From Rahnella sp. AA (GTDB lineage Bacteria; Pseudomonadota; Gammaproteobacteria; Enterobacterales; Enterobacteriaceae), in contig NZ_PITQ01000002.1 in NCBI RefSeq assembly GCF_002834385.1, forward strand, positions 310,001 to 374,000: a DNA stretch of 64,000 nucleotides, written 5' to 3'. Both the position numbers and the translations under genes were made by a program. Shown piece by piece: positions 1 to 64,000 of this stretch. The stretch's first letter is position 1. Each line of letters begins with the position of its first letter. The notes beneath the pieces were generated by a model, which saw only the letters and a list, made by a program, of their open reading frames with translations, had not been told where the DNA came from and did no database searches.

Positions 1-399
1 AATATCAGTGAAGGAACTTCCGCCCAGATTTTCAACGCCTTCTTCCGCTCCCGGCCTGACTTCCCGGCTCAGGTCAGCAAACTACATGCACTGGTTAAAC
101 CGGGCCAAGCCGCGAAAGATTTGCAGAAAGCCGCGCAGCAAAACGGTCTGGGCGAACTGGTGACGAGCATCGTCACGGCCTGGTATACCGGCACGGTCGG
201 ACATGGAACCGATTCCATTTTAGTTTCTTATAAAGATGCGCTGATGTATCGCCCGGTGAGCGACGGCCTGATTGTGCCAACTTATTGCGGTAACGGCCCG
301 CTGTACTTCACCGCTGCACCGCCTGATGCCGCGATGCCTGAGTCTATGAACGCCGATCGTTTTACCCGTACTTCTGAATCTGATGTGAGCAAAGCCTGA
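1..399 (+). CDS. Sugar/sugar-acid dehydrogenase small subunit, 3' part (5' end off window)
   Basis: The frame is open from base 1, so the gene begins upstream; 132 residues are visible. The sequence resembles the small subunit of membrane-bound FAD-dependent dehydrogenases of the sorbitol/2-ketogluconate type, with the motif AWYTG followed by a Y-x-x-A-L-M segment and a Tyr/Gly/Pro-rich tail. In such three-part enzymes this subunit accompanies the flavoprotein, usually carries a Tat signal (not visible here), and helps place the complex on the periplasmic face. Its stop TGA at 397-399 overlaps the ATG of the flavoprotein gene by one base, so the two are translationally coupled. The substrate (gluconate, 2-ketogluconate or a polyol) cannot be fixed from the sequence. 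The neighbouring idn-type genes favour a gluconate/ketogluconate substrate. Confidence 0.75.
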   Translation, partial: NISEGTSAQIFNAFFRSRPDFPAQVSKLHALVKPGQAAKDLQKAAQQNGLGELVTSIVTAWYTGTVGHGTDSILVSYKDALMYRPVSDGLIVPTYCGNGPLYFTAAPPDAAMPESMNADRFTRTSESDVSKA

Positions 400-2054
400 T
401 GAAAAAACCTGTATTTACCGCAGACGGCGATGCGTCTGCTGATGTGATTGTTGTCGGTTCCGGCGTCGTAGGTGGCATGATTGCCGATCAGCTGGTCAGC
501 GAAGGTTATTCCGTTCTGGTGCTGGAAGCCGGTTTACGCATCGAACGTGCGCAGGCCGTCGAAAACTGGCGCAACATGCCTTTCGATAACCGTGCGGGCT
601 CTGACTTCCAGGGGCTGTACCCGCAGTCAGAAAACGCCCCAGCCCCGCTGTACTTCCCGGAAAATAACTATGTTCATCTGACCGGGCCAAGTGCAGGCAG
701 CTTCAAACAAGGCTATCTGCGCACCGTCGGCGGCACCACCTGGCACTGGGCGGCGTCCTGCTGGCGTCACGTCCCGAACGATTTCAAAATGAAAACGCTG
801 TATGGCGTGGGCCGCGACTGGCCAATTTCCTATGACGAGCTTGAGCCTTATTACTGCCGTGCCGAAGAAGAGATCGGCGTCGCAGGCCCGAACGACCCGG
901 AACTGCAATCCCCTTCCGAACGCAGTAAGCCTTACCCGATGGAACAGGTTCCTTACGGCTATGGCGATACGCGTTTCGCCGAGATTGTGAACCCGCACGG
1001 TTACCGCTCAGTGCCGATCCCGCAAGGGCGCAGCACCCGTCCGTGGAACGGCCGCCCGACCTGTTGCGGCAATAACAACTGCCAGCCAATCTGCCCGATT
1101 GGCGCGATGTACAACGGTATCGCACACGTCGAACGCGCTGAAAACAAAGGCGCCGTGGTGCTGGCCGAGGCCGTGGTTTACAAGATTGATACCGACGAAA
1201 ACAACAATGTGACGGCAGTTTACTGGCTGGATAACCAGAAAAAATCCCACAAAGCGACCGGCAAAGTGTTCGCGCTGGCCTGTAACGGCATCGAGACTCC
1301 GCGCCTGCTGCTGATGGCGGCCAACGAAAAGAACCCGAACGGCATCGCCAACTCCTCTGATCATGTGGGCCGTAACATGATGGACCACTCCGGCTTCCAC
1401 TGTACGTTCATCGCCAAAGAGCCGCTGTGGATTGGCCGTGGCCCGGCACAGAGCAGCTGTCTGGTCGGCCCGCGCGACGGTGATTTCCGCAAAGATTATT
1501 CCGCCAACAAAATGATCCTCAACAACATCAGCCGCGTGATCCCTGCGACGTCCAAAGCGTTACAGATGGGGCTGGTAGGTCAGGAGCTGGACGAAGAAAT
1601 CCGCCGCCGTTCTATCTTCGGCGTGGACCTGTCTATCAGCCTGGAACCGTTGCCGGACCCGGATAACCGCCTGACGCTGAGCAAAACCCGTAAAGATCCG
1701 CACGGTCTGCCGTGTCCGGACATTCATTACGACGTCGGCGATTACGTACGTAAAGGCGCGGAAGCGGCGCATAAACAACTTGAGCACATTGGCTCGCTGT
1801 TTATGGCGGAAGAATTCAACATCACCACCAGCCTGAACGCCAACAACCACATCATGGGTGGCACGATTATGGGCAACGATCCGAAGGATTCCGTGGTGAA
1901 CGGCGACTGCCGGACGCACGACCATGCCAACCTGTGGTTGCCGGGCGGCGGCGCGATCCCGTCTTCCAGCGTGGTGAACAGTACGCTGACCATGGCCGCG
2001 CTGGCGCTGAAAGCCGCGGACGACATGTCAAAAAAACTGGCAGGTGCAGCATGA
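399..2054 (+). CDS. GMC-family FAD dehydrogenase large subunit (gluconate/2-ketogluconate dehydrogenase type)
   Basis: This 551-residue flavoprotein is the catalytic subunit of a periplasmic-facing dehydrogenase that passes electrons to a cytochrome c partner and on to ubiquinone. It has the N-terminal dinucleotide-binding motif GSGVVG (residues 20-25), a GGTTWHW segment (about 111-117) typical of the GMC fold, and the C-terminal GMC elements around HIMGGTIMG and PGGGAIPSS. Four cysteines cluster at 222, 223, 228 and 232 (CCGNNNC then C-P); in FAD glucose dehydrogenases of this kind such a cluster binds a 3Fe-4S centre. The gene overlaps its neighbours on both sides (1 and 4 bases), so all three subunits form one operon. 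Gluconate 2-dehydrogenase and 2-ketogluconate dehydrogenase share this organisation and cannot be told apart here. Confidence 0.85.
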   Translation: MKKPVFTADGDASADVIVVGSGVVGGMIADQLVSEGYSVLVLEAGLRIERAQAVENWRNMPFDNRAGSDFQGLYPQSENAPAPLYFPENNYVHLTGPSAGSFKQGYLRTVGGTTWHWAASCWRHVPNDFKMKTLYGVGRDWPISYDELEPYYCRAEEEIGVAGPNDPELQSPSERSKPYPMEQVPYGYGDTRFAEIVNPHGYRSVPIPQGRSTRPWNGRPTCCGNNNCQPICPIGAMYNGIAHVERAENKGAVVLAEAVVYKIDTDENNNVTAVYWLDNQKKSHKATGKVFALACNGIETPRLLLMAANEKNPNGIANSSDHVGRNMMDHSGFHCTFIAKEPLWIGRGPAQSSCLVGPRDGDFRKDYSANKMILNNISRVIPATSKALQMGLVGQELDEEIRRRSIFGVDLSISLEPLPDPDNRLTLSKTRKDPHGLPCPDIHYDVGDYVRKGAEAAHKQLEHIGSLFMAEEFNITTSLNANNHIMGGTIMGNDPKDSVVNGDCRTHDHANLWLPGGGAIPSSSVVNSTLTMAALALKAADDMSKKLAGAA

Positions 2055-3454
2055 AAAAACTTCTCACCGCCTGCCTGTTAAGTGCGTCCCTGAGCGGTTT
2101 TGCCGCCGCACAGGACAATCAGGCTGAACTCGTCCGTCAGGGCCAGGAAGTCGCGACGGCCGCAGACTGTCAGGCCTGCCATACGGCACCTGAGGGTGGA
2201 AAACCGTTCGCGGGCGGATATGAAATCCATTCGCCGATGGGCACGATTTACACCACCAACATCACGCCGTCGAAGCAGTTTGGTATCGGGAATTACACCG
2301 AAGAACAGTTCACCCGCGCCGTGCGCGAAGGGGTGCGTCCGGACGGTGCAAATCTGTATCCGGCCATGCCTTACACCTCTTACAGCCATATGAGCGATGC
2401 CGATATGCACGCGCTGTATGCGTATTTCCAGCAAGGTGTGAAGCCGGTCGAACAGCCGAATACCGAAACTGCCCTGCCGTTCCCGTTCAACATGCGTATT
2501 GCGATGGCGGGCTGGAATCTGATGTATCTCGACAGCACGCCGTTTAAGCCGGATCCGACCAAAAGTGAGCAATGGAACCGTGGCGCATATCTGGTGAACG
2601 GTGCCGGACACTGCGATACGTGCCATACACCGCGTAACCTGATGATGGGTTCGGTGACGGATAAACCGCTGGCGGGCGGCATGGTCGGCCCGTGGTATGC
2701 GCCGAACATCAGTTCTGACCCGGTCAGCGGGATTGGCAACTGGACGCAGGCTCAGCTGGTGGAATACCTGAAAACTGGCCGGACGGCCGGGAAAAACCAG
2801 GCCGCTGGCGGCATGGCGGAAGCGGTGCAAAACAGCCTGCAATACATGTCTGACACCGATCTGAACGCGATTGCCTTCTACCTGAAAAACAGCACGCCGG
2901 TTCGCGATCCGCGTGATACACAGGCGGCGGACACCTTCGGCAAGCCGGCGAATGTCGAGGAAGGGCTGCGCGGTGCGCATCCGTTTAACTCGAACAAAAC
3001 CATCGACAACGGTGCAGCATTATTCAGCGGATATTGCGCCAGTTGCCATCAGCCGGACGGCTCAGGCAGTAAAAACCAGGCGTATCCGTCGCTGTTTAAC
3101 AACACCGCGACCGGCCTGGGGAATGCATCTAACCTGATTTCCGCCATTCTTTACGGCGTCGATCGTCAGGTGGGCGACCATCATGTTCTGATGCCGAAAT
3201 TTGGCGTGGGTTCGTACGTCGGCCAGCTCGACGACCAGCAGATTGCGGATATTTCCAACTATGTGTTGAAGAACTACGGTAATGCCAGCGTGCAGGTCAG
3301 CGCGCAGGATGTCGCCGTGTTGCGAGCGGGCGGCCCGGTCACCTTGCTGGCGAAGCTGCAACCGCTCATGGCACCTGCAATGGTCATCGGCGTGATCATT
3401 CTGCTGGTGTTAATTTTCTGGCTCGGCAGAAAGCGTAAAGTAAGCAAAGCATAA
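2051..3454 (+). CDS. Triheme cytochrome c subunit of membrane-bound sugar-acid dehydrogenase
   Basis: A 467-residue protein with a Sec signal peptide (cleavage near AAAQ, residue 20), three haem c motifs CQACH (40-44), CDTCH (188-192) and CASCH (329-333), and a C-terminal transmembrane helix at about 437-458 followed by a basic tail. It fits the cytochrome subunit of gluconate/2-ketogluconate/sorbitol dehydrogenases, which anchors the complex and passes electrons to the quinone pool. The ATG at 2051 overlaps the stop of the flavoprotein gene in an ATGA junction. This start puts the signal peptide at the N-terminus; a longer upstream reading is unlikely because it would run inside the flavoprotein gene. 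A strong hairpin terminator follows. Confidence 0.9.
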   Translation: MKKLLTACLLSASLSGFAAAQDNQAELVRQGQEVATAADCQACHTAPEGGKPFAGGYEIHSPMGTIYTTNITPSKQFGIGNYTEEQFTRAVREGVRPDGANLYPAMPYTSYSHMSDADMHALYAYFQQGVKPVEQPNTETALPFPFNMRIAMAGWNLMYLDSTPFKPDPTKSEQWNRGAYLVNGAGHCDTCHTPRNLMMGSVTDKPLAGGMVGPWYAPNISSDPVSGIGNWTQAQLVEYLKTGRTAGKNQAAGGMAEAVQNSLQYMSDTDLNAIAFYLKNSTPVRDPRDTQAADTFGKPANVEEGLRGAHPFNSNKTIDNGAALFSGYCASCHQPDGSGSKNQAYPSLFNNTATGLGNASNLISAILYGVDRQVGDHHVLMPKFGVGSYVGQLDDQQIADISNYVLKNYGNASVQVSAQDVAVLRAGGPVTLLAKLQPLMAPAMVIGVIILLVLIFWLGRKRKVSKA

Positions 3455-3471
3455 TCACGGAAGATGAAATG

Positions 3472-3498
3472 CAAAACGGCCCTATTCGGGCCGTTTTG
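3472..3498 (+). terminator. Rho-independent terminator of the dehydrogenase operon
   Basis: The inverted repeat CAAAACGGCCC / GGGCCGTTTTG with loop TATTC lies 18 bases after the cytochrome stop and ends in TTTTG. The A-rich left flank means it could also serve the convergent idnO gene. Confidence 0.8.
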
Positions 3499-3548
3499 TC
3501 TGCGCTGAATAGCCCTGAGAAAATAGCCGTTCACGCAAATGGAGGCCA

Positions 3549-4313
3549 TTAAACTGCCGCCAGCATGCCGCCGTCGATAAAGAGCAAATGCCCGTTAACG
3601 AAGTCGGAAGCTTTGGATGACAAGTACACTGCGCCTCCGACCAGCTCTTCCGGATTACCCCAGCGCGCGGCTGGCGTGCGTTTGCACAGCCACTCGGAGA
3701 ACTCTTTGTTATCCACCAGCGCCTGCGTCATGTCGGTTTTAAAATACCCCGGCGCAATGCCGTTCACCTGAATATTGTAGCGCGCCAGTTCAACGCACAT
3801 ACCGCGTGTCAGCATTTTGACGGCCCCTTTTGAGGCAGCATACGGCGTAATGGTGTCGCGGCCCAGTTCGCTTTGCATCGAACCGATATTGATAATTTTG
3901 CCGCGTTCGCGCTGGATCATGTAACGTGCCACCGCCTGCGACACCAGGAAAACGGATTTCTGATTCACCGCAATCACATCGTCCCAGTCTTTTTCCGGGA
4001 ATTCGGTAAATTTGTGACGACGCTGGATCCCGGCGTTGTTCACCAGCACATCAACCGGCCCGATGGTTTTTTCAATATGGTCAATCGCCTGATTCACCGC
4101 CTGGCTGTTTGTCACATCAAATGACACAGAGTGTGCGATAAAGCCTTCCGCGCGCAGCGCTTCTGCGGCTTTCCGGGTTGATTCAGGTTGCGTCCCGTTG
4201 ACGATAATTTCCGCCCCATGCTGTGCCAGACCTTTCGCAAGCAGGAAACCCAGACCGCGCGTAGAACCGGTAACCAGTATCTTTTTGTTATCCAGTGAGA
4301 AGAGATTTGTCAT
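3549..4313 (-). CDS. idnO: Gluconate 5-dehydrogenase (5-keto-D-gluconate 5-reductase), SDR family
   Basis: This 254-residue short-chain dehydrogenase interconverts 5-keto-D-gluconate and D-gluconate with NAD(P)H in the cytoplasm. It shows the SDR cofactor motif TGSTRGLG (15-22), NNAG (92-95) and the catalytic Ser145, Tyr158 and Lys162 in PYAASK. Long stretches match E. coli IdnO as I remember it, e.g. SMQSELGRDTITPYAASK and VNGIAPGYFKT. I chose the ATG at 4313, which gives the MTNLFSL start matching IdnO; an upstream extension to 4358 would add 15 residues without family support. It is divergent from the LacI-type regulator and faces the dehydrogenase operon. A CRP site lies 71 bases upstream. 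It would return periplasmically formed 5-ketogluconate to gluconate. Confidence 0.9.
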   Translation of the reverse strand: MTNLFSLDNKKILVTGSTRGLGFLLAKGLAQHGAEIIVNGTQPESTRKAAEALRAEGFIAHSVSFDVTNSQAVNQAIDHIEKTIGPVDVLVNNAGIQRRHKFTEFPEKDWDDVIAVNQKSVFLVSQAVARYMIQRERGKIINIGSMQSELGRDTITPYAASKGAVKMLTRGMCVELARYNIQVNGIAPGYFKTDMTQALVDNKEFSEWLCKRTPAARWGNPEELVGGAVYLSSKASDFVNGHLLFIDGGMLAAV

Positions 4314-4383
4314 GACGTTGGCCTTATTAAAAAGCTGCTTATGAAAAGTTAGCCTCACTACAACGGTTTACCCGCCGCCAAAC

Positions 4384-4399
4384 TGTGATGCAGATCACT
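4384..4399. promoter_or_regulatory. CRP-cAMP binding site, idnO-idnR intergenic region
   Basis: TGTGA-TGCAGA-TCACT matches the CRP consensus TGTGA-N6-TCACA at nine of ten core bases. It sits between the divergent idnO (start 4313) and idnR (start 4521) genes, so it could activate either. Catabolite control fits the idn/gnt systems of enterobacteria. Confidence 0.75.
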
Positions 4400-4520
4400 C
4401 TCCGGGATGTTAAGAAACCCTGTTACTCCGGATGTGATCATCATCATTTTGATAACAATTTCCGGCGCTTTCTGTTTCAATAATCAGGTATATTTTCAGC
4501 CCCAACCAGGAAAATTCCGC

Positions 4521-5504
4521 ATGAGAAACCAGCGCGTGACACTGCAGGACATCGCACAACTGGCTGACGTCACGAAGATGACGGTCAGCCGTTTTCTGCG
4601 CACGCCGGAAAAGGTGTCTCCTGAAACCCGAGAACGCATCACTAAAGTGATGGAAGAAGTGGGTTATCCGCTGGAAGAAGCGCGCGGGCCGGCCAAAGCG
4701 CCACGCATCGGCATTCTGGTGCCCTCGTTTAATAATCAGATTTTCTCCGATTTACTGGCCGGTATTGAGTCCGTGACGTCCGCGCAGGGTTATCAGACAC
4801 TGGTCGTGAATTACGATTACAGCAAAGACCGTGAAGAAGAGCATATTATCAACCTGCTGGGTTATCAGCTGGCGGGGCTTATTCTCACGGATTCCGTGCA
4901 CACGCTGAAAGCCGATAAGTATCTGAATGCGGCCGAGATCCCTGTCGCGCAGGTGATGGATCTTGATGATCCCCACGGGCGTATCGCGGTCGGTTTTGAT
5001 AACCAGCAGGCCGGTTACGATATGGCCAACACCCTGCTCGCCAGCGGCAAAGAGCATGTGGTGTATTTCGGTTCGATGTCTGACGCGCGTGATCAAAAAC
5101 GTTATCAGGGCTACAGCCGGGCGATGACTGAACGCGGGCTGACGCCGGTACACATTACGCCGAACAAGGTTTCCTCAGTCTCCATTGGTGCCGGTATGCT
5201 TTCAATGGCGCGCCAGCTCTATCCACAAACCAACGCGATTTTGTGTACCAACGACGATCTTGCCGTCGGCGTGTTACAGGAATGTATAAAACTGGGGATC
5301 CGCGTACCGCAGGACATGGCAATTTCCGGTTTCCACGGGCTGGATATCGGGCTGGCCACCACGCCGTTGCTCGCCAGCGTCATCACACCGCGCTTTGAAA
5401 TGGGTAAGGTCGTTGCCGAAATATTACTGAAGAAAATCAAAAATCTGCCGACCATAGAGCGTGTCGATCTGCACTATCAGATTTCCCTCGGCGGCACGAT
5501 TTAA
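4521..5504 (+). CDS. idnR: LacI-family regulator of gluconate/idonate genes (IdnR/GntR type)
   Basis: A 327-residue LacI/GalR-family repressor. The N-terminal helix-turn-helix (residues about 5-24, TLQDIAQLADVTKMTVSRFL) is followed by a sugar-binding type 1 periplasmic-protein-like domain. Segments such as AGIESVTS, VGFDN, QRYQGY and SGFHGL match IdnR/GntR of E. coli. The ATG at 4521 is preceded by CCAGGA and gives the family's usual MRN(Q/H)R start. Divergent placement from idnO and closeness to the MFS transporter suggest it controls both in response to gluconate, idonate or a keto-derivative. IdnR can be activator or repressor in E. coli; the sign here is unknown. Confidence 0.82.
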   Translation: MRNQRVTLQDIAQLADVTKMTVSRFLRTPEKVSPETRERITKVMEEVGYPLEEARGPAKAPRIGILVPSFNNQIFSDLLAGIESVTSAQGYQTLVVNYDYSKDREEEHIINLLGYQLAGLILTDSVHTLKADKYLNAAEIPVAQVMDLDDPHGRIAVGFDNQQAGYDMANTLLASGKEHVVYFGSMSDARDQKRYQGYSRAMTERGLTPVHITPNKVSSVSIGAGMLSMARQLYPQTNAILCTNDDLAVGVLQECIKLGIRVPQDMAISGFHGLDIGLATTPLLASVITPRFEMGKVVAEILLKKIKNLPTIERVDLHYQISLGGTI

Positions 5505-5599
5505 CGCTCCCTTTCCCTCAATTTTCCTCTTATCATGCTGCACGCTGACGTCGGTGCCGGATCACGTATGTGGTAACACCTTTTCTTAACATAATTCAA

Positions 5600-5615
5600 C
5601 GTGATTCGTGTCACG
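5600..5615 (+). promoter_or_regulatory. CRP-cAMP binding site upstream of the MFS transporter
   Basis: CGTGA-TTCGTG-TCACG has perfect GTGA/TCAC cores with N6 spacing and lies 66 bases before the transporter ATG. The symmetric TTCGTG-T-CACGAA overlaps it at 5605-5617 and could be a second operator. Confidence 0.65.
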
Positions 5616-5680
5616 AAATACTTTCCTGAAAATGCTTTTATTAGGCCATCCCCGGATGTCGAGTAAACAGAGGAAAGACG

Positions 5681-7036
5681 ATGAATAATAAAATTCCCAA
5701 GGCCCGCTGGTTACGTGTAATCACCCCGATTCTTATCGCCTGCATTATTTCATTCATGGACAGGGTCAATATAAGTTTCGCCATGCCCGGCGGAATGGAC
5801 GCAGAATTAGGCATCACCGCATCAATGGCCGGTCTGGCTGCCGGTATTTTCTTCATCGGTTATTTATTTCTGCAGGTTCCCGGCGGCAGCCTGGCGGTTC
5901 ACGGCAGTGGCCGTAAATTTATCGCCTGCTCGCTGATTGCGTGGGCGGTGATTTCCATTCTGACCGGCTTTATCACCAACCAGTACCAGTTGCTGTTCTT
6001 ACGTTTTGCGCTGGGTGTGGCAGAGGGTGGTATGTTGCCGGTGGTGCTGACGATGGTCAGTAACTGGTTCCCGGATAAAGAACGGGGGCGCGCCAACGCT
6101 TACGTCCTGATGTTTGCCCCGCTAGGTGGGATGATCACCGCACCGCTGTCAGGGCTGATCCTGGACACGCTCGACTGGCGCTGGCTGTTTATCATCGAAG
6201 GGACCTTATCTTTCGTGGTGATGTTGTTCTGGTGGTTCACCATCAGCGACCGGCCGGAAGAAGCGAAATGGTTGTCAGAGCGTGAACGCGATTACCTGGT
6301 CACCGAATTAAACCGTGAACGCGAAGCACTGCGGGCGCTGGCACCGGTGAATAACGCGCCGCTCAAAGAGGTATTTCGCAATAAATCTATCGTTAAACTG
6401 ATTGTCATTAACTTCTTCTATCAGACAGGGATTTATGGCTACACGCTGTGGCTGCCGACTATCCTGAAAAACCTGACCGGCGGCGACATGAGTTCAGTCG
6501 GCATGCTGGCGATTATCCCTTACGTAGGCACCATGCTGGGGATCCTGGCGATGTCAGTGCTGTCTGATAAAACCGGCAAACGCCGCATGTTTATCGCCCT
6601 GCCGCTGTGTGGCTTTGCAGCCTGTCTGGCGGCGTCCGTGGCTTTCGGCCACAACATTATGGCGGCATATGGCTTCCTGGTCGGTGCCGGTTTCTTCCTG
6701 CAAGCCGCCACCAGCGCCTTCTGGACCATTCCGGGCAAAGTGACCACGCCGGAAGTGGCAGGCAGTGCGCGTGGTGTGATTAACGGCTTAGGGAATCTGG
6801 GCGGTTTCTGCGGCCCGTATCTGGTCGGTGTGTTAGTCAGCCTGTACGGCCAGAGCACGGCGATTTATGCACTGGTCGCGTCCTTGCTGATTGCTGCGCT
6901 GGTCACGACGCTGTTGCCGAAAGAGTGTGATATGGCGCTGGTGCCGGGCGCAAAAGCCAAAGCAATGGCCGACGAATACGCCAGAGCTAAAGCGGCGCTG
7001 AGAGTTCGGGGAGTGAAAGCAGAAATTACCGGTTAG
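5681..7036 (+). CDS. MFS transporter, anion:cation symporter family (likely 2-ketogluconate or related sugar acid)
   Basis: A 451-residue polytopic inner-membrane protein of the ACS branch of the major facilitator superfamily, the group with KguT, glucarate/galactarate GudP and phthalate carriers. Visible marks are the first helix with SFMDRVNISFA (about 25-35), the loop after helix 4 with FPDKERGRAN, DWRWLFIIEG, and the central cytoplasmic loop with SDRPEEAKWLSERER. Substrate is inferred from the neighbours: with a periplasmic gluconate/ketogluconate dehydrogenase and idnO/idnR alongside, uptake of 2-ketogluconate, 5-ketogluconate or gluconate is most likely. It is transcribed with idnR from its own CRP-linked upstream region of 176 bases. 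Confidence 0.8.
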   Translation: MNNKIPKARWLRVITPILIACIISFMDRVNISFAMPGGMDAELGITASMAGLAAGIFFIGYLFLQVPGGSLAVHGSGRKFIACSLIAWAVISILTGFITNQYQLLFLRFALGVAEGGMLPVVLTMVSNWFPDKERGRANAYVLMFAPLGGMITAPLSGLILDTLDWRWLFIIEGTLSFVVMLFWWFTISDRPEEAKWLSERERDYLVTELNREREALRALAPVNNAPLKEVFRNKSIVKLIVINFFYQTGIYGYTLWLPTILKNLTGGDMSSVGMLAIIPYVGTMLGILAMSVLSDKTGKRRMFIALPLCGFAACLAASVAFGHNIMAAYGFLVGAGFFLQAATSAFWTIPGKVTTPEVAGSARGVINGLGNLGGFCGPYLVGVLVSLYGQSTAIYALVASLLIAALVTTLLPKECDMALVPGAKAKAMADEYARAKAALRVRGVKAEITG

Positions 7037-7041
7037 TTTGT

Positions 7042-7071
7042 AGCTCCCTCCCCTTCACAAGGGAGGGAGCT
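7042..7071. terminator. Hairpin between convergent transporter and bcr genes
   Basis: AGCTCCCTCCC / GGGAGGGAGCT forms an 11-bp stem with loop CTTCACAA. No T-run follows on either strand, so it is a weak or mRNA-end-protecting terminator shared by both genes. Confidence 0.55.
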
Positions 7072-7078
7072 CTATGAA

Positions 7079-8284
7079 TCACACCGCTTCGGCGACAACT
7101 TTCGCAGGACGGCTGGCATACAGATACAGCAACGTGGCGGAAATCACGCAAAACGCCATAGACCCTACCATCGGCCAGGCGCTTTGGGCCGTAAACAGCG
7201 ACAGCACTGAACCTATTGCCGCACCGGTACCAAAACGAATTGTTCCGGCCAGAGAAGCCGCTGTTCCTGCCATGTGCGGAAAATCATCCATGATGACGGC
7301 CATCGCATTCGATGTAACCATCGCGATTACGCCAACATATCCCGCCACGCCAATCACCATCGCCCAGAACGGCAGCCCGAACGCGCACACTACCACCAGC
7401 CAGATGCCCATCGTCAGCTGAACAAACAAGCCGAAGCGGAACATTTTCACCGCGCCCGCACGGCGTACGTTGCGGCTGTTAATCAGCGTCAGGATCACCA
7501 GCGCGACAATGTTCAGCGCAAAGTAGAAACCGAAATGCTGTGGCGAAACGTTATTGAGTTCGATGTAAACGAACGGCCCGGCGCTGAGGAAGGAGAACAT
7601 TCCTGCGAACGAGAAACCGCTCGCCAGCATGTAGCTCAGCACGCGCTTGTGACGGAACAGGGAGACGAAATTGCCCACACTGGTACGCAGGTGGAATTTT
7701 TGCCGCCGCTCTTTGGGCAGCGTTTCCTTGATGTAAACACCCACCAACGTGGCGGCGATCAAAGCCGCAATCGCCATCGCCCAGAAAATCGCGTGCCAGC
7801 TGAAAATTGCCATCAGCAGGCCACCGAGCATCGGTGCCAGCAGCGGCGCAACGGTCATGACCAGCACCACAAAAGACATCATTCGCGAGAATTCGTCTTT
7901 GGTGAACATGTCACGCATCAGCGCATTAATGACCACGCTGGCCGCCGCCGCCGCTAAACCGTGCAAGAAACGCATCCACACCAGTTGTTCGACCGACTGC
8001 GCGAGCGCACAGGCCCCCGCCGCTACAGCAAAGACCAGAACGCCCCAGAAGATAACCGGCTTACGCCCGAGGCTGTCGGCCATCGGTCCGTAAAACAGCT
8101 GCCCTATCGCAAAACCCAGCACATACGCGCTGAGGGTCATTTGCACACTGCCCGCCGGAACACCATATTCCTGTGCGATAACGGGCATACTTGGCAGATA
8201 CATATCGATAGCTAATGGCATCAGCATCGATATCAATCCCAGGATGAAAATCAGTCCGATGTGGGATACCGGTTTTTCTTGCAC
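7079..8284 (-). CDS. bcr: Bcr/CflA family multidrug efflux MFS transporter
   Basis: A 401-residue, 12-helix drug:H+ antiporter of the inner membrane, closely resembling E. coli Bcr (bicyclomycin resistance, L-cysteine export). Matching segments include [17 protein letters not shown], the [12 protein letters not shown] loop between helices 2 and 3, [18 protein letters not shown] and [16 protein letters not shown]. The reading frame starts with GTG at 8284 behind a GGAG motif. Bcr lies beside rsuA as in E. coli, 28 bases after the rsuA stop, so the two are probably co-transcribed. Confidence 0.92.
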
Positions 8285-8312
8285 TTTCAGCTGCTCCAGT
8301 TATCAGAAAAAA

Positions 8313-9020
8313 CTATCGCGAGGGAACGCCAACGCTGGCAATTTCCTGCTCAGTTAAAGGCCGGTACTGTCCCGGTTCTAAATCTTCATCCATTACGATT
8401 TCACCGATCCGCTCACGGTGCAGCGCGACCACGCGATTACCGACCGCCGCAAACATGCGTTTCACCTGATGATAACGCCCTTCGCTGATGGTCAGACGCA
8501 CCAGATTCTCTTCGATTTGCTCAAGCTTCGCCGGTTTGGTCAGGGAATCTTCATTATGCAGTTGCACGCCCGCTTCAAACTGCGCAGCCGTGTCGTCAGC
8601 CAGCGGGTTTTCGAGCGTCACCAGATAGGTTTTCTCGCAATGATGGCGCGGTGAAGTGATGCGGTGTGACCACTGACCGTCGTCAGTCATCAATACCAGA
8701 CCGGTAGTATCAATATCCAGACGTCCTGCGGCATGCAGCTTGTAAGCGACCGGCTCTTCGAGGAAGTACAACACCGTCGGGTGATCCGGATCGTCGGTGG
8801 AACACACGTAACCCTGCGGTTTGTTAAGCATGAAATAGCGCGGGCCGGTGATTTGATCCAGCACGTTGCCGTCGAATTCTACACGCTGCTCAGGGCTGAT
8901 TTTCATTGAACCGGTTTTGACGATTTCACCGTCAACGGTGACACGTTTGTTGCGAAGCTCACGTAAAACGAGCGCGCGGCTTACACCTAATTGCTGAGAA
9001 AGAAACTTGTCCAGACGCAT
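8313..9020 (-). CDS. rsuA: 16S rRNA pseudouridine(516) synthase RsuA
   Basis: This 235-residue enzyme converts U516 of 16S rRNA to pseudouridine during small-subunit assembly. An S4 RNA-binding domain (about 1-60, [15 protein letters not shown]) precedes the catalytic domain with GRLDIDTTG, where Asp102 is the expected nucleophile, and the RsuA/RluB motif [10 protein letters not shown]. Length is near the E. coli 231. It is divergent from radD and upstream of bcr, the E. coli arrangement. Confidence 0.95.
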
Positions 9021-9314
9021 TGGATCGACTTGCCTTCATGGCGATCTGAGTGATCGCGTTACTGATAAAACACAAGACCCCGCCATCGCAATCAAGCAAC
9101 TGACAGGGTTCAGGGTTGTTCGGTTCGTAATACTTTCAATTCGTCATAATTTCAACGAGTGATGATTACTTCGGGGAGGCGGATACACTACCGCATTGAG
9201 AGCAGTAGTATAGCCGCGCATACGGGAAGGAAGAAGGGAAATAAGCAGGCTAAACATTCACGGCCAGTGATTTTTTTGTACATCGCCATCGGCCCGATTT
9301 ATTGGCATACTTAA

Positions 9315-9334
9315 CACTGTATTTATTAACAGTA
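9315..9334 (+). promoter_or_regulatory. LexA (SOS) box upstream of radD
   Basis: CTGT-ATTTATTA-ACAG (9317-9332) has perfect LexA half-sites with N8 spacing and AT-rich centre. It ends 25 bases before the radD GTG start, so LexA would block initiation or early elongation of radD. Confidence 0.8.
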
Positions 9335-9356
9335 AGATTAGCAGGTCATCATTGTC

Positions 9357-11120
9357 GTGAGCGCTTTTACCCTTCGCCCCTATCAGCAAGATGCCGTGGA
9401 TGCCACGCTGCGTCATTTCCGCCAGCACGATGAACCGGCAGTGATCGTACTGCCCACCGGCGCAGGAAAAAGCCTGGTGATTGCCGAACTGGCAAGGGTT
9501 GCGCGCGGGCGCGTACTGGTGCTTGCCCATGTCAAAGAGCTGGTGGCGCAGAACCACAGTAAATATCTCTCTTACGGGCTGGAAGCGGATATCTTCGCGG
9601 CGGGTCTGAATCTCAAGCAAAGCAGCGGCAAAGTGGTGTTCGGCAGCGTGCAGTCCGTCGCGCCCAATCTGGCAGAGTTCAGCGGCGAGTTTTCCCTGCT
9701 GATTATCGACGAGTGCCACCGTATTTCCGACGACGACAACAGCCAGTACCAGCAAATTATCGGCCACCTTAAAGCGCAAAACCCGCGTTTACGGCTGCTC
9801 GGGCTGACGGCTACGCCCTACCGTCTGGGCAAAGGCTGGATTTATCAGTATCACCATCAGGGCATTGTGCGCGGCGATTCCAACAGTTTATTCCGCGACT
9901 GTATTTATGAACTGCCCCTGCGCTATATGATTAAAAACGGCTTTCTGGTGCCGCCGGAGCGGCTCGATATGCCGGTGGTCAGCTATGATTTCAGCCGGTT
10001 GCAGGCCAACAGTAACGGGCTGTTCAGCGAGGCGGATCTTAACGATGAGTTGCGTCAGCAAAAACGCATCACGCCTCATATCATCAGCCAGATTGTTGAA
10101 TTCGCGCACGATCGCAAAGGCGTGATGATTTTTGCCTCAACGGTGGAGCACGCCGGTGAAATTTTCGGTTTGCTGCCCAAAGGCGAAGCGGCGCTGATCA
10201 GCGCACAAACGCACGCCGTCGAACGCGACCGGCTGATCACGGCCTTTAAGCAGCAGGAACTGCGCTATCTGGTGAACGTCTCAGTGCTGACTACCGGCTT
10301 TGACGCGCCGCATGTGGATCTGATTGCGATACTGCGCCCGACCGAATCCGTCAGCCTTTATCAGCAGATCGTCGGGCGCGGGCTGCGTCTGTCGCCAGGC
10401 AAAACGGATTGCCTGATCCTCGATTATGCCGGAAATCCGCATGACCTGTTTACACCGGAAGTGGGCAGTCACAAACCCGCGGGCGACAACAAACCGGTGC
10501 AGGTGTTCTGCCCGGCCTGCGGTTTCGCCAACATATTCTGGGGGAAAACCACCGAAGACGGCACGATCATCGAGCACTTTGGCCGCCGCTGTCAGGGCGT
10601 GCTGGAAGATGACGACGGTAACCGTGAACAGTGCGATTTTCGTTTCCGTTTCAAAAGCTGCCCGCACTGCGGCGCGGAAAACGATATTGCCGCCCGCCGT
10701 TGTCATCAGTGCCAGGAAATTCTGGTCGACCCGGACGATATGCTCAAAGCGGCACTGCGTCTGAAAGATGCACTGGTCTTACGCTGCGGCGGCATGAATC
10801 TGGAGCACGGACGCGACGACAAAGGTGAATGGCTGAAAATAACTTATTACGATGAGGACGGCGCGGACGTTTCCGAGCGTTTCCGCCTGCAAACACCGGC
10901 TCAGCGAATGGCATTTTTGCATAACTTCCTGCGCCCGCATCAGCGCGCACCGGGTATCGCGCTGGAATGGCAAACAGCGGCCGATATCGTGGCGCAGCAG
11001 CCTTTGCTCCGCCATCCGGATTTTGTGGTTGCCCGGATGAAAGGCCAGTTCTGGCAGGTGCGCGAAAAAATGTTTGATTATGAAGGCCGTTACCGGCGGG
11101 CAAATGAACTGCGCGGGTAA
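9357..11120 (+). CDS. radD: DNA repair helicase-like ATPase RadD (YejH)
   Basis: A 587-residue superfamily 2 ATPase. In E. coli RadD interacts with SSB and acts in recovery from double-strand breaks and in processing recombination intermediates. Visible motifs are Q-like RPYQQDAV, Walker A TGAGKS (34-39), motif II DECH (118-121), motif III LTATP and motif [10 protein letters not shown]. They are followed by a cysteine-rich zinc-binding region (CPAC, CPHC, CHQC; about 380-460). The start codon is GTG at 9357. A LexA box lies just upstream, giving a direct link to the SOS response. It is divergent from rsuA. Confidence 0.93.
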
Positions 11121-11127
11121 TAAACAA

Positions 11128-11252
11128 TAGGTCTTTTAGTCCTACCCATTATCCGGTATTATACCGCCCGCTTTCGCCATGCGAAGGCTGCAGTACTCAA
11201 CTCGTCACTCGGTCGCAGGTGGCGGGGCAAACTTTCTAATAGAGAAACATAC
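11128..11252 (+). promoter_or_regulatory. Promoter and 5' leader of rplY
   Basis: A -10-like TATTAT lies near 11157-11162, followed by a GC-rich leader that can form TTCG-CCATG-CGAA and a longer pairing of CCGC with GCGG before the start. In gammaproteobacteria rplY is reported to be autogenously repressed by L25 through its 5' UTR. Assigning that role here is inference. Confidence 0.4.
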
Positions 11253-11543
11253 ATGTTCACTATCAATGTAGAAGTACGTCCACAGGACGAGCAGGGCAAA
11301 GGTGCGAGCCGCCGCCTGCGTTTAGAAAACAAATTCCCAGCTATCGTTTACGGTGGCTCAGCTGCTCCAGTTTCTATCAAACTGGACCATGATTCTGTTA
11401 AGAACATGGAAGTTAAAGCGGAGTTCTACTCTGAAGCGATTACTCTGGTTATCGACGGTAAAGAAACCAAAGTTAAAGTTCAGGCTGTACAGCGTCACCC
11501 GTTCAAGCCAAAACTGGCTCACATCGACTTCGTTCGCGTTTAA
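11253..11543 (+). CDS. rplY: 50S ribosomal protein L25
   Basis: A 96-residue single-domain L25 that binds 5S rRNA in the large subunit. The sequence [20 protein letters not shown] and the C-terminal [15 protein letters not shown] are diagnostic of enterobacterial RplY. It lacks the CTC-type C-terminal extension found in other bacteria, as expected. It is a single-gene unit between radD and yejK, with its own terminator. Confidence 0.97.
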
Positions 11544-11589
11544 TCGCTGACTGAGTTGTTGCGCATCGGGACGCCGTGCGAGAACAAAT

Positions 11590-11626
11590 AAAAAACGCCG
11601 CCATAGCAATATAGGCGGCGTTTTTT
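11590..11626 (+). terminator. Rho-independent terminator of rplY
   Basis: CGCCGCC (11596-11602) pairs with GGCGGCG (11614-11620) and is followed by six T; the upstream A-run makes it usable on both strands. Confidence 0.9.
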
Positions 11627-11655
11627 ATTGTCTGCGATTTACCGGGGATGCCGGA

Positions 11656-11780
11656 ATACCCTAAATAATTCAGGTTGCAGGAAGGCGGCAAGTTCGCGAA
11701 TCCCCGGGAGCTTAGATAACTAAGTGACCGGGGTGAACGAGCGCAGCCAACGCGCCTGCGGCCTGAAGTATGACGGGTAT
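11656..11780. repeat. 125-bp structured intergenic repeat, copy 1
   Basis: The termini form an inverted repeat, ATACCC at 11656-11661 and GGGTAT at 11775-11780. The centre holds CCCCGG/CCGGGG (11702-11707, 11728-11733) enclosing CTTAG-ATAA-CTAAG. A second copy lies at 61045-61170, with about 75% visible identity and paired-base changes in the stems. Both copies abut the stop codon of a minus-strand gene. Elements with the phrases GGCGGCAAG and CAGCCAACGC are common between enterobacterial genes; no coding function is seen. Confidence 0.8.
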
Positions 11781-12782
11781 TTATTTGCCCGCTTTACGCT
11801 GTAACTGATCCCGCAGATTCGGCGGAGTGCCTTTAATGGTCAGCGTATCGGTCGCCGGATCCCAGAAAATACGTTCGCCCATTAACATCGCGTCGAAGTT
11901 AATACTCAGGCCACCGCCGCTGCCGGCAAATTTGGTGAGCTGGCGTAATGTGCTGCGATCGGCCGGGAACGTTTCTTCCAGCTGATAACCCTGTTCCTGC
12001 GTGAATTCTTTGAATTTCTTGTCATTCCACGGCGGCAGCTCTTCGGATAAATCATCCAGCGCGATTTCTTCGCCCGCCTGCAACTGCTCATTGCAGTAGG
12101 TATATACCTGCTGACGATAGTTCTGACGCTCGTTTTTATCGAGCTGCGCTTCAGCACAGAAATCATCTACCGCCTGCAACAAACCGCGGTTTTGCGCCTT
12201 GGTATCCAGGCCTTCAGAAGCGCCCAGGAAATCCATGAAGAAGTCAGAAACTTTGCGCCCTACGCGGCCTTTCAGGAAGGTCAGGTAGCGGGAAGATTCC
12301 GGATTGGTTTCCCATTCGGTCAGATCAATACGCGCCACGATATCGGCGTGGTTGATATCAAGATAATGGATGCTGCTGACGTCCAGCTGTTCGTTGACAC
12401 GCATGCTGCTGCGGCTGTTAAGCACGGCAACCAGCAAATATTCCACGGCCAGGAAACGGTAATGACAAAAAAGCACCACGCCGCCTTCTGCGAAGGGATA
12501 TTTGGCCAGCTCATCGCGAAGACGCCCGGTCGCGGCACGGCTGAATGACAGGAAATCATCGTCCCCTTTACGACAACTGCGCAGCGCCGCTGACAGTTCG
12601 CTGTCCTCGTTGAACAGGCCGTACGCTTTGCTTTTGGCGCTGTAAACACGGTGCAGCTCTGCCATCATTTCATCAACGGCGGCATTTGGGGTCAAAAGCG
12701 TATCGCGCAGCACAACATCCAGCGTTTGCTCATCACGTTTGTTCAACTGGTGCAGAGCGATCTGCTCAATATCCAGACTCAT
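11781..12782 (-). CDS. yejK: Nucleoid-associated protein YejK (NdpA)
   Basis: A 333-residue protein of the 37-kDa nucleoid-associated family; E. coli YejK binds DNA and interacts with topoisomerase IV. The family start [13 protein letters not shown] is preserved at ATG 12782, preceded by AGGAG; a longer reading to 12848 would add 22 unsupported residues. Characteristic segments are [16 protein letters not shown] and [16 protein letters not shown]. It is divergent from yejL-yejM, as in E. coli. Confidence 0.95.
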
Positions 12783-13003
12783 GGGGGCTTTCTCCTGTAA
12801 GAATTGCAGCCGTGTAAGAAGGGCTTGCCTGCGGGCGTATTCAAACACCGAAGCGCCAAAGCCGCAACCTGTTCCAGCCCCTGAAATACTGATTAATAGA
12901 TGCGATCGCTACCCCGACACGCCCTCCGTTATAAAAATGCGGAAAGTGGTGGCGTGATCAGCTAAGATATTGGACTTTGTCAGATCAAGAAGCACATTAC
13001 TCT

Positions 13004-13231
13004 ATGGCACAATCATCCCGTTACAGTGACGAACACGTTGAACAACTTCTTTCCGAGTTAGCAACGGTTCTGGAAAAACACCGCGCCCCGACTGACCTTT
13101 CTTTGATGGTTCTCGGCAATATGGTGACAAACCTTATTAACACCAGCGTCGCTCCTGCACAGCGTAAAGCATTGTCCCAATCTTTTGCTAAAGCTTTGCA
13201 AGCGTCGATAAGAGAAGATAAAGCCCATTAA
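13004..13231 (+). CDS. yejL: YejL family protein (UPF0352)
   Basis: This 75-residue small soluble protein has unknown function. [19 protein letters not shown] and the [16 protein letters not shown] segment identify YejL. The ATG at 13004 gives the family length; a start further upstream would add nine residues with no homologue I know of. It lies 24 bases before yejM and is probably co-transcribed. Confidence 0.93.
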
Positions 13232-13255
13232 TCCACAAATTGCCCAATACCTCTC

Positions 13256-15037
13256 ATGGTGACAAATCGTCAGCGTTATCGCGAAAAAGTATCCCAGATG
13301 ATCAGCTGGGGCCACTGGTTCGCCCTGTTTAATATTCTGCTCATTCTTGGGCTCGGCAGCCGCTACCTGTTTGTTTCTGACTGGCCTTCTTCATTGCAAG
13401 GGCGTATTTACGCGCTGGTCAGCTGGCTTGGGCATTTCAGCTTTATCGGTTTCTCGGCCTATTTGCTGATCATCTTCCCGCTGACATTTGTGGTGATGTC
13501 GCAGCGCTTGCTGCGATTTTTATCCGCCATTCTGGCGACCGCCGGGCTGACACTGCTGCTGGTTGATACCGAAGTCTTCACCCGTTTCCATTTACATGTG
13601 AATCCGGTGGTCTGGGAACTGGTGGTCAACCCAGGTCAGGGGGAAATGGCACGCGACTGGCAACTGATGTTTATTGCCGTGCCGCTCATTTTCCTGCTTG
13701 AGATGCTATTTGGCACCTGGGCATGGCAAAAACTGCGCAGCCTGAACCGTCGCAATTTCGCCAAGCCGATCGTCATTCTGTTCATTGCCAGCTTCTTTGC
13801 TTCGCATCTGATGTACATCTGGGCCGATGCGAACTTCTACCGCCCAATCACGATGCAACGCGCGAATCTTCCGCTGTCGTATCCGATGACGGCACGTAAA
13901 TTCCTTGAGAAACATGGCCTGCTCAACGCCGAGGAATACCAGAAGCGGCTTATCGAACAAGGGAACCCTGAAGCGCTGGCGGTCGAATATCCGCTCAATA
14001 CCATCAGCTTCAACAAAACCGGTTCTAAGTACAATTTGCTGATGATCGTGCTTGATGGTGTACATACCACCACGCTGGATCAGGATATGCCGGCGCTGAG
14101 CGATTTCGCCAAACACAATATCCGTTTTGACCAGCATTTCAGCTCCGGAAACCGTAACGATACCGGCCAGTTCGGTCTGTTCTATGGTATTTCGCCAAGC
14201 TATATGCAGGGCATTCTGGCGGCACGCAAGCCTTCAGCGCTGGTCACATCGCTGGAACAACAAGGCTATGAATTTGGTTTATTCGCCTCTGATGGTTTTA
14301 ACAGCCCGCTGTATCGTCAGGCGCTGCTGACTGACTTCACCCTGCCGCCACCGGTGAAACAATCTGATGAGCAGACGGTTTATCAATGGCAACAATGGTT
14401 GAATGTCCGCGGCAATGGCCCGTGGTTCTCCTATGTCAGCCTGAACGGGATCAGCAGTTCATTGCGTCAGGATGGTGCCAGCGTACCGACGGGGAATACC
14501 TTTATCCACCGGTATCAGGCTGGCGCGAAGAGTGTTGATGAGCAAGTCCGGAGCATCCTGCAGTCGCTGCAAGACCGGGGTGAACTGGATAAAACCGTGG
14601 TGGTCATCACTGCGTCTCACGGGATTGAGTTTAACGAAAACGGTACCTGGGGCTCAGGTAATGCAATGAACCGCCGCCAGTTGCAGGTTCCGCTAATTAT
14701 CCACTGGCCTGGCACACCGGCACAAAGTATCAATAAGCTGACAGACCATGCCGATGTGATGACGACGCTGATGCAGCGGCTGTTGCATGTCACCACCGCC
14801 CCTGCCGATTACTCGCAGGGTGAGGATTTGTTTGCCGCCAAGCGCCGCCATAACTGGGTTACGACCAGCGATGACGGCACGCTTATCATCACGACCCCGG
14901 ACCAGACGCTGGAACTGGAGAGCGACGGCGACTACCGGGCCTTCGACAGCAACGGTAAACGGATTAAAGATCAGAAACCGGAGCTTGGATTGTTGCTCCA
15001 GGTGCTGACGGATGAAAAGCGCTTCCTGGCAAACTGA
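13256..15037 (+). CDS. yejM: LPS biosynthesis-modulating inner-membrane protein PbgA/YejM
   Basis: A 593-residue inner-membrane protein with five N-terminal transmembrane helices (about residues 20-190) and a periplasmic alkaline-phosphatase-fold domain. In E. coli and Salmonella it senses periplasmic-leaflet LPS and restrains LapB-driven FtsH proteolysis of LpxC. The segment between membrane and globular domains, YRPITMQRANLPLSYPMTAR, is nearly unchanged from E. coli and contains the basic lipid A-binding region. The globular domain is more diverged but keeps SSGN, LFYGISPSYM and VPLIIHWPGTPAQ. A strong terminator follows at once. Confidence 0.95.
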   Translation: MVTNRQRYREKVSQMISWGHWFALFNILLILGLGSRYLFVSDWPSSLQGRIYALVSWLGHFSFIGFSAYLLIIFPLTFVVMSQRLLRFLSAILATAGLTLLLVDTEVFTRFHLHVNPVVWELVVNPGQGEMARDWQLMFIAVPLIFLLEMLFGTWAWQKLRSLNRRNFAKPIVILFIASFFASHLMYIWADANFYRPITMQRANLPLSYPMTARKFLEKHGLLNAEEYQKRLIEQGNPEALAVEYPLNTISFNKTGSKYNLLMIVLDGVHTTTLDQDMPALSDFAKHNIRFDQHFSSGNRNDTGQFGLFYGISPSYMQGILAARKPSALVTSLEQQGYEFGLFASDGFNSPLYRQALLTDFTLPPPVKQSDEQTVYQWQQWLNVRGNGPWFSYVSLNGISSSLRQDGASVPTGNTFIHRYQAGAKSVDEQVRSILQSLQDRGELDKTVVVITASHGIEFNENGTWGSGNAMNRRQLQVPLIIHWPGTPAQSINKLTDHADVMTTLMQRLLHVTTAPADYSQGEDLFAAKRRHNWVTTSDDGTLIITTPDQTLELESDGDYRAFDSNGKRIKDQKPELGLLLQVLTDEKRFLAN

Positions 15038-15061
15038 CATAATCCGCTGACATTGAAGACG

Positions 15062-15091
15062 AAAAGCCAACCCTGACCGGTTGGCTTTTTT
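15062..15091 (+). terminator. Rho-independent terminator of yejLM
   Basis: AAAAGCCAACC pairs with GGTTGGCTTTTT around loop CTGACC. No tRNA gene follows; I recall a proline tRNA after yejM in E. coli. Confidence 0.9.
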
Positions 15092-15222
15092 ATTGGCCTC
15101 CCTGCGTTCAAATTATTTGACCTTCTTTTTGAAAATTATGTCGTTTATTGCGTGGCCCGAAACCGTTACGTTGGAGGCTTCACAATAACAACATCATAAA
15201 AATTCAGCGGAGTGCATCCATC

Positions 15223-16188
15223 GTGTCTGGACTGGTCAACGGAAAATGGGTAAGCGGCGACGTCGCGAAAGAAGAAATTAAAAACGGCGCGTTTCATCGT
15301 GAAGAAACGGCCTTTCGTGAAACACACATTGAGCCACAGGCTGGACGATACCAGCTTTTCGTTTCTTATCTGTGTCCGTGGGCCTCGCGCACGCTGATCT
15401 TCCGCCATCTGAAAGGGCTGGAAAAGTTTATTTCCGTTTCCATCGCACAACCGGTCATTGGCGAAAATGGCTGGACGTTCGATGAGCCGCAGGATGTCGG
15501 AGATAAAATCCCGGCCATTCGCCACGTTCATGAACTGTATACCGCCAGCGATGCACATTACACCGGCAAAGTTTCTGTGCCCGTTTTGTGGGATCGCCAG
15601 GAAGGCCGCATCGTGAACAACGAATCAGCTGACATCATTCGTATCCTTAACCACGCTTTCGACGCGCTGAACGGTAATCAGGATGACTTCTACCCTGCCC
15701 CGCTGCGTGAGGAGATCGACCGCTGGAACGAAGTTATTTATCACGACGTCAATAACGGTGTGTACAAAACCGGCTTTGCCAAAACACAGGAAAGCTACAA
15801 TGATGCGGTCACCCGGCTTTTCAGCACGCTGGGCACGCTGGAAGCTCACTTAGACAGCCACCGCTATATTGCAGGTGAATATCTCACCGAAGCTGACTGG
15901 CGTTTGTTTGTTACCCTGGTACGTTTCGACAGCGCTTATCACGGTGCTTTCAAATGTAACGTACGGCGTATCGAAGACTATCCTAATCTTTCAAATTATT
16001 TGCGCGAACTCTATCAGTGGCATGGGATCAGCGACACCGTCAACCTCGCGCATATTAAACAAGGGTATTACGGCATTCTGTGGCTCAATCCAACGGGCAT
16101 CGTTCCGGCTGGCCCCGAATTAGATCTCCGCCGCCCCCACAACCGCCAGCGCCTCAACGGTCGGGGAATTTTCAAAATAGCAGGCTAA
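15223..16188 (+). CDS. Glutathionyl-hydroquinone reductase (YqjG/ECM4-type, Xi-class GST)
   Basis: A 321-residue glutathione transferase relative that reduces glutathionyl-hydroquinones using GSH. It carries the Xi-class active site YLCPWASRT with Cys51, the thioredoxin-like half containing NGWTFDEP and VPVLWD, and the helical half with NNGVYKTGFAKTQ and FKCNVRRIEDYPNL. The likely start is GTG at 15223 (family-like MSGLVNGKW), with GGAG about ten bases before it; the in-frame extension to 15148 lacks family similarity. YqjG in E. coli sits elsewhere, so this is a relocated or paralogous copy. Confidence 0.88.
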   Translation: MSGLVNGKWVSGDVAKEEIKNGAFHREETAFRETHIEPQAGRYQLFVSYLCPWASRTLIFRHLKGLEKFISVSIAQPVIGENGWTFDEPQDVGDKIPAIRHVHELYTASDAHYTGKVSVPVLWDRQEGRIVNNESADIIRILNHAFDALNGNQDDFYPAPLREEIDRWNEVIYHDVNNGVYKTGFAKTQESYNDAVTRLFSTLGTLEAHLDSHRYIAGEYLTEADWRLFVTLVRFDSAYHGAFKCNVRRIEDYPNLSNYLRELYQWHGISDTVNLAHIKQGYYGILWLNPTGIVPAGPELDLRRPHNRQRLNGRGIFKIAG

Positions 16189-16213
16189 AAACTGCTTGGA
16201 CCCGCAAAGATAA

Positions 16214-16233
16214 CACTGTATATTTCACCAGTT
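16214..16233 (+). promoter_or_regulatory. LexA box upstream of dinI
   Basis: CTGT-ATATTTCA-CCAG (16216-16231) matches the LexA consensus with one change in the second half-site. The same CCAG variant is found, as I recall, at E. coli dinI. It ends about 30 bases before the dinI start. Confidence 0.75.
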
Positions 16234-16263
16234 ATTTCTCCCTGTCTTTTTATGAGGAAAGCT

Positions 16264-16506
16264 ATGCGGGTCGAACTGATTTTTGACAAACGGAATGTCT
16301 CCGGCATCCCCAATGCCAGCGAAAAAATTGAAGCAGAACTGGTTAAACGGGTTCACCGGCTGTTTCCTGAAGCGGAAGTAAAAGTGAAACCGATGCAGGC
16401 TAACGGGCTGAACACCCACGGCGCCAGCAAGCAGGAACGTTCGCAATTAAACCAAATGTTAGAAGAAATGTTTGAAGAAGCCGACGATTGGCTTTCTGTG
16501 GAGTAA
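16264..16506 (+). CDS. dinI: DNA damage-inducible protein I
   Basis: This 80-residue protein modulates RecA: DinI stabilises RecA filaments and limits LexA/UmuD co-protease activity. It has the DinI start MRVELIFDKRN and the acidic C-terminal helix EEMFEEADDWLSVE that mimics DNA against RecA. A GAGGA ribosome site lies six bases before the ATG. It is a single-gene SOS unit next to a PBP3 paralogue; E. coli has dinI elsewhere (pyrC region). Confidence 0.95.
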   Translation: MRVELIFDKRNVSGIPNASEKIEAELVKRVHRLFPEAEVKVKPMQANGLNTHGASKQERSQLNQMLEEMFEEADDWLSVE

Positions 16507-16727
16507 AAATGCACTCCACCGTTGCACTTGCTTACAAAGGGCAATTGAAATAAACAATCCATAGCTATGGCTTAATATAAGATGTGCGTGTTATACGAAA
16601 TTCATTATCTATCAGAGCGATGAGTTGCACTTATACCGGGTACAGGCTGGGTTAATTTTATCCGGCAATGTGTCCGCCGCTTCATCGCTTTTCGCTTCAA
16701 ACACGTCAATGACTTTGCGAAACAGCC

Positions 16728-18500
16728 ATGCCAACGAGCCCAAAGAAATCCAGCGCCCAACCTAATTTTTACGCCAAGCGCTTTGCGCTGATTTGCCTCG
16801 GTATCGTTTGCTGTATGGTGTTCCTTCTTGGCCGTATCGGCTATCTGCAGCTTCTCAGCCAACCCATGCTGGAAAAAGAGGCAGACTCCCGCTCTCTGCG
16901 TTCAAGCATTATTCCGGCCGGGCGCGGCACCATCGTGGACCGCAACGGGCATCCGCTGGCGCTGAGTGTGGCATCGAAAGATATTATTGCCGACCCGTTC
17001 CGCGTTCTCGAATTGCACAGTGATCTGAACAGCCCTAAATGGCAGTATCTGGCCTCCGCGCTGAATATGCCGCTTTCCCAGTTACAACAAATGATTACCA
17101 GCGATCCTCAGCGTCGCTTTGTTTATCTCGGCCGTAAAATTGAAGAAGGCATTGCGGCAGATATCGGCCAGTTACGTCTGGGTGGTGTCAGCAGCCAGAA
17201 CGATGACAGCCGTTATTATCCGATGAGTGAAGCCGCAGCAAACCTGGTCGGCGTCGTTGGGACGGATAATCAGGGTCTAACCGGCATCGAAAAAGGCTTT
17301 AACACATTGCTGCAAGGCAAACCGGGCATGCGCGAATATCGCCAGGACCGGCATGGCAATGTGGTCGGCATATTAAAAGAAGTGGCCCCACAACAACCGC
17401 CGACCATTAACCTGAGCATCGACAGCTTTATGCAGTACGTGCTGTATTCCCGCCTGCGTGATGGTGTCATGCTCAACCAGGCTGAATCCGGTGCTGCCGT
17501 TCTGGTGGATGTCAGTACGGGTGAGATATTAGGGATGGCATCCTACCCTTCCTATAACCCGAATAACTATGCCGGCGTTCAGGCAAAAGATATGCGAAAC
17601 GTGGCAATCAGCGACAGCTTTGAGCCAGGTTCAACCGTCAAACCTCTGGTGGTCATGGCGGGCCTGAATCGTCATATGATCCGCCCGGACTCCGTTCTCG
17701 ATACGCATCCGTACACCGTAAACGGACACCTGATTAAAGACGTCGGCCACTGGCCGGCGCTCACCATCACCGGCATTTTACAAAAATCCAGCGACATTGC
17801 GGTTTCACATATTGCTCTGGCCATGCCCGCCAACGTTCTGGTCCAGCTTTACCAGTCTTTTGGCCTGGGCAAAGCAACAGACTTAGGCATCGGTGGCGAA
17901 AGCAGCGGCTATTTCCCTTTGCACCGTGACCGGTGGGCAGATATCGAACGCGCGACCTTCTCGTTTGGATATGGTCTGCGTGTCACACCGCTACAAATTG
18001 CCCGCGAATACGCCACGATTGGCGCAGAAGGCATTTACCGCCCGCTATCCATTACCAAGGTGACACCGCCGGTGCTGGGCACCCGCGTAATGTCGGCTGA
18101 CGTGGTGAAAACCGTTATTCATATGATGGAAAGTGACGCCCTGCCGGGGGGCTCCGGCCTCAGCGCTGCTGTTCCAGGCTATCGTCTGGCGATTAAAACC
18201 GGTACGGCAGAAAAAATGGGGACAAGTGGTAAATACGATGGCGGTTACATCAACTATACCGCAGGCGTAGCACCGGCCAGTAATCCGCGCGTAGCGCTGG
18301 TGGTTATGGTCAATAATCCGCAGGCCGGCAAGCACTTTGGCGGGTCGGTCGCAGGCCCGATCTTTGGGCAAATTATGGGTGAAATCCTCAACCATATGAA
18401 TATTGCGCCTGATGCATTGGTGCCGGAAACACCGCCAACGACTATCATCAACGGCGGTCAGAAAACGGATCTAGTGAGACGCCCGGCAACGGATGGTTAA
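16728..18500 (+). CDS. Second PBP3/FtsI-type class B penicillin-binding protein (PBP3SAL-like)
   Basis: A 590-residue septal transpeptidase paralogue, with one N-terminal membrane anchor (about 17-38), the FtsI pedestal beginning RGTIVDRNG, and a transpeptidase domain. Visible active-site motifs are S302-T-V-K, S354-S-D356 and K490-T-G-T. FtsI of E. coli has S-S-N at the second motif, so Asp356 is a departure. ATFSFGYGL, GIYRPLSITKV and GVAPASNPRVALVV are close to FtsI. It is away from the mra/dcw cluster, so it is an accessory copy; Salmonella PBP3SAL, used in acid, is the nearest analogue I know. No cell-division neighbour is present. A 220-base gap separates it from dinI. Confidence 0.85.
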   Translation: MPTSPKKSSAQPNFYAKRFALICLGIVCCMVFLLGRIGYLQLLSQPMLEKEADSRSLRSSIIPAGRGTIVDRNGHPLALSVASKDIIADPFRVLELHSDLNSPKWQYLASALNMPLSQLQQMITSDPQRRFVYLGRKIEEGIAADIGQLRLGGVSSQNDDSRYYPMSEAAANLVGVVGTDNQGLTGIEKGFNTLLQGKPGMREYRQDRHGNVVGILKEVAPQQPPTINLSIDSFMQYVLYSRLRDGVMLNQAESGAAVLVDVSTGEILGMASYPSYNPNNYAGVQAKDMRNVAISDSFEPGSTVKPLVVMAGLNRHMIRPDSVLDTHPYTVNGHLIKDVGHWPALTITGILQKSSDIAVSHIALAMPANVLVQLYQSFGLGKATDLGIGGESSGYFPLHRDRWADIERATFSFGYGLRVTPLQIAREYATIGAEGIYRPLSITKVTPPVLGTRVMSADVVKTVIHMMESDALPGGSGLSAAVPGYRLAIKTGTAEKMGTSGKYDGGYINYTAGVAPASNPRVALVVMVNNPQAGKHFGGSVAGPIFGQIMGEILNHMNIAPDALVPETPPTTIINGGQKTDLVRRPATDG

Positions 18501-18583
18501 ACGAACGCGATAAAAATCCCTGACAGACTGGATCTCACGAAGATAAGCGGTTAACGTGCGCATGTTTTATTAGCCAATGATCC

Positions 18584-18709
18584 ATGCCGGAGGAAGAGCG
18601 CACGCTCTGTAAGAAACGAATGAAACGGCTTCTTATCGTTTTTTTGATATTTGTCGCGGTTTGCTTAGGCGTTATTGCACTGAATATGCAGGGCAGTGGT
18701 CCCTGGTAA
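18584..18709 (+). CDS. Small single-pass membrane protein ORF (29-41 aa), unknown
   Basis: Either ATG 18584 (41 residues, basic N-terminus MPEEERTLCKKR) or the in-frame ATG 18620 (29 residues, MKRLLIVFL) starts this frame. It encodes one hydrophobic helix followed by a short tail ending GSGPW. Neither start has a strong ribosome site, though GGAGG lies inside the longer form. The K/R-rich front and single helix are typical of small inner-membrane proteins. It resembles MgrB only in size and final Trp; the MgrB cysteines are missing. It is between the PBP3 paralogue and another tiny ORF in the same direction. Confidence 0.5.
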   Translation: MPEEERTLCKKRMKRLLIVFLIFVAVCLGVIALNMQGSGPW

Positions 18710-18749
18710 CTGAGTTCCAAACCCTGAGGGGATAAAGGGAGACATCACT

Positions 18750-18857
18750 GTGCCAACCGGTAAGAACTTTGTGATTTTTATTGTTCTTATTCTCGTCGGG
18801 ATAGTACTGGTGGACGATGGCATCGCCCGATTAATTCACTGGATCCTGTTACGTTAA
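18750..18857 (+). CDS. Small membrane protein ORF (35 aa), GTG start, unknown
   Basis: GTG at 18750 is preceded by AGGGAG at eight-base spacing, a good ribosome site. The 35-residue product has a hydrophobic helix (FVIFIVLILVGIVLV) and an amphipathic C-terminus ending in WILLR. A strong terminator begins four bases after the stop, which supports a real transcript end here. Function unknown; it may be co-transcribed with the preceding small ORF. Confidence 0.55.
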   Translation: MPTGKNFVIFIVLILVGIVLVDDGIARLIHWILLR

Positions 18858-18860
18858 GTC

Positions 18861-18907
18861 ATGGCCCGTCAGGCTGTTTGCCAGCCCTGCTCAGCGGGCC
18901 ATTTTTG
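18861..18907 (+). terminator. Rho-independent terminator after the small ORFs
   Basis: ATGGCCCG (18861-18868) pairs with CGGGCCAT (18895-18902), enclosing an inner GGCTG/CAGCC hairpin, and is followed by TTTTTG. Confidence 0.85.
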
Positions 18908-18947
18908 TTCACTTCCGCCGTTGTACGCCGCTGAGCAACACCTGCCA

Positions 18948-18974
18948 CGCCATCATGGCGAAGTCGTGTATAAT
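18948..18974 (+). promoter_or_regulatory. Promoter and palindromic operator of the AraC-type regulator
   Basis: A consensus -10 TATAAT (18969-18974) lacks a good -35. In the -35/spacer region sits the perfect inverted repeat CGCCAT-C-ATGGCG (18948-18960), a candidate operator for autoregulation or for another regulator. Confidence 0.55.
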
Positions 18975-19004
18975 AGCGATATTCAACCTTAATACAGACT
19001 GGTT

Positions 19005-19391
19005 ATGGCTCAAGATATTCATATCGCTATTGTCTGCGCACTCAGCAAATGGATTGAAGGCCACCTTGGCCGTGTGATCCACCTTGAAGAACTGGCTGAG
19101 TATTCAGGCTATTCGCTCTGGCACATGCAAAAATTGTTCAAAGAATCGACAGGCATTTCTCTGGGGAAGTACATCAGGGAACGACGTCTGGCGAGCGCTG
19201 TTTATCAGCTGAGCAGCAGTGAGACCCCCATTTTCGATATCGCAATGGATTTCGGTTTCGGCTCACAGTCGCATTTCACCTACATGTTCCGCAAGCGTTT
19301 CAATATTACGCCGCATGAATTCCGTCAGAATCCTGACATCGAACTCGATGTTTCCCCGCCGCTGCATCTGATCCACCAAAAATCAGCCTGA
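19005..19391 (+). CDS. MarA/SoxS/Rob-like AraC-family transcriptional regulator
   Basis: A 128-residue protein that is almost only the AraC DNA-binding domain. The first helix-turn-helix is around LEELAEYSGYSLWHMQKLFKE and the second around PIFDIAMDFGFGSQSHFTYMFRKRF, followed by the P-H-E-F-R end motif. A size near 110-130 residues without an effector domain is typical of MarA, SoxS, RamA and TetD, which are controlled by amount rather than ligand. It lies upstream of and convergent with ompC; MarA-type regulators commonly affect porins and efflux, but a direct link is inference. I cannot assign it to one of the named paralogues. Confidence 0.8.
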   Translation: MAQDIHIAIVCALSKWIEGHLGRVIHLEELAEYSGYSLWHMQKLFKESTGISLGKYIRERRLASAVYQLSSSETPIFDIAMDFGFGSQSHFTYMFRKRFNITPHEFRQNPDIELDVSPPLHLIHQKSA

Positions 19392-19435
19392 AGTTGCCAG
19401 AAGTCGAAATCACTCAGGTCCGGGTGCGCCAGACG

Positions 19436-19472
19436 CATAAAAAAACGCGACCTTCAGAGGCCGCGTTCTTTT
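19436..19472. terminator. Bidirectional terminator between the AraC-type gene and ompC
   Basis: AACGCG-x-CC / GG-x-CGCGTT with loop TTCAGA. On the minus strand (ompC) it is followed by seven T; on the plus strand by CTTTT. Confidence 0.8.
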
Positions 19473-19509
19473 AGTGCTAAGCGCTATTCTGTGTCTGAGA
19501 AAGGCACTC

Positions 19510-20634
19510 TTAGAACTGGTATACCAGACCTACGGCGGTAACGTCGTCGGTGTTGATGCCAGCGTTATCCGTGAAGGTGCTGCTGTCGATCAGGTTAATT
19601 TTGTAGTCAACGTAAGCTGACATATTTTTGTTGAAGTAGTAGGTCGCCCCCAGGTCAACAAATTTAACCAGATCCTGATTTTGGTAGTTATTACCCAGGC
19701 TATCAGAACCTAAATCTTTACCACGGGTTTGGTTATAGGCCACGAACGGACGCAGGCCGAAATCAAACTGGTAGCTTGCGTAGGCTTCAAAGGCCTGGGA
19801 TTCGTTCGCATAACCGAAAGCTTCTGAATCCTTATAAGTACCGAAACGTGAAGCATTGTAAGCCTGGGTATACATCGCTGCCAGATAGATATTGTTGGCA
19901 TCATATTTCAGGCCACCGCTGTAACCTTCTGCTTTTTTACCGTAACCCATCACGCCAGGCGCCGTGTTTTGCTCGTCAGTACGATCAGAGTTGAAGAATG
20001 CACCTGCCACGCTGACACCCGCGCCAATATCGTAGCTCAGGGACATACCGTAACCGTCACCGTTTTGCATCAGCACATCACGGGTACCGAGTTCTGAGCC
20101 ACCGCTGTCGTTTTTACCCTGATATTGCAGAGCAAAGTGCAAGCCATCGACCAGGCCGAAGAAGTTGTCGTTACGGTAGGTCGCCACACCGTTGGTACGC
20201 TGATACAGGAACTGGTCAGCACCGTAGGTGGAGCCATCAAACTCAGGCTGCATATCGGTCCAGGCCGCGACGTCATACATTACGCCGTTGTTACGACCAT
20301 AGTCGAAAGAGCCCATGTCGCCGAATTTCAAACCAGCGAAACCGTAACGGGTGAATGACGTGTTGCTGGATCCTTCGTCCTGGTTAGCCTGAACCTGATA
20401 TTCCCACTGGCCGTAACCGGTCAGTTGATCAGTAATCTGCGTTTCGCCTTTGAAACCCAGACGGATGTAGCTCTGATCGCCGTCGCTACCCGCGTTGTTT
20501 GAAAAGTAGTGTAAACCATCAACTAAACCGTAAAGGTCCAGCTTATTACCATCTTTATTATAAACTTCTGCCGCACTTGCTGAGCCCGCAACAATCAATG
20601 CAGGGATCATGAGTGAAAGAACACGGAGTTTCAT
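19510..20634 (-). CDS. ompC: General outer-membrane porin, OmpC/OmpF family
   Basis: A 374-residue trimeric 16-strand porin for small hydrophilic solutes. A signal peptide of 21 residues ends SASA-AEVYN; the mature start [15 protein letters not shown] and the final Phe (VGLVYQF) are typical. The L3 constriction loop reads PEFDGSTYG instead of the usual PEFGG. The ATG at 20634 has GAGGA upstream; a longer reading to 20745 would add 37 residues before the signal peptide. The divergent micF immediately upstream identifies the locus as that of E. coli ompC, though paralogues are common in this family. Confidence 0.9.
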
Positions 20635-21000
20635 TTTTTGTCCTCGATAGGTGTCGGACCGCGCCACTGAATGTAAAGTACACGTTTTTACTGATTTAAA
20701 TCTGTTTAACGCTTTTGAGTATCGGTATGAATTTTGGCCCGACATGGCAATTCCATTCTCTGGATATAAATACTATTAATCCAGAAAGAAAATGATACGA
20801 AATTAGTTAAGACATTTCCTTTATATTTAAAGGTGTAACAAAAGATTAATATTGAGCAATTTTAAACCTTGCAATATTTGTTAAAATAAAGCACGCAAAG
20901 CTAATTTAGCTTAAAAACATTTAAAAACAATAACATATAAAAAATACTTACCGCACTAAGTGATAAAGCATACATTCAGCAATAATATATACTCTCTCTC
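20635..21000 (-). promoter_or_regulatory. AT-rich ompC upstream region with OmpR-like site
   Basis: No gene is seen in this 366-base gap. Read on the minus strand, CTTTTGTTACACCTT (complement of about 20831-20845) resembles OmpR sites of E. coli porin promoters, which contain TTTTTGTTACA. The region would drive ompC leftward and micF rightward under shared OmpR control. Confidence 0.45.
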
Positions 21001-21084
21001 GCTATCATCATTATTTGTTATTTTATTACCCTCATTCCCCGTTTTGTGGAAACAACAGCCGACCCTTTTGGGTCGGTTTTTTTT
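21001..21084 (+). ncRNA. micF: MicF antisense small RNA
   Basis: It begins GCTATCATCATTA, the conserved 5' seed of MicF, and continues with ATTACCCTCATTC, close to the E. coli ATTACCGTCATTC. It ends in the terminator CCGACCC-TTTT-GGGTCGG-T8 (21059-21084). MicF is about 93 nt in E. coli; 84 nt here. It is divergent from ompC exactly as in E. coli, where it blocks translation of ompF mRNA with Hfq. The middle and terminator stem sequence have diverged while the seed is kept. An ompF target is not in this window. Confidence 0.9.
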
Positions 21085-21416
21085 GTTTTCCAAAGAGATA
21101 ATTACTCATTGTGATATTCATCACTAATTATATCGCGCGGGTTGACAATACTTCTCCATAATTACCCCACACTTTCTCCATCTTCTCAATTACGATTTTC
21201 TTAATAGTCGATATCTAATCCTTTAAATTAATAAGATATTTTAGGAAAATTATTAATCATTATTATCGACATTATGGAGAGGCTTTGTTGGTCACCTGCG
21301 GTTCAGATCCGTTACTATAGTGAAAGTCAGACCAATCCCGCTGTTCGTTCCGGGGAAGACCGTTAGACTGCCCGTGCCACGCAATACCTTACTTATTCAA
21401 CCGTTCAGGGAACCTC

Positions 21417-23408
21417 ATGCCACAACAGGATCACCAGCCCGACAACATTTCTAAAGCCAGAATGCTTCTGGCAACCCGCCGTTTTCTCAAACTCGACGAG
21501 TGGCTGTTGTCACAAATGCGTGGCTGGCAGAATCAGGGCGAAAGCCACAGCGATTACGGATTATTAATGCATCCGTCCACGCTGTTTGGCGGCACGGAGT
21601 TCCAGGCGCTGAATCCGCTGGAGATCCTCAGCGACTGGGCGCAGCAATGTCCGCAGAGCTATCATGCACATGTTTTGCTGGGGATGGTCTGGCACGAAAA
21701 TGCCTGGGTGATCCGCCAGGCGCCCAATGAAGAAGACATCGAAGATCACCAGTGGCTCGGTGCCCAGTTGTGCTGTAATTATGCCGTTCTGGCTTTCCTG
21801 CGCGCCATAGAATTGCACGCACGTCCGACGCATGCATTCCGTCATATGATGAATCTGAGCGGTGGCTTCGGCGAACCTTACTGGCTGAAATCCTTATTCG
21901 CCGGTGAAATTCCCAAACCGCTGCATGAAAAGTTTTCGATTCAGGGCAGTGAAATCTGGCAGGCGGGCATCGCGCACATTCATGCACTCGGTTTTGAACC
22001 CGCGACGCACTGGCCACAGTCCTTACCTGCTGCCCTGCAACAAACCCGCAAAGCGGACGAAGAAGCGCTGGATTACTGGCTGCGCATGGCGATGTCAGTA
22101 CGTCACGCGGACGTCGGCACGATGGAATCCTATCTTTTATTTCATTCCGCATTTTGGGGCGGCGGCGATGAGCAGCAGATGCTGATTATCGACAGCCCGC
22201 TGTGTGCTGAATTTACCGACGATGAACGCAACCAGTTCCGTGCAAATGCCCTGTGCGATGCCTTATCCGGCGATATTGCAGACCTGGGATCCCCACGCGC
22301 TGCGCAATTGCAGGAGTGCCTGGCAGGCTTACTGGCTCAGCCCCTGGTGCCGGAAACCCGTATCCGTCTGCTGGATCTGGCCGGGATTTGCATGGCTTAC
22401 TGGCAGGATGACGATCAGGCCGGGCTGGCGGTTTATCAGGATCTCTTCGCGGTTTCCCCGCAGGCGATGCCCGGCCACTTTGCCGCGTTGTTTATCTCCC
22501 GTGCGGTGCTGGCGAACGGCCACCAGGAAGGATTACCGGTGCTGACGCAACTGCTGACCCGCGCGCTGAGTCAGGCCACCGATCCGGTGCTGGTCGGCTT
22601 TGCCGCCGCCGCCCTGCAATATGGTTTGTACGGATTGCCTGCCAGACCGGAGCTGAGCAGCGGGTTAATGGAGCACGCCTGGTCTTTGATGCAGCAATCC
22701 GGTGACGAGCAACCGGTTAAAGATCTGGTCACGCTGGCCCACGATATGGCAATCAATGACGATATTGATGCGGCCCATTACCTGATGACTGAAATGGCCC
22801 GCCACGGCAGCGCCATTCACTGCTACGAGCTGTATTTCTTTTACCGCAACAGCTGGCATCAGGATGTCCCGGAGCAATACCACAACGACAGCAACGCGAT
22901 GGATTGCGTGCTCAGCGCCGCGCGTTCCGGGTTGGTTCCGGCTATGTTTACCTGTGCTAACGCCCTGCGTGAAGGGCTTGGCGCAGAACCGGACTACGAA
23001 CAGGCTATGCACTGGTATCAGCGGGCAATGGAAGCCGGGCATTTATCCGCCGCCTACTTCCGCGCCAGTTGTGCACTGGACAATGGTTCAGAGACTGAAA
23101 AACGCCAGGCGGCGGAAATCTGGTTACCGGATATTTTGCAAAATCCTGCGCATCCCGAGCGCGCCGAAGCGGCTTACACGCTGGGTATGGCCTGGCTTAC
23201 AGGCACCGGCGTGAAGAAGAACCGTTATACGGCGGATAAGTTTATGGAGTTTGTGCTGGCGTTAAATCCAGAATCCGAAGCCGCAAAACAGGTGCATCAG
23301 GATCTCAACGGTTCACTGCGGGCACGAATGAATTTATGGCAGGATAAACGGAAAGCCGAAATGGAAGATCCGGTCGCGGAGTTTCTGCGCCAAGAGCCGC
23401 TGGAATAA
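21417..23408 (+). CDS. Sel1/TPR-like helical repeat protein, function unknown
   Basis: A 663-residue, probably cytoplasmic protein with no signal peptide or membrane helix. The N-terminal half is Trp-rich and helical (WQNQGESHSDYG, WLKSLF). The C-terminal part shows Sel1-like repeats, clearest in GLVPAMFTCANALREGLG / DYEQAMHWYQRAMEAGHLSAAYF (about residues 500-545) and YTLGMAWLTGTGVKKN (about 590-605). Such proteins act as scaffolds. It sits alone between micF and the type I secretion genes, and ends in a convergent structured repeat. The 332-base gap before it (21085-21416) is AT-rich and holds no other gene that I can see. A DUF4034-type relationship is possible but not shown. Confidence 0.7.
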   Translation: MPQQDHQPDNISKARMLLATRRFLKLDEWLLSQMRGWQNQGESHSDYGLLMHPSTLFGGTEFQALNPLEILSDWAQQCPQSYHAHVLLGMVWHENAWVIRQAPNEEDIEDHQWLGAQLCCNYAVLAFLRAIELHARPTHAFRHMMNLSGGFGEPYWLKSLFAGEIPKPLHEKFSIQGSEIWQAGIAHIHALGFEPATHWPQSLPAALQQTRKADEEALDYWLRMAMSVRHADVGTMESYLLFHSAFWGGGDEQQMLIIDSPLCAEFTDDERNQFRANALCDALSGDIADLGSPRAAQLQECLAGLLAQPLVPETRIRLLDLAGICMAYWQDDDQAGLAVYQDLFAVSPQAMPGHFAALFISRAVLANGHQEGLPVLTQLLTRALSQATDPVLVGFAAAALQYGLYGLPARPELSSGLMEHAWSLMQQSGDEQPVKDLVTLAHDMAINDDIDAAHYLMTEMARHGSAIHCYELYFFYRNSWHQDVPEQYHNDSNAMDCVLSAARSGLVPAMFTCANALREGLGAEPDYEQAMHWYQRAMEAGHLSAAYFRASCALDNGSETEKRQAAEIWLPDILQNPAHPERAEAAYTLGMAWLTGTGVKKNRYTADKFMEFVLALNPESEAAKQVHQDLNGSLRARMNLWQDKRKAEMEDPVAEFLRQEPLE

Positions 23409-23459
23409 GCTAATACTGGAGTTTTGTACCTTTTGGAAAGGTGCAAATTTAGGTTTTTC

Positions 23460-23770
23460 ATATGCGGTGATCGCTTAGATCAAAACCTTGGGTTGCCACC
23501 CAAACCGGCAAGACCTTGGGCTCGCCGCCCAAACTGGCCCAAAGGGTTTTAAACGAAACCCTTTGGAATCCTGCGTTTTTTTAACTGCGCGCTGCCGCTT
23601 GCTGGTTATGTTTCAGACACAATAGCTATTGCCGCGAAAACTTGCCGCTGCGCGGTTCCCTTACTCGGTTTCGAGCCATTGGTCTCGAAACACTTCGCTC
23701 GGCAAGCTTTCTGAAAGCGGCCACTGGCTATGTAATTCAGCATGCTTTTTGAAAGCGGCTGGGGGCTTAT
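23460..23770 (+). repeat. Structured dispersed element, pair A left arm
   Basis: A roughly 300-nt non-coding element in sense orientation after the Sel1-like gene. Hairpins in order: TTGGGT/ACCCAA (23488-23503), TTGGGC/GCCCAA (23516-23532), CCAAAGGGTTT/AAACCCTTTGG with loop TAAACG (23539-23566), and GTTTCGAG/CTCGAAAC (23668-23691). Three other copies exist: its inverted partner at 23800-24125 and the pair at 59100-59700. Short frames inside it are not believable genes. Confidence 0.8.
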
Positions 23771-23799
23771 CTAAATTCAACGGTATTTTTAAGTAGCAA

Positions 23800-24125
23800 T
23801 CCGCAGTGAGGTTGCGATTTAGAAAGTCTGTGGCCGCTTTCAAAACGACGTTGAGTGAGAGGTGAGAAACAGCGAAAGTCTTTTCCGAGCAGATTCGAAC
23901 CCGAAGCGAAAGTACCGCGCAGCGGCGGCGTTTGCGGCAATAGCCGAAGTTTCTGGAACATAGCCAGCGAGCGGCAGCGCGCAGTTAAAAAGCGCGGGTG
24001 TCCAGAGGGCGCGCGCGTTAACGCGCCCTTTGGGCCAGTTTGGGCGGCGAGCCCAAGGTTTTGCCAGTCTGGATGGCACCCCAAGGCTTTAACCTGAAAT
24101 TTCAGGCTTTTAAAAGCCGAAAAAA
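23800..24125 (-). repeat. Structured dispersed element, pair A right arm
   Basis: Inverted copy of the preceding element, reading on the minus strand directly after the bapD stop codon. Corresponding hairpins are TTGGGC/GCCCAA (24040-24056) and CCAGAGGGCGCG/CGCGCCCTTTGG (24002-24033), the latter having arms different from the left arm's but still paired. Hairpin 1 and hairpin 4 are degenerate here. Together the two arms fill the 737-base gap between convergent genes. Confidence 0.8.
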
Positions 24126-24145
24126 CAGGCGGCTTACCTGTTAAC

Positions 24146-25315
24146 TTACCGCTCCCTCAGCGACTCCTTCACTTTGTTCAATGGTTTAATCAGATAGTCC
24201 AGAACGCTTTTCTGGCCGGTTTTGATATCTACGTTCGCCACCATCCCCGGCACAATCGGGAACTGGCGTCCGGCTTTGTTGGTCAGGAACGCTTTATCCG
24301 TCCGGACATACACGCGGTAATAATACTGATCGCGCTTCACCTCATCCTGTAAGGTGTCCGGCGAAACGCCTTCAACTTTCCCGTCCAGGTCACCATAAAT
24401 AGAAGAGTCGTAGGCCGATATTTTCACCGTTGCCGGAAGCCCCGGTCGGATATACGCGATATCACGCGGGTTAATGCGCGTTTCGATCAGCAACTGATCT
24501 TCAATCGGGACGATTTCCATCAATTTGCCCCCTGGCTGCAAAACACCACCGACGGTGGAAACCTGAATATCTTTAACAATTCCGTGTACTGGTGAATACA
24601 GCTCGGAGCGTGTGACCTGATCTTCTTTCCCCGCCATCACCTGCAATTCAGCGTCCAGATCGGCGTTGTTTTTTACCTGCTCCTCACGCGCCCTTACCGC
24701 ATACTGGTTGACCGCATCGTCAATTTTACCGCGCAGCTCACTGGCCTGACGTTTCAGACGGATCACCTCCACCTGCCCTGCTGCCCCTTTCGCGACCAGC
24801 GGCTGGGTCATGTTAATTTCGTCATTGACCAGTTTGAGAGACTGCTGGAGATTGCCAACTGTTTCATCACGATTTTGTTTACGCGACAGATAAAGCTGGC
24901 GTTCACGCGCGACCAGCTCCGGGGCTTTCATGGTTTCCGGGCTGAATTTCAGCGGCGCGCCGGTCAGTTCTGCACTCAGCCTTTCAGAAGAAGCGCGAAG
25001 GGTTCTGACGCGTGACGCAGCCTCCCCGTAATTTGACTGCGAACGGGTGGGATCAAGCTGTGCCAGAAGCTGTCCGCGACTCACCACCGACCCTTCCTGA
25101 ACCATCAGTTTCAGGATGACACCGCCGTCGAGCGAATCAATCTGCTGCGCTTTACTGGACGGCGTGACTTTCCCCGTCCCCACCGTCACTTCATCCAACA
25201 CAGCAAAGCGTGCCCAGACAAAGAAAATCACCAGACTGGCCAGTATCGCCCAGATAATCCACGAGACTTTGCGGTTTTCTGCATCCAGCTCATCGTGCAA
25301 TGTAACATGTGCCAT
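24146..25315 (-). CDS. bapD: Type I secretion membrane fusion protein (HlyD family)
   Basis: This 389-residue periplasmic adaptor joins the inner-membrane ABC exporter to the TolC-like channel. A single N-terminal membrane helix (about 18-38) is followed by the biotinyl-lipoyl half-motif VGTGKVTPSSKAQQIDSLDGG, a long coiled-coil hairpin (about 110-235), and the C-terminal HlyD motif with VHGIVKDIQVSTVGGVLQPG and IVPGMVANVDIKTGQKSVLDYL. It begins 17 bases after the ABC gene stop with AAGGG upstream, so it is in the same operon. Gene order adhesin - TolC-like - ABC - HlyD equals Salmonella bapABCD. Confidence 0.88.
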   Translation of the reverse strand: MAHVTLHDELDAENRKVSWIIWAILASLVIFFVWARFAVLDEVTVGTGKVTPSSKAQQIDSLDGGVILKLMVQEGSVVSRGQLLAQLDPTRSQSNYGEAASRVRTLRASSERLSAELTGAPLKFSPETMKAPELVARERQLYLSRKQNRDETVGNLQQSLKLVNDEINMTQPLVAKGAAGQVEVIRLKRQASELRGKIDDAVNQYAVRAREEQVKNNADLDAELQVMAGKEDQVTRSELYSPVHGIVKDIQVSTVGGVLQPGGKLMEIVPIEDQLLIETRINPRDIAYIRPGLPATVKISAYDSSIYGDLDGKVEGVSPDTLQDEVKRDQYYYRVYVRTDKAFLTNKAGRQFPIVPGMVANVDIKTGQKSVLDYLIKPLNKVKESLRER

Positions 25316-25332
25316 ACGATGCCCTTAGCAGC

Positions 25333-27510
25333 TCAGGCTGCGCCTTGTTTGTTATCGGCTACGACGGCAGCCGCCGGAGCCAGTGTATTGCTGGCTGCTT
25401 TCGCCAGTATCTGATCCCGCGGTCCGTCAGCCACTACGCGCCCGTTATCCATCACCACAATTCTGTCCACCAGTTTGAGCAGCGCCGGGCGATGCGTCAC
25501 CACAATCAATGTGCGCCCGACCAGCCAGGCGTGGAGCTGGCGAATGACGTACTCCTCCAGTTGTTCATCCATCGATGCGGTGGGCTCATCCATCAGCACC
25601 ACCTGCGGGTTACGCAGGATCATGCGGCTCAGCATCACCATCTGGCGCTGACCACCAGATAACCCCCGCCCGCCTTCATTGATCATTTTATCAAGGCTTG
25701 AGGCATCAGCCTGCACCATCGACAGCGCACCGCTGATACGCAGTGCCTGCAACATTTCCTGATCGGTAGCATGCGGATAGCCGAGCATCAGGTTCTGGCG
25801 CAGCGTGCCGAAGAACAACCGTGAATCTTGCGACAGATAACCCAGCTGGCGGCGGATATCTGCCGGTTCGACTTTCGTCATGTCCACGCCATCGATCAGG
25901 ATTTTCCCCTGCGACGGGCTCGCCTGGCCGGAAAGCAATTTCAGCAGCGTGGATTTACCCGCGCCAACTTTACCGAGGATCGCCACACGTTCGCCGGGTT
26001 TGATTTCCAGTTGCCCGATACCCAGCACGTTAGGCGCATTTTCTTTGTCGTAGGTGTATTGCAAATTACGCACATTGAAATGGCCGCTCAGCGTCGGGCA
26101 ATGCGACAACTCGGCGTCAGCGGGCCGGTCGATAGGCTTTTTCAGCAATTCATCCAGCCCGTGCATGGCACTTTTGGCGTGCTGCCAGCGGGAGAAGACC
26201 ATCGTCAGTTGCATCAGAGGCGCAATAGTCCGTGAGGACAGCATGCTGCTGGCAACCAGCGTACCGGTCGTTATCTCGCCGTTCAGCACCAGATACACCC
26301 CAAATACCAGCATGCCCCCGTAAGTCAGTTGCTGAACCGTCGAAGCCCAGCCGGTCAGGCGTGCGCCCCAGACACGCTGTTTCATCCCGACGGCGGCACT
26401 GACTTCATGCGTCTGTTCCCACTGCCGTTGGAAATACGCTTCCGCCTGCAAAGCTTTGATGTCTTCAATGCCTTCAATGGTTTCCACCAGCACCGCGTTA
26501 CGCAGCGCACTTTCCCGCATGCCCTCTTTGGCCAGTTTTGCCATCGGCCACTGGATAAGAATGCCGGGAATGACAATGAGCGGGATCGCCAGCAGAGGGA
26601 TGATCACCAGCGGGCCGCCAATGAAAAACATGATGCCGAGGAACAGCAACACAAAAGGCATATCCGCCGCAGCGCTGATGGTGGTTGAGGTCAGCAGTTC
26701 GCGTACCTGGTCGATTTCACGCAACTGGGAAATAAAGGAGCCGGTGGATTTTGGCCGGTCATCATTTTTGATGTTCATCGCCCTGACAAAGAACAGCGAC
26801 GATACTTTAAGATCGACCTTCTTACCCATCAGATCAGACACCAGCGTACGCATCAGGCGGATGACATATTCCATAATGGCCGCCAGCACCACACCGAAAA
26901 ACAGTACCCACAGGGTCGGATAGGATTGCGCCGGGATCACCCGGTCATAGACCTGCATCGAGAACAAAATCCCAGCCAGCGCCAGCACGTTACCCAAAAC
27001 AGAGGCCAGAGAGATTTCCGCGATTTTGCGTCCTGCCCCTCTGAAATTCTCCCAAAACCAGTGCTTACGGTGCGGCTGAACAAACTGGTCGATACGCTCA
27101 TCACGCCCGCGTGCCGCAACGCCAACCAGAAAAACCGGCCCGGCACTTTGCTCAAGTATCGTGACCAGCTCTGCCGAACGCAGTAAATCACCGCCGTCGC
27201 TGAGCCAGTAATCCACCATTCCGTCATCATGAAGACTTTCCAGAACGGCAATCCCCCCCTGTTCAAGGGTAATTACCGCCGGCAAAACCTCCTGACGCCA
27301 GCGCACCTGATTCCAGCTGACCATCCCGACCTGCAATCCCATCAGGCCACTGAGCCGGTCAAGCTGACGCCGTAACGGCTGATGTTCGAACCAGCGCATT
27401 TGCTGGCGAAGATAAAGCGGATCTGCTGGCTTACCGAATGTTTCGGCTACGCGCCCCATAGCGCTTATCCAGACGTCGATCGACAAAGGTGTTGTTGTTT
27501 CGTTACTCAT
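25333..27510 (-). CDS. bapC: Type I secretion ABC transporter (permease/ATPase, LapB/LktB-like)
   Basis: A 725-residue exporter that powers secretion of the adhesin. Domains (numbered from a start two residues further upstream): an N-terminal C39-peptidase-like domain without an evident catalytic Cys (about 1-150), a six-helix ABC exporter membrane domain (about 165-450), and an ATPase with Walker A GKVGAGKST (515-523), signature LSGGQ (619-623), Walker B VVLMDEP with Glu644, and H-loop His675. A degenerate peptidase domain fits RTX/adhesin exporters, whose substrates keep a C-terminal signal. I chose ATG 27510, seven bases after GAGG; an in-frame TTG at 27516 is less likely. Confidence 0.9.
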   Translation of the reverse strand: MSNETTTPLSIDVWISAMGRVAETFGKPADPLYLRQQMRWFEHQPLRRQLDRLSGLMGLQVGMVSWNQVRWRQEVLPAVITLEQGGIAVLESLHDDGMVDYWLSDGGDLLRSAELVTILEQSAGPVFLVGVAARGRDERIDQFVQPHRKHWFWENFRGAGRKIAEISLASVLGNVLALAGILFSMQVYDRVIPAQSYPTLWVLFFGVVLAAIMEYVIRLMRTLVSDLMGKKVDLKVSSLFFVRAMNIKNDDRPKSTGSFISQLREIDQVRELLTSTTISAAADMPFVLLFLGIMFFIGGPLVIIPLLAIPLIVIPGILIQWPMAKLAKEGMRESALRNAVLVETIEGIEDIKALQAEAYFQRQWEQTHEVSAAVGMKQRVWGARLTGWASTVQQLTYGGMLVFGVYLVLNGEITTGTLVASSMLSSRTIAPLMQLTMVFSRWQHAKSAMHGLDELLKKPIDRPADAELSHCPTLSGHFNVRNLQYTYDKENAPNVLGIGQLEIKPGERVAILGKVGAGKSTLLKLLSGQASPSQGKILIDGVDMTKVEPADIRRQLGYLSQDSRLFFGTLRQNLMLGYPHATDQEMLQALRISGALSMVQADASSLDKMINEGGRGLSGGQRQMVMLSRMILRNPQVVLMDEPTASMDEQLEEYVIRQLHAWLVGRTLIVVTHRPALLKLVDRIVVMDNGRVVADGPRDQILAKAASNTLAPAAAVVADNKQGAA

Positions 27511-27560
27511 TTTCAACCTCGATATCGAATGCTTCTGGTATATCTCCGGGCTGTTTCGCC

Positions 27561-28937
27561 TTACAGCGCCGGGATGGTGTCACCCGTTTGTTTCTGCCGG
27601 TCGATGCCTAACATATCGACCAGATTATCCACTGCCGCCGCGTACCGCACCGTCGCATCCCAGCCGTCGTAAAGTGCACCGATGCGCATGGTGTCGGCCT
27701 GAAAAACGTCCTGCTCAACGCTGAGTAAATCGTTAAGGCTGCGCTTGCTCAGTTTGTATTCGTCCTGATACACGCTGCGGGTGTGTGTTGCGCTGGCATA
27801 TTGTTCTTCACCTGCCAGGTTGCGCTGCTGCCCCCCGATCATGTCTGCATACGCCGTCGAGGCTTTCTGATTGATATCCAGTTTGGCTTTTTCGACATCC
27901 GCCTGCGCCGCCTGCCGCTGCCCTTCTGCCGCCCGGACTTTGGCACTCACCGCGCCCCCCTGATAAACCGGCGCATCCACGGCCAGCTGTAGCCGGTCAT
28001 CCCAGTAAGAACCGGTCGTCCCGTTATTGTCATAACGGGTGCGGCCTGCCTGGACTTTTACCGTCGGCCAGTGTTGCGCCTCAGCCTGATTGACCTGTTC
28101 GATCGCCGCCTGTTGCTTGGCCTGCGCGGCCCGAACCAGCGTGCTGTTTTCATAAGGGATTTTGTCGAGAGTGACTTTCTGATTAAGAAGGCTTTGCGGC
28201 AAATCCGGTAAGTTGTTGGAGACCACACCGGTCAGCACGGTCAGCTGCGCCTGCGCCGATCGCTCCTGAGCGCGATATTGCTCGACGGTCGCCTTCATAC
28301 CGGCAATGCGGGTTTCCGCCTGTAAGACATCTGACTGCGAACTCAGGCCAGCATCCGCACGCAGTTTGGCGGTATCCCTGACGCGCGTCAGCGAAGCAAT
28401 ATTATCCTGCGCCGCCAGGCCCAGAGCCTGATAGCGTTTTACCGAGAGATACGCCTGCATCGTGCTCAGTGCCACGTCGGTCATGGTGCTGTAGAGAGAA
28501 AAACGATAAGAATCCGACAGGTATTCCTGCTCGCCAATGCTGCCGTTGGTTTTACCAAAGTCCCAAAGCAACTGGCTGAGCTGTATGCCCGCGGAGCCAG
28601 TGCTGCTCTGATCGCCCGACGAATAGGTCTGCCGGGATTGCCCCGCCGCACCCTGTAAGGACACCTGCGGATACCACGCACTTTTCGCGGCATCGAGATT
28701 CCCGCCGCCCACGCGGATTTGCGCCGCCGCTTCCGCAATTTGTGGGTTTCGCGCAAACGCCCGCAAGATGGCATCCCGCAATGTCAGACTGGCCCGCATT
28801 TCCTCCGTTGGTGCTGCCTGCCAGTTGAATTCCGGCTGTTTATCAGCCGCCATCACACCCTGATTCCCTGTTAATCCTGTCAGGCACAATGTGCCCAATA
28901 TCACGGCCATTGACCGTATCACTGTCTTTTTTGTCAT
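27561..28937 (-). CDS. bapB: TolC-family outer-membrane channel of the type I secretion system
   Basis: A 458-residue outer-membrane efflux protein with a signal peptide (cleavage near GVMA-ADKQ) and two repeated TolC/OEP halves, each with a long helical segment (NPQIAEAAAQIRVGGGNLDAAKSAWYPQ; the second half starting near LVRAAQAKQQAAIEQVNQAE). It supplies the outer-membrane tunnel for adhesin export, of the LapE/AggA type. The ATG at 28937 is preferred to a GTG four codons upstream. It lies 85 bases after the adhesin stop and 50 bases before the ABC gene, so the four genes are probably one transcription unit with differing translation levels. Confidence 0.88.
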   Translation of the reverse strand: MTKKTVIRSMAVILGTLCLTGLTGNQGVMAADKQPEFNWQAAPTEEMRASLTLRDAILRAFARNPQIAEAAAQIRVGGGNLDAAKSAWYPQVSLQGAAGQSRQTYSSGDQSSTGSAGIQLSQLLWDFGKTNGSIGEQEYLSDSYRFSLYSTMTDVALSTMQAYLSVKRYQALGLAAQDNIASLTRVRDTAKLRADAGLSSQSDVLQAETRIAGMKATVEQYRAQERSAQAQLTVLTGVVSNNLPDLPQSLLNQKVTLDKIPYENSTLVRAAQAKQQAAIEQVNQAEAQHWPTVKVQAGRTRYDNNGTTGSYWDDRLQLAVDAPVYQGGAVSAKVRAAEGQRQAAQADVEKAKLDINQKASTAYADMIGGQQRNLAGEEQYASATHTRSVYQDEYKLSKRSLNDLLSVEQDVFQADTMRIGALYDGWDATVRYAAAVDNLVDMLGIDRQKQTGDTIPAL

Positions 28938-29022
28938 TACCGACACCACTTAATTACGCCGATATATTTTGGTTCAACACCTCCCCGCCAGGGGGAGGTG
29001 CAGACCGGGCTCTGATTGACCA

Positions 29023-32000
29023 TTAGCTTTGCTGAACGTGCAACCCGTGTTGTACCAGTACGTCTCCCAGCGTATTGGAGGCATCCATTGATGCGTTGTG
29101 GTAAACGTCGAAGGTCAGGCCATCTACCGTGCGTTGCCCGGTTTCGTTCCATGCCCCGTCAGTGCCCATTTGCAGATTCACCAGGCTGCCTTCGCCCCCT
29201 TTGATGATCACCTCATCCGCCGGGTTATCCTTCACGTTCAGCGCCTCATGCAGGTTCAGTGAAATACTGTTGGTGCCGGAAGTGCCCAGATCGAAGATAT
29301 CGATGTGCTCGACTTTCAGCCCCAGCAGCGTCAGGTCCAGATGCTGATTGGTGCCCGCCAGCAGCAGGGTATCGACACCGGTTCCGCCGTCGATTTGTGA
29401 GAAATCGAGCGTATGAACCGAAATCGTGTCATTACCCGCGCCGCCAACCGCCACGCCGTCCGTTGCCGTCAGGTCGATAGTCACGCCGCCAATTGAGAAC
29501 GCAGTATCCGCATGGGAAGTGGTATCGGCCGTCGTGGTGGTCGATGAAGACGAACTGGTATCGGCAGTCACCAGCGGATCGGTCAGCGTACTGGCCGCCG
29601 CGGTGGTGTCATGCGTTGTCGTGCTGCTATCGGTGGTTGAAGAACTGGTATCTGAGGTATGAACCGCCGCCAGCGTGTGGGTATCGTCCACCGCCAGTGA
29701 CTGAACGCTCAGAGCACTGGTGTCCGCAGGTAATGTTGACCCGACCGTCAGCCCGACATGTGCATCAAAACCGTTACCGGCTGCATCGACGGCTTTGAGT
29801 TCAACAACCGCGCCCAGCAATGCCGCCAGTAATCCTGTCAGACCGTAGCTGCTCAGCAATGCGCTGCTGAACTTGACCGTCCACGAACCGTCAGACTGTA
29901 CGGTGCCTGCCAGCGTATTGCCCAGTAAGGTGACGCTGATGAGGCCGCCTTGTGCAATATTGCGGCTGGTACCGCTCAGGGTCAGACCCTGCCCGCCCAG
30001 AATGCCGCCAACAACCCCCAGCGTCAGTCCGAGAAGCGGGTTCAGCGCCGCCAGTGGCAGTGCGTGAGTAATGACCGTCAGCGCGCTGGACGACGTCGCG
30101 ATATTGCCCACCGCATCGGTCACCACAACAGAAACCTGCGTTGAGCTGTCGGCAATGCCTTTCAGCTCTGCCGATGTAAACGGCACGCTCCACACACCGT
30201 TAGTGATGGTCCCGGTATGGGTCACCGTACCCACAGTGACACTGACGGTGCCGTTCAGCAGGTTAGATGTCCCGGTGATGTTGGTATTCACACCCGCTTC
30301 GGCCGCATTCAGATAATGGTCGCCGCCAAACAGCGTGTTGACCACCAGCGTTGGCAAGGTATGCGTCCCCACCGCCGCCGTTGCGCTGCCACTCACCGCA
30401 TGACCGGCGGCGTTGGTAACGGATGCGCCAACATTGAGCGTACCGTCAAGCAGGTTTGAGAGTACCAGCTGCGGAACGGCCACGCTGAAGGTGCCATCCG
30501 CTTTCACCAGCGCCGTCAGAACATTACCGCCGACGTTAATACTGACCGTCGAACCCTGTGCGTTAGTCGTCGTCCCGCTGATGGTTTGCGTGAGCAGCAA
30601 ATCGGCCGCATTCAGCAATCCGTCACCAAACAGGGTATTGAGCGTAATGGTCGGCAGTGACTGAGAGACAATGCTCAGCAATCCGCTGGCGTTAGCCGGG
30701 TTACTCGCTGCATCCGTGAAGCTGGCGTTCACCGTCAATGTGCCATTGATGATGGACGTCAGATCGGTGGTCGGGACGGTCACGCTGAAGACGCCACCGG
30801 TGCCGACCGTCGCTGCATAGCTTTTGCCATTCAGCGTGATCTGTATCTGAGCCCCCACCGCGACGTTGGTGGCAATACCGCTGATGGTCTGGCCGGTCAG
30901 CAGGTCAACCACGTTGAGTACGCCGTCGCCAAAGATTGGGTTCAGAACAATCGATGGCAGGTTGTGAATAATGACGCCAAGACCGACGTTGCTGGTCGCG
31001 GTATTCCCCACCGTATCCGTGACGGTCACGGTGATGCCCAGATTGCCGTCACTGAGCAGTGCGAGCTGAGCTGGCAGCAGTGCGACGGAGAAGGTTCCGT
31101 TACTGCCCACCGTTGCGGTCAGATCAGGCGTCAGCCCCGGAACATGGATAGTGACCGTTTCGCCCAGATACCCGTTGGTGATTGTCCCGCTGATCGCTTG
31201 CGAAGACAGGGCTTCCGTGGCACTCAGAATACCGTCAGGCCCAAAGATTGCGTTGAGCACAATTTTCGGCACGGCGTTGACGATGGACGTCAGCGAGCCA
31301 CTGGTGCTGCCAATGTTTCCGTTGCTGTCAGAAACCGAAACACCGACGGTGAAGGAGCCATCCCCCAGCGCTTTCAGGTCGCCCGGTTGCAGGGTCACGC
31401 TGAATGCACCGGTGCTGTCTGTCGCGCCCAGGAAAGTTTTCCCCCCGAGAGTGACGGTGACCTGCGTCCCGGTCGCCACGCCGCTGACCGTACCGCCAAT
31501 GACCTGCGCCGTCAGCGCGTCCGTCGCGTTGAGCAGGCCATCACCCAGTATTGACGTCAGGGCAACAACCGGCCTGACCAGATCCAGCACGGCGTTGGCC
31601 GTTGCCGTCCCCGGGTTACCCGCAGCATCTGCCACATCCACGCTGACAACGACCGAGGTTCCGGTCAGCGTCGAGAGAATGGCCGGCGATACGTTCACGG
31701 AGAAATGACCGGTGGCATCCACCACGCCATTTACGATCTGACTGCCGATATGCACCACAATCGCCGTGTTCGCTGCCACATTGGAGATGGTACCGCTCAC
31801 CACCTGCGTGCTCAGCAGGTCATTAATATTCAGTACGCCATCACCGAATACGGTGTTGAGCACCACCTGAGGCAGGTTGTGGATAGCGATCCCCACCGGA
31901 ATATTCGTACTGGTGGTGTTCCCCGCCACGTCGGTCAGGGTAATTCCCAGACTCAGATTTCCGTCCGTCAGTAACGCCAAATCTAACGGCTGAATATTGA

Positions 32001-35000
32001 TGTTCCAGGCCCCTGCCGTCACGGTAGTGTTGTATGTTTTACCACCGAGCGTCACGGTCACTGCTGTGCCGTCTACCGCCGTTGCCACCCCGCCAATGGC
32101 CTGAGTAGTCGCTGATTCAAGCGCATTGAGCAGGCTGTTGCCGCCAAAGATAGGGTTCAGCGCACCCAGCACCGGAACCGTTTTGACGACATCAAGGTTT
32201 AGCGTTTCAAGTTTGAAATTGCCTGAGGAGTCGGTGATGGTCAGCTCAATGACCTTAGCCCCGTTCGTCAGCGCGCCGAGAACCGCCGCAGGCACCGTCA
32301 TTGACCACAAGCCGTTAGCACCGACAACCGCAGACAACGGTGTACCGGCAATGGTGGTGGTGATAATGGATCCTACCCCTGCCCCGATGGCTGTCCCGCT
32401 GAGCACCTGCGCCACCTGAGATTCCGCCAGATTAAGGTAGCCGTCGGTCAGCCCCAGACCGCTGGTAAGAGACAGATCCAGCACGTGGTTAAAGAAGATA
32501 TTCAGACCGGTGCTGACACTGGTGGTGTTACCCGCAGCATCCATGACCGTCGCCGCCAGCGTCAGCGTGCCGTCATTGAGCAAACTGAGCTGCCCTGGCG
32601 TCAGGCTAACCGCCCACAGGCCGCCCGGCTGAATGACCGCCGTTGTCAGCGGACTTCCACCGAGCGTCAGGGTCACGGTCTGCCCGTCAGCGCCAGAGGA
32701 TGTCCCGCTCAGTAAGACCGTACCCAGCGCCTGCACCAGATTGAGAACGTTGTTGCCAGCCACCGCATCAATACCCAGCAGCGGTGGTGCGGTATCAACC
32801 GTAATCGGATGCGGCACCGCACTGCCGGTGTTACCCGCCGCATCCGTCAGGGTTGCGGTGATAACGTTGTTTCCGCCTGTCGCGGTCTGCGGTAATGCCT
32901 GCAAATCGGCAGCCGGTACGCTGACCGTCCATACGCCCGTGGTCACATTCGATGTGACAGTGGCGGTATAGGTTTTACCGTTCAGCGTGACGGTGACCAC
33001 ACGGCCCACATCCGACAGGTCTGCCGTACCTGAAATGGCTTGTGCCGATTTTGACTCGGTATTATTCAGGATATCGTCAGTTGCAAAGGCGTTGATGGTG
33101 ACGGTTGGTGCGGTGATATCCACCAGCACCGTTTGTATGGCGCTGGTTACCGGGCTCGACGTTGTCGCGGTAATCGTTGTCGTGAGGCCATCCGTAAACT
33201 CGCTGGCTGCCACACTTAGCGTCCAGACACCCGCAGTGACGGTTGCCGTATGCTGATTTCCTCCGACAAAGACCGTGACGACCGTATTATCCGGAACACT
33301 AATCGTTTTACCGGACACGGTGATATTCACCGGGTTGCCGTCGGCTACGTTAATGATGTTATCGCCGGTCACCGGATCGATGCTCAGCGTTGGCGTAACA
33401 GGAACACTCAGGTTAACCGTAATTGGCGCGCTGGCCGCCGGCGCAGCGTTACCCGCCACATCGGAAACAGAGGCACTGACAGTAGTCGCACCGGCTAATG
33501 TGTTCAGCTCAGCCGAGGTCAGTGTCACACTCCAGGAGCCATCTGCCAGAACCGTGGCGTCATGGCTGATACCGCCCACCGTGACCGTCACTTTCTGCCC
33601 GGCCTCAACGTGGGTTGTCGACCCGGTAATGGTTTGCGGGCTCAGGCTTTCGGTGTAATTCAGGTCAAACCCGGTTCCGGCAAAGGACGTTACGCTGACC
33701 GTCGGCAGCAGGGTTACCGCAATGCCGACGTTAGCCGAGGCCGAGCCGGAGTTACCGCCCGGATCCGTTACCGTGACCACCACGGTCTGAGCGCCCTGCG
33801 CCAGCGTGGCGAGCGCCGCAGAGTCCAGCGACAAGGACCAGTGCCCGGTGCTGTCAACCGTACCGTTGGTAAACGTCTGACCCGCAATCAGGACTGAAAT
33901 AGTTTGCCCTGCGCCAAGGATCCCGGTAGTCCCGGTCAGTGTCTGGGTACTTCCGGCTTCAGTCGCATTCAGATGACCATCAAGGAACGGCGTAACGATT
34001 GTCACGTTTGGCGTCGTCACAAAGCTGGTAAATGGCAGGGTTGTTGGTGTGCTGTTACCCGCCGCATCCGTGACCGTCACATTGATATCATGGGTGCCAT
34101 TGCCCAGCGAATTGAGGACACCGGCAGGCAGAGAGACCGTCCAGGCACCGGTGAGCGGATCAACGGTTCCTGTGTAAATCGTGCCACCGACGTCAATGGT
34201 CAGTTTCACGTTTTGGTTGTTACCGGTGATGCCGGTATTTCCGCTGATCACATTGATACCGGCCGCTTCACTGATACTGAGAATACCGTCACCAAATGGC
34301 TGGCTGATGGTCGGAACCGGCGCAGAAAGGTGTGAGGTAAAGTTCAGCGTTGCATCCGTATGGTTACCGACGGAATCCGTTGCCGTGACGGTAATCAAGT
34401 GAGAGGCCGTAGCCAGCCCCAGCGTTGCCAGTTGAGTTGGGGTCAGGGTCAGGCTCCAGAGCCCGGTGGTCTCATCAACGGTTGCCGTAAACGGACTTCC
34501 GGTCATGCCAGCAATAGCCACACTGACCGTCTGCCCGGCACCGATGACACCGGTTGTCCCCGTAATTGTCTGCCCACCGGTAAGCACTGAAGCTTCCGAA
34601 ATATTCAGCGTTCCATCGCCAAATGGCAAATCGATGGTCGGCGCAGGCAGGGAGTGAATCTGCACCCCGACAGAAACAGGCAGTACCGAACTGTTACCGG
34701 CGCTGTCAGTTACCGTGACCACGACAGGCCAGGTGCCGTCCTGTAAAGCCAGAAGTTCCACCGAGCTGAGCGACACACTCCAGGTACCGGCAGCGGCATT
34801 GACAAGCACCGGTACAGCATTACCGTTAATCACCACCGTTACAGTCTGGCCTGCGCTGGTGATCCCGGTCGTCCCGGTAATCACTTGCCCTGCCAGATCG
34901 GAGGCCTCATCAAAATTCAGCACACCGTCAGTAAACGGCACGTTAATGCCTGCGACAGGCAGAACGTGCGTCAGCGCGGTAAAATCAAGTGAGCCAGCGC

Positions 35001-38000
35001 TGCTGCTGGTGTTCCCTGCGCTGTCGGTTGCCGTCACCGTAATGGTGTGTGACGCATCGGTCAGCCCCTGCAAGACGTTAGCCGGAGCTGTCGCCGTCCA
35101 CACGCCGTCAGGGCCAACGGTTGCCGTCAGCGTCGTATTATCAATTTTCACCGTGACAGTCTGGCCGGCACCGATAATACCGGTTGTCCCGGTGAGAATC
35201 TGAGCAGCCCCTGCCTCTGTGGCATTGAGGATGCCGTTGACAAATGGCGTATTGATGGTCGGTATGCCTGGCTGGGTCAGCTCAACATCCAGGCTCGTAC
35301 TGGACGATGCCGGGTTATGGCCCGCATCAGAAGCCGAGACGCTGACCTGCACCACGCCGGTGGTTAAACCGCTGAGCGCGCCAGGGGCGACTATCACGGT
35401 CCAGCCCAGGCCATCTGAATTCACCGTGCCCGGAATAGGCTGCGCCAGCCCCGGGATAGTGACCAGTACCGTTGTACCGGCCAGCAGCCCGCTGCTGGTC
35501 CCTGTCAGGGTAATGCCGGCCGTCGCTTCCGCGATATTCAGCACGCCGTTGCCTGTAATCGTATCGATAGTCAGCGTTGGCAGAGAATGCGTGGCCAGCG
35601 TGAAGCTTGCCGACCCGTTAACACTATTATTCGCGGCATCGCTGACGCTGACGTTGATGGTTTTGGTGCCATCGGAGGTGACAGCCTGCACATCTGCGCC
35701 AGGGATGGTCAGGTTCCATGCCCCAAAATTGTCCGCAGTGGTCAGATAATCCTTACCGTTAAACGTAACTTTTACCGCCAGGTTCGGATCCGTTGTCCCG
35801 CTGACCGGCACGCCGAGAGCGGCTTCGGCCAGATTGATGATGCCATCACCGCCAGTCGCTACCGTCACGCTCAGCGACGGAGCAAGGGTATCGACAGTGA
35901 CGTTATGGATTGCGGTTGCCGGATTTTGCGCCACATCATTCGCCGTGGCGGTAAAGACGTTATTGCCCGAAGGCATAGCCTGAACCTGCGCAGCCGACAT
36001 CGGGAAGCTCCAGCTACCATCAGCCTGCACTGTGGCGGTAAAGGTCGCCGTATAGTTTTCACCGGTAACCACCACCGTCACAGTCCCGTTTACCGGGACA
36101 TGCGTTGAGGTACCGCTGATGGTCATCCCCTGGTTGTGTTCCAGCGCATTGATTTTATCGTCGCCGGACACCGCATTGATTGTCAGCGTCGGCAGGTCAC
36201 CCGACTGGGCAATGACCGTGACATTGTGCGTTGCCGACGCCGGGTTCTGCGCCAGATCGGTGACCGATGCGGTCACGGTCAGTTGCCCGTCAGACAATCC
36301 CGTGAGCGCTAATGCAGGCACGTACGCCGTCCAGGTACCGTCCGCATTGACGGTAGCAGGGTACGCTGTTCCATTGAAAACGACGGAAACAACCTGATTT
36401 TCTTCGACATGCGTGGTGGTACCGGTGATCGGGACAGAGCTCCCTTTCTCAAGGGCATTGATATAGTCATCTGCCGAAATAGAGGTAATCGTCAGCGTTG
36501 GCAGGTTTGCCGCTGCCGCATCAACGCTGAACGAATGGGTTACCGTCCTCGCGTTACCGGCTGCATCCGTAATGGTCGCAGTGAACGTATAAGTCGTATC
36601 CGTCAGTGACTGAACGACAGAGCTTGGCAGTGTGAAACTCCAGGTGCCATCCGGCTGTACCGTCGCGGTATAGGTTGTGTTGTTGAAATTCAGCACCACA
36701 GAAACCGTCTGCCCCGCATCCGGGATATCTGACGTCCCGCTGATCACTACCGGTTGCAGGGTTTCCGCCGCATTGATGATGTTATCAGTGGCGACCGGGT
36801 CGAAGGTCAGCGTTGGCAGCGTGTAATCGACTGTAATCGCGCTGCTGGTTGTGCCCACGTTGCCGACGCTGTCAGTTGCCGTGACCAGCACCGTTTGCGG
36901 GCCTTCCGGTATGGCCTGCAAATCAGTTGCGCTGATGGTGACCGACCAGACGCCGTTAGCATCCACAGTAGCCGGGTGCGCAACACCACCACCGATACTG
37001 ACCATCACCGTCTGGCCTGCGCCCGTAATGCCCGTTGTCCCGGTCAGAGTCTGGGCGGAATCGGCTTCATCACGGTTGAGGAAAGTATTATCAAACGGCG
37101 TGTTGAGTGACGGCACTGGCGGATGCGCAGCAACAACGGTGTAGGAATGCGTTGTCGTCACCGAGTTACCCGCCTGATCCGTCAGGGTCGCGGTCAGCGT
37201 ATAGCTGCCGTCTGCTACCCCCGTGAGGGCACCGGCAGGTACGTTAACCGTCCAGGATCCGTTGCTCTGCACAAGCGCCTGATAGGTTTCACCGTTAAAT
37301 TGCAACGTGACCGTCTGACCGGCATCAATCTGACCGGCTGAACCGGAGAGCGCGATTACCCCCGCCAGCTCTGGCCCGTTGAGAATATTGTCGCTGGTGA
37401 TATTGGAGATTGAGAGCGTCGGCGGTGTGAAATCAATATTGACCGAACCGTTCGTTACGCCCGTGTTTCCTGCGGCATCCGTCACGGTGACCTGGACAGG
37501 CGTCAGGCCTTCCGTCACACCCGTCAGAGTGCCCGCAGGGACAGTCACCGTCCATGTCCCGTTGGTCGCCACAGTGCCGGTCAGGGTGTGGCCATCGATC
37601 ACCACACTGACCGTCTGACCATCACCGGTTACACCGGTAGTCCCGGTGAGTGTCTGCGCAGCCGCAGCTTCGGCGGTGCCCAACAGCCCGTCGCCAAACG
37701 GCGTGTTGATCGTCGGTACCGGCGCATGGGCATAAATACCAATATCCACCGTACTGGTGACGGTACCCAGATCGGTGCTCACCGTGGTGGCGATCACATG
37801 GCTGGTGCCATCCGCCAGGCGCGCAATATCCCCCTGAGGAACCGTGACACTCCAGTTCCCCAGTGAGTCAGTCGTCGTGATATAGGATTTCCCCCCCAGA
37901 CTGACTGTGACGACACCCGTATTAGGCGGCACATTATGCGTCGAGCCACTGATGATGACATCAGACAGTGCCTCTGAGGCACTGATCTTGTTGTCACCGG

Positions 38001-41000
38001 AGATGGTATCGATAGAAATGCCACCCAGAGTCGCATCTACAGTAATCAGATGTGCGGCGTTTTGCGGGTTCTCCGCCGCATCACTGACGCTGGCCGTAAT
38101 GATATACAGGTTATTGCCCAAGTCCTGCAGATCAGTTGCCGGAACAGAAACACTCCATGCACCACTGGCCTGCACAACGGCGAAGTATTGGTGGCTGCCC
38201 AGCATAACCGTCACTATCTGGCCCGCTTCCACGTGGGTGGTGGTGCCGCTTATCAGCTGTGCTGTCTGCTGTTCCGCACCACTCAGTACATCATCACCGG
38301 CGAAGGTCGTAATACTCAGCGTCGGCAGTAAAGCCGGATCGGCCGCCAGCGTCAGAGGTTCAGTCGCCGTTGTCGTATTACCTGCCGCGTCAGACAGCGT
38401 CGCGGTCAGGGTATACTGACCGTTAGCAATCCCCGACAAGGCATTGGCCGGAATATCTGCGTGCCATGTGCCATCCGGGGCAACAACGCCGGTATAAATA
38501 TGCCCGGCGATGGACACGGTTACCGTACGTCCGGCTTCACTCAGAGACGCAGTACCGGTGACTGACAACAATCCACCGGCCTCAAAGGCGTTCACAATGC
38601 CATCGGCCGTCAGCGGATTCACCGTCAGCGTTGGGGCGACGGTATCAACATTCAGCGGCACCGTAATGTTGCTGGTATTTCCCGCCGCATCGGTGACTGC
38701 AACCTGCACCGTCGTCGGGGTTTGCCCCAGTGACGTCAGCGCAGAGGAAGGTATCGTGACGGAGAATGAGCCATCACCGGCTACCGTCGCGGTATAAGGC
38801 TGCCCGCCCAGTGTCACAATGACCGTCTGCCCGTTGCCAGACACGCCGGTATTCCCGGTCAGTGTCTGTGCGACGGCGGCTTCGGCGGCGTTGAGAATGC
38901 CATCGCCAAACGGTGTATTCAGGGTCGCTGCCGGCAAATTGTGGATGATCACGTTCAGCACATCGCTGCCGCTGACCAGGTTCCCCGCCGTATCTCTGGC
39001 ACTGGCGGTGATCGTGTTCGGGCCGTCGTTTAACGCCGACAGATCCGCAGCGGATACCAGTACACTCCAGCCACCACCCACGCCAACGTTAGCCGTGTAG
39101 GATTTACCGTTGAGGATAATCGTTACCACGCCGTTTACCGGCACGTTAGTTGAAGTACCGGTAATCGTGACACCGGCTGCCGCTTCAAAGGCATTCAGCT
39201 GATTATCACCGGCAACGGTGTTGACCGACAAACCGCTCAGCTGATTGTTTACCGTAATATTTTCACTGTCGCTGGCCGGATTGCCTGCCTTATCAACCAC
39301 AGTGACATTTAACTGCGTCGACCCATTGGCCAGAGCCGTAAGGCTTGCTGACGGAATGCTGGCGCTCCAGCTACCATCAGCCCCCACGGTGGCAATGTAA
39401 GCGATACCATTGAGCGTGATGCTCACTAATTGCCCGGCCTCGACATGCGTCGTGGTGCCACTCACCGTCTGCGAGGTTCTTTGTTCAGCACCATCAAGAA
39501 TGTTGTCACCAGCGAATGCATTCAGTGTGACCGTCGGCGCGTTAGCCGGATCAGCCACCAGCTGGACATTCGATGTCACGGTCGTGCTGTTGCCTGCGGC
39601 ATCAGAAAGCTGGACGGTGACTGGATACTGGCCATCCGCAACGCCCGCCAGCGCCCCTGCGGGCACGGTGATACTCCACTGACCATTGGCCCCCACGATG
39701 CCGACGTAAGTCTGGCCGCTCAGCGTGAGAATAACGTATTGCCCTGCCTCAGCGATCCCCGTCGTGCCGGTCACCACAATATCTGCGGCCGCCTCAGCGC
39801 TGCTGATATACCCGTCGCCACTGACCGGATTGACGGTCAGCGCCGGCGGTGTGAAATCTACCACCACCGTTCCATTGAACGTTCCTGAATTGCCTGAGCT
39901 GTCGGTAGCCTGTACCACAATCGCATTATTGCCTGACGGCAATGCCTGCAAATCAGCCGCCGGGACACTGAGGCTCCAGTTACCATCAGAGGCGACAATA
40001 GCGTTATAGGTATGGCCGCCCAGCGTGACGGTCACTGTCTGACCACTGCCTGTCTTCCCTGTTGAACCAAACAGCGTTTCCGCCGTTGCCGCTTCGGCAA
40101 TGCTCAGCAACCCGTCGCCAAATGGGGTACTCAGGCTTGGAGTCGGGTTAACCGCATCATAACCCACTGAAATACTGTTACTTACTGTCGTACCATCCAT
40201 GGCCTGAACGGTGGCCGTGAATTGCAAAGTCCCCGGCCCCAGGCCAGCCGACTGCAACTCAGCCTGCGTCAGCTGAACCGCCCAGGTGCCATCAGGTTGC
40301 ACTAAAGCCAGACGGATCAGTACACCGAAATGAAGCGTGACCAGTTCAAAAGTCGATACGCCCAGCGTAGTACCGGTAACCAGCACGCCGTCCACGGTTT
40401 CCTGCGCGTTGATGACGTTATCACCGGCGATCGGCGCAATAGAGATACCTTCTTGTGACGAATCCAGGTTAAAGGTATCAGTGGCCGGGTTAGCCACGTT
40501 GCCTGCTTTATCAGAAACCGTCGCGGTAATGGTGTGCTGGCTATCCCCCAGCACAACGATATCCGCAGCAGGAATAATGACACTCCAGTTTCCGTTGGCC
40601 TGCACGGTTGCCGTGTAGGTGAGCCCGTTTAATGAGATGGTCACTATCTGACCCGCCTCAACGCGGCTGGTGGTCCCGCTTAATTGCTGCGCGGTCTGGA
40701 CTTCCGCCCCGTTGATAAAATCGTCTCCGGTAAACGGATTGATGCTGATAAACGGTTGCAGGATCGGATCGGTCGCCAGATGGATGGTGCTGATATTGGT
40801 CGTCTGATTACCTGCCAGGTCAGTCAGGGTCGCAGTGACCGTAACATCCTGATACTGATTGATCAGGGAACCCGCCGGAATAGTGACACTCCAGGTACCG
40901 TTTGGCTGAACCACAGCACCGCTAAAATCGATACCGTCAATATTCACAACCACCGGACGCCCGGCGTCGCTGACCGATGCAGTACCGGTCAGCACCATCG

Positions 41001-42861
41001 CGGCAGACGCCTCACTGACGCTGATGTAACCATCACCCAGCAGCGGATTGACGGTCAGCGTTGGGGCAACGGTGTCCACATTTAAAGATGTTGTTACGCT
41101 GTTATGGTTACCTGCCGGGTCAGTGACCGTCACCGTCACATTGTTAGCGCCCTGCGAGAGATTACCCAGCGCAGAAGTCGGAACCGTCACGGTGAAAGAG
41201 CCATCCGCCGCCACAGTGCCGGTAAGATGCTGCCCTCCCAGGGTGATCGTCACCGTCTGGCCGTCGCCGGTCAGGCCGGTATTACCGGTCAGCGTCTGGC
41301 TGGAGGTGGCCTCATTGGCAGAGAGCGTATTGTCCCCTCCAAACGCCGGATTCAGCGTCGGCGGAACGCCATGTGTGGCAACGTTGAAGGATGAACCCTG
41401 ACTGATCGGGTTGCCCTGCGTATCCACCATGCTGACCGTCACCGACGTTGTGCCGTCGCTGAGGGCCTGCAAGGCAGAAGGTGGAATGCTCAGGCTCCAG
41501 CCACCGCCTGCGGTTGTGTTGGTGTGATAATCCACGCCGCCGATGATCACGGTAATCGGGGTGCCCGTGGCGACATTAGCCGCAAGGCCAGAGATCACCA
41601 GCGCGCTTTGCGCTTCAGTGGCGTTAAGCTGACCATCGCCGGAAATGGCATTAATGGTCAAAATGCCCGCGCTGTCGTTGATCATGAAACTTTCTGGTGT
41701 TGACGTCGTGTTACCCGCTTTATCGCTCAGTGAAGCGGTCAGCGTGTAATCGCCCTCGGCCAGTGCAGAGACGATGGCGGACGGGATCGTGACAGACCAT
41801 GTGCCATCGGCCCCCACGGTAGCGCTGTAATGCACGCCGTTAAGCACGATATCAACGGAACGTCCGGCCTCGGAAGCCGACGCGGTACCACTGATAACCA
41901 GCGGCTGCTGATGTTCATTGGCATCGAGAACGCTATCGCCATCGACCGGATTGACCGTCAGCGTCGGTGGCGTGGTATCGACCACCACGGTGACGCTTTT
42001 GGTGATGCTTTCACCTGCCGTATTGGTCAGGGTGACGGAAATGACATAAGTCCCGTCAGCGAGTGTTTGCAGTTCACTGGCTGAAAGCGGAACACCCCAG
42101 TTCCCGCTGCCGTCAACCGTCGTAGTGAAACTTTTGCCATTGATAGTCAGCACAATGGTGCTACCTGCGGCAGCATTGGTCGTCGTACCGCTGAAGTTTT
42201 GCGTGCTTTCAACTGCGGAGCGGTTGAGGGTGTTATCGCTGGCAAAGGTCGCCAGCGTCAGGGTTGGCGTTTGCCCTTCAGGATTTCCCCCAGGATTTCC
42301 CCCAGGATTACCACCCGGATTTCCCCCAGGATTTCCCCCAGGATTACCACCGGTACCACCGCCGCCATTACTGCTGCTGCCCCCACCACCACCGCCGCCA
42401 CCGCCTGCTGCAATTGCAATACCGGCACCGAGCGCAACTACGCCTAAAATAGTCGCTAAAGCTGCGGTGCTAAAAGTGGAAGAGTCGAGAACCAACGCCC
42501 CGACCTCAGGAATGGTTTCATAAGCGGGAACGATCGGGACCGCAGCCGCCGTCGCGCCGGTATCGATAAATGCGGCATGCTCAATCGGATGCACGCCGTC
42601 ATCGAAAATCAGCTCACTGTCTGTGTCTTTACCGTCTGTATTGAAGAAGCTGTGATAGCGGACAGTGCTGCCATCTTTCATGTGGACAATCAAATCGTTA
42701 CCCACACGTTCATAACTGGTGACGGAATCACGCGCCGCATGGATACGGACGATACTGGCCTGATTGAGGGTGACATTTTGACTGGAATTGGAAACCTGGG
42801 AGATTACCGAACCGTCTTTGCGGGAAAGAATATCAATAACAACGCTACCGTTCTGAGCCAT
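29023..42861 (-). CDS. bapA: Giant BapA-like biofilm adhesin with about 45 Ig-like repeats, type I secreted
   Basis: A 4612-residue repetitive surface protein expected to mediate cell-cell and surface adhesion. Order: a BapA-prefix-like N-terminal domain (1-about 130) with no Sec signal; a hydrophobic helix and Gly tract (131-170); six GGNP repeats (171-194); roughly 45 bacterial Ig-like repeats of about 90 residues, each with a core like SGTT...GQTVTVTLGG...G.WSVTVP...L..L..G...VTVTDAAGN; a Ser/Thr-rich linker (about 4399-4452); and a C-terminal region from 4473 with GGAGNDTISV and IDGGTGVDTLLL, typical of RTX/type I secretion signals. ATG 42861 has AGGGG upstream. BapA of Salmonella (about 3800 residues) is the closest named relative; LapA and SiiE share the plan. 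The reverse-complement frames on the plus strand are shadows of the repeats. Confidence 0.9.
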   Translation of the reverse strand: MAQNGSVVIDILSRKDGSVISQVSNSSQNVTLNQASIVRIHAARDSVTSYERVGNDLIVHMKDGSTVRYHSFFNTDGKDTDSELIFDDGVHPIEHAAFIDTGATAAAVPIVPAYETIPEVGALVLDSSTFSTAALATILGVVALGAGIAIAAGGGGGGGGGSSSNGGGGTGGNPGGNPGGNPGGNPGGNPGGNPEGQTPTLTLATFASDNTLNRSAVESTQNFSGTTTNAAAGSTIVLTINGKSFTTTVDGSGNWGVPLSASELQTLADGTYVISVTLTNTAGESITKSVTVVVDTTPPTLTVNPVDGDSVLDANEHQQPLVISGTASASEAGRSVDIVLNGVHYSATVGADGTWSVTIPSAIVSALAEGDYTLTASLSDKAGNTTSTPESFMINDSAGILTINAISGDGQLNATEAQSALVISGLAANVATGTPITVIIGGVDYHTNTTAGGGWSLSIPPSALQALSDGTTSVTVSMVDTQGNPISQGSSFNVATHGVPPTLNPAFGGDNTLSANEATSSQTLTGNTGLTGDGQTVTITLGGQHLTGTVAADGSFTVTVPTSALGNLSQGANNVTVTVTDPAGNHNSVTTSLNVDTVAPTLTVNPLLGDGYISVSEASAAMVLTGTASVSDAGRPVVVNIDGIDFSGAVVQPNGTWSVTIPAGSLINQYQDVTVTATLTDLAGNQTTNISTIHLATDPILQPFISINPFTGDDFINGAEVQTAQQLSGTTSRVEAGQIVTISLNGLTYTATVQANGNWSVIIPAADIVVLGDSQHTITATVSDKAGNVANPATDTFNLDSSQEGISIAPIAGDNVINAQETVDGVLVTGTTLGVSTFELVTLHFGVLIRLALVQPDGTWAVQLTQAELQSAGLGPGTLQFTATVQAMDGTTVSNSISVGYDAVNPTPSLSTPFGDGLLSIAEAATAETLFGSTGKTGSGQTVTVTLGGHTYNAIVASDGNWSLSVPAADLQALPSGNNAIVVQATDSSGNSGTFNGTVVVDFTPPALTVNPVSGDGYISSAEAAADIVVTGTTGIAEAGQYVILTLSGQTYVGIVGANGQWSITVPAGALAGVADGQYPVTVQLSDAAGNSTTVTSNVQLVADPANAPTVTLNAFAGDNILDGAEQRTSQTVSGTTTHVEAGQLVSITLNGIAYIATVGADGSWSASIPSASLTALANGSTQLNVTVVDKAGNPASDSENITVNNQLSGLSVNTVAGDNQLNAFEAAAGVTITGTSTNVPVNGVVTIILNGKSYTANVGVGGGWSVLVSAADLSALNDGPNTITASARDTAGNLVSGSDVLNVIIHNLPAATLNTPFGDGILNAAEAAVAQTLTGNTGVSGNGQTVIVTLGGQPYTATVAGDGSFSVTIPSSALTSLGQTPTTVQVAVTDAAGNTSNITVPLNVDTVAPTLTVNPLTADGIVNAFEAGGLLSVTGTASLSEAGRTVTVSIAGHIYTGVVAPDGTWHADIPANALSGIANGQYTLTATLSDAAGNTTTATEPLTLAADPALLPTLSITTFAGDDVLSGAEQQTAQLISGTTTHVEAGQIVTVMLGSHQYFAVVQASGAWSVSVPATDLQDLGNNLYIITASVSDAAENPQNAAHLITVDATLGGISIDTISGDNKISASEALSDVIISGSTHNVPPNTGVVTVSLGGKSYITTTDSLGNWSVTVPQGDIARLADGTSHVIATTVSTDLGTVTSTVDIGIYAHAPVPTINTPFGDGLLGTAEAAAAQTLTGTTGVTGDGQTVSVVIDGHTLTGTVATNGTWTVTVPAGTLTGVTEGLTPVQVTVTDAAGNTGVTNGSVNIDFTPPTLSISNITSDNILNGPELAGVIALSGSAGQIDAGQTVTLQFNGETYQALVQSNGSWTVNVPAGALTGVADGSYTLTATLTDQAGNSVTTTHSYTVVAAHPPVPSLNTPFDNTFLNRDEADSAQTLTGTTGITGAGQTVMVSIGGGVAHPATVDANGVWSVTISATDLQAIPEGPQTVLVTATDSVGNVGTTSSAITVDYTLPTLTFDPVATDNIINAAETLQPVVISGTSDIPDAGQTVSVVLNFNNTTYTATVQPDGTWSFTLPSSVVQSLTDTTYTFTATITDAAGNARTVTHSFSVDAAAANLPTLTITSISADDYINALEKGSSVPITGTTTHVEENQVVSVVFNGTAYPATVNADGTWTAYVPALALTGLSDGQLTVTASVTDLAQNPASATHNVTVIAQSGDLPTLTINAVSGDDKINALEHNQGMTISGTSTHVPVNGTVTVVVTGENYTATFTATVQADGSWSFPMSAAQVQAMPSGNNVFTATANDVAQNPATAIHNVTVDTLAPSLSVTVATGGDGIINLAEAALGVPVSGTTDPNLAVKVTFNGKDYLTTADNFGAWNLTIPGADVQAVTSDGTKTINVSVSDAANNSVNGSASFTLATHSLPTLTIDTITGNGVLNIAEATAGITLTGTSSGLLAGTTVLVTIPGLAQPIPGTVNSDGLGWTVIVAPGALSGLTTGVVQVSVSASDAGHNPASSSTSLDVELTQPGIPTINTPFVNGILNATEAGAAQILTGTTGIIGAGQTVTVKIDNTTLTATVGPDGVWTATAPANVLQGLTDASHTITVTATDSAGNTSSSAGSLDFTALTHVLPVAGINVPFTDGVLNFDEASDLAGQVITGTTGITSAGQTVTVVINGNAVPVLVNAAAGTWSVSLSSVELLALQDGTWPVVVTVTDSAGNSSVLPVSVGVQIHSLPAPTIDLPFGDGTLNISEASVLTGGQTITGTTGVIGAGQTVSVAIAGMTGSPFTATVDETTGLWSLTLTPTQLATLGLATASHLITVTATDSVGNHTDATLNFTSHLSAPVPTISQPFGDGILSISEAAGINVISGNTGITGNNQNVKLTIDVGGTIYTGTVDPLTGAWTVSLPAGVLNSLGNGTHDINVTVTDAAGNSTPTTLPFTSFVTTPNVTIVTPFLDGHLNATEAGSTQTLTGTTGILGAGQTISVLIAGQTFTNGTVDSTGHWSLSLDSAALATLAQGAQTVVVTVTDPGGNSGSASANVGIAVTLLPTVSVTSFAGTGFDLNYTESLSPQTITGSTTHVEAGQKVTVTVGGISHDATVLADGSWSVTLTSAELNTLAGATTVSASVSDVAGNAAPAASAPITVNLSVPVTPTLSIDPVTGDNIINVADGNPVNITVSGKTISVPDNTVVTVFVGGNQHTATVTAGVWTLSVAASEFTDGLTTTITATTSSPVTSAIQTVLVDITAPTVTINAFATDDILNNTESKSAQAISGTADLSDVGRVVTVTLNGKTYTATVTSNVTTGVWTVSVPAADLQALPQTATGGNNVITATLTDAAGNTGSAVPHPITVDTAPPLLGIDAVAGNNVLNLVQALGTVLLSGTSSGADGQTVTLTLGGSPLTTAVIQPGGLWAVSLTPGQLSLLNDGTLTLAATVMDAAGNTTSVSTGLNIFFNHVLDLSLTSGLGLTDGYLNLAESQVAQVLSGTAIGAGVGSIITTTIAGTPLSAVVGANGLWSMTVPAAVLGALTNGAKVIELTITDSSGNFKLETLNLDVVKTVPVLGALNPIFGGNSLLNALESATTQAIGGVATAVDGTAVTVTLGGKTYNTTVTAGAWNINIQPLDLALLTDGNLSLGITLTDVAGNTTSTNIPVGIAIHNLPQVVLNTVFGDGVLNINDLLSTQVVSGTISNVAANTAIVVHIGSQIVNGVVDATGHFSVNVSPAILSTLTGTSVVVSVDVADAAGNPGTATANAVLDLVRPVVALTSILGDGLLNATDALTAQVIGGTVSGVATGTQVTVTLGGKTFLGATDSTGAFSVTLQPGDLKALGDGSFTVGVSVSDSNGNIGSTSGSLTSIVNAVPKIVLNAIFGPDGILSATEALSSQAISGTITNGYLGETVTIHVPGLTPDLTATVGSNGTFSVALLPAQLALLSDGNLGITVTVTDTVGNTATSNVGLGVIIHNLPSIVLNPIFGDGVLNVVDLLTGQTISGIATNVAVGAQIQITLNGKSYAATVGTGGVFSVTVPTTDLTSIINGTLTVNASFTDAASNPANASGLLSIVSQSLPTITLNTLFGDGLLNAADLLLTQTISGTTTNAQGSTVSINVGGNVLTALVKADGTFSVAVPQLVLSNLLDGTLNVGASVTNAAGHAVSGSATAAVGTHTLPTLVVNTLFGGDHYLNAAEAGVNTNITGTSNLLNGTVSVTVGTVTHTGTITNGVWSVPFTSAELKGIADSSTQVSVVVTDAVGNIATSSSALTVITHALPLAALNPLLGLTLGVVGGILGGQGLTLSGTSRNIAQGGLISVTLLGNTLAGTVQSDGSWTVKFSSALLSSYGLTGLLAALLGAVVELKAVDAAGNGFDAHVGLTVGSTLPADTSALSVQSLAVDDTHTLAAVHTSDTSSSTTDSSTTTHDTTAAASTLTDPLVTADTSSSSSTTTTADTTSHADTAFSIGGVTIDLTATDGVAVGGAGNDTISVHTLDFSQIDGGTGVDTLLLAGTNQHLDLTLLGLKVEHIDIFDLGTSGTNSISLNLHEALNVKDNPADEVIIKGGEGSLVNLQMGTDGAWNETGQRTVDGLTFDVYHNASMDASNTLGDVLVQHGLHVQQS
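42280..42351 (-). repeat. 12-bp tandem repeat coding (GGNP)6 in the adhesin
   Basis: Six in-frame 12-base units encode GGNP at residues 171-194, differing only at silent positions. The unit length is a multiple of three, so copy-number change would lengthen or shorten the linker without a frameshift. Confidence 0.9.
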
Positions 42862-43511
42862 ATGGTACCCCTATTACGCCAGTTGTTATGCACACACGCG
42901 AACCGCCCCTCGGCCTTTTTTGAGTAAAAGGCGGTCTGGCATGTATGAAGACCATTAATAAAATGGGTTAACTTCCAACTGGTGTTGGGGAACGTCATAG
43001 ACTACAAAACGAACAAATAAAAGCGCCGCTAATGCATTGAGATCTTTTTTTATGACTTCTATGATTTATCGTTCCGGCATATTTTTGCCCAAAACTCCAT
43101 AAGTTATATGCATGATTTAAGTTAAGTGCCATAGAAAAACATAATCATTGAGATAAAAAAAATTCATTAAAGAAGTACGAAAAGTGAGTTTGACGCGTGC
43201 TGGATCCTGATCTAGCTAATCCATCGACCCAATAATTTCATAAAAAACAATATTATATAAATTTTACGCAAGAGCATAAGCAGGGTCATTATTAATAAAA
43301 TCAATCATTAGCCACAGAGTTACCCATCAAAATGACTTACCAATTGTGTGACCGCCTTTTAGATTTTTTAGTACCGGTGCGTTCCTGAGAAAAAGTATTT
43401 AAGATTATGCGCAATCACAGGAACTTAAGCTTTCTGATAAAGTGCCCGGTCAGTCAGGCGGGTGGATACTGAGTCAGTCTTTTTTATATACCGAAAAGGA
43501 ATTTTTCCGAG
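42862..43511. promoter_or_regulatory. 650-base AT-rich divergent intergenic region, bapA / YbjJ-like gene
   Basis: No gene with a supported start is seen. The stretch is clearly more AT-rich than its neighbours from about 43000 to 43440 and contains several A/T tracts, as expected for a region bound by nucleoid proteins and biofilm regulators. It must hold the bapA promoter (leftward) and that of the MFS gene (rightward). I found no convincing Rcs box or CRP site. Confidence 0.5.
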
Positions 43512-44696
43512 ATGTCTCACGACCCGATAACCGCGCAATCATCGTCAGCAATTATTGCAACCGGCGCTGCACAACCCGGAGTCGCGCAGCAACATGCGAC
43601 GCGCATTATTTTTCTGCTTTCCGGCTTTGCGATGGCGGCCTGGGCTCCGCTGGTGCCTTTTGTCAAATTGCGGCTGGCAATCAGTGACGGAACGCTGGGG
43701 CTGCTGCTGTTATGCATTGGGGCTGGCTCGACATTCTCGATGCCGCTGACCGGTTTTATGACCGGAAAGCTTGGCTGCAAGACCGTGATTTTGATCGCCA
43801 GTATTCTGCTTTTGCTGGCTTTACCTCTGCTGTCACTGATGGATAGCATCACCGGTATGGCGTTGGTTCTTCTGGTGTTCGGTGCCGCTATCGGCATGAT
43901 CGATGTGGCGATGAATGTGCACGCGGTGGTTGTAGAAAAGGCCAGCGGACGCGCAATGATGTCGGGGTTTCATGGTTTTTTCAGCCTGGGCAGTATTTTT
44001 GGCGCAGTGGCTGTGACGGGTTTGCTTTTTGTGGGCCTGACGCCTTTTCAGTCTGTCATGCTGGTCGTCGTTTTGCTGGCAATACTTGTGACCATAACCA
44101 GCCCGCATTTGTGGCGGGAAACTCGCCACGACGGTGACGGGCCAATGTTTGTGCTCCCTCGTGGCTGGGTGATTCTGCTGGGTTTTTTATGTTTTGTGAT
44201 GTTTATGACCGAAGGTTCAATGCTGGATTGGGGGGCTCTGTTCCTGACCACTGAACGTGGCGTGTCGGCACATCAGGCCGGACTGGGCTACGCTATTTTC
44301 TCAGTAGCCATGACCGCAGGACGTCTGGCGGGCGATCGCATCGTCAGCGCACTCGGGCGTTATAACGTGCTGATGTACGGCAGCCTGTGCGCAACCTGCG
44401 GGCTGATACTGCTGACAGCGGTTGATAATTTGTGGATCGCCGGGCTGGGCTTTGTCATGATCGGCTTTGGGGCATCAAACCTGGTACCGATCATGTTCAG
44501 CGCGGCGGGAAACCAGACGTCCATGCCCGCCAGTATGGCGATTGCTTCCGTGACAACGCTGGGCTATGCCGGTATTTTGGCAGGCCCGGCGCTGATTGGT
44601 TTTATCGCGCAGGTCAGCAGTTTATCTGTTGCATTAGGGTGCGTGGCGGCAATGATGCTATGCGTCACTGTCTGTGCCAAAGCGGTCGTCCGATAA
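43512..44696 (+). CDS. MFS transporter, YbjJ-like
   Basis: A 394-residue, 12-helix inner-membrane carrier. WAPLVPFVKLRL, GMIDVAMNVHAVVVEK and GFHGFFSLGSIFGA match the YbjJ/fucose-permease-like subgroup of the major facilitator superfamily. Substrate unknown. ATG 43512 follows a purine-rich AAAAGGA and CCGAG. It lies between the adhesin promoter region and rcsD, 38 bases upstream of the latter in the same direction, so rcsDB may partly be read from its promoter. In E. coli ybjJ is elsewhere. Confidence 0.75.
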   Translation: MSHDPITAQSSSAIIATGAAQPGVAQQHATRIIFLLSGFAMAAWAPLVPFVKLRLAISDGTLGLLLLCIGAGSTFSMPLTGFMTGKLGCKTVILIASILLLLALPLLSLMDSITGMALVLLVFGAAIGMIDVAMNVHAVVVEKASGRAMMSGFHGFFSLGSIFGAVAVTGLLFVGLTPFQSVMLVVVLLAILVTITSPHLWRETRHDGDGPMFVLPRGWVILLGFLCFVMFMTEGSMLDWGALFLTTERGVSAHQAGLGYAIFSVAMTAGRLAGDRIVSALGRYNVLMYGSLCATCGLILLTAVDNLWIAGLGFVMIGFGASNLVPIMFSAAGNQTSMPASMAIASVTTLGYAGILAGPALIGFIAQVSSLSVALGCVAAMMLCVTVCAKAVVR

Positions 44697-44734
44697 GAGA
44701 GTGATAACAAGAATGAAGGGAAAAACTCATCATT

Positions 44735-47428
44735 ATGGCTGGTAAATATTTATCGCTGACATCAACCAATATCACACGATTTTTTTGGTTATTTATTTTG
44801 CTGCTGGTGATGGGGCTGGGCCTTTACGGTTACAATTACACTAACGCATATCTGAACGATAAACTGCGAACTGTCCAGAACACCGCCGAACTGTTGCAAA
44901 AACGCATCGATAAATACCGGTATATGACATACCAGATTTATGACAATTTCAACGGTCAGCCTTTAACACCTGATGTGGTTAATGCGCAGGAAATTCGCCT
45001 GCGTCAGGATATGTATTTTGTCTCCAAGCCTCATAAGAAAACAGATGCGCTGATCTTTGGCGCACACGACAGCTCCACGCTGGATCTCACCCTGAAAATC
45101 TCTTCGTTTCTGGATGACCAGTGGGGCGCGAGTTCCCTGCCGTATTCGCTGTATTACCTGAACGGGCAGGATAACAGCATGCTGCTGATCACCACTGTCC
45201 CGCTTCAGCAGCAAGACTCCCGCCTGAAGGAAAACTATTTCACCAGCACGCTGCAATCGCGCCGTGCCGAAATGTTGCAACAGGCCAACACGCTGGACGA
45301 ACGTGAAAGCTATTCTGCTTTACGTAAATCCCGCCAAAGCAGTGACTATTCCTTCTCGCTGCGCACCACATTTAACAATCCTGGCCATCTGGCGACGGTG
45401 ATTGCTTTCGATTTACCGATGAGTGACCTGATCCCCTACAACATGGCGCGGGACAATTTCCAGCTCAACGGCAATGCTACCGCCGTTAATGAGGGTGATC
45501 CGGGCGACGATAGCACAGCAACCAGCAGCATTGTCATGCAAGGCTGGTCGCTGGTATTTGACGTACCGCTGAGTAACTCCCCGCTTTCGCTGACTTATCA
45601 TGTGCCGCTTTTAAGCCTGATTATCGATCTGTCACGCAATAACTTCTGGTTAATCCTGATCAACCTGTTCCTGATCGGGCTGGCAATGACCAGCATCTAT
45701 TTCATCCGCCACCAGTACATTCGCCCGAGCGAAAATATGGCGGCACAATTGCAGATACAGCAGGCGCTGAATCAGGAAATTATTTCCGGCCTTCCTCTTG
45801 GCCTGCTGGTGTACAACTTCAGTAACCACAGCGTGATCCTGAGCAATAAAATTGCCGACCAGCTATTGCCGCACCTGAGCCTGAATAAAATCGCCAATAT
45901 GGCGGAACAGCATCACGGCACAATTCAGGCCACCGTGAATAACGAAGTGTATGAAATCCGCATGATCCGCAGCCAGATCTCGCCGGAAACTTACCTGTTC
46001 ATGCTGCATGATCAGGATAAAGAAGTGATGGTGAACCGGACGTTGCAACAGGCTAAGCGCGAGTTTGAAAAGAACCTGCAGGCGCGTAAGCTGATGTTGC
46101 ATAATCTGGGCATTGAGCTGAATCAGCCATTACAGGAGCTGAACGGTCTGGTGACCGCGTTAGTGGAAGAACAAAAACCGGAAGAGCGCCAGATACTGGA
46201 GAGCAAACTCCTCAGCGAATCGCGCAATGCATTAACGCTGGTGGACAATATCACCCTGCTGACACGCCTTGAAACTCAGGACTGGCAGCCTTCTGGCGAG
46301 AAGTATGTGCTGTCGGCAATGGTTGATGAACTGCTGCTCGAGGCCCTGCCCCGCCTGAACCAGAAAGGCCTCGGGTTGCTGAATCATTTCCAGATTGCGC
46401 CGGAAGCCACCTTCACCGGTGATATGCAGGCAGTGAAAAAAATCCTTTCGCTGTTGCTCGATTACGCCATTGTCACCACGTCACTTGGCAAAGTGACATT
46501 AACCAGCGAACAGGACGAAGATCGCCCGGATCAGCTGATTTTCCACATTAATGATACCGGCAGCGGAATTTCCAGAGAAGAATTGAGCAATCTGAATTAT
46601 CCTTTCCTGAGCCAGGCATTAGTCGATCGCTTTAATCACGGTTCCGGGCTGACATTCTTCCTGTGCAATCAGCTGTGCAAAAAACTGGGCGGGCAATTAG
46701 AAATCCGCAGCAAGCTCAATATCGGCACGCGCTATACCGTACGTGTCAAACAGCGCCCGGAAGCACAGGAAGTTGAAGCGGAGCATGAAAAGTTACTCAA
46801 CGATGTCACCGCCCTGCTCGACATTACGTCTGATGAAGTCCGTGGCATTGTGACCCGGACGATGAATGCATACGGCGCAGTGTGTATCGTGGCTGATGAG
46901 CGACAGGTCGCGCGGGAATACGATGTATTACTGACGGACAACCCGCAGAACAGTGACAAATTTACGCTTCTGCTAACCGACGATGAATCCGGCTTCCAGC
47001 AGCTCGAAAAGCATTATATCCGCGTCAATTACAACATCAGCAGTGCGCTGATCGACGCAACCTTACTGTTAATCGAACAGCAATTTGCTGTAACTGATGA
47101 CAGTGTTTCACCCGAAGAACCCGGTGAAGACTCTCTCGACCAGTATGAAAAGCAGCTAAAATCAAGCGATTACTATCAGCTTTTTGTCGAGACAGTACCG
47201 GAAGATCTTGAGAAATTGTATAATGAAAACCAACGCCGTGATTTCACATCACTTTCCCAGACAGCACATCGCCTCAAGGGGGTGTTTGCCATGCTGAACC
47301 TGACCCCAGGCAAGCAAATGTGTGAATCGTTAGAACAATACATTGCTGATGGCGATGTTTTACAGATTACTGAAACCATCAATCACATTAATTCTTTTGT
47401 CTCCAGACTGCTCCAGCAAGGTAGCTAA
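44735..47428 (+). CDS. rcsD: Rcs phosphorelay phosphotransferase RcsD
   Basis: This 897-residue inner-membrane phosphotransfer protein relays phosphate from RcsC to RcsB in envelope-stress signalling. It has two membrane helices (about 14-36 and 290-315) flanking a periplasmic domain, a histidine-kinase-like region without the acceptor His, an ABL domain, and the C-terminal HPt domain with His845 in TAHRLKG. It is followed after four bases by rcsB. The spacing from AAGGG to ATG is long, so the start at 44735 is chosen mainly for the MAGKYLSLTSTNITRFF context resembling RcsD. Confidence 0.95.
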   Translation: MAGKYLSLTSTNITRFFWLFILLLVMGLGLYGYNYTNAYLNDKLRTVQNTAELLQKRIDKYRYMTYQIYDNFNGQPLTPDVVNAQEIRLRQDMYFVSKPHKKTDALIFGAHDSSTLDLTLKISSFLDDQWGASSLPYSLYYLNGQDNSMLLITTVPLQQQDSRLKENYFTSTLQSRRAEMLQQANTLDERESYSALRKSRQSSDYSFSLRTTFNNPGHLATVIAFDLPMSDLIPYNMARDNFQLNGNATAVNEGDPGDDSTATSSIVMQGWSLVFDVPLSNSPLSLTYHVPLLSLIIDLSRNNFWLILINLFLIGLAMTSIYFIRHQYIRPSENMAAQLQIQQALNQEIISGLPLGLLVYNFSNHSVILSNKIADQLLPHLSLNKIANMAEQHHGTIQATVNNEVYEIRMIRSQISPETYLFMLHDQDKEVMVNRTLQQAKREFEKNLQARKLMLHNLGIELNQPLQELNGLVTALVEEQKPEERQILESKLLSESRNALTLVDNITLLTRLETQDWQPSGEKYVLSAMVDELLLEALPRLNQKGLGLLNHFQIAPEATFTGDMQAVKKILSLLLDYAIVTTSLGKVTLTSEQDEDRPDQLIFHINDTGSGISREELSNLNYPFLSQALVDRFNHGSGLTFFLCNQLCKKLGGQLEIRSKLNIGTRYTVRVKQRPEAQEVEAEHEKLLNDVTALLDITSDEVRGIVTRTMNAYGAVCIVADERQVAREYDVLLTDNPQNSDKFTLLLTDDESGFQQLEKHYIRVNYNISSALIDATLLLIEQQFAVTDDSVSPEEPGEDSLDQYEKQLKSSDYYQLFVETVPEDLEKLYNENQRRDFTSLSQTAHRLKGVFAMLNLTPGKQMCESLEQYIADGDVLQITETINHINSFVSRLLQQGS

Positions 47429-47432
47429 TCAC

Positions 47433-48083
47433 ATGAATAATATGAACGTAATTATTGCTGATGACCATCCTATCGTCCTGTTTGGTATTCGTAAGTCCCT
47501 TGAACAAATTGAATGGGTGAACGTTGTCGGTGAGTTCGAAGACTCAACAGCATTGGTCAACAGCTTAAGCAAACTTGATGCCCACGTGTTGATCACCGAT
47601 CTTTCGATGCCAGGCGACAAATTTGGCGATGGCATTACGTTGATCAAATACATCAAACGCCATTACCCACAGCTGTCCATCATTGTTCTGACCATGAACA
47701 ACAACCCGGCAATCCTGAGCTCCGTATTGGATCTGGATATTGAAGGGATTGTCCTTAAGCAAGGCGCGCCAACCGATTTACCTAAAGCACTGGCAGCACT
47801 GCAGAAAGGCAAAAAATTCACACCAGACAGCGTGGCGAAGCTGCTGGAAAAAATCAGTGCCAACGGTTACGGCGACAAGCGCCTGTCACCGAAAGAAAGC
47901 GAAGTTCTGCGCCTGTTTGCAGAAGGCTTCCTGGTGACTGAGATTGCTAAAAAGCTGAACCGCAGCATCAAAACCATCAGCAGCCAGAAGAAATCAGCGA
48001 TGCTGAAACTGGGCGTGGAAAACGATATTGCCCTGCTGAACTATCTGTCTTCGGTAAGTTCTCAGCCGGTAGATAAAGACTGA
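47433..48083 (+). CDS. rcsB: Rcs response regulator RcsB
   Basis: A 216-residue regulator that controls capsule, motility, biofilm and small-RNA genes, alone or with RcsA and other partners. The receiver domain carries Asp10/Asp11 and phospho-acceptor Asp56 (LITDLSMP), and a LuxR-type HTH spans about 148-205 (LSPKESEVLRLFAEGFLVTEI). It is almost identical to E. coli RcsB over MNNMNVIIADDHPIVLFG. ATG 47433 gives the family length; upstream in-frame starts lie within rcsD. It is translated in tandem with rcsD. Confidence 0.97.
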   Translation: MNNMNVIIADDHPIVLFGIRKSLEQIEWVNVVGEFEDSTALVNSLSKLDAHVLITDLSMPGDKFGDGITLIKYIKRHYPQLSIIVLTMNNNPAILSSVLDLDIEGIVLKQGAPTDLPKALAALQKGKKFTPDSVAKLLEKISANGYGDKRLSPKESEVLRLFAEGFLVTEIAKKLNRSIKTISSQKKSAMLKLGVENDIALLNYLSSVSSQPVDKD

Positions 48084-48102
48084 GTTTTGCCCGCAAAAAA
48101 GC

Positions 48103-48128
48103 AAAAGGCACCGGAAGGTGCCTTTTTT
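48103..48128. terminator. Bidirectional terminator between rcsB and rcsC
   Basis: AAAAGGCACC pairs with GGTGCCTTTTTT around loop GGAA; the flanking A and T runs serve both convergent genes. Confidence 0.9.
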
Positions 48129-48147
48129 ATTACGCCAATTTAGTCAG

Positions 48148-51006
48148 TTACGCTTCGCGGTTTTTTCTGACCAGCGCGCTGTAGTAGCTCAGCGTATCAC
48201 GCAGCGTTTCCAGAGTGACCGGCTTCGATAAACAGTTATCCATCCCGGCCTCCAGGCAACGCTGACGTTGCTCGGCCAGTGCATTAGCCGTCACACCAAT
48301 CACCGGTAACGTATGGCCCAGCTCGCGTAGTTTTTGCGTCAGGCCATAACCATCAAGGCGCGGCATGTTGACGTCGCTCAGCACAATATCAATCTCGTGA
48401 GCACGCATGGCGTCCAGTGCATCGATCCCGTCGTTCGCCGTCACCACGATATAGCCCATCGTACCCAGCTGGTCTGCCAGCAGGCGGCGGTTGATAGGAT
48501 GATCGTCCACTACCAGCAGCGTGACGTCGCTGTAATCTTGCGCAACGATGCTCTCTGATACTGCGACGCCCTCTTCCGTCATGGTTTCAAGGTGATAAAC
48601 GCGGTTGAGCAGCGCCGTGATTTCCAACGGTGTTGATGTGCTGTGCACCCAGTAACCCGGACGCGTTTCAACCGGCGGCCCGATATGGTCGATGGAGAAT
48701 TCAATCTGCGCCGCCAGTTCACCTTTATGAATCAGCGGCGTATCGGTGATCAACACATCCTCCCGCTGACTTTTCAGCCCCGGTTCGCAACGTTGTACAT
48801 TCGCGCCGTGATAGCGCATCAGTTGCATCAGATAACTTTCCAGATAAGCATTACGCACGTCCAGCCAGACCGTTTTATCCTGCCAGTTATCCAGTGGTTC
48901 ACCCGATGGGAATGTAGCGTTATAAAGCGGGATACGCACCGTAAAGGAACTGCCAAGCCCCGGTTCGGATTCGACCTCAATATCACCATCCATCAGGTTA
49001 ATCAGCTTTTCACAGATTGCCAGGCCAAGGCCGGTGCCCTGGAAATGGCGCTGCACACCGGTTCCCACCTGGAAAAACGGGTCAAACAAGCGCGTAATTT
49101 CACGCTCGGGGATCCCGACGCCGGTATCGCGCACCTGAAACTCGAGATAGTTCCCACAGGTTCTGACATTCAGCACAATGCAGCCGGTATCGGTGAATTT
49201 AATCGCATTATTAAGGATGTTGGATATGACCTGCTGCAAACGTACAGGGTCGCCATTAAACGACAGCGGTACGTTATGCTCGATGAAACAGTAGAGGCCC
49301 AGACGTTTCTTCACGACCAGTGGCAAATAGTTGCCAGCGATATGTGTGATCACCTCGCGACAGGAAAATTCCTGAGGTTCGATTTTCAGCTGCTCAGATT
49401 CAATCTTAGAGAAATCGAGAATATCACTGATGATTTTCAGCAACAGGGCAGACGAGTTATTCATGGCTGTGACCAGCCGGTCAACCCCCTGCGGCAATCC
49501 CTGTGTTTGCAGTAAATCCAGATTACCAATGATACCGTAGAGTGGTGTGCGTAATTCGTGGCTGACCGTCGCCAGAAACATCGATTTCGACTGGCTGGCC
49601 TGTTCGGCGGCGTTTGCCATTTCCTGCAAGGATTCTTCCATTTTCACCCGCGCACTGACGTCAATCAGCACGCAAATCGCCACATCCTCATTGCGATAGC
49701 GTGAATGCACGAAACTTAACTGTATGTTGTTATTGTTTTTAGTAATAACGTCGACAAAGTTTGTCTGCTGATCGCAAATGATCCGCGTAATACGCTGACG
49801 GTCTTCCTGCGTGAGCATATTGATGTAGTTATGTGCCAGCTCGTTACTCAGGATATTCACGCCATCGCTGATACGCAGAATCGAAATGCCCACCGGCGCC
49901 GAAGCCACAATTTTATGGTTGAATTGCTCATGTTCTTCCAGCCGAAATGCGTTCTCTTCGGCCGGTAAAAACATTTTTCGCTCAAAGACCCAGGCCAGAA
50001 TAAACAGCAGCAGCCCCGAGAATATATTCAGTAAAACAGCATTGAAAATCAGTATCTTGAAACGTTCAATCACGGTGTTAAAGGGCATAGAATACACCAC
50101 GCTCAATGACGAAGGTGGCAGCGGCTTTTTGTAAACCAGATCTTTATAGCCGTTCACATAGCCAAAAAACGAATTATCCGGCGGATAGCTGCCCGCCGAT
50201 GCGGCGTCGCGGCCATCCTCAGAAATGCTCAGCAGTGGTTGATCGTCAGCATCAAGAAGCGTGACCGAGGTATGTTGGGCATTGGGATTGAGTAAGTCTT
50301 CCAGACGGAGATTTTGCTGGATGCCCATCAGCGCTTCCAGTTTGTTGCCGACATAAATCGGGGTCAGCACGTACATATAGCCTGAGTCTTTGTTTTCCGA
50401 TTGCGATACCCAGTAAAGACTGTTCTCTTTATCCTGACTTTTACCGTTGCGGTATTGCAGGATTTTTTCATGCAAGGACTTCAGTTGATCCTGACTTTCG
50501 CGCTCAAGCGGTTCGCTGCTGATACCGAAATCCACCAGACACAGGCTCTCACCGCTGATGAAGAACACCCGGTTGAGATCGTAAGCATCGGAAAAATTAT
50601 CTTTCCAGTAGTGGATCATGTTGCCCAGCGACGCCAGCGAATTTCGGTAGCTGTCATTAATTAAGGAACAATCGGACTCCGGAAACAATGAAAGGTAGGT
50701 CGGCGGCGTATTTTTGGTGCTGATCATGCCATTGATAATATCCAGCCCGTTCATCGAATCGCTGAGCCGCTTTTCAGCCATAAACTTAATGCTGTGCATA
50801 ACGTCATTGGAATTTTTGACGTAGCTCTGCGCCAGACCGTAATTGAGGTTGTCCTCATCGCGGATCTCGGATTCTTTGTTGTGGAAAATATTCAGCACAT
50901 AAAAGGTGGTCAGCAACACACCCAGTGTCCACAACATAAGCGCCAGCACCCGGAAAAGATAACGGGAGATTTTTAGCGTTGTGCGAAACGAAGCAAGATA
51001 TTTCAA
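48148..51006 (-). CDS. rcsC: Rcs hybrid sensor histidine kinase RcsC
   Basis: A 952-residue inner-membrane hybrid kinase. Two membrane helices (about 20-42 and 318-340) enclose a periplasmic domain. PAS-like, HisKA (His483 in TVSHELRTPLYG), HATPase (VGIPEREI, GTGLGLAI), ABL and receiver domains follow, the last with Asp878 in IVLSDVNMP. It autophosphorylates and passes phosphate to RcsD. It is convergent with rcsDB, the standard arrangement, and lies downstream of gyrA. Confidence 0.97.
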   Translation of the reverse strand: MKYLASFRTTLKISRYLFRVLALMLWTLGVLLTTFYVLNIFHNKESEIRDEDNLNYGLAQSYVKNSNDVMHSIKFMAEKRLSDSMNGLDIINGMISTKNTPPTYLSLFPESDCSLINDSYRNSLASLGNMIHYWKDNFSDAYDLNRVFFISGESLCLVDFGISSEPLERESQDQLKSLHEKILQYRNGKSQDKENSLYWVSQSENKDSGYMYVLTPIYVGNKLEALMGIQQNLRLEDLLNPNAQHTSVTLLDADDQPLLSISEDGRDAASAGSYPPDNSFFGYVNGYKDLVYKKPLPPSSLSVVYSMPFNTVIERFKILIFNAVLLNIFSGLLLFILAWVFERKMFLPAEENAFRLEEHEQFNHKIVASAPVGISILRISDGVNILSNELAHNYINMLTQEDRQRITRIICDQQTNFVDVITKNNNNIQLSFVHSRYRNEDVAICVLIDVSARVKMEESLQEMANAAEQASQSKSMFLATVSHELRTPLYGIIGNLDLLQTQGLPQGVDRLVTAMNNSSALLLKIISDILDFSKIESEQLKIEPQEFSCREVITHIAGNYLPLVVKKRLGLYCFIEHNVPLSFNGDPVRLQQVISNILNNAIKFTDTGCIVLNVRTCGNYLEFQVRDTGVGIPEREITRLFDPFFQVGTGVQRHFQGTGLGLAICEKLINLMDGDIEVESEPGLGSSFTVRIPLYNATFPSGEPLDNWQDKTVWLDVRNAYLESYLMQLMRYHGANVQRCEPGLKSQREDVLITDTPLIHKGELAAQIEFSIDHIGPPVETRPGYWVHSTSTPLEITALLNRVYHLETMTEEGVAVSESIVAQDYSDVTLLVVDDHPINRRLLADQLGTMGYIVVTANDGIDALDAMRAHEIDIVLSDVNMPRLDGYGLTQKLRELGHTLPVIGVTANALAEQRQRCLEAGMDNCLSKPVTLETLRDTLSYYSALVRKNREA

Positions 51007-51130
51007 GGATTAACCATTAGCAAAACGGCTCAGGGAGCGGAATGAGATTCAGAATACACTATTGCCAGACTTTCTAAAAAGCGCAGGATAACGCCGTTCA
51101 GGTGAAACCGTTGTTTTGAGACGAATCCAG

Positions 51131-51162
51131 TAAAAAGGGGCATAACAAATGTTATGCCCCTC
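51131..51162 (-). terminator. Terminator of gyrA
   Basis: On the minus strand GGGGCATAAC pairs with GTTATGCCCC and is followed by TTTTTA, 20 bases after the gyrA stop. Confidence 0.9.
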
Positions 51163-51182
51163 TGTTCACTGACGCAGAAAAC

Positions 51183-53831
51183 TTATTCTTCGTCGTCAGC
51201 AGGTTGATCGTCTTCACTTTCAGCGTCGTCTGGCAGATCGGCTGCCTGCGCCGCTTCCAGTTCACCCGCTTCGGTGGCCACACCATCCAGCTCTTCGTCT
51301 TCCACCGGTTCTGCAACACGCTGCAGGCCGACGACGTGCTCTTCTTCTGCGGTACGGATAAGCGTCACACCCTGGGTGTTACGGCCTACGGTACTCACTT
51401 CAGAAACACGGGTACGCACCAGCGTACCGGCGTCGGTGATCATCATGATCTGATCCGCTTCATCCACCTGGATCGCGCCAACAACCGGCCCGTTACGCTC
51501 GCTCACTTTGATTGAGATAACGCCCTGCGTTGCACGAGATTTGGTTGGATATTCGGTGGACTCAGTTCGTTTACCGAAACCGTTTTGCGTTACAGTCAGG
51601 ATACAACCTTCGCCGCGTGGGATAATCAGGGACACAACGCTGTCGCCTTCACCCAGACGGATACCGCGAACACCGGTCGCCGTACGGCCCATCGAGCGGA
51701 CGGCTTCTTCAGAGAAGCGCACCACTTTACCAGCCGCAGAGAACAGCATGACTTCATCTTTACCGTCAGTCAGGTCAACGCCAATCAACTCATCACCCTC
51801 GTTCAGGTTGATGGCGATGATGCCAGCACTGCGTGGGCGGCTGAAATCGGTCAGAGCCGTTTTCTTTACGGTACCGCTGGCAGTCGCCATAAACACATGA
51901 CGACCTTCTTCGTACTCGCGTACAGGAAGAATGGCGGTAATACGTTCGTTTGGCTCAAGCGGCAGTAAGTTGACAATCGGACGGCCACGGGCACCGCGGC
52001 TGGCTTCCGGCAACTGATAGACTTTCATCCAGTACAAACGTCCGCGACTTGAGAACATCAGAATGGTGTCATGGGTGTTAGCCACAAGCAGACGATCGAT
52101 AAAGTCTTCTTCTTTAATACGGGCGGCTGACTTGCCTTTACCACCGCGACGCTGCGCTTCATAGTCGGTCAGAGGCTGATATTTCACATAGCCCTGATGC
52201 GACAAGGTCACCACAACGTCTTCCTGATTGATCAGGTCTTCGATGTTGATGTCAGAAGAGTTTGCCGTGATTTCGGTACGACGCGGATCGTTATACTGAT
52301 CGCGAATTGCTTCCAGTTCTTCACGAATGACTTCCATCAGACGTTCAGGGCTGGACAGGATGAACAGCAGCTCGGCGATTTGTACCAGCAGCTCTTTGTA
52401 TTCATCCAGCAGTTTTTCATGCTCAAGGCCGGTCAGTTTCTGCAAACGCAGATCCAGAATCGCCTGTGCTTGCTGTTCAGTCAGGAAATACTTACCGTCG
52501 TGAATACCAAACTCAGGTTCCAGCCATTCAGGACGGGCAGCATCATCACCAGCGCTTGCCAGCATCGCAGCAACGTTACCCAGATCCCATGAACGCGCAA
52601 TCAGGCCCGCTTTCGCTTCAGCCGGAGATTGTGCCGCACGGATCAGTTCGATGATGGGATCGATGTTTGCCAGCGCGATCGCCAGCGCTTCAAGGATATG
52701 CGCACGGTCACGGGCTTTGCGCAGTTCGAAAATGGTACGACGCGTGACCACTTCGCGGCGGTGACGAACAAACGCAGACAGGATTTCTTTCAGACCGAGA
52801 ATTTTCGGCTGACCCTGGTGCAATGCCACCATGTTGATGCCGAAAGAGGTCTGGAGCTGAGTCAGTGAATAGAGGTTGTTCAGGACCACTTCACCGACGG
52901 CGTCGCGTTTGATTTCGATGACGATACGCATACCGTCTTTGTCGGACTCATCACGCAGTGCGCTGATGCCTTCGACACGTTTCTCTTTAACCAGCTCGGC
53001 GATCTTTTCGATCAGACGGGCTTTGTTCACCTGATACGGGATCTCGTGAACAATGATGGTTTCGCGACCGGTTTTGGCGTCCGCTTCCACTTCAGCGCGG
53101 GCACGGATGGAGATTTTGCCACGGCCGGTACGGTAAGCTTCTTCGATACCGCGACGGCCATTGATGATCGCCGCCGTCGGGAAATCAGGCCCCGGGATGT
53201 GTTCCATCAGCCCTTCAATGCTGATGTTTTCATCTTCTATGTACGCCAGACAGCCGTTGATCACCTCAGTGAGGTTGTGCGGCGGAATGTTGGTCGCCAT
53301 ACCGACTGCGATACCTGACGAGCCGTTAACCAGCAGGTTAGGAATACGCGTTGGCATTACCGCAGGAATTTGTTCGGTGCCGTCATAGTTTGGCACGAAA
53401 TCGACAGTTTCTTTTTCTAAGTCTGCCAGCAATTCGTGTGCAATTTTTGACATGCGGATTTCGGTATAACGCATGGCGGCGGCGGAGTCGCCATCCACCG
53501 AACCGAAGTTACCCTGCCCGTCCACCAGCATATAGCGAAGTGAGAAAGGCTGAGCCATACGAACGATGGTGTCATAAACAGCGGTATCACCGTGCGGGTG
53601 ATATTTACCGATAACGTCACCGACCACACGGGCCGATTTTTTGTAGGCTTTATTCCAGTCGTTACCGAGGACATTCATTGCGAAAAGTACGCGGCGGTGC
53701 ACCGGTTTCAAACCATCGCGCACATCTGGTAACGCACGTCCGACAATAACGGACATCGCATAATCCAGGTAAGAGTTTTTCAGCTCTTCTTCGATGTTAA
53801 TCGGTGTGATTTCTCTGGCAAGGTCGCTCAT
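51183..53831 (-). CDS. gyrA: DNA gyrase subunit A
   Basis: The 882-residue A subunit of the type II topoisomerase that introduces negative supercoils. Catalytic Tyr122 follows Arg121, and the six-bladed C-terminal domain with the GyrA box QRRGGKG is present, ending in an acidic tail. The quinolone-resistance region reads [10 protein letters not shown]: residue 83 is Thr where E. coli has Ser, and residue 87 is Asp. Thr83 is natural in some Enterobacterales, so this alone does not prove resistance. ubiG is divergent, as in E. coli. Confidence 0.98.
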
Positions 53832-54079
53832 GGAGCTGCTATCCCTCTACTGATTATTCATGGCCGCTGCCTGTATAGGCAAAGGTGTAAAACTATACCA
53901 CAAACCTGCCAAACGTGGGAAACAACCGCCCCCTTTTGCGCAGTATTATCCAACATGATTCAAACCTTTGCGCAAAGGCAGTCATTTCGTACAAACATTA
54001 ACCATAACGACAAAACTGAGCCAAAGCAGATGGAATATGTATAATCCGCTAATCAAGATATAAGGAGTTCATCACGCTC

Positions 54080-54817
54080 ATGACAACCACATCGTCTTCA
54101 ACCACGCAAAACATTGACCACGAAGAGATCGCTAAATTTGAGGCTGTCGCCTCACGCTGGTGGGATCTGGAAGGTGAATTCAAGCCCCTGCACCGGATCA
54201 ATCCGTTGCGCCTGAATTACATTCTTGAGCGCGCCGATGGCCTGTTTGGCAAAAAGGTGCTCGACGTCGGCTGCGGCGGCGGGATCTTAAGTGAAAGCAT
54301 GGCGGTAGCGGGCGCGGAAGTCACCGGTCTGGACATGGGCGGCGAGCCATTGCAGGTTGCGCGTTTGCATGCACTCGAAAGCGGTGTGAAAGTGGATTAC
54401 GTTCAGGAGACGGTAGAAGCACACGCCGAAGCCCATCCGCAGCAATACGACGTTGTCACCTGCATGGAAATGCTCGAGCACGTACCGGACCCGGCTTCTG
54501 TGGTTGCGGCCTGCGCCCGTCTGGTGAAACCCGGCGGCCACGTCTTCTTCTCCACCATCAACCGCAATAATAAAGCCTGGCTGATGGCAATTTTCGGTGC
54601 GGAATACGTGCTGAAGATGGTGCCAAAGGGCACGCATGACATCAAAAAGTTCATCAAGCCTTCCGAGTTGCTGGGCATGATTGACCGCACGCCGCTGTTT
54701 GAACGCCACATCATGGGCCTGCATTACAATCCGCTGACCGACCATTTCAAACTCGGGCCAAACGTCGATGTGAATTACATGATTCATACGCAGGCAGAAA
54801 ACACCAGCGCGAGCTGA
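54080..54817 (+). CDS. ubiG: Bifunctional ubiquinone O-methyltransferase
   Basis: A 245-residue SAM-dependent methyltransferase performing both O-methylations of ubiquinone synthesis. SAM motif I is [13 protein letters not shown] (60-72); [15 protein letters not shown] and the C-terminal [12 protein letters not shown] are typical of UbiG. TAAGGAG lies 11 bases before the ATG. It is monocistronic between divergent gyrA and nrdA; the 248-base gap before it contains both divergent promoters and nothing else that I can name. Confidence 0.97.
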
Positions 54818-54969
54818 TTGCCAAAATCTCTCCGCGTCAAGCCCGGAAGATGCGTTCCGGGCTAAAACTCTCAGACTTTTCACAGACATCCCGCCCCTGA
54901 ATTTCACTTAAACCTTAGTTTTTAGGGCGTTGGTGTCCCCGTCTGCTGCAACATGATTTTTTAGAATAG

Positions 54970-54978
54970 TTATCCAGA
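54970..54978 (+). promoter_or_regulatory. Weak DnaA box upstream of nrdA
   Basis: TTATCCAGA differs from the consensus TTATCCACA at one base. It lies about 160 bases upstream of the perfect box. Confidence 0.4.
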
Positions 54979-55127
54979 TCAATATAGCGTTTTTTTCTAA
55001 CGTTTAATAAACCGGCAGTCGATCACCTTTCATAAAAATATAAGAAAATCGTATCTCAGATATTGACAGGTTTGTCGCGCCAGCAATGACGGACTCTTCA
55101 GGCTCAGGCTAAAAATTTCTCCCCAAC

Positions 55128-55136
55128 TTATCCACA
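55128..55136 (+). promoter_or_regulatory. DnaA box of the nrdAB promoter
   Basis: A perfect TTATCCACA, 21 bases upstream of the proposed -35. E. coli nrdAB is controlled by DnaA through boxes in the same position, linking dNTP supply to replication. Confidence 0.8.
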
Positions 55137-55156
55137 AATCTGCCCGTTTTGTTCAC

Positions 55157-55185
55157 TTGCAAAAGGGCCATTCAGTCACTATCTT
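55157..55185 (+). promoter_or_regulatory. nrdA promoter
   Basis: TTGCAA (55157-55162) and TATCTT (55180-55185) with 17-base spacing. Transcription would start near 55192, giving a leader of about 125 nt. Confidence 0.6.
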
Positions 55186-55206
55186 GTCATCAGAAAATAA
55201 CAAACC

Positions 55207-55220
55207 CACAATATATTGTG
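55207..55220 (+). promoter_or_regulatory. NrdR box
   Basis: The perfect palindrome CACAATATATTGTG matches NrdR boxes. A second, imperfect palindrome with AGCACA and TGTGCT arms follows at about 55235-55258; it may be a second operator or a leader hairpin. Confidence 0.75.
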
Positions 55221-55318
55221 TTTATATCCTGACCAGCACACAAGGGACCCTTTGTGCTGCCGTGCGTGTTTATGCGGTCGGGTCAGACCCTTTATAAACC
55301 TTTAAGGTATCGCACCCC

Positions 55319-57601
55319 ATGAACCAAAGCCTGCTTGTTACTAAACGTGATGGCCGCACAGAACGCATCAACCTTGATAAAATCCACCGTGTCATTGACT
55401 GGGCAGCGGAAGGTCTTCAAAACGTATCAGTTTCTCAAGTAGAACTTCGTTCACACATCCAGTTCTATGACGGCATCAAAACCGCTGATATTCATGAAAC
55501 CATTATCAAAGCGGCTGCTGATCTGATCTCTAAAGACGCTCCGGATTACCAGTATCTGGCTGCCCGTCTGGCGATTTTCCACCTGCGTAAAAAAGCCTAC
55601 GGCCAGTTTGAACCGCCAAAACTGATCGACCAGGTCACCCGCATGGTTGAAATGGGTAAATACGACAAACATCTGCTGGAAGACTACACGGCTGAAGAGT
55701 TCGAGCAGATGGACAGTTTTATTGACCACTGGCGTGATATGAATTTCTCCTACGCTGCGGTAAAACAGCTGGAAGGGAAATACCTGGCACAGAACCGTGT
55801 AACCGGTGATATCTACGAGAGCGCACAGTTCCTCTACATTCTGGTTGCCGCGTGCCTGTTCTCCGGCTACCCGCGTGAAACCCGTCTGGACTACATCAAA
55901 CGCTTCTACGACGCGATTTCTACGTTCAAAATTTCCCTGCCTACGCCGATCATGTCTGGCGTGCGCACCCCAACCCGTCAGTTCAGCTCCTGCGTTCTGA
56001 TTGAATGTGGCGACAGCCTGGATTCCATTAATGCGACGTCCAGCGCCATCGTGAAATACGTTTCTCAACGTGCCGGTATCGGTATCAACGCCGGTCGCAT
56101 CCGTGCGTTGGGCAGCCCGATCCGTGGCGGCGAAGCGTTCCACACCGGTTGTATCCCGTTCTACAAACACTTCCAGACCGCAGTGAAATCCTGCTCTCAG
56201 GGTGGCGTTCGCGGTGGCGCAGCGACGCTGTTCTACCCGATGTGGCATCTGGAAGTGGAAAGCCTGCTGGTGCTGAAAAACAACCGGGGTGTTGAAGGCA
56301 ACCGCGTACGTCATATGGACTACGGCGTGCAGATCAACAAACTGATGTATCAGCGTCTGGTGAAAGGCGGCGACATCACGCTGTTCAGTCCGTCTGATGT
56401 CCCGGGCCTGTACGATGCGTTCTTCGCCGATCAGGACGAGTTCGAGCGTCTGTATGAAAAATACGAGCAGGACGACAGCATCCGTAAGCAGAAAGTGAAA
56501 GCGGTTGAGCTGTTCTCCCTGATGATGCAGGAACGCGCTTCTACCGGCCGTATCTACATTCAGCACGTTGATCACTGCAACACCCATAGCCCGTTTGATC
56601 CGGCTATCGCGCCTGTTCGCCAGTCCAACCTGTGCCTGGAAATCGCGCTGCCAACCAAACCGCTGGACGACGTTAACGACGAAAACGGTGAGATTGCGCT
56701 GTGTACGCTGTCAGCCTTTAACCTCGGCGCGATTGAAAGCCTGGACGATCTGGAAGAACTGGCGGTTCTGGCCGTTCGTGCGCTCGACGCCCTGCTCGAT
56801 TATCAGGATTACCCGATCAAGGCCGCAAAACGCGGTGCGATGGGCCGCCGTACGCTGGGTATCGGCGTGATCAACTACGCTTACTATCTGGCGAAAAACG
56901 GCGTGCGTTATTCTGACGGCAGCGCCAACAACCTGACGCACAAAACGTTTGAAGCCATTCAGTATTACCTGCTGAAAGCCTCCAACGAGCTGGCGAAAGA
57001 ACAAGGTGCGTGCCAGTGGTTCAACGAAACCACTTACTCGCAAGGCATCATGCCGGTCGATACGTACAAGAAAGATCTGGATGCGATTTGCGACGAGCCG
57101 CTGCATCTGGACTGGGATTCCCTGCGTGAAAGCATCAAAACCCACGGCCTGCGTAACTCCACGCTGTCTGCATTGATGCCTTCTGAGACGTCTTCGCAGA
57201 TCTCCAACGCCACCAACGGCATCGAACCACCGCGCGGCCACATCAGCATTAAAGCGTCGAAAGACGGCATTCTGCGTCAGGTGGTGCCTGAGTATGAGCG
57301 TCTGAAAGATCAGTACGAACTGCTGTGGGATATGCCAAACAACGACGGTTACCTGCAACTGGTTGGCGTGATGCAGAAATTCATCGACCAGGCGATTTCG
57401 TCGAACACCAACTACGACCCGTCACGTTTCCCGAACAGTAAAGTGCCGATGAAACAGTTGTTGAAAGACTTGCTGACGGCCTACAAATTCGGCGTGAAAA
57501 CTCTGTACTATCAGAACACCCGCGACGGTGCTGACGATGTGCAGGAAGACATGAAAGCGGAAGTGGCTGACGACTGCGAAAGCGGTGCCTGCAAAATCTA
57601 A
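55319..57601 (+). CDS. nrdA: Class Ia ribonucleotide reductase, alpha subunit
   Basis: The 760-residue catalytic subunit that reduces ribonucleoside diphosphates under aerobic growth. The N-terminal ATP-cone (1-about 90) senses ATP/dATP. Cys225 (SSCVLIE), the radical Cys in SNLCLEI and the partner in ALCTLSAFN are present, and the C-terminal shuttle cysteines are 753 and 758 (CESGAC). It heads the nrdA-nrdB-yfaE operon. Confidence 0.98.
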   Translation: MNQSLLVTKRDGRTERINLDKIHRVIDWAAEGLQNVSVSQVELRSHIQFYDGIKTADIHETIIKAAADLISKDAPDYQYLAARLAIFHLRKKAYGQFEPPKLIDQVTRMVEMGKYDKHLLEDYTAEEFEQMDSFIDHWRDMNFSYAAVKQLEGKYLAQNRVTGDIYESAQFLYILVAACLFSGYPRETRLDYIKRFYDAISTFKISLPTPIMSGVRTPTRQFSSCVLIECGDSLDSINATSSAIVKYVSQRAGIGINAGRIRALGSPIRGGEAFHTGCIPFYKHFQTAVKSCSQGGVRGGAATLFYPMWHLEVESLLVLKNNRGVEGNRVRHMDYGVQINKLMYQRLVKGGDITLFSPSDVPGLYDAFFADQDEFERLYEKYEQDDSIRKQKVKAVELFSLMMQERASTGRIYIQHVDHCNTHSPFDPAIAPVRQSNLCLEIALPTKPLDDVNDENGEIALCTLSAFNLGAIESLDDLEELAVLAVRALDALLDYQDYPIKAAKRGAMGRRTLGIGVINYAYYLAKNGVRYSDGSANNLTHKTFEAIQYYLLKASNELAKEQGACQWFNETTYSQGIMPVDTYKKDLDAICDEPLHLDWDSLRESIKTHGLRNSTLSALMPSETSSQISNATNGIEPPRGHISIKASKDGILRQVVPEYERLKDQYELLWDMPNNDGYLQLVGVMQKFIDQAISSNTNYDPSRFPNSKVPMKQLLKDLLTAYKFGVKTLYYQNTRDGADDVQEDMKAEVADDCESGACKI

Positions 57602-57630
57602 TCGTCTGTTTTGATTTATCATTTTAAATA

Positions 57631-57650
57631 AAGCCCCTTAAACGGGGCTT
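57631..57650 (+). terminator. Intra-operon hairpin between nrdA and nrdB
   Basis: AAGCCCC pairs with GGGGCTT around TTAAAC, with only a short T tract. It ends 15 bases before the nrdB ATG and may cause partial termination or protect the nrdA 3' end. Confidence 0.6.
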
Positions 57651-57665
57651 TTGTCCGAGGACAAT

Positions 57666-58796
57666 ATGGCTTATAGCACTTTCTCTCAGAACAAAAATAA
57701 CCAATTGCTGGAACCGATGTTTTTCGGCCAGTCAGTCAACGTTGCCCGTTTCGACCAGCAGAAACATGAGATCTTTGAAAAACTGATCGAAAAGCAGCTG
57801 TCCTTCTTCTGGCGTCCTGAAGAGATTGATGTTTCCCGCGACCGTATCGATTTTCAGGCCCTGCCGGATCACGAAAAGCATATCTTCCTGAGCAACCTGA
57901 AATACCAGACTCTGCTCGATTCCATTCAGGGACGCAGCCCGAACGTTGCGCTGTTACCGCTGATTTCCATTCCAGAGCTGGAAACCTGGGTCGAAACCTG
58001 GGCGTTTTCAGAAACGATTCACTCCCGTTCTTACACGCACATCATCCGCAATATCGTGAATGACCCGGCGATTGTATTTGACGATATCGTGACCAACGAA
58101 GAAATCCTCAAGCGTGCGAAAGACATCTCCGGTTACTACGACACGCTGATCGAAATGACCAGCTACTATCACCTGCTGGGCGAAGGCACGCATCAGGTGA
58201 ACGGTAAAACCGTCGTGGTAAACCTGCGTGAACTGAAGAAAAAACTCTATATCTGCCTGATGAGCGTTAACGCTCTGGAAGCCGTGCGTTTCTACGTCAG
58301 CTTCGCCTGTTCCTTCGCCTTTGCTGAACGCGAGCTGATGGAAGGGAATGCGAAAATCATCAAGATGATCGCCCGCGACGAAGCGCTGCATCTGACCGGC
58401 ACTCAGCACGCGCTGAACCTGTTACGTTCAGGTCAGGATGATCCTGAAATGGCAGAAATCGCGCAGGAATGTCAGCAGGAATGCCATGACCTGTTTGTGC
58501 TGGCGGCACAGCAGGAAAAAGACTGGGCGGAATATCTGTTTAAAGACGGTTCCATGATTGGCCTGAACAAAGACATTCTGTGCCAGTACGTGGAATACAT
58601 CACCAACATCCGTATGCAGGCTGTAGGTCTGGATGCGCCATTCAAAACCCGCTCTAACCCGATCCCATGGATCAACGCGTGGCTGGTTTCTGACAACGTG
58701 CAGGTTGCGCCACAGGAAGTGGAAGTCAGCTCCTATCTGGTCGGTCAGATTGACTCTGAAGTTCACGCCGACGATTTGAGTGATTTCGAGCTTTAA
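57666..58796 (+). CDS. nrdB: Class Ia ribonucleotide reductase, beta subunit
   Basis: The 376-residue diiron-tyrosyl radical subunit. Asp85, Glu116, His119 and the radical Tyr123 (SETIHSRSY) fall at E. coli positions; later ligands are in the ERELMEG and [10 protein letters not shown] segments. The C-terminal tail, rich in Asp/Glu, ends DDLSDFEL, the NrdA-docking peptide. ATG 57666 follows GAGG; an in-frame start five codons upstream is not needed. Confidence 0.98.
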
Positions 58797-59057
58797 ATGA
58801 CGGACAGGACGATCACACTTTCAGCAAGCGGCCAGCAACTGGCCTGCAAATCCGGCCACCGGAATTTGCTGGAAGTGTTTGAGCATCATCAGGTTGAAGT
58901 GGAATACCAGTGCCGGGAAGGTTATTGCGGCTCTTGCCGCATGAAGCTCGTTCGCGGGACGGTTGAGTATAGTGAGAAACCGTTGGCGTTTGTGGCGGAA
59001 GGAGATGTCCTTCCATGCTGCTGCCTGCCGGTGGGGGATATTGAAGTTGAATTTTAG
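58797..59057 (+). CDS. yfaE: 2Fe-2S ferredoxin-like protein YfaE
   Basis: An 86-residue plant-type ferredoxin that reduces the NrdB diiron site during cofactor maintenance. Cluster cysteines 39, 44 and 47 (CREGYCGSC) and the last ligand in CCC (74-76) are visible. Its ATG directly abuts the nrdB stop (TAA-ATG), so expression is coupled. Confidence 0.97.
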   Translation: MTDRTITLSASGQQLACKSGHRNLLEVFEHHQVEVEYQCREGYCGSCRMKLVRGTVEYSEKPLAFVAEGDVLPCCCLPVGDIEVEF

Positions 59058-59099
59058 CGGGCTGCTGCCCGTACCCGCTGTTGAGATTGGCTTCCGGTT

Positions 59100-59345
59100 T
59101 AAATTCTAAATCAAAATCAAGGTCGTGGGCATCGGCCCACACCGACCAGAGGGAGAATAAACCTTCTCCCTCTGGACTCCCGCGTTTTTTCACTGCGCGC
59201 TGTCGCTGGGCCGATGGACATGTTCCGAGGCTTGGGCGCGTGGCGCAAAACCCTGCCGCTGCGCGGTGCCTTCTCTCGGTGCTGGAGCCTTGGGTCTCCA
59301 GCCCGCTTCGTTCAGCAGGATTTTTGAGTGCGCCATCTCACCATT
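59100..59345 (+). repeat. Structured dispersed element, pair B left arm
   Basis: Diverged copy of the element at 23460-23770, sense orientation after yfaE. Hairpins: GTGGGC/GCCCAC (59125-59140) inside GGTC/GACC, CCAGAGGGAGAA/TTCTCCCTCTGG with loop TAAACC (59146-59175), and GCTGGAG/CTCCAGC (59281-59302). Each differs from pair A yet pairs perfectly. Confidence 0.75.
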
Positions 59346-59394
59346 TAAAAAAACAGTTTTGCCTTGCTTAACGAGCGATATATCTAGCTTTCAA

Positions 59395-59700
59395 GTGGTT
59401 GAAAAAAGATGGCGAGGTTGTGAACTACATAGGCAGTGGCCGCTTTCAGAAAGCTTGCTGAATGAGTGTTTCGAGACCGAAAGGCTCGAAGACCGAATTG
59501 AAGGTACCGCGCAGCGGCAAGTTTTCGCGGCACTAGCAGGAATTACTGAAACATAGTCAGCGAGCGGCAGCGCGGAGTTAAAAAGCGCGGGTGTCCAGAG
59601 GGCGCGCGCGTTAACGCGCCCTTTGGGCCAGTTTGGGCGGCGAGCCCAAGGTTTTGCCAGTTTGGGTGGCAACCCAAGGTCTTGACCTTAGCTTTTCAAA
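59395..59700 (-). repeat. Structured dispersed element, pair B right arm
   Basis: Inverted copy on the minus strand, starting two bases after the stop of the CinA-like gene. Hairpins TTGGGT/ACCCAA (59662-59677), TTGGGC/GCCCAA (59633-59649), CCAGAGGGCGCG/CGCGCCCTTTGG (59595-59626) and TTCGAG/CTCGAA (59470-59490). The part 59575-59660 is nearly identical to 23990-24065. Confidence 0.8.
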
Positions 59701-59702
59701 AG

Positions 59703-60908
59703 CTACACCTTCTCCACCCGATCCAACCACGGATAGTCCGCCACCACCTCCCATCCGTTCAGGTAGCGCCTCAGCATATCCATCGCGACCATCGCCATCG
59801 TCTCCTGCCGTAACGTCAGTCCGTGACGTGTGGCGGTATAACGAATCGTTAATCCGCTGGTGCCGGACGGCGTATGTAAGGCAAGGCTAAGCTGATCGCC
59901 TGATAATGCCCCGACAGCCAGCGCGAGTTGTGCATCGTTTTTTTCCGCCAGATTTTGCGCACGCGCCAGCAGGCATTCGAGGGATTTTTCCGGCGACGCT
60001 TCTTCGCTGTGCGCCAGCAGTTCGCCACCAGCCAGCGGAACGCCTGCGCTTTGCAGACGCCAGTACAGCAGACCGCCGGTGAAACTTTCACTGACCGCAA
60101 GACGCAGGTTTTGCGCCAGCAGGCGTTCTGCCAGACGATCCGGCAAACTCCCAAGGCCTTCAAAAATCGTGCTCTCACCCGCCACTTCGCGGACGCGTTC
60201 GAAAGCTTTATGCATCGCCGCTTCCTGCGAGCGCGGACCGGTGACTTTCAGTTCGATAATCGGTGACGACGAGCGATAGCCCATCACCACACCATCCGGC
60301 AGTTCGAGTTTATCCAGTTCGGTGGCGAGATCGCTTTCGCCGCGTCCGAAGGTGGTCAGACGCAGACATAACGGCGCTTCGAGTGCGGGGAATTGTTTAT
60401 GAAGTCGCGGAACAATTTGCTGTTCAACCATCACTTTGAATTCGGAAGGTACGCCCGGCGTGAAGAAAATCTGGCAGCGATTGAGCTTCACGCTGAACCC
60501 GCAGGCGGTGCCAACCGGGTTATCCAGCAATTCGGCATTGGCAGGGATCTGCGCCTGTTTACGGTTAGATTCAGCCATCGGACGGCCACGTTCGTTGAAG
60601 AATGCCTGCATGGTTTTGATCCACCCGGCATCTTCCACCAGTTCCACGCCACAGGCTTTGGCAGCGGCCAGCGCGCTCAGGTCATCCGTCGTCGGCCCTA
60701 AACCACCGTTTACAATTAACACATCAGCAATGTGGCTGCGTTCTTTGAGAACGGCCACCAGCGCGTCCAGACTGTCACCCACCGTTTCACGGCTGGTCAT
60801 CGGTAAACCCTGTTCGAACAGATAATTCGCCAGCCACGCAGAATTCGTATCCACAATCTGACCATGCAGCACTTCATCACCCGTACTCAGCATCTCAACC
60901 CTAAGCAT
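59703..60908 (-). CDS. yfaY: CinA-like protein YfaY
   Basis: A 401-residue CinA-family protein. The N-terminal MoCF/COG1058 domain (about 1-170) has STGDEVLHGQIVDTNSAW and NGGLGPTTDD, associated with ADP-ribose/NMN pyrophosphatase activity. The C-terminal PncC-like domain reads VSESFTGG where active nicotinamide nucleotide amidases have AESCTGG, so the amidase half is probably inactive. Position between nrdAB-yfaE and yfaZ matches E. coli yfaY. Confidence 0.9.
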   Translation of the reverse strand: MLRVEMLSTGDEVLHGQIVDTNSAWLANYLFEQGLPMTSRETVGDSLDALVAVLKERSHIADVLIVNGGLGPTTDDLSALAAAKACGVELVEDAGWIKTMQAFFNERGRPMAESNRKQAQIPANAELLDNPVGTACGFSVKLNRCQIFFTPGVPSEFKVMVEQQIVPRLHKQFPALEAPLCLRLTTFGRGESDLATELDKLELPDGVVMGYRSSSPIIELKVTGPRSQEAAMHKAFERVREVAGESTIFEGLGSLPDRLAERLLAQNLRLAVSESFTGGLLYWRLQSAGVPLAGGELLAHSEEASPEKSLECLLARAQNLAEKNDAQLALAVGALSGDQLSLALHTPSGTSGLTIRYTATRHGLTLRQETMAMVAMDMLRRYLNGWEVVADYPWLDRVEKV

Positions 60909-61044
60909 CCCGTTCTCCTTCTGGTTATTGTCACCCCACTGTAGAAAGGCTCAGGCCGAAACACAATTGCAAAAGCACAAAGTGAGAGCGCCAAAGTGAA
61001 GGCCCAGACGAAAAAAAAGCCCGCTAAGCAGGCTCTATCAAAAG

Positions 61045-61170
61045 ATTCCCCGAAAGATTTCGGGTTGCAGAAAGGCGGCAAAAGAGCGAATCCCCGGGAG
61101 CATACACAAGTATGTGACCGGGGTGAGCGAAAGCAGCCAACGCATCTGCGGCCCGAAAGATGACGGAGAA
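61045..61170. repeat. 125-bp structured intergenic repeat, copy 2
   Basis: Second copy of the element at 11656-11780. Outer stem CCCCGG/CCGGGG (61093-61098, 61119-61124) encloses CATAC-ACAA-GTATG, where copy 1 has CTTAG-ATAA-CTAAG. It abuts the yfaZ stop codon, as copy 1 abuts yejK. Confidence 0.8.
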
Positions 61171-61716
61171 TTAGAAGTTGATTGCGCCGCCAACATACGC
61201 GCCATCGGCTACGATGTTGTCACGGTTACCATCTTTGCCGTCCAGCGCCATGTAGCGGTAACCCACGCTCACGGTCACTAACGGAATCGCCGTCAGGCGC
61301 ACGCCTGCGTTGGCTTCTTTATAATTACCAATGCCGCTGGACAGTGAATCCGGTGAATAATAGTAATCGCCGTACAAAGTGAACAGTTTAGCGATTGGCA
61401 ATTGCAGCCCGCCGCCGACTGCAACCGCATAGCCTGAGTCACCGTCTTTCGGATCCGTGTAAAGGCCTTTGCCGCCGACAGTTGCCATGAATGGCCCCAG
61501 CGGAATGTTGTAGCCCAGACCCAGGCCCGCGACATCGCCGTCGTCATCGTTATGCGTCCAGTCACCGCTCAACGCCAGGCCCGGAGTGGTGGTGCCGAAG
61601 CCCACGCCTAAGTGAGTGTAGTGTTCGCCAATTTCACCATTCACGCTGACAGCGTTTGCAGAAGCCGCCGCGAACATCAGGCTGGCTGCAACACCAGCAA
61701 CAAGAAACTTTTTCAT
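61171..61716 (-). CDS. yfaZ: YfaZ family outer-membrane protein
   Basis: A 181-residue predicted small beta-barrel with signal peptide ending ASANA-VSVNG and alternating strands ending in the outer-membrane Phe (GGAINF). YfaZ function is not established. It lies between the CinA-like gene and the catalase gene, and its 3' end abuts the 125-bp repeat. The 320-base region before it (61717-62036) carries the divergent yfaZ and catalase promoters; no gene is seen there. Confidence 0.88.
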   Translation of the reverse strand: MKKFLVAGVAASLMFAAASANAVSVNGEIGEHYTHLGVGFGTTTPGLALSGDWTHNDDDGDVAGLGLGYNIPLGPFMATVGGKGLYTDPKDGDSGYAVAVGGGLQLPIAKLFTLYGDYYYSPDSLSSGIGNYKEANAGVRLTAIPLVTVSVGYRYMALDGKDGNRDNIVADGAYVGGAINF

Positions 61717-62036
61717 TATTTATCCTAAATAATTGCTAAACGACAATGATTCTTCCGCCTGAAGTCTAAAGCAATTCACTCTGTTGTAACAACTTTTTGG
61801 AACTTTAAAACATTCGCGGGAAGGCGGTAAATTGTAAGAAACATCGATTTCATTGATGAAACGAAGATTTCTAATCGAAATGATAACTCCCACCTATTTG
61901 CCCATGATCAATATAGGGTTTATTACTTATGAGTAGAGTGAATTTTGCTTAGGAAAGCAACCCTCTGACATGGAATGCAAAAGGCTTACCACTGCCCCTT
62001 TTATCCCACACCCGTTTCAAACTGGAAGGAATTGTC

Positions 62037-63470
62037 ATGACGAAGAAAGGATTAACAACTGCCGCTGGCGCACCCGTCGTCGATAATAACAATGTCATCA
62101 CCGCGGGCCGCCGTGGCCCGCTGCTTCTGCAGGATGTCTGGTTTCTTGAGAAATTGGCGCACTTTGGCCGCGAAGTGATCCCTGAGCGTCGTATGCATGC
62201 AAAAGGCTCCGGCGCGCACGGGACGTTTACCGTGACGCACGATATTACTCAGTACACCCGTGCGAAAATCTTCTCTGAAATCGGTAAGCAAACCGACATG
62301 TTTATCCGTTTCTCCACCGTGGCCGGTGAGCGCGGCGCGGCGGATGCAGAACGCGATATCCGCGGCTTCTCTATGAAGTTTTACACCGAAGAAGGTAACT
62401 GGGATTTAGTCGGCAATAATACCCCGATCTTCTACCTGCGCGATCCGCTGAAATTCCCGGATCTGAACCACGTTGTGAAACGCGACCCGCGCACCAACCT
62501 GCGTAACCCGGCGTATAAATGGGACTTCTTCTCGCATCTGCCGGAAGCGCTGCATCAGCTGACGATCGACGTCAGTGACCGTGGACTGCCAGCATCTTAT
62601 CGCCATATTCACGGTTTCGGCAGCCATACTTTCAGCTTTATCAATGCGGAAAATGCGCGTTTCTGGGTGAAATTCCATTTCCGCTGCCAGCAGGGTATTG
62701 AAAACCTGATGGACGATGAAGCCGAAAAACAGGTGGGCACCGACCGCGAAAGTTCACAGCGTGATCTGTATGACGCCATTGAACGCGGCGATTTCCCGCG
62801 CTGGAAACTGTTCGTGCAAATCATGCCGGAAGCGGATGCCTCCAAACTGCCGTATAACCCGTTTGACCTGACCAAAGTCTGGCTGCACAGCGATTACCCG
62901 CTGATTGAAGTCGGTGAGTTCGAGCTGAACCGTAATCCGGAAAACTACTTTGCCGACGTTGAGCAGGTGGCGATGAACCCGGCGAACGTGGTGCCCGGTA
63001 TCGGCTTCTCGCCGGACAGAATGTTGCAGGGCCGTTTATTCTCTTATGGCGACGCTCAGCGTTATCGTTTGGGCGTAAACCATCATCAGATCCCGGTTAA
63101 TGCGCCAAAATGTCCGTTCCATAATTATCATCGTGACGGTGCTATGCGCGTTGACGGCAACAGCGGCAACGGCGTGACGTACGAGCCAAACAGCGCAGGT
63201 TTATTCCAGGAACAGCCGGATTACAGCGAACCACCGCTGACGATTGAAGGCGCAGCGGACCACTGGAATCACCGCGAAGATGACGATTATTTCACTCAGC
63301 CACGCTTGCTGTTCAATCTGCTGTCTGAGGAAGAACATCAGCGTATGTTTGCCCGCATTGCCGGTGAGCTGAAACATGCATCACCTGAAACGCAAAAACG
63401 CCAGACTGACCTGTTCTCTAAAGTCGATCCGGCGTACGGCGCAGGCGTTGAGCGGGCGCTGAAAGCCTGA
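62037..63470 (+). CDS. katA: Monofunctional haem catalase, small-subunit (clade 3) type
   Basis: A 477-residue catalase that dismutates hydrogen peroxide. Catalytic His54 ([12 protein letters not shown]) and Asn127, and the haem-ligand Tyr337 in [12 protein letters not shown], are present; length and N-terminus ([13 protein letters not shown]) fit KatA-type enzymes and not KatE or KatG. GGAAGGA precedes the ATG. In E. coli this interval between yfaZ and menE holds other genes (nudI, arn operon), so the catalase is a lineage-specific resident. Confidence 0.95.
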
Positions 63471-63492
63471 TCTGCCCGCCCGCCGAAACGAT

Positions 63493-63520
63493 GAGGGCCG
63501 CAATAGCGGCCCTCTTTTTT
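63493..63520. terminator. Terminator between katA and menE
   Basis: GAGGGCCGC-AATA-GCGGCCCTC followed by six T, 22 bases after the katA stop; convergent with menE. Confidence 0.9.
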
Positions 63521-63530
63521 ATTCCGGTAT

Positions 63531-64000
63531 TCATGCGCTCAGCGTTTCTACCCACTGGCGGAGACGGAGGCGGGAAACTTTGATGCCTCCCTGCATCAGC
63601 ACCGCTGGCAGCGCGTGATATGCCACAGGTAACTGAAAATGTGGGATCTGATGGCCCAGCCAGAGATGAAGCTCTTCATAGTGCAAATCAGCCTGCGCGT
63701 CGAGCACGGCCACCGGCCGATGACCGAACTGCTCATCGGCCACCGGCACAACAAAAGCCTGAGAAACCTTCGGATGGCTGACCAGCACTTTCTCAATATC
63801 TTCCGGCTGAATACCTTCACCACCGCTGAAAAATAAATTATCCAGCCGGCCAATAATACGCAGTTCATCGCCCAGCCATTCGCCCCGGTCACGGGTGTGT
63901 AACCAGCCATCACTCCCGGTCAGCGGCATTATGTGACCGTCTTTCCAGTAACCCGCCGCCAGGCTTTGCGCACGGATCAAGATTTCACCGTCGCTCAGAC
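63531..64000 (-). CDS. menE: o-Succinylbenzoate-CoA ligase, C-terminal part (gene continues past right edge)
   Basis: About 156 C-terminal residues of an AMP-forming acyl-CoA ligase of menaquinone synthesis. The adenylation signature RDRGEW...GRLDNLFFSGGEGIQPEDIE and the end-motif GGIKVSRLRLR, with the A10-type Lys, match MenE. The frame stays open to base 64000, so the start lies outside. Apparent internal TTG starts near 63980 are within the domain and not true starts. Confidence 0.93.
   Translation of the reverse strand, partial: LSDGEILIRAQSLAAGYWKDGHIMPLTGSDGWLHTRDRGEWLGDELRIIGRLDNLFFSGGEGIQPEDIEKVLVSHPKVSQAFVVPVADEQFGHRPVAVLDAQADLHYEELHLWLGHQIPHFQLPVAYHALPAVLMQGGIKVSRLRLRQWVETLSA

Follow-up and report, generated by a model that had tools for sequence, protein, structure and literature searches.

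What fills certain gaps between convergent genes of Rahnella sp. AA: an RNA element made at the ends of the neighboring genes, or a repeat that spreads as DNA? In the window, by which we mean the whole 64,000-nucleotide stretch analyzed here, an earlier note had described two such gaps as each filled by two inverted arms of about 300 nt, and we located both structures, which we term elements A and B. The four arms do share one polarity, as the note had stated, and the hairpins that it quoted are all present in the sequence. Element A opens with arm 1 (about 23448 to 23786, + strand), a class i arm in sense with the preceding gene. A terminator-like hairpin after this DUF4034/Sel1 gene (23423 to 23447, +), recognized from a terminator scan and the gene domains, lies upstream of the arm and outside the repeat. 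The sequence of arm 1 contains two outer TTGGG..CCCAA hairpins (23488 to 23532, +) and the main hairpin CCAAAGGGTTT/AAACCCTTTGG (23539 to 23566, +). These are followed by a putative third strand (AATCCTGCG) with a T-run (23567 to 23582, +), assigned from sequence and a family test, and by a three-way-junction core (23629 to 23723, +; fold z of -3.6 on the + strand and -3.5 on the - strand). This third strand is a weak example, being among the weaker mirror matches of the family. Arm 2 (about 23781 to 24125, - strand) belongs to class ii and adjoins an HlyD-like secretion gene. Its core (23830 to 23938, -) was detected at 54 bits by the covariance model R1 introduced below, and neither strand of this core folds better than shuffles (z of +1.2 and +2.0). 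The main hairpin of arm 2 (24002 to 24033), its putative third strand (23992 to 24001), and a T-run together span 23987 to 24033 (-).

Element B follows a 2Fe-2S ferredoxin-like gene. Its arm 1 (about 59086 to 59385, +) represents a second sub-type of class i and carries the main hairpin CCAGAGGGAGAA/TTCTCCCTCTGG, the putative third strand ACTCCCGCG, and a T-run at 59146 to 59190 (+), with the core at 59240 to 59336 (+; fold z of -2.0 on the + strand and -4.4 on the - strand). Arm 2 (about 59386 to 59710, -), also of class i, adjoins a gene with a MoCF_biosynth domain and contains a core at 59437 to 59533 (-; fold z of -1.6 on the - strand and -4.4 on the + strand), a main hairpin at 59595 to 59626 (-), and a putative third strand at 59585 to 59594 (-). 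The resemblances exceed chance: the right arms of elements A and B are 90% identical over 172 nt, and another place in the genome has an arm that shares 96% identity with arm 1 of element A. The outer ends of arms vary by extra copies of a module of about 42 nt. Apart from the two elements, the window holds a very long repeat tract in multiples of about 300 nt (29500 to 42400), near an HlyD-type secretion gene and apparently encoding a giant repeat protein, which includes an array of the 12-nt GGATTTCCCCCA at 42269 to 42363. We also observed a 130-nt direct repeat, 79% alike, with its copies 49 kb apart (11654 to 11783 and 61044 to 61173).

The family extends far beyond the four copies that had been counted in the window. 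With R1, a covariance model of the arm core built from 77 distinct class i cores among 177 arms, we found at least 88 clear arms at no fewer than 47 places in the Rahnella sp. AA genome, a lower bound in that 150 of 2,387 first-look candidates were scored; R1 gave 90 matches, of which the two weakest, overlapping and at 27 to 28 bits, were set aside. A DNA search of the genome with the element gave at least 136 matches with 40 of 65 candidates scored. Of the 47 places, 41 hold a pair of arms and 6 a lone arm. The pairs, without exception, are arranged head to head, with arms pointing inward and cores spaced by 49 to 260 nt, or by 852 nt in one case. A PemK-like toxin gene lies between the arms of this widely spaced pair (L042, 1860 to 3244), and at L074 (3789 to 4640), also an element-bearing gap, an arm has HigB and HTH genes next to it. 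Each of the 14 genus members searched had R1 matches, 8 to 114 per genome, which are lower bounds with at most 150 candidates scored in each. All 11 plasmid records matched by the element were from Rahnella, and a search for a phage origin returned no match.

The class i core folds into P1 (GCCGC/GCGGC), P2, a small hairpin P3, a two-pair P5, and a hairpin P4, a longer-range structure that the earlier note had not described and that also pairs with changed sequence. Over 77 distinct rows, 91.4% of cells pair (83.5% when shuffled), a count lowered by about nine rows that are misaligned in P4. Both sides had changed in 18 of 30 pairs, and both-sided changed cells numbered 162 versus 46.1 ± 4.4 in shuffles, so that the covariation expected from additional copies was found in this core. 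As a control, sliding the partners by 1 to 3 columns gave 2 to 5 pairs and 8 to 52 cells, and further pair types were not above shuffles (29 versus 28.0). Almost no covariation was seen within class ii (1 both-sided pair, 35 of 37 sequences used) or within class iii (0 both-sided pairs, 30 of 31 sequences used); support for the fold in these classes comes from P2, which differs between classes. In wobble counts bearing on the strand of action, mismatches in the class i core of Rahnella were 97 A.C and 41 G.T in the sense strand, and those in P2 of other genera were reversed (22 G.T and 8 A.C), with some cells of both tallies coming from misaligned rows. The permutation tests here and below are inflated by the relatedness of the copies. 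We conclude that the elements form a structured non-coding family whose fold is kept through sequence change.

The main hairpin also changes its sequence while keeping its pairing, as had been claimed from the window: 47 distinct 3′ strands occurred among 166 hairpins parsed from the 177 arms. The segment after the hairpin, which precedes the T-run where one is present, mirrors the 3′ strand at a fixed register with an offset of +2, the layout of a parallel third strand in an intrastrand triplex. Over the 47 distinct Rahnella hairpins, we counted 271 mirror matches versus 196.1 ± 8.5 when permuted (0/5,000), with third-strand positions 2 to 4 matching in 44 of 46 each. When hairpins were merged into 11 clusters more than 3 edits apart, matches numbered 47 of 55 versus 28.8 ± 3.2 (0/5,000). 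The best offset in other genera was also +2, and 17 distinct hairpins from these genera gave 56 of 85 matches versus 45.0 ± 3.3 (3/5,000). We rejected antiparallel pairing of the post-hairpin strand, which was weaker at its best offset (187 versus 151.5 ± 7.2) than the mirror relation. The hairpin strand and the segment in mirror register with it thus constitute, in the broad sense, a candidate intrastrand triplex motif.

These observations bear on whether the arms could be neutral DNA palindromes, in which compensatory changes would stem from template-switch (quasipalindrome) correction and from recombination among copies, the fold itself being unselected. Template-switch correction is an established mechanism for bacterial inverted repeats, and mosaic arms, exchanges, and deletions inside hairpins are what such processes would leave. 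Correction acts on inverted repeats, however, and leaves a mirror-related third strand unexplained, as it does the recurrence of the same junction with different sequences across genera. We consider this account quite improbable.

The arms had also been described as the 3′ ends of convergent genes. This placement held for 29 of 41 pairs; of the rest, 11 occupied tandem gaps and a single pair a divergent one. Background gaps of at least 30 nt were convergent in 20 of 137 cases and those of at least 100 nt in 7 of 101, taken from 13 stretches of 20 kb that we picked; gap types throughout came from a simple home-made gene caller, which may err and overlooked the small ferredoxin gene that precedes element B. 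All 6 single arms were in sense behind a gene, 4 of them in convergent gaps, where either orientation is in sense behind a gene. In tandem gaps between two + strand genes, cores were closer to the end of the upstream gene than to the start of the downstream gene in 8 of 9 cases. Plasmid copies occupied a divergent gap in Rahnella HX2 and a tandem gap in R. sikkimica, for which the gene tables are incomplete. The placement of copies relative to gene ends is not random.

Such placement, together with the core covariation, is what would be expected if the arms were transcribed as a 3′-UTR RNA element whose fold stabilizes or terminates transcripts arriving from either side of a convergent pair, which was the first interpretation offered for this locus. 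The E. coli relatives described below add to its support, with the arm in sense behind the upstream gene in four of five contexts. Of that interpretation, structure and a position mostly behind gene ends stood. Our scan for intrinsic terminators (GC-rich stem and a T-run within 0 to 2 nt), however, did not list the main hairpins of either element; with a T-run that begins at least 9 nt past the stem in these arms, they do not qualify as standard terminators. The T-run itself was absent from the Enterobacter and Pantoea relatives inspected. The three class i cores of the window reach lower folding energy on the opposite strand, tandem and divergent copies exist, neither the E. coli proX copy nor the Rahnella HX2 plasmid copy is in sense behind a gene, and several sites are empty in sister species. 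We therefore regard a 3′-UTR RNA element as an unlikely explanation of the family; a DNA-level palindromic element, which the earlier note had named as the alternative, fits the turnover of copies better.

Turnover was evident when we traced four flank pairs (sites L040, L061, L054, and L059) in 13 relatives. The gap at L040 was long in 9 relatives and shorter in G012, G006, G005, and G009, and that at L061 was long in 6 and short in 6, with no length class assigned to G002. At L054, 2 relatives had a long gap, G004 an intermediate one, and 2 a short one, with the flanks on different contigs or far apart in 8; the left flank of L059 was found only in the Rahnella sp. AA genome itself (G000) and in G010. 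Reading 20 of the traced sites revealed two arms in 7, no arm in 8, small outer fragments only in 2, an internally deleted element in 1 (G004), and a remnant of outer module plus hairpin in 2 (both G009). The flanks of some elements are separate in other species, as far as contig joins in draft assemblies allow, which is expected if copies recombine. A different repeat, rich in GC (CTCCTCCCCCTGCGAAGGGGGAGG and related sequences), is found at the centers of two elements and also in the same gaps of species that lack arms (loci L074, about 3400 to 3520; L125; and L120, L123, L127, L135, and L136).

Arms were also replaced individually. In 16 comparisons at 13 orthologous sites of our choosing, the flanks were 85 to 97% alike and 12 of 32 arms were at most 0.76 identical, with others reaching 0.99 to 1.0. 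The gap of element A in G010, for example, keeps arm 2 and has a different arm 1, with HigB and HTH genes adjoining. Among 630 pairs of 36 elements of the Rahnella sp. AA genome, 7 were at least 0.80 alike in both arms (2.1 expected under random assortment of arms, with 7 reached in 2 of 200 runs), 85 had one arm alone in common, and 538 had none. Both arms of a copy at another place in G010 resemble those of element A (0.85 and 0.95; 90% over most of the element). Since resemblances of both arms and of single arms are found, elements seem to be copied whole and also to exchange arms.

An element of the MITE type, mobilized in one piece by a transposase that recognizes its inverted ends, would have inverted arms, many copies, and presence or absence at sites, and the elements that are alike in both arms agree with such movement. 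The greater frequency of single-arm than of both-arm sharing argues against it, as does an average identity of only about 62% between the two arms of one element. The variation of outer ends by module copies also speaks against it, and comparison of full and empty sites at 3 loci, where flanks were too diverged to define a target-site duplication, revealed none. We find unitary movement of this kind highly unlikely.

Partner arms were less alike than random pairing would give. Partners were 0.607 identical versus 0.655 ± 0.011 when arms were re-paired (0/5,000), and partners were less alike than re-paired arms in four of four genomes (36, 14, 11, and 9 pairs, with values as low reached in 0/5,000, 0/5,000, about 0.4%, and 0.2% of permutations, respectively). 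Across genomes with at least three pairs, identity above 0.70 was seen in 4 of 82 partner pairs versus 30.6 expected; in a count of 84 pairs, none exceeded 0.75. As judged by model score, 34 of 41 pairs were heterotypic, combining a class i arm with one of class ii or iii, versus 20.5 expected (0/10,000).

A blastn search with the element matched 0 of 25 genomes of other genera. We nevertheless rejected a family restricted to the genus, since R1 finds arms in a metagenome-assembled genome (MAG) of another genus and a 19-base core pattern finds other Enterobacterales. Run over 394 genomes of the order with stricter filters and the best 10 candidates per genome, R1 matched 6 genomes in 4 of 114 genera, 2 of the 6 being of Rahnella; the MAG (G296), from another genus of Enterobacterales, contained 71 arms by R1. 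The 19-base pattern occurred in 36 stretches of named genomes, mostly Enterobacterales and including Pantoea, Enterobacter, Pectobacterium, Ewingella, Lelliottia, and Erwinia, with three stretches from non-enteric records that look like chance. Because R1 is strong only on the MAG and Ewingella, the other relatives rest on layout, and the same layout with other sequences was seen in Pantoea, Enterobacter, Pectobacterium, Dickeya, and E. coli. Inverted arms were present in P. agglomerans, Lelliottia, Erwinia, Ewingella, and the MAG and were not seen in most Enterobacter or Pectobacterium loci. A 14-base pattern occurred 3 to 40 times in 7 genomes of other genera, versus 0 to 1 for a reversed control. 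Pairing in other genera showed a small excess by a loose exact-match score (5.8 versus 5.0, 61 rows) and exceeded its control in a position-restricted test of 23 distinct upstream sequences against a segment at a set distance (5.28 versus 4.22 ± 0.21, 0/2,000), in which the P. agglomerans and Tatumella sequences do not pair (scores of 3.0 to 3.5). This test and the GGA counts given below leave out four Ewingella loci (L190, L222, L229, and L236), one of P. agglomerans (L243), that of the MAG (L160), and the three non-enteric ones (L169, L177, and L195).

In E. coli, an Enterobacter arm matched 5,375 of 5,426 genomes at a median of 3 places. The copies that we read lie in asmA-yegH, mmuM-tauA, yohP-dusC, and aqpZ-lysO and beside proX, and by eye they keep P1 and P2 with changed letters. 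Folding energies of the two strands of the mmuM-tauA core are -75.1 and -84.8 kcal/mol, versus -55.9 and -63.0 kcal/mol when shuffled. The asmA-yegH copy is truncated in ET12567 and identical in an MG1655 record. The gap with this copy was matched in 5,164 of 5,426 E. coli genomes, and in 3,797 of them the match covered 80% or more of the gap. Such wide retention is expected of an old or functional feature and counts against the reading that we favor below.

The hairpins of other genera carry a further sequence feature. In 28 non-redundant arms of 73, GGA lies in the loop or closing pair on the antisense strand of 38 of 54 hairpins (2.7 in shuffles) and on the sense strand of 2 of 54. P4 hairpins of these genera (for example, L217, L271, and L220) have varied stems with TCC loops in sense and resemble CsrA sites, for which the consensus is quoted in PMC5694010. 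In 87 non-redundant Rahnella arms, antisense GGA was found in 1 of 291 hairpins (12.6 in shuffles) and sense GGA in 18 (6.1 in shuffles), and we rejected CsrA-type binding as an explanation of the Rahnella element on the basis of the antisense count.

As had been supposed from the window, the elements match no named RNA family: Rfam returned 0 hits in the window at gathering score and none for six relatives at E ≤ 0.1. Weak sub-threshold hits were obtained for relatives, two of them to naRNA4 in the same E. coli gaps. The closest likeness is to the PIT/TMECO repeats, which PMC4666352 links as intrastrand triplex repeats to genome instability; they too combine an intergenic hairpin with a third strand, vary between strains, and lie at unstable sites. 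TMECO is a pyrimidine-purine-purine motif of about 37 nt with one consensus (PMC4666352), whereas the Rahnella element is purine-pyrimidine-pyrimidine and variable in sequence, with a co-varying third strand and a three-way junction after it. The PIT/TMECO pattern CCCTCNCCC N3-6 GGGNGAGGG N3 GGGNGAGGG had 0 matches in the window. In Enterobacter, each of the 10 distinct arms whose upstream sequence was long enough had a TMECO motif or near match 130 to 131 nt upstream of the core. Such a motif was also found upstream in 1 of 3 E. coli arms; the Silvania arm, the Lelliottia arm, and the 39 arms from other genera had none (TMECO-bearing loci: L171, L173, L174, L178, L183, L186, L217, L221, L235, L242, and L248).

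Among 40 E. coli matches listed, 13 covered exactly 152 query positions. Judging by size, the E. coli copies of the fold may be RSA repeats, which we take to be 152 bp long. Both are dispersed enterobacterial intergenic repeats. These E. coli RSA (BEE95) repeats are named in the title of Bachellier & Hofnung 1996, and they are not known to have been described with double arms or a fold.

The family also resembles REP/BIME elements and REPINs, which consist of inverted units in many intergenic copies and stand mostly behind genes, and ERIC and YPAL, which are enterobacterial palindromic intergenic repeats. REP/BIME and REPIN units are 20 to 40 bp long and moved by RAYT transposases, and ERIC and YPAL measure 127 bp and about 168 bp, respectively (PMC2267715). 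In contrast to REP/BIME elements and REPINs, the Rahnella arms are about 300 nt long, and their genome had 0 matches to Y1_Tnp (RAYT) in a search that was positive in 5 of 14 control genomes. Against an E. coli collection, in which ERIC occurs, the element gave no match at E ≤ 0.001. No REP-transposase gene and no ERIC-like E. coli match, which would have spoken against the reading of the earlier note, were found, although E. coli does have relatives of the fold. A literature search judged by titles and abstracts, with subscription papers mostly outside its reach, yielded no description of the element.

These results establish an element family that is real, structured, mobile-looking, and wide in range. 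We favor, at an even chance of being correct, its interpretation as a non-autonomous dispersed repeat that is conserved in the form of its folded single strand and whose copies are tolerated behind genes. Besides the wide retention in E. coli, points against this reading are the lack of matches to Y1_Tnp, the transposase searched for as a mobilizer, the lack of a definable target-site duplication, the near absence of covariation within classes ii and iii, and the class ii core of the window, which folds no better than shuffles. Each element would be one copy of this non-coding repeat, with two arms head to head. The conserved form would be the folded single strand, possibly as the substrate or recognition form of a process that copies elements or replaces arms; candidates for this process are a trans-acting enzyme or template switching with recombination between copies. 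Perfect palindromes may be removed, leaving only dissimilar partners, which is our suggested explanation for the avoidance of likeness. The position behind genes would mainly reflect tolerance, with copies that hit promoters being lost, and transcript 3′ ends would be affected, if at all, as a by-product.

A broader proposal, which we offer as speculative and rather doubtful in its entirety, is that the arm represents an order-wide nucleic-acid domain of Enterobacterales, a triple-helix hairpin joined to a three-way junction, that persists by element copying and single-arm exchange under a requirement that partners differ and that was amplified head to head in Rahnella. It would then be the first bacterial repeat with three-strand covariation supporting a triple helix, "first" meaning that our literature search, with most subscription papers beyond it, found none. 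The enterobacterial intergenic repeats known so far are short palindromes with disputed roles, and the published triplex repeat of E. coli and Enterobacter, TMECO, is linked here to a constant position next to a larger element. A larger fold kept across several genera despite extensive sequence change, third strand included, would make its chemistry directly testable. The avoidance of likeness between partner arms would also make the family a natural resource for studying how long inverted repeats are tolerated in cells.
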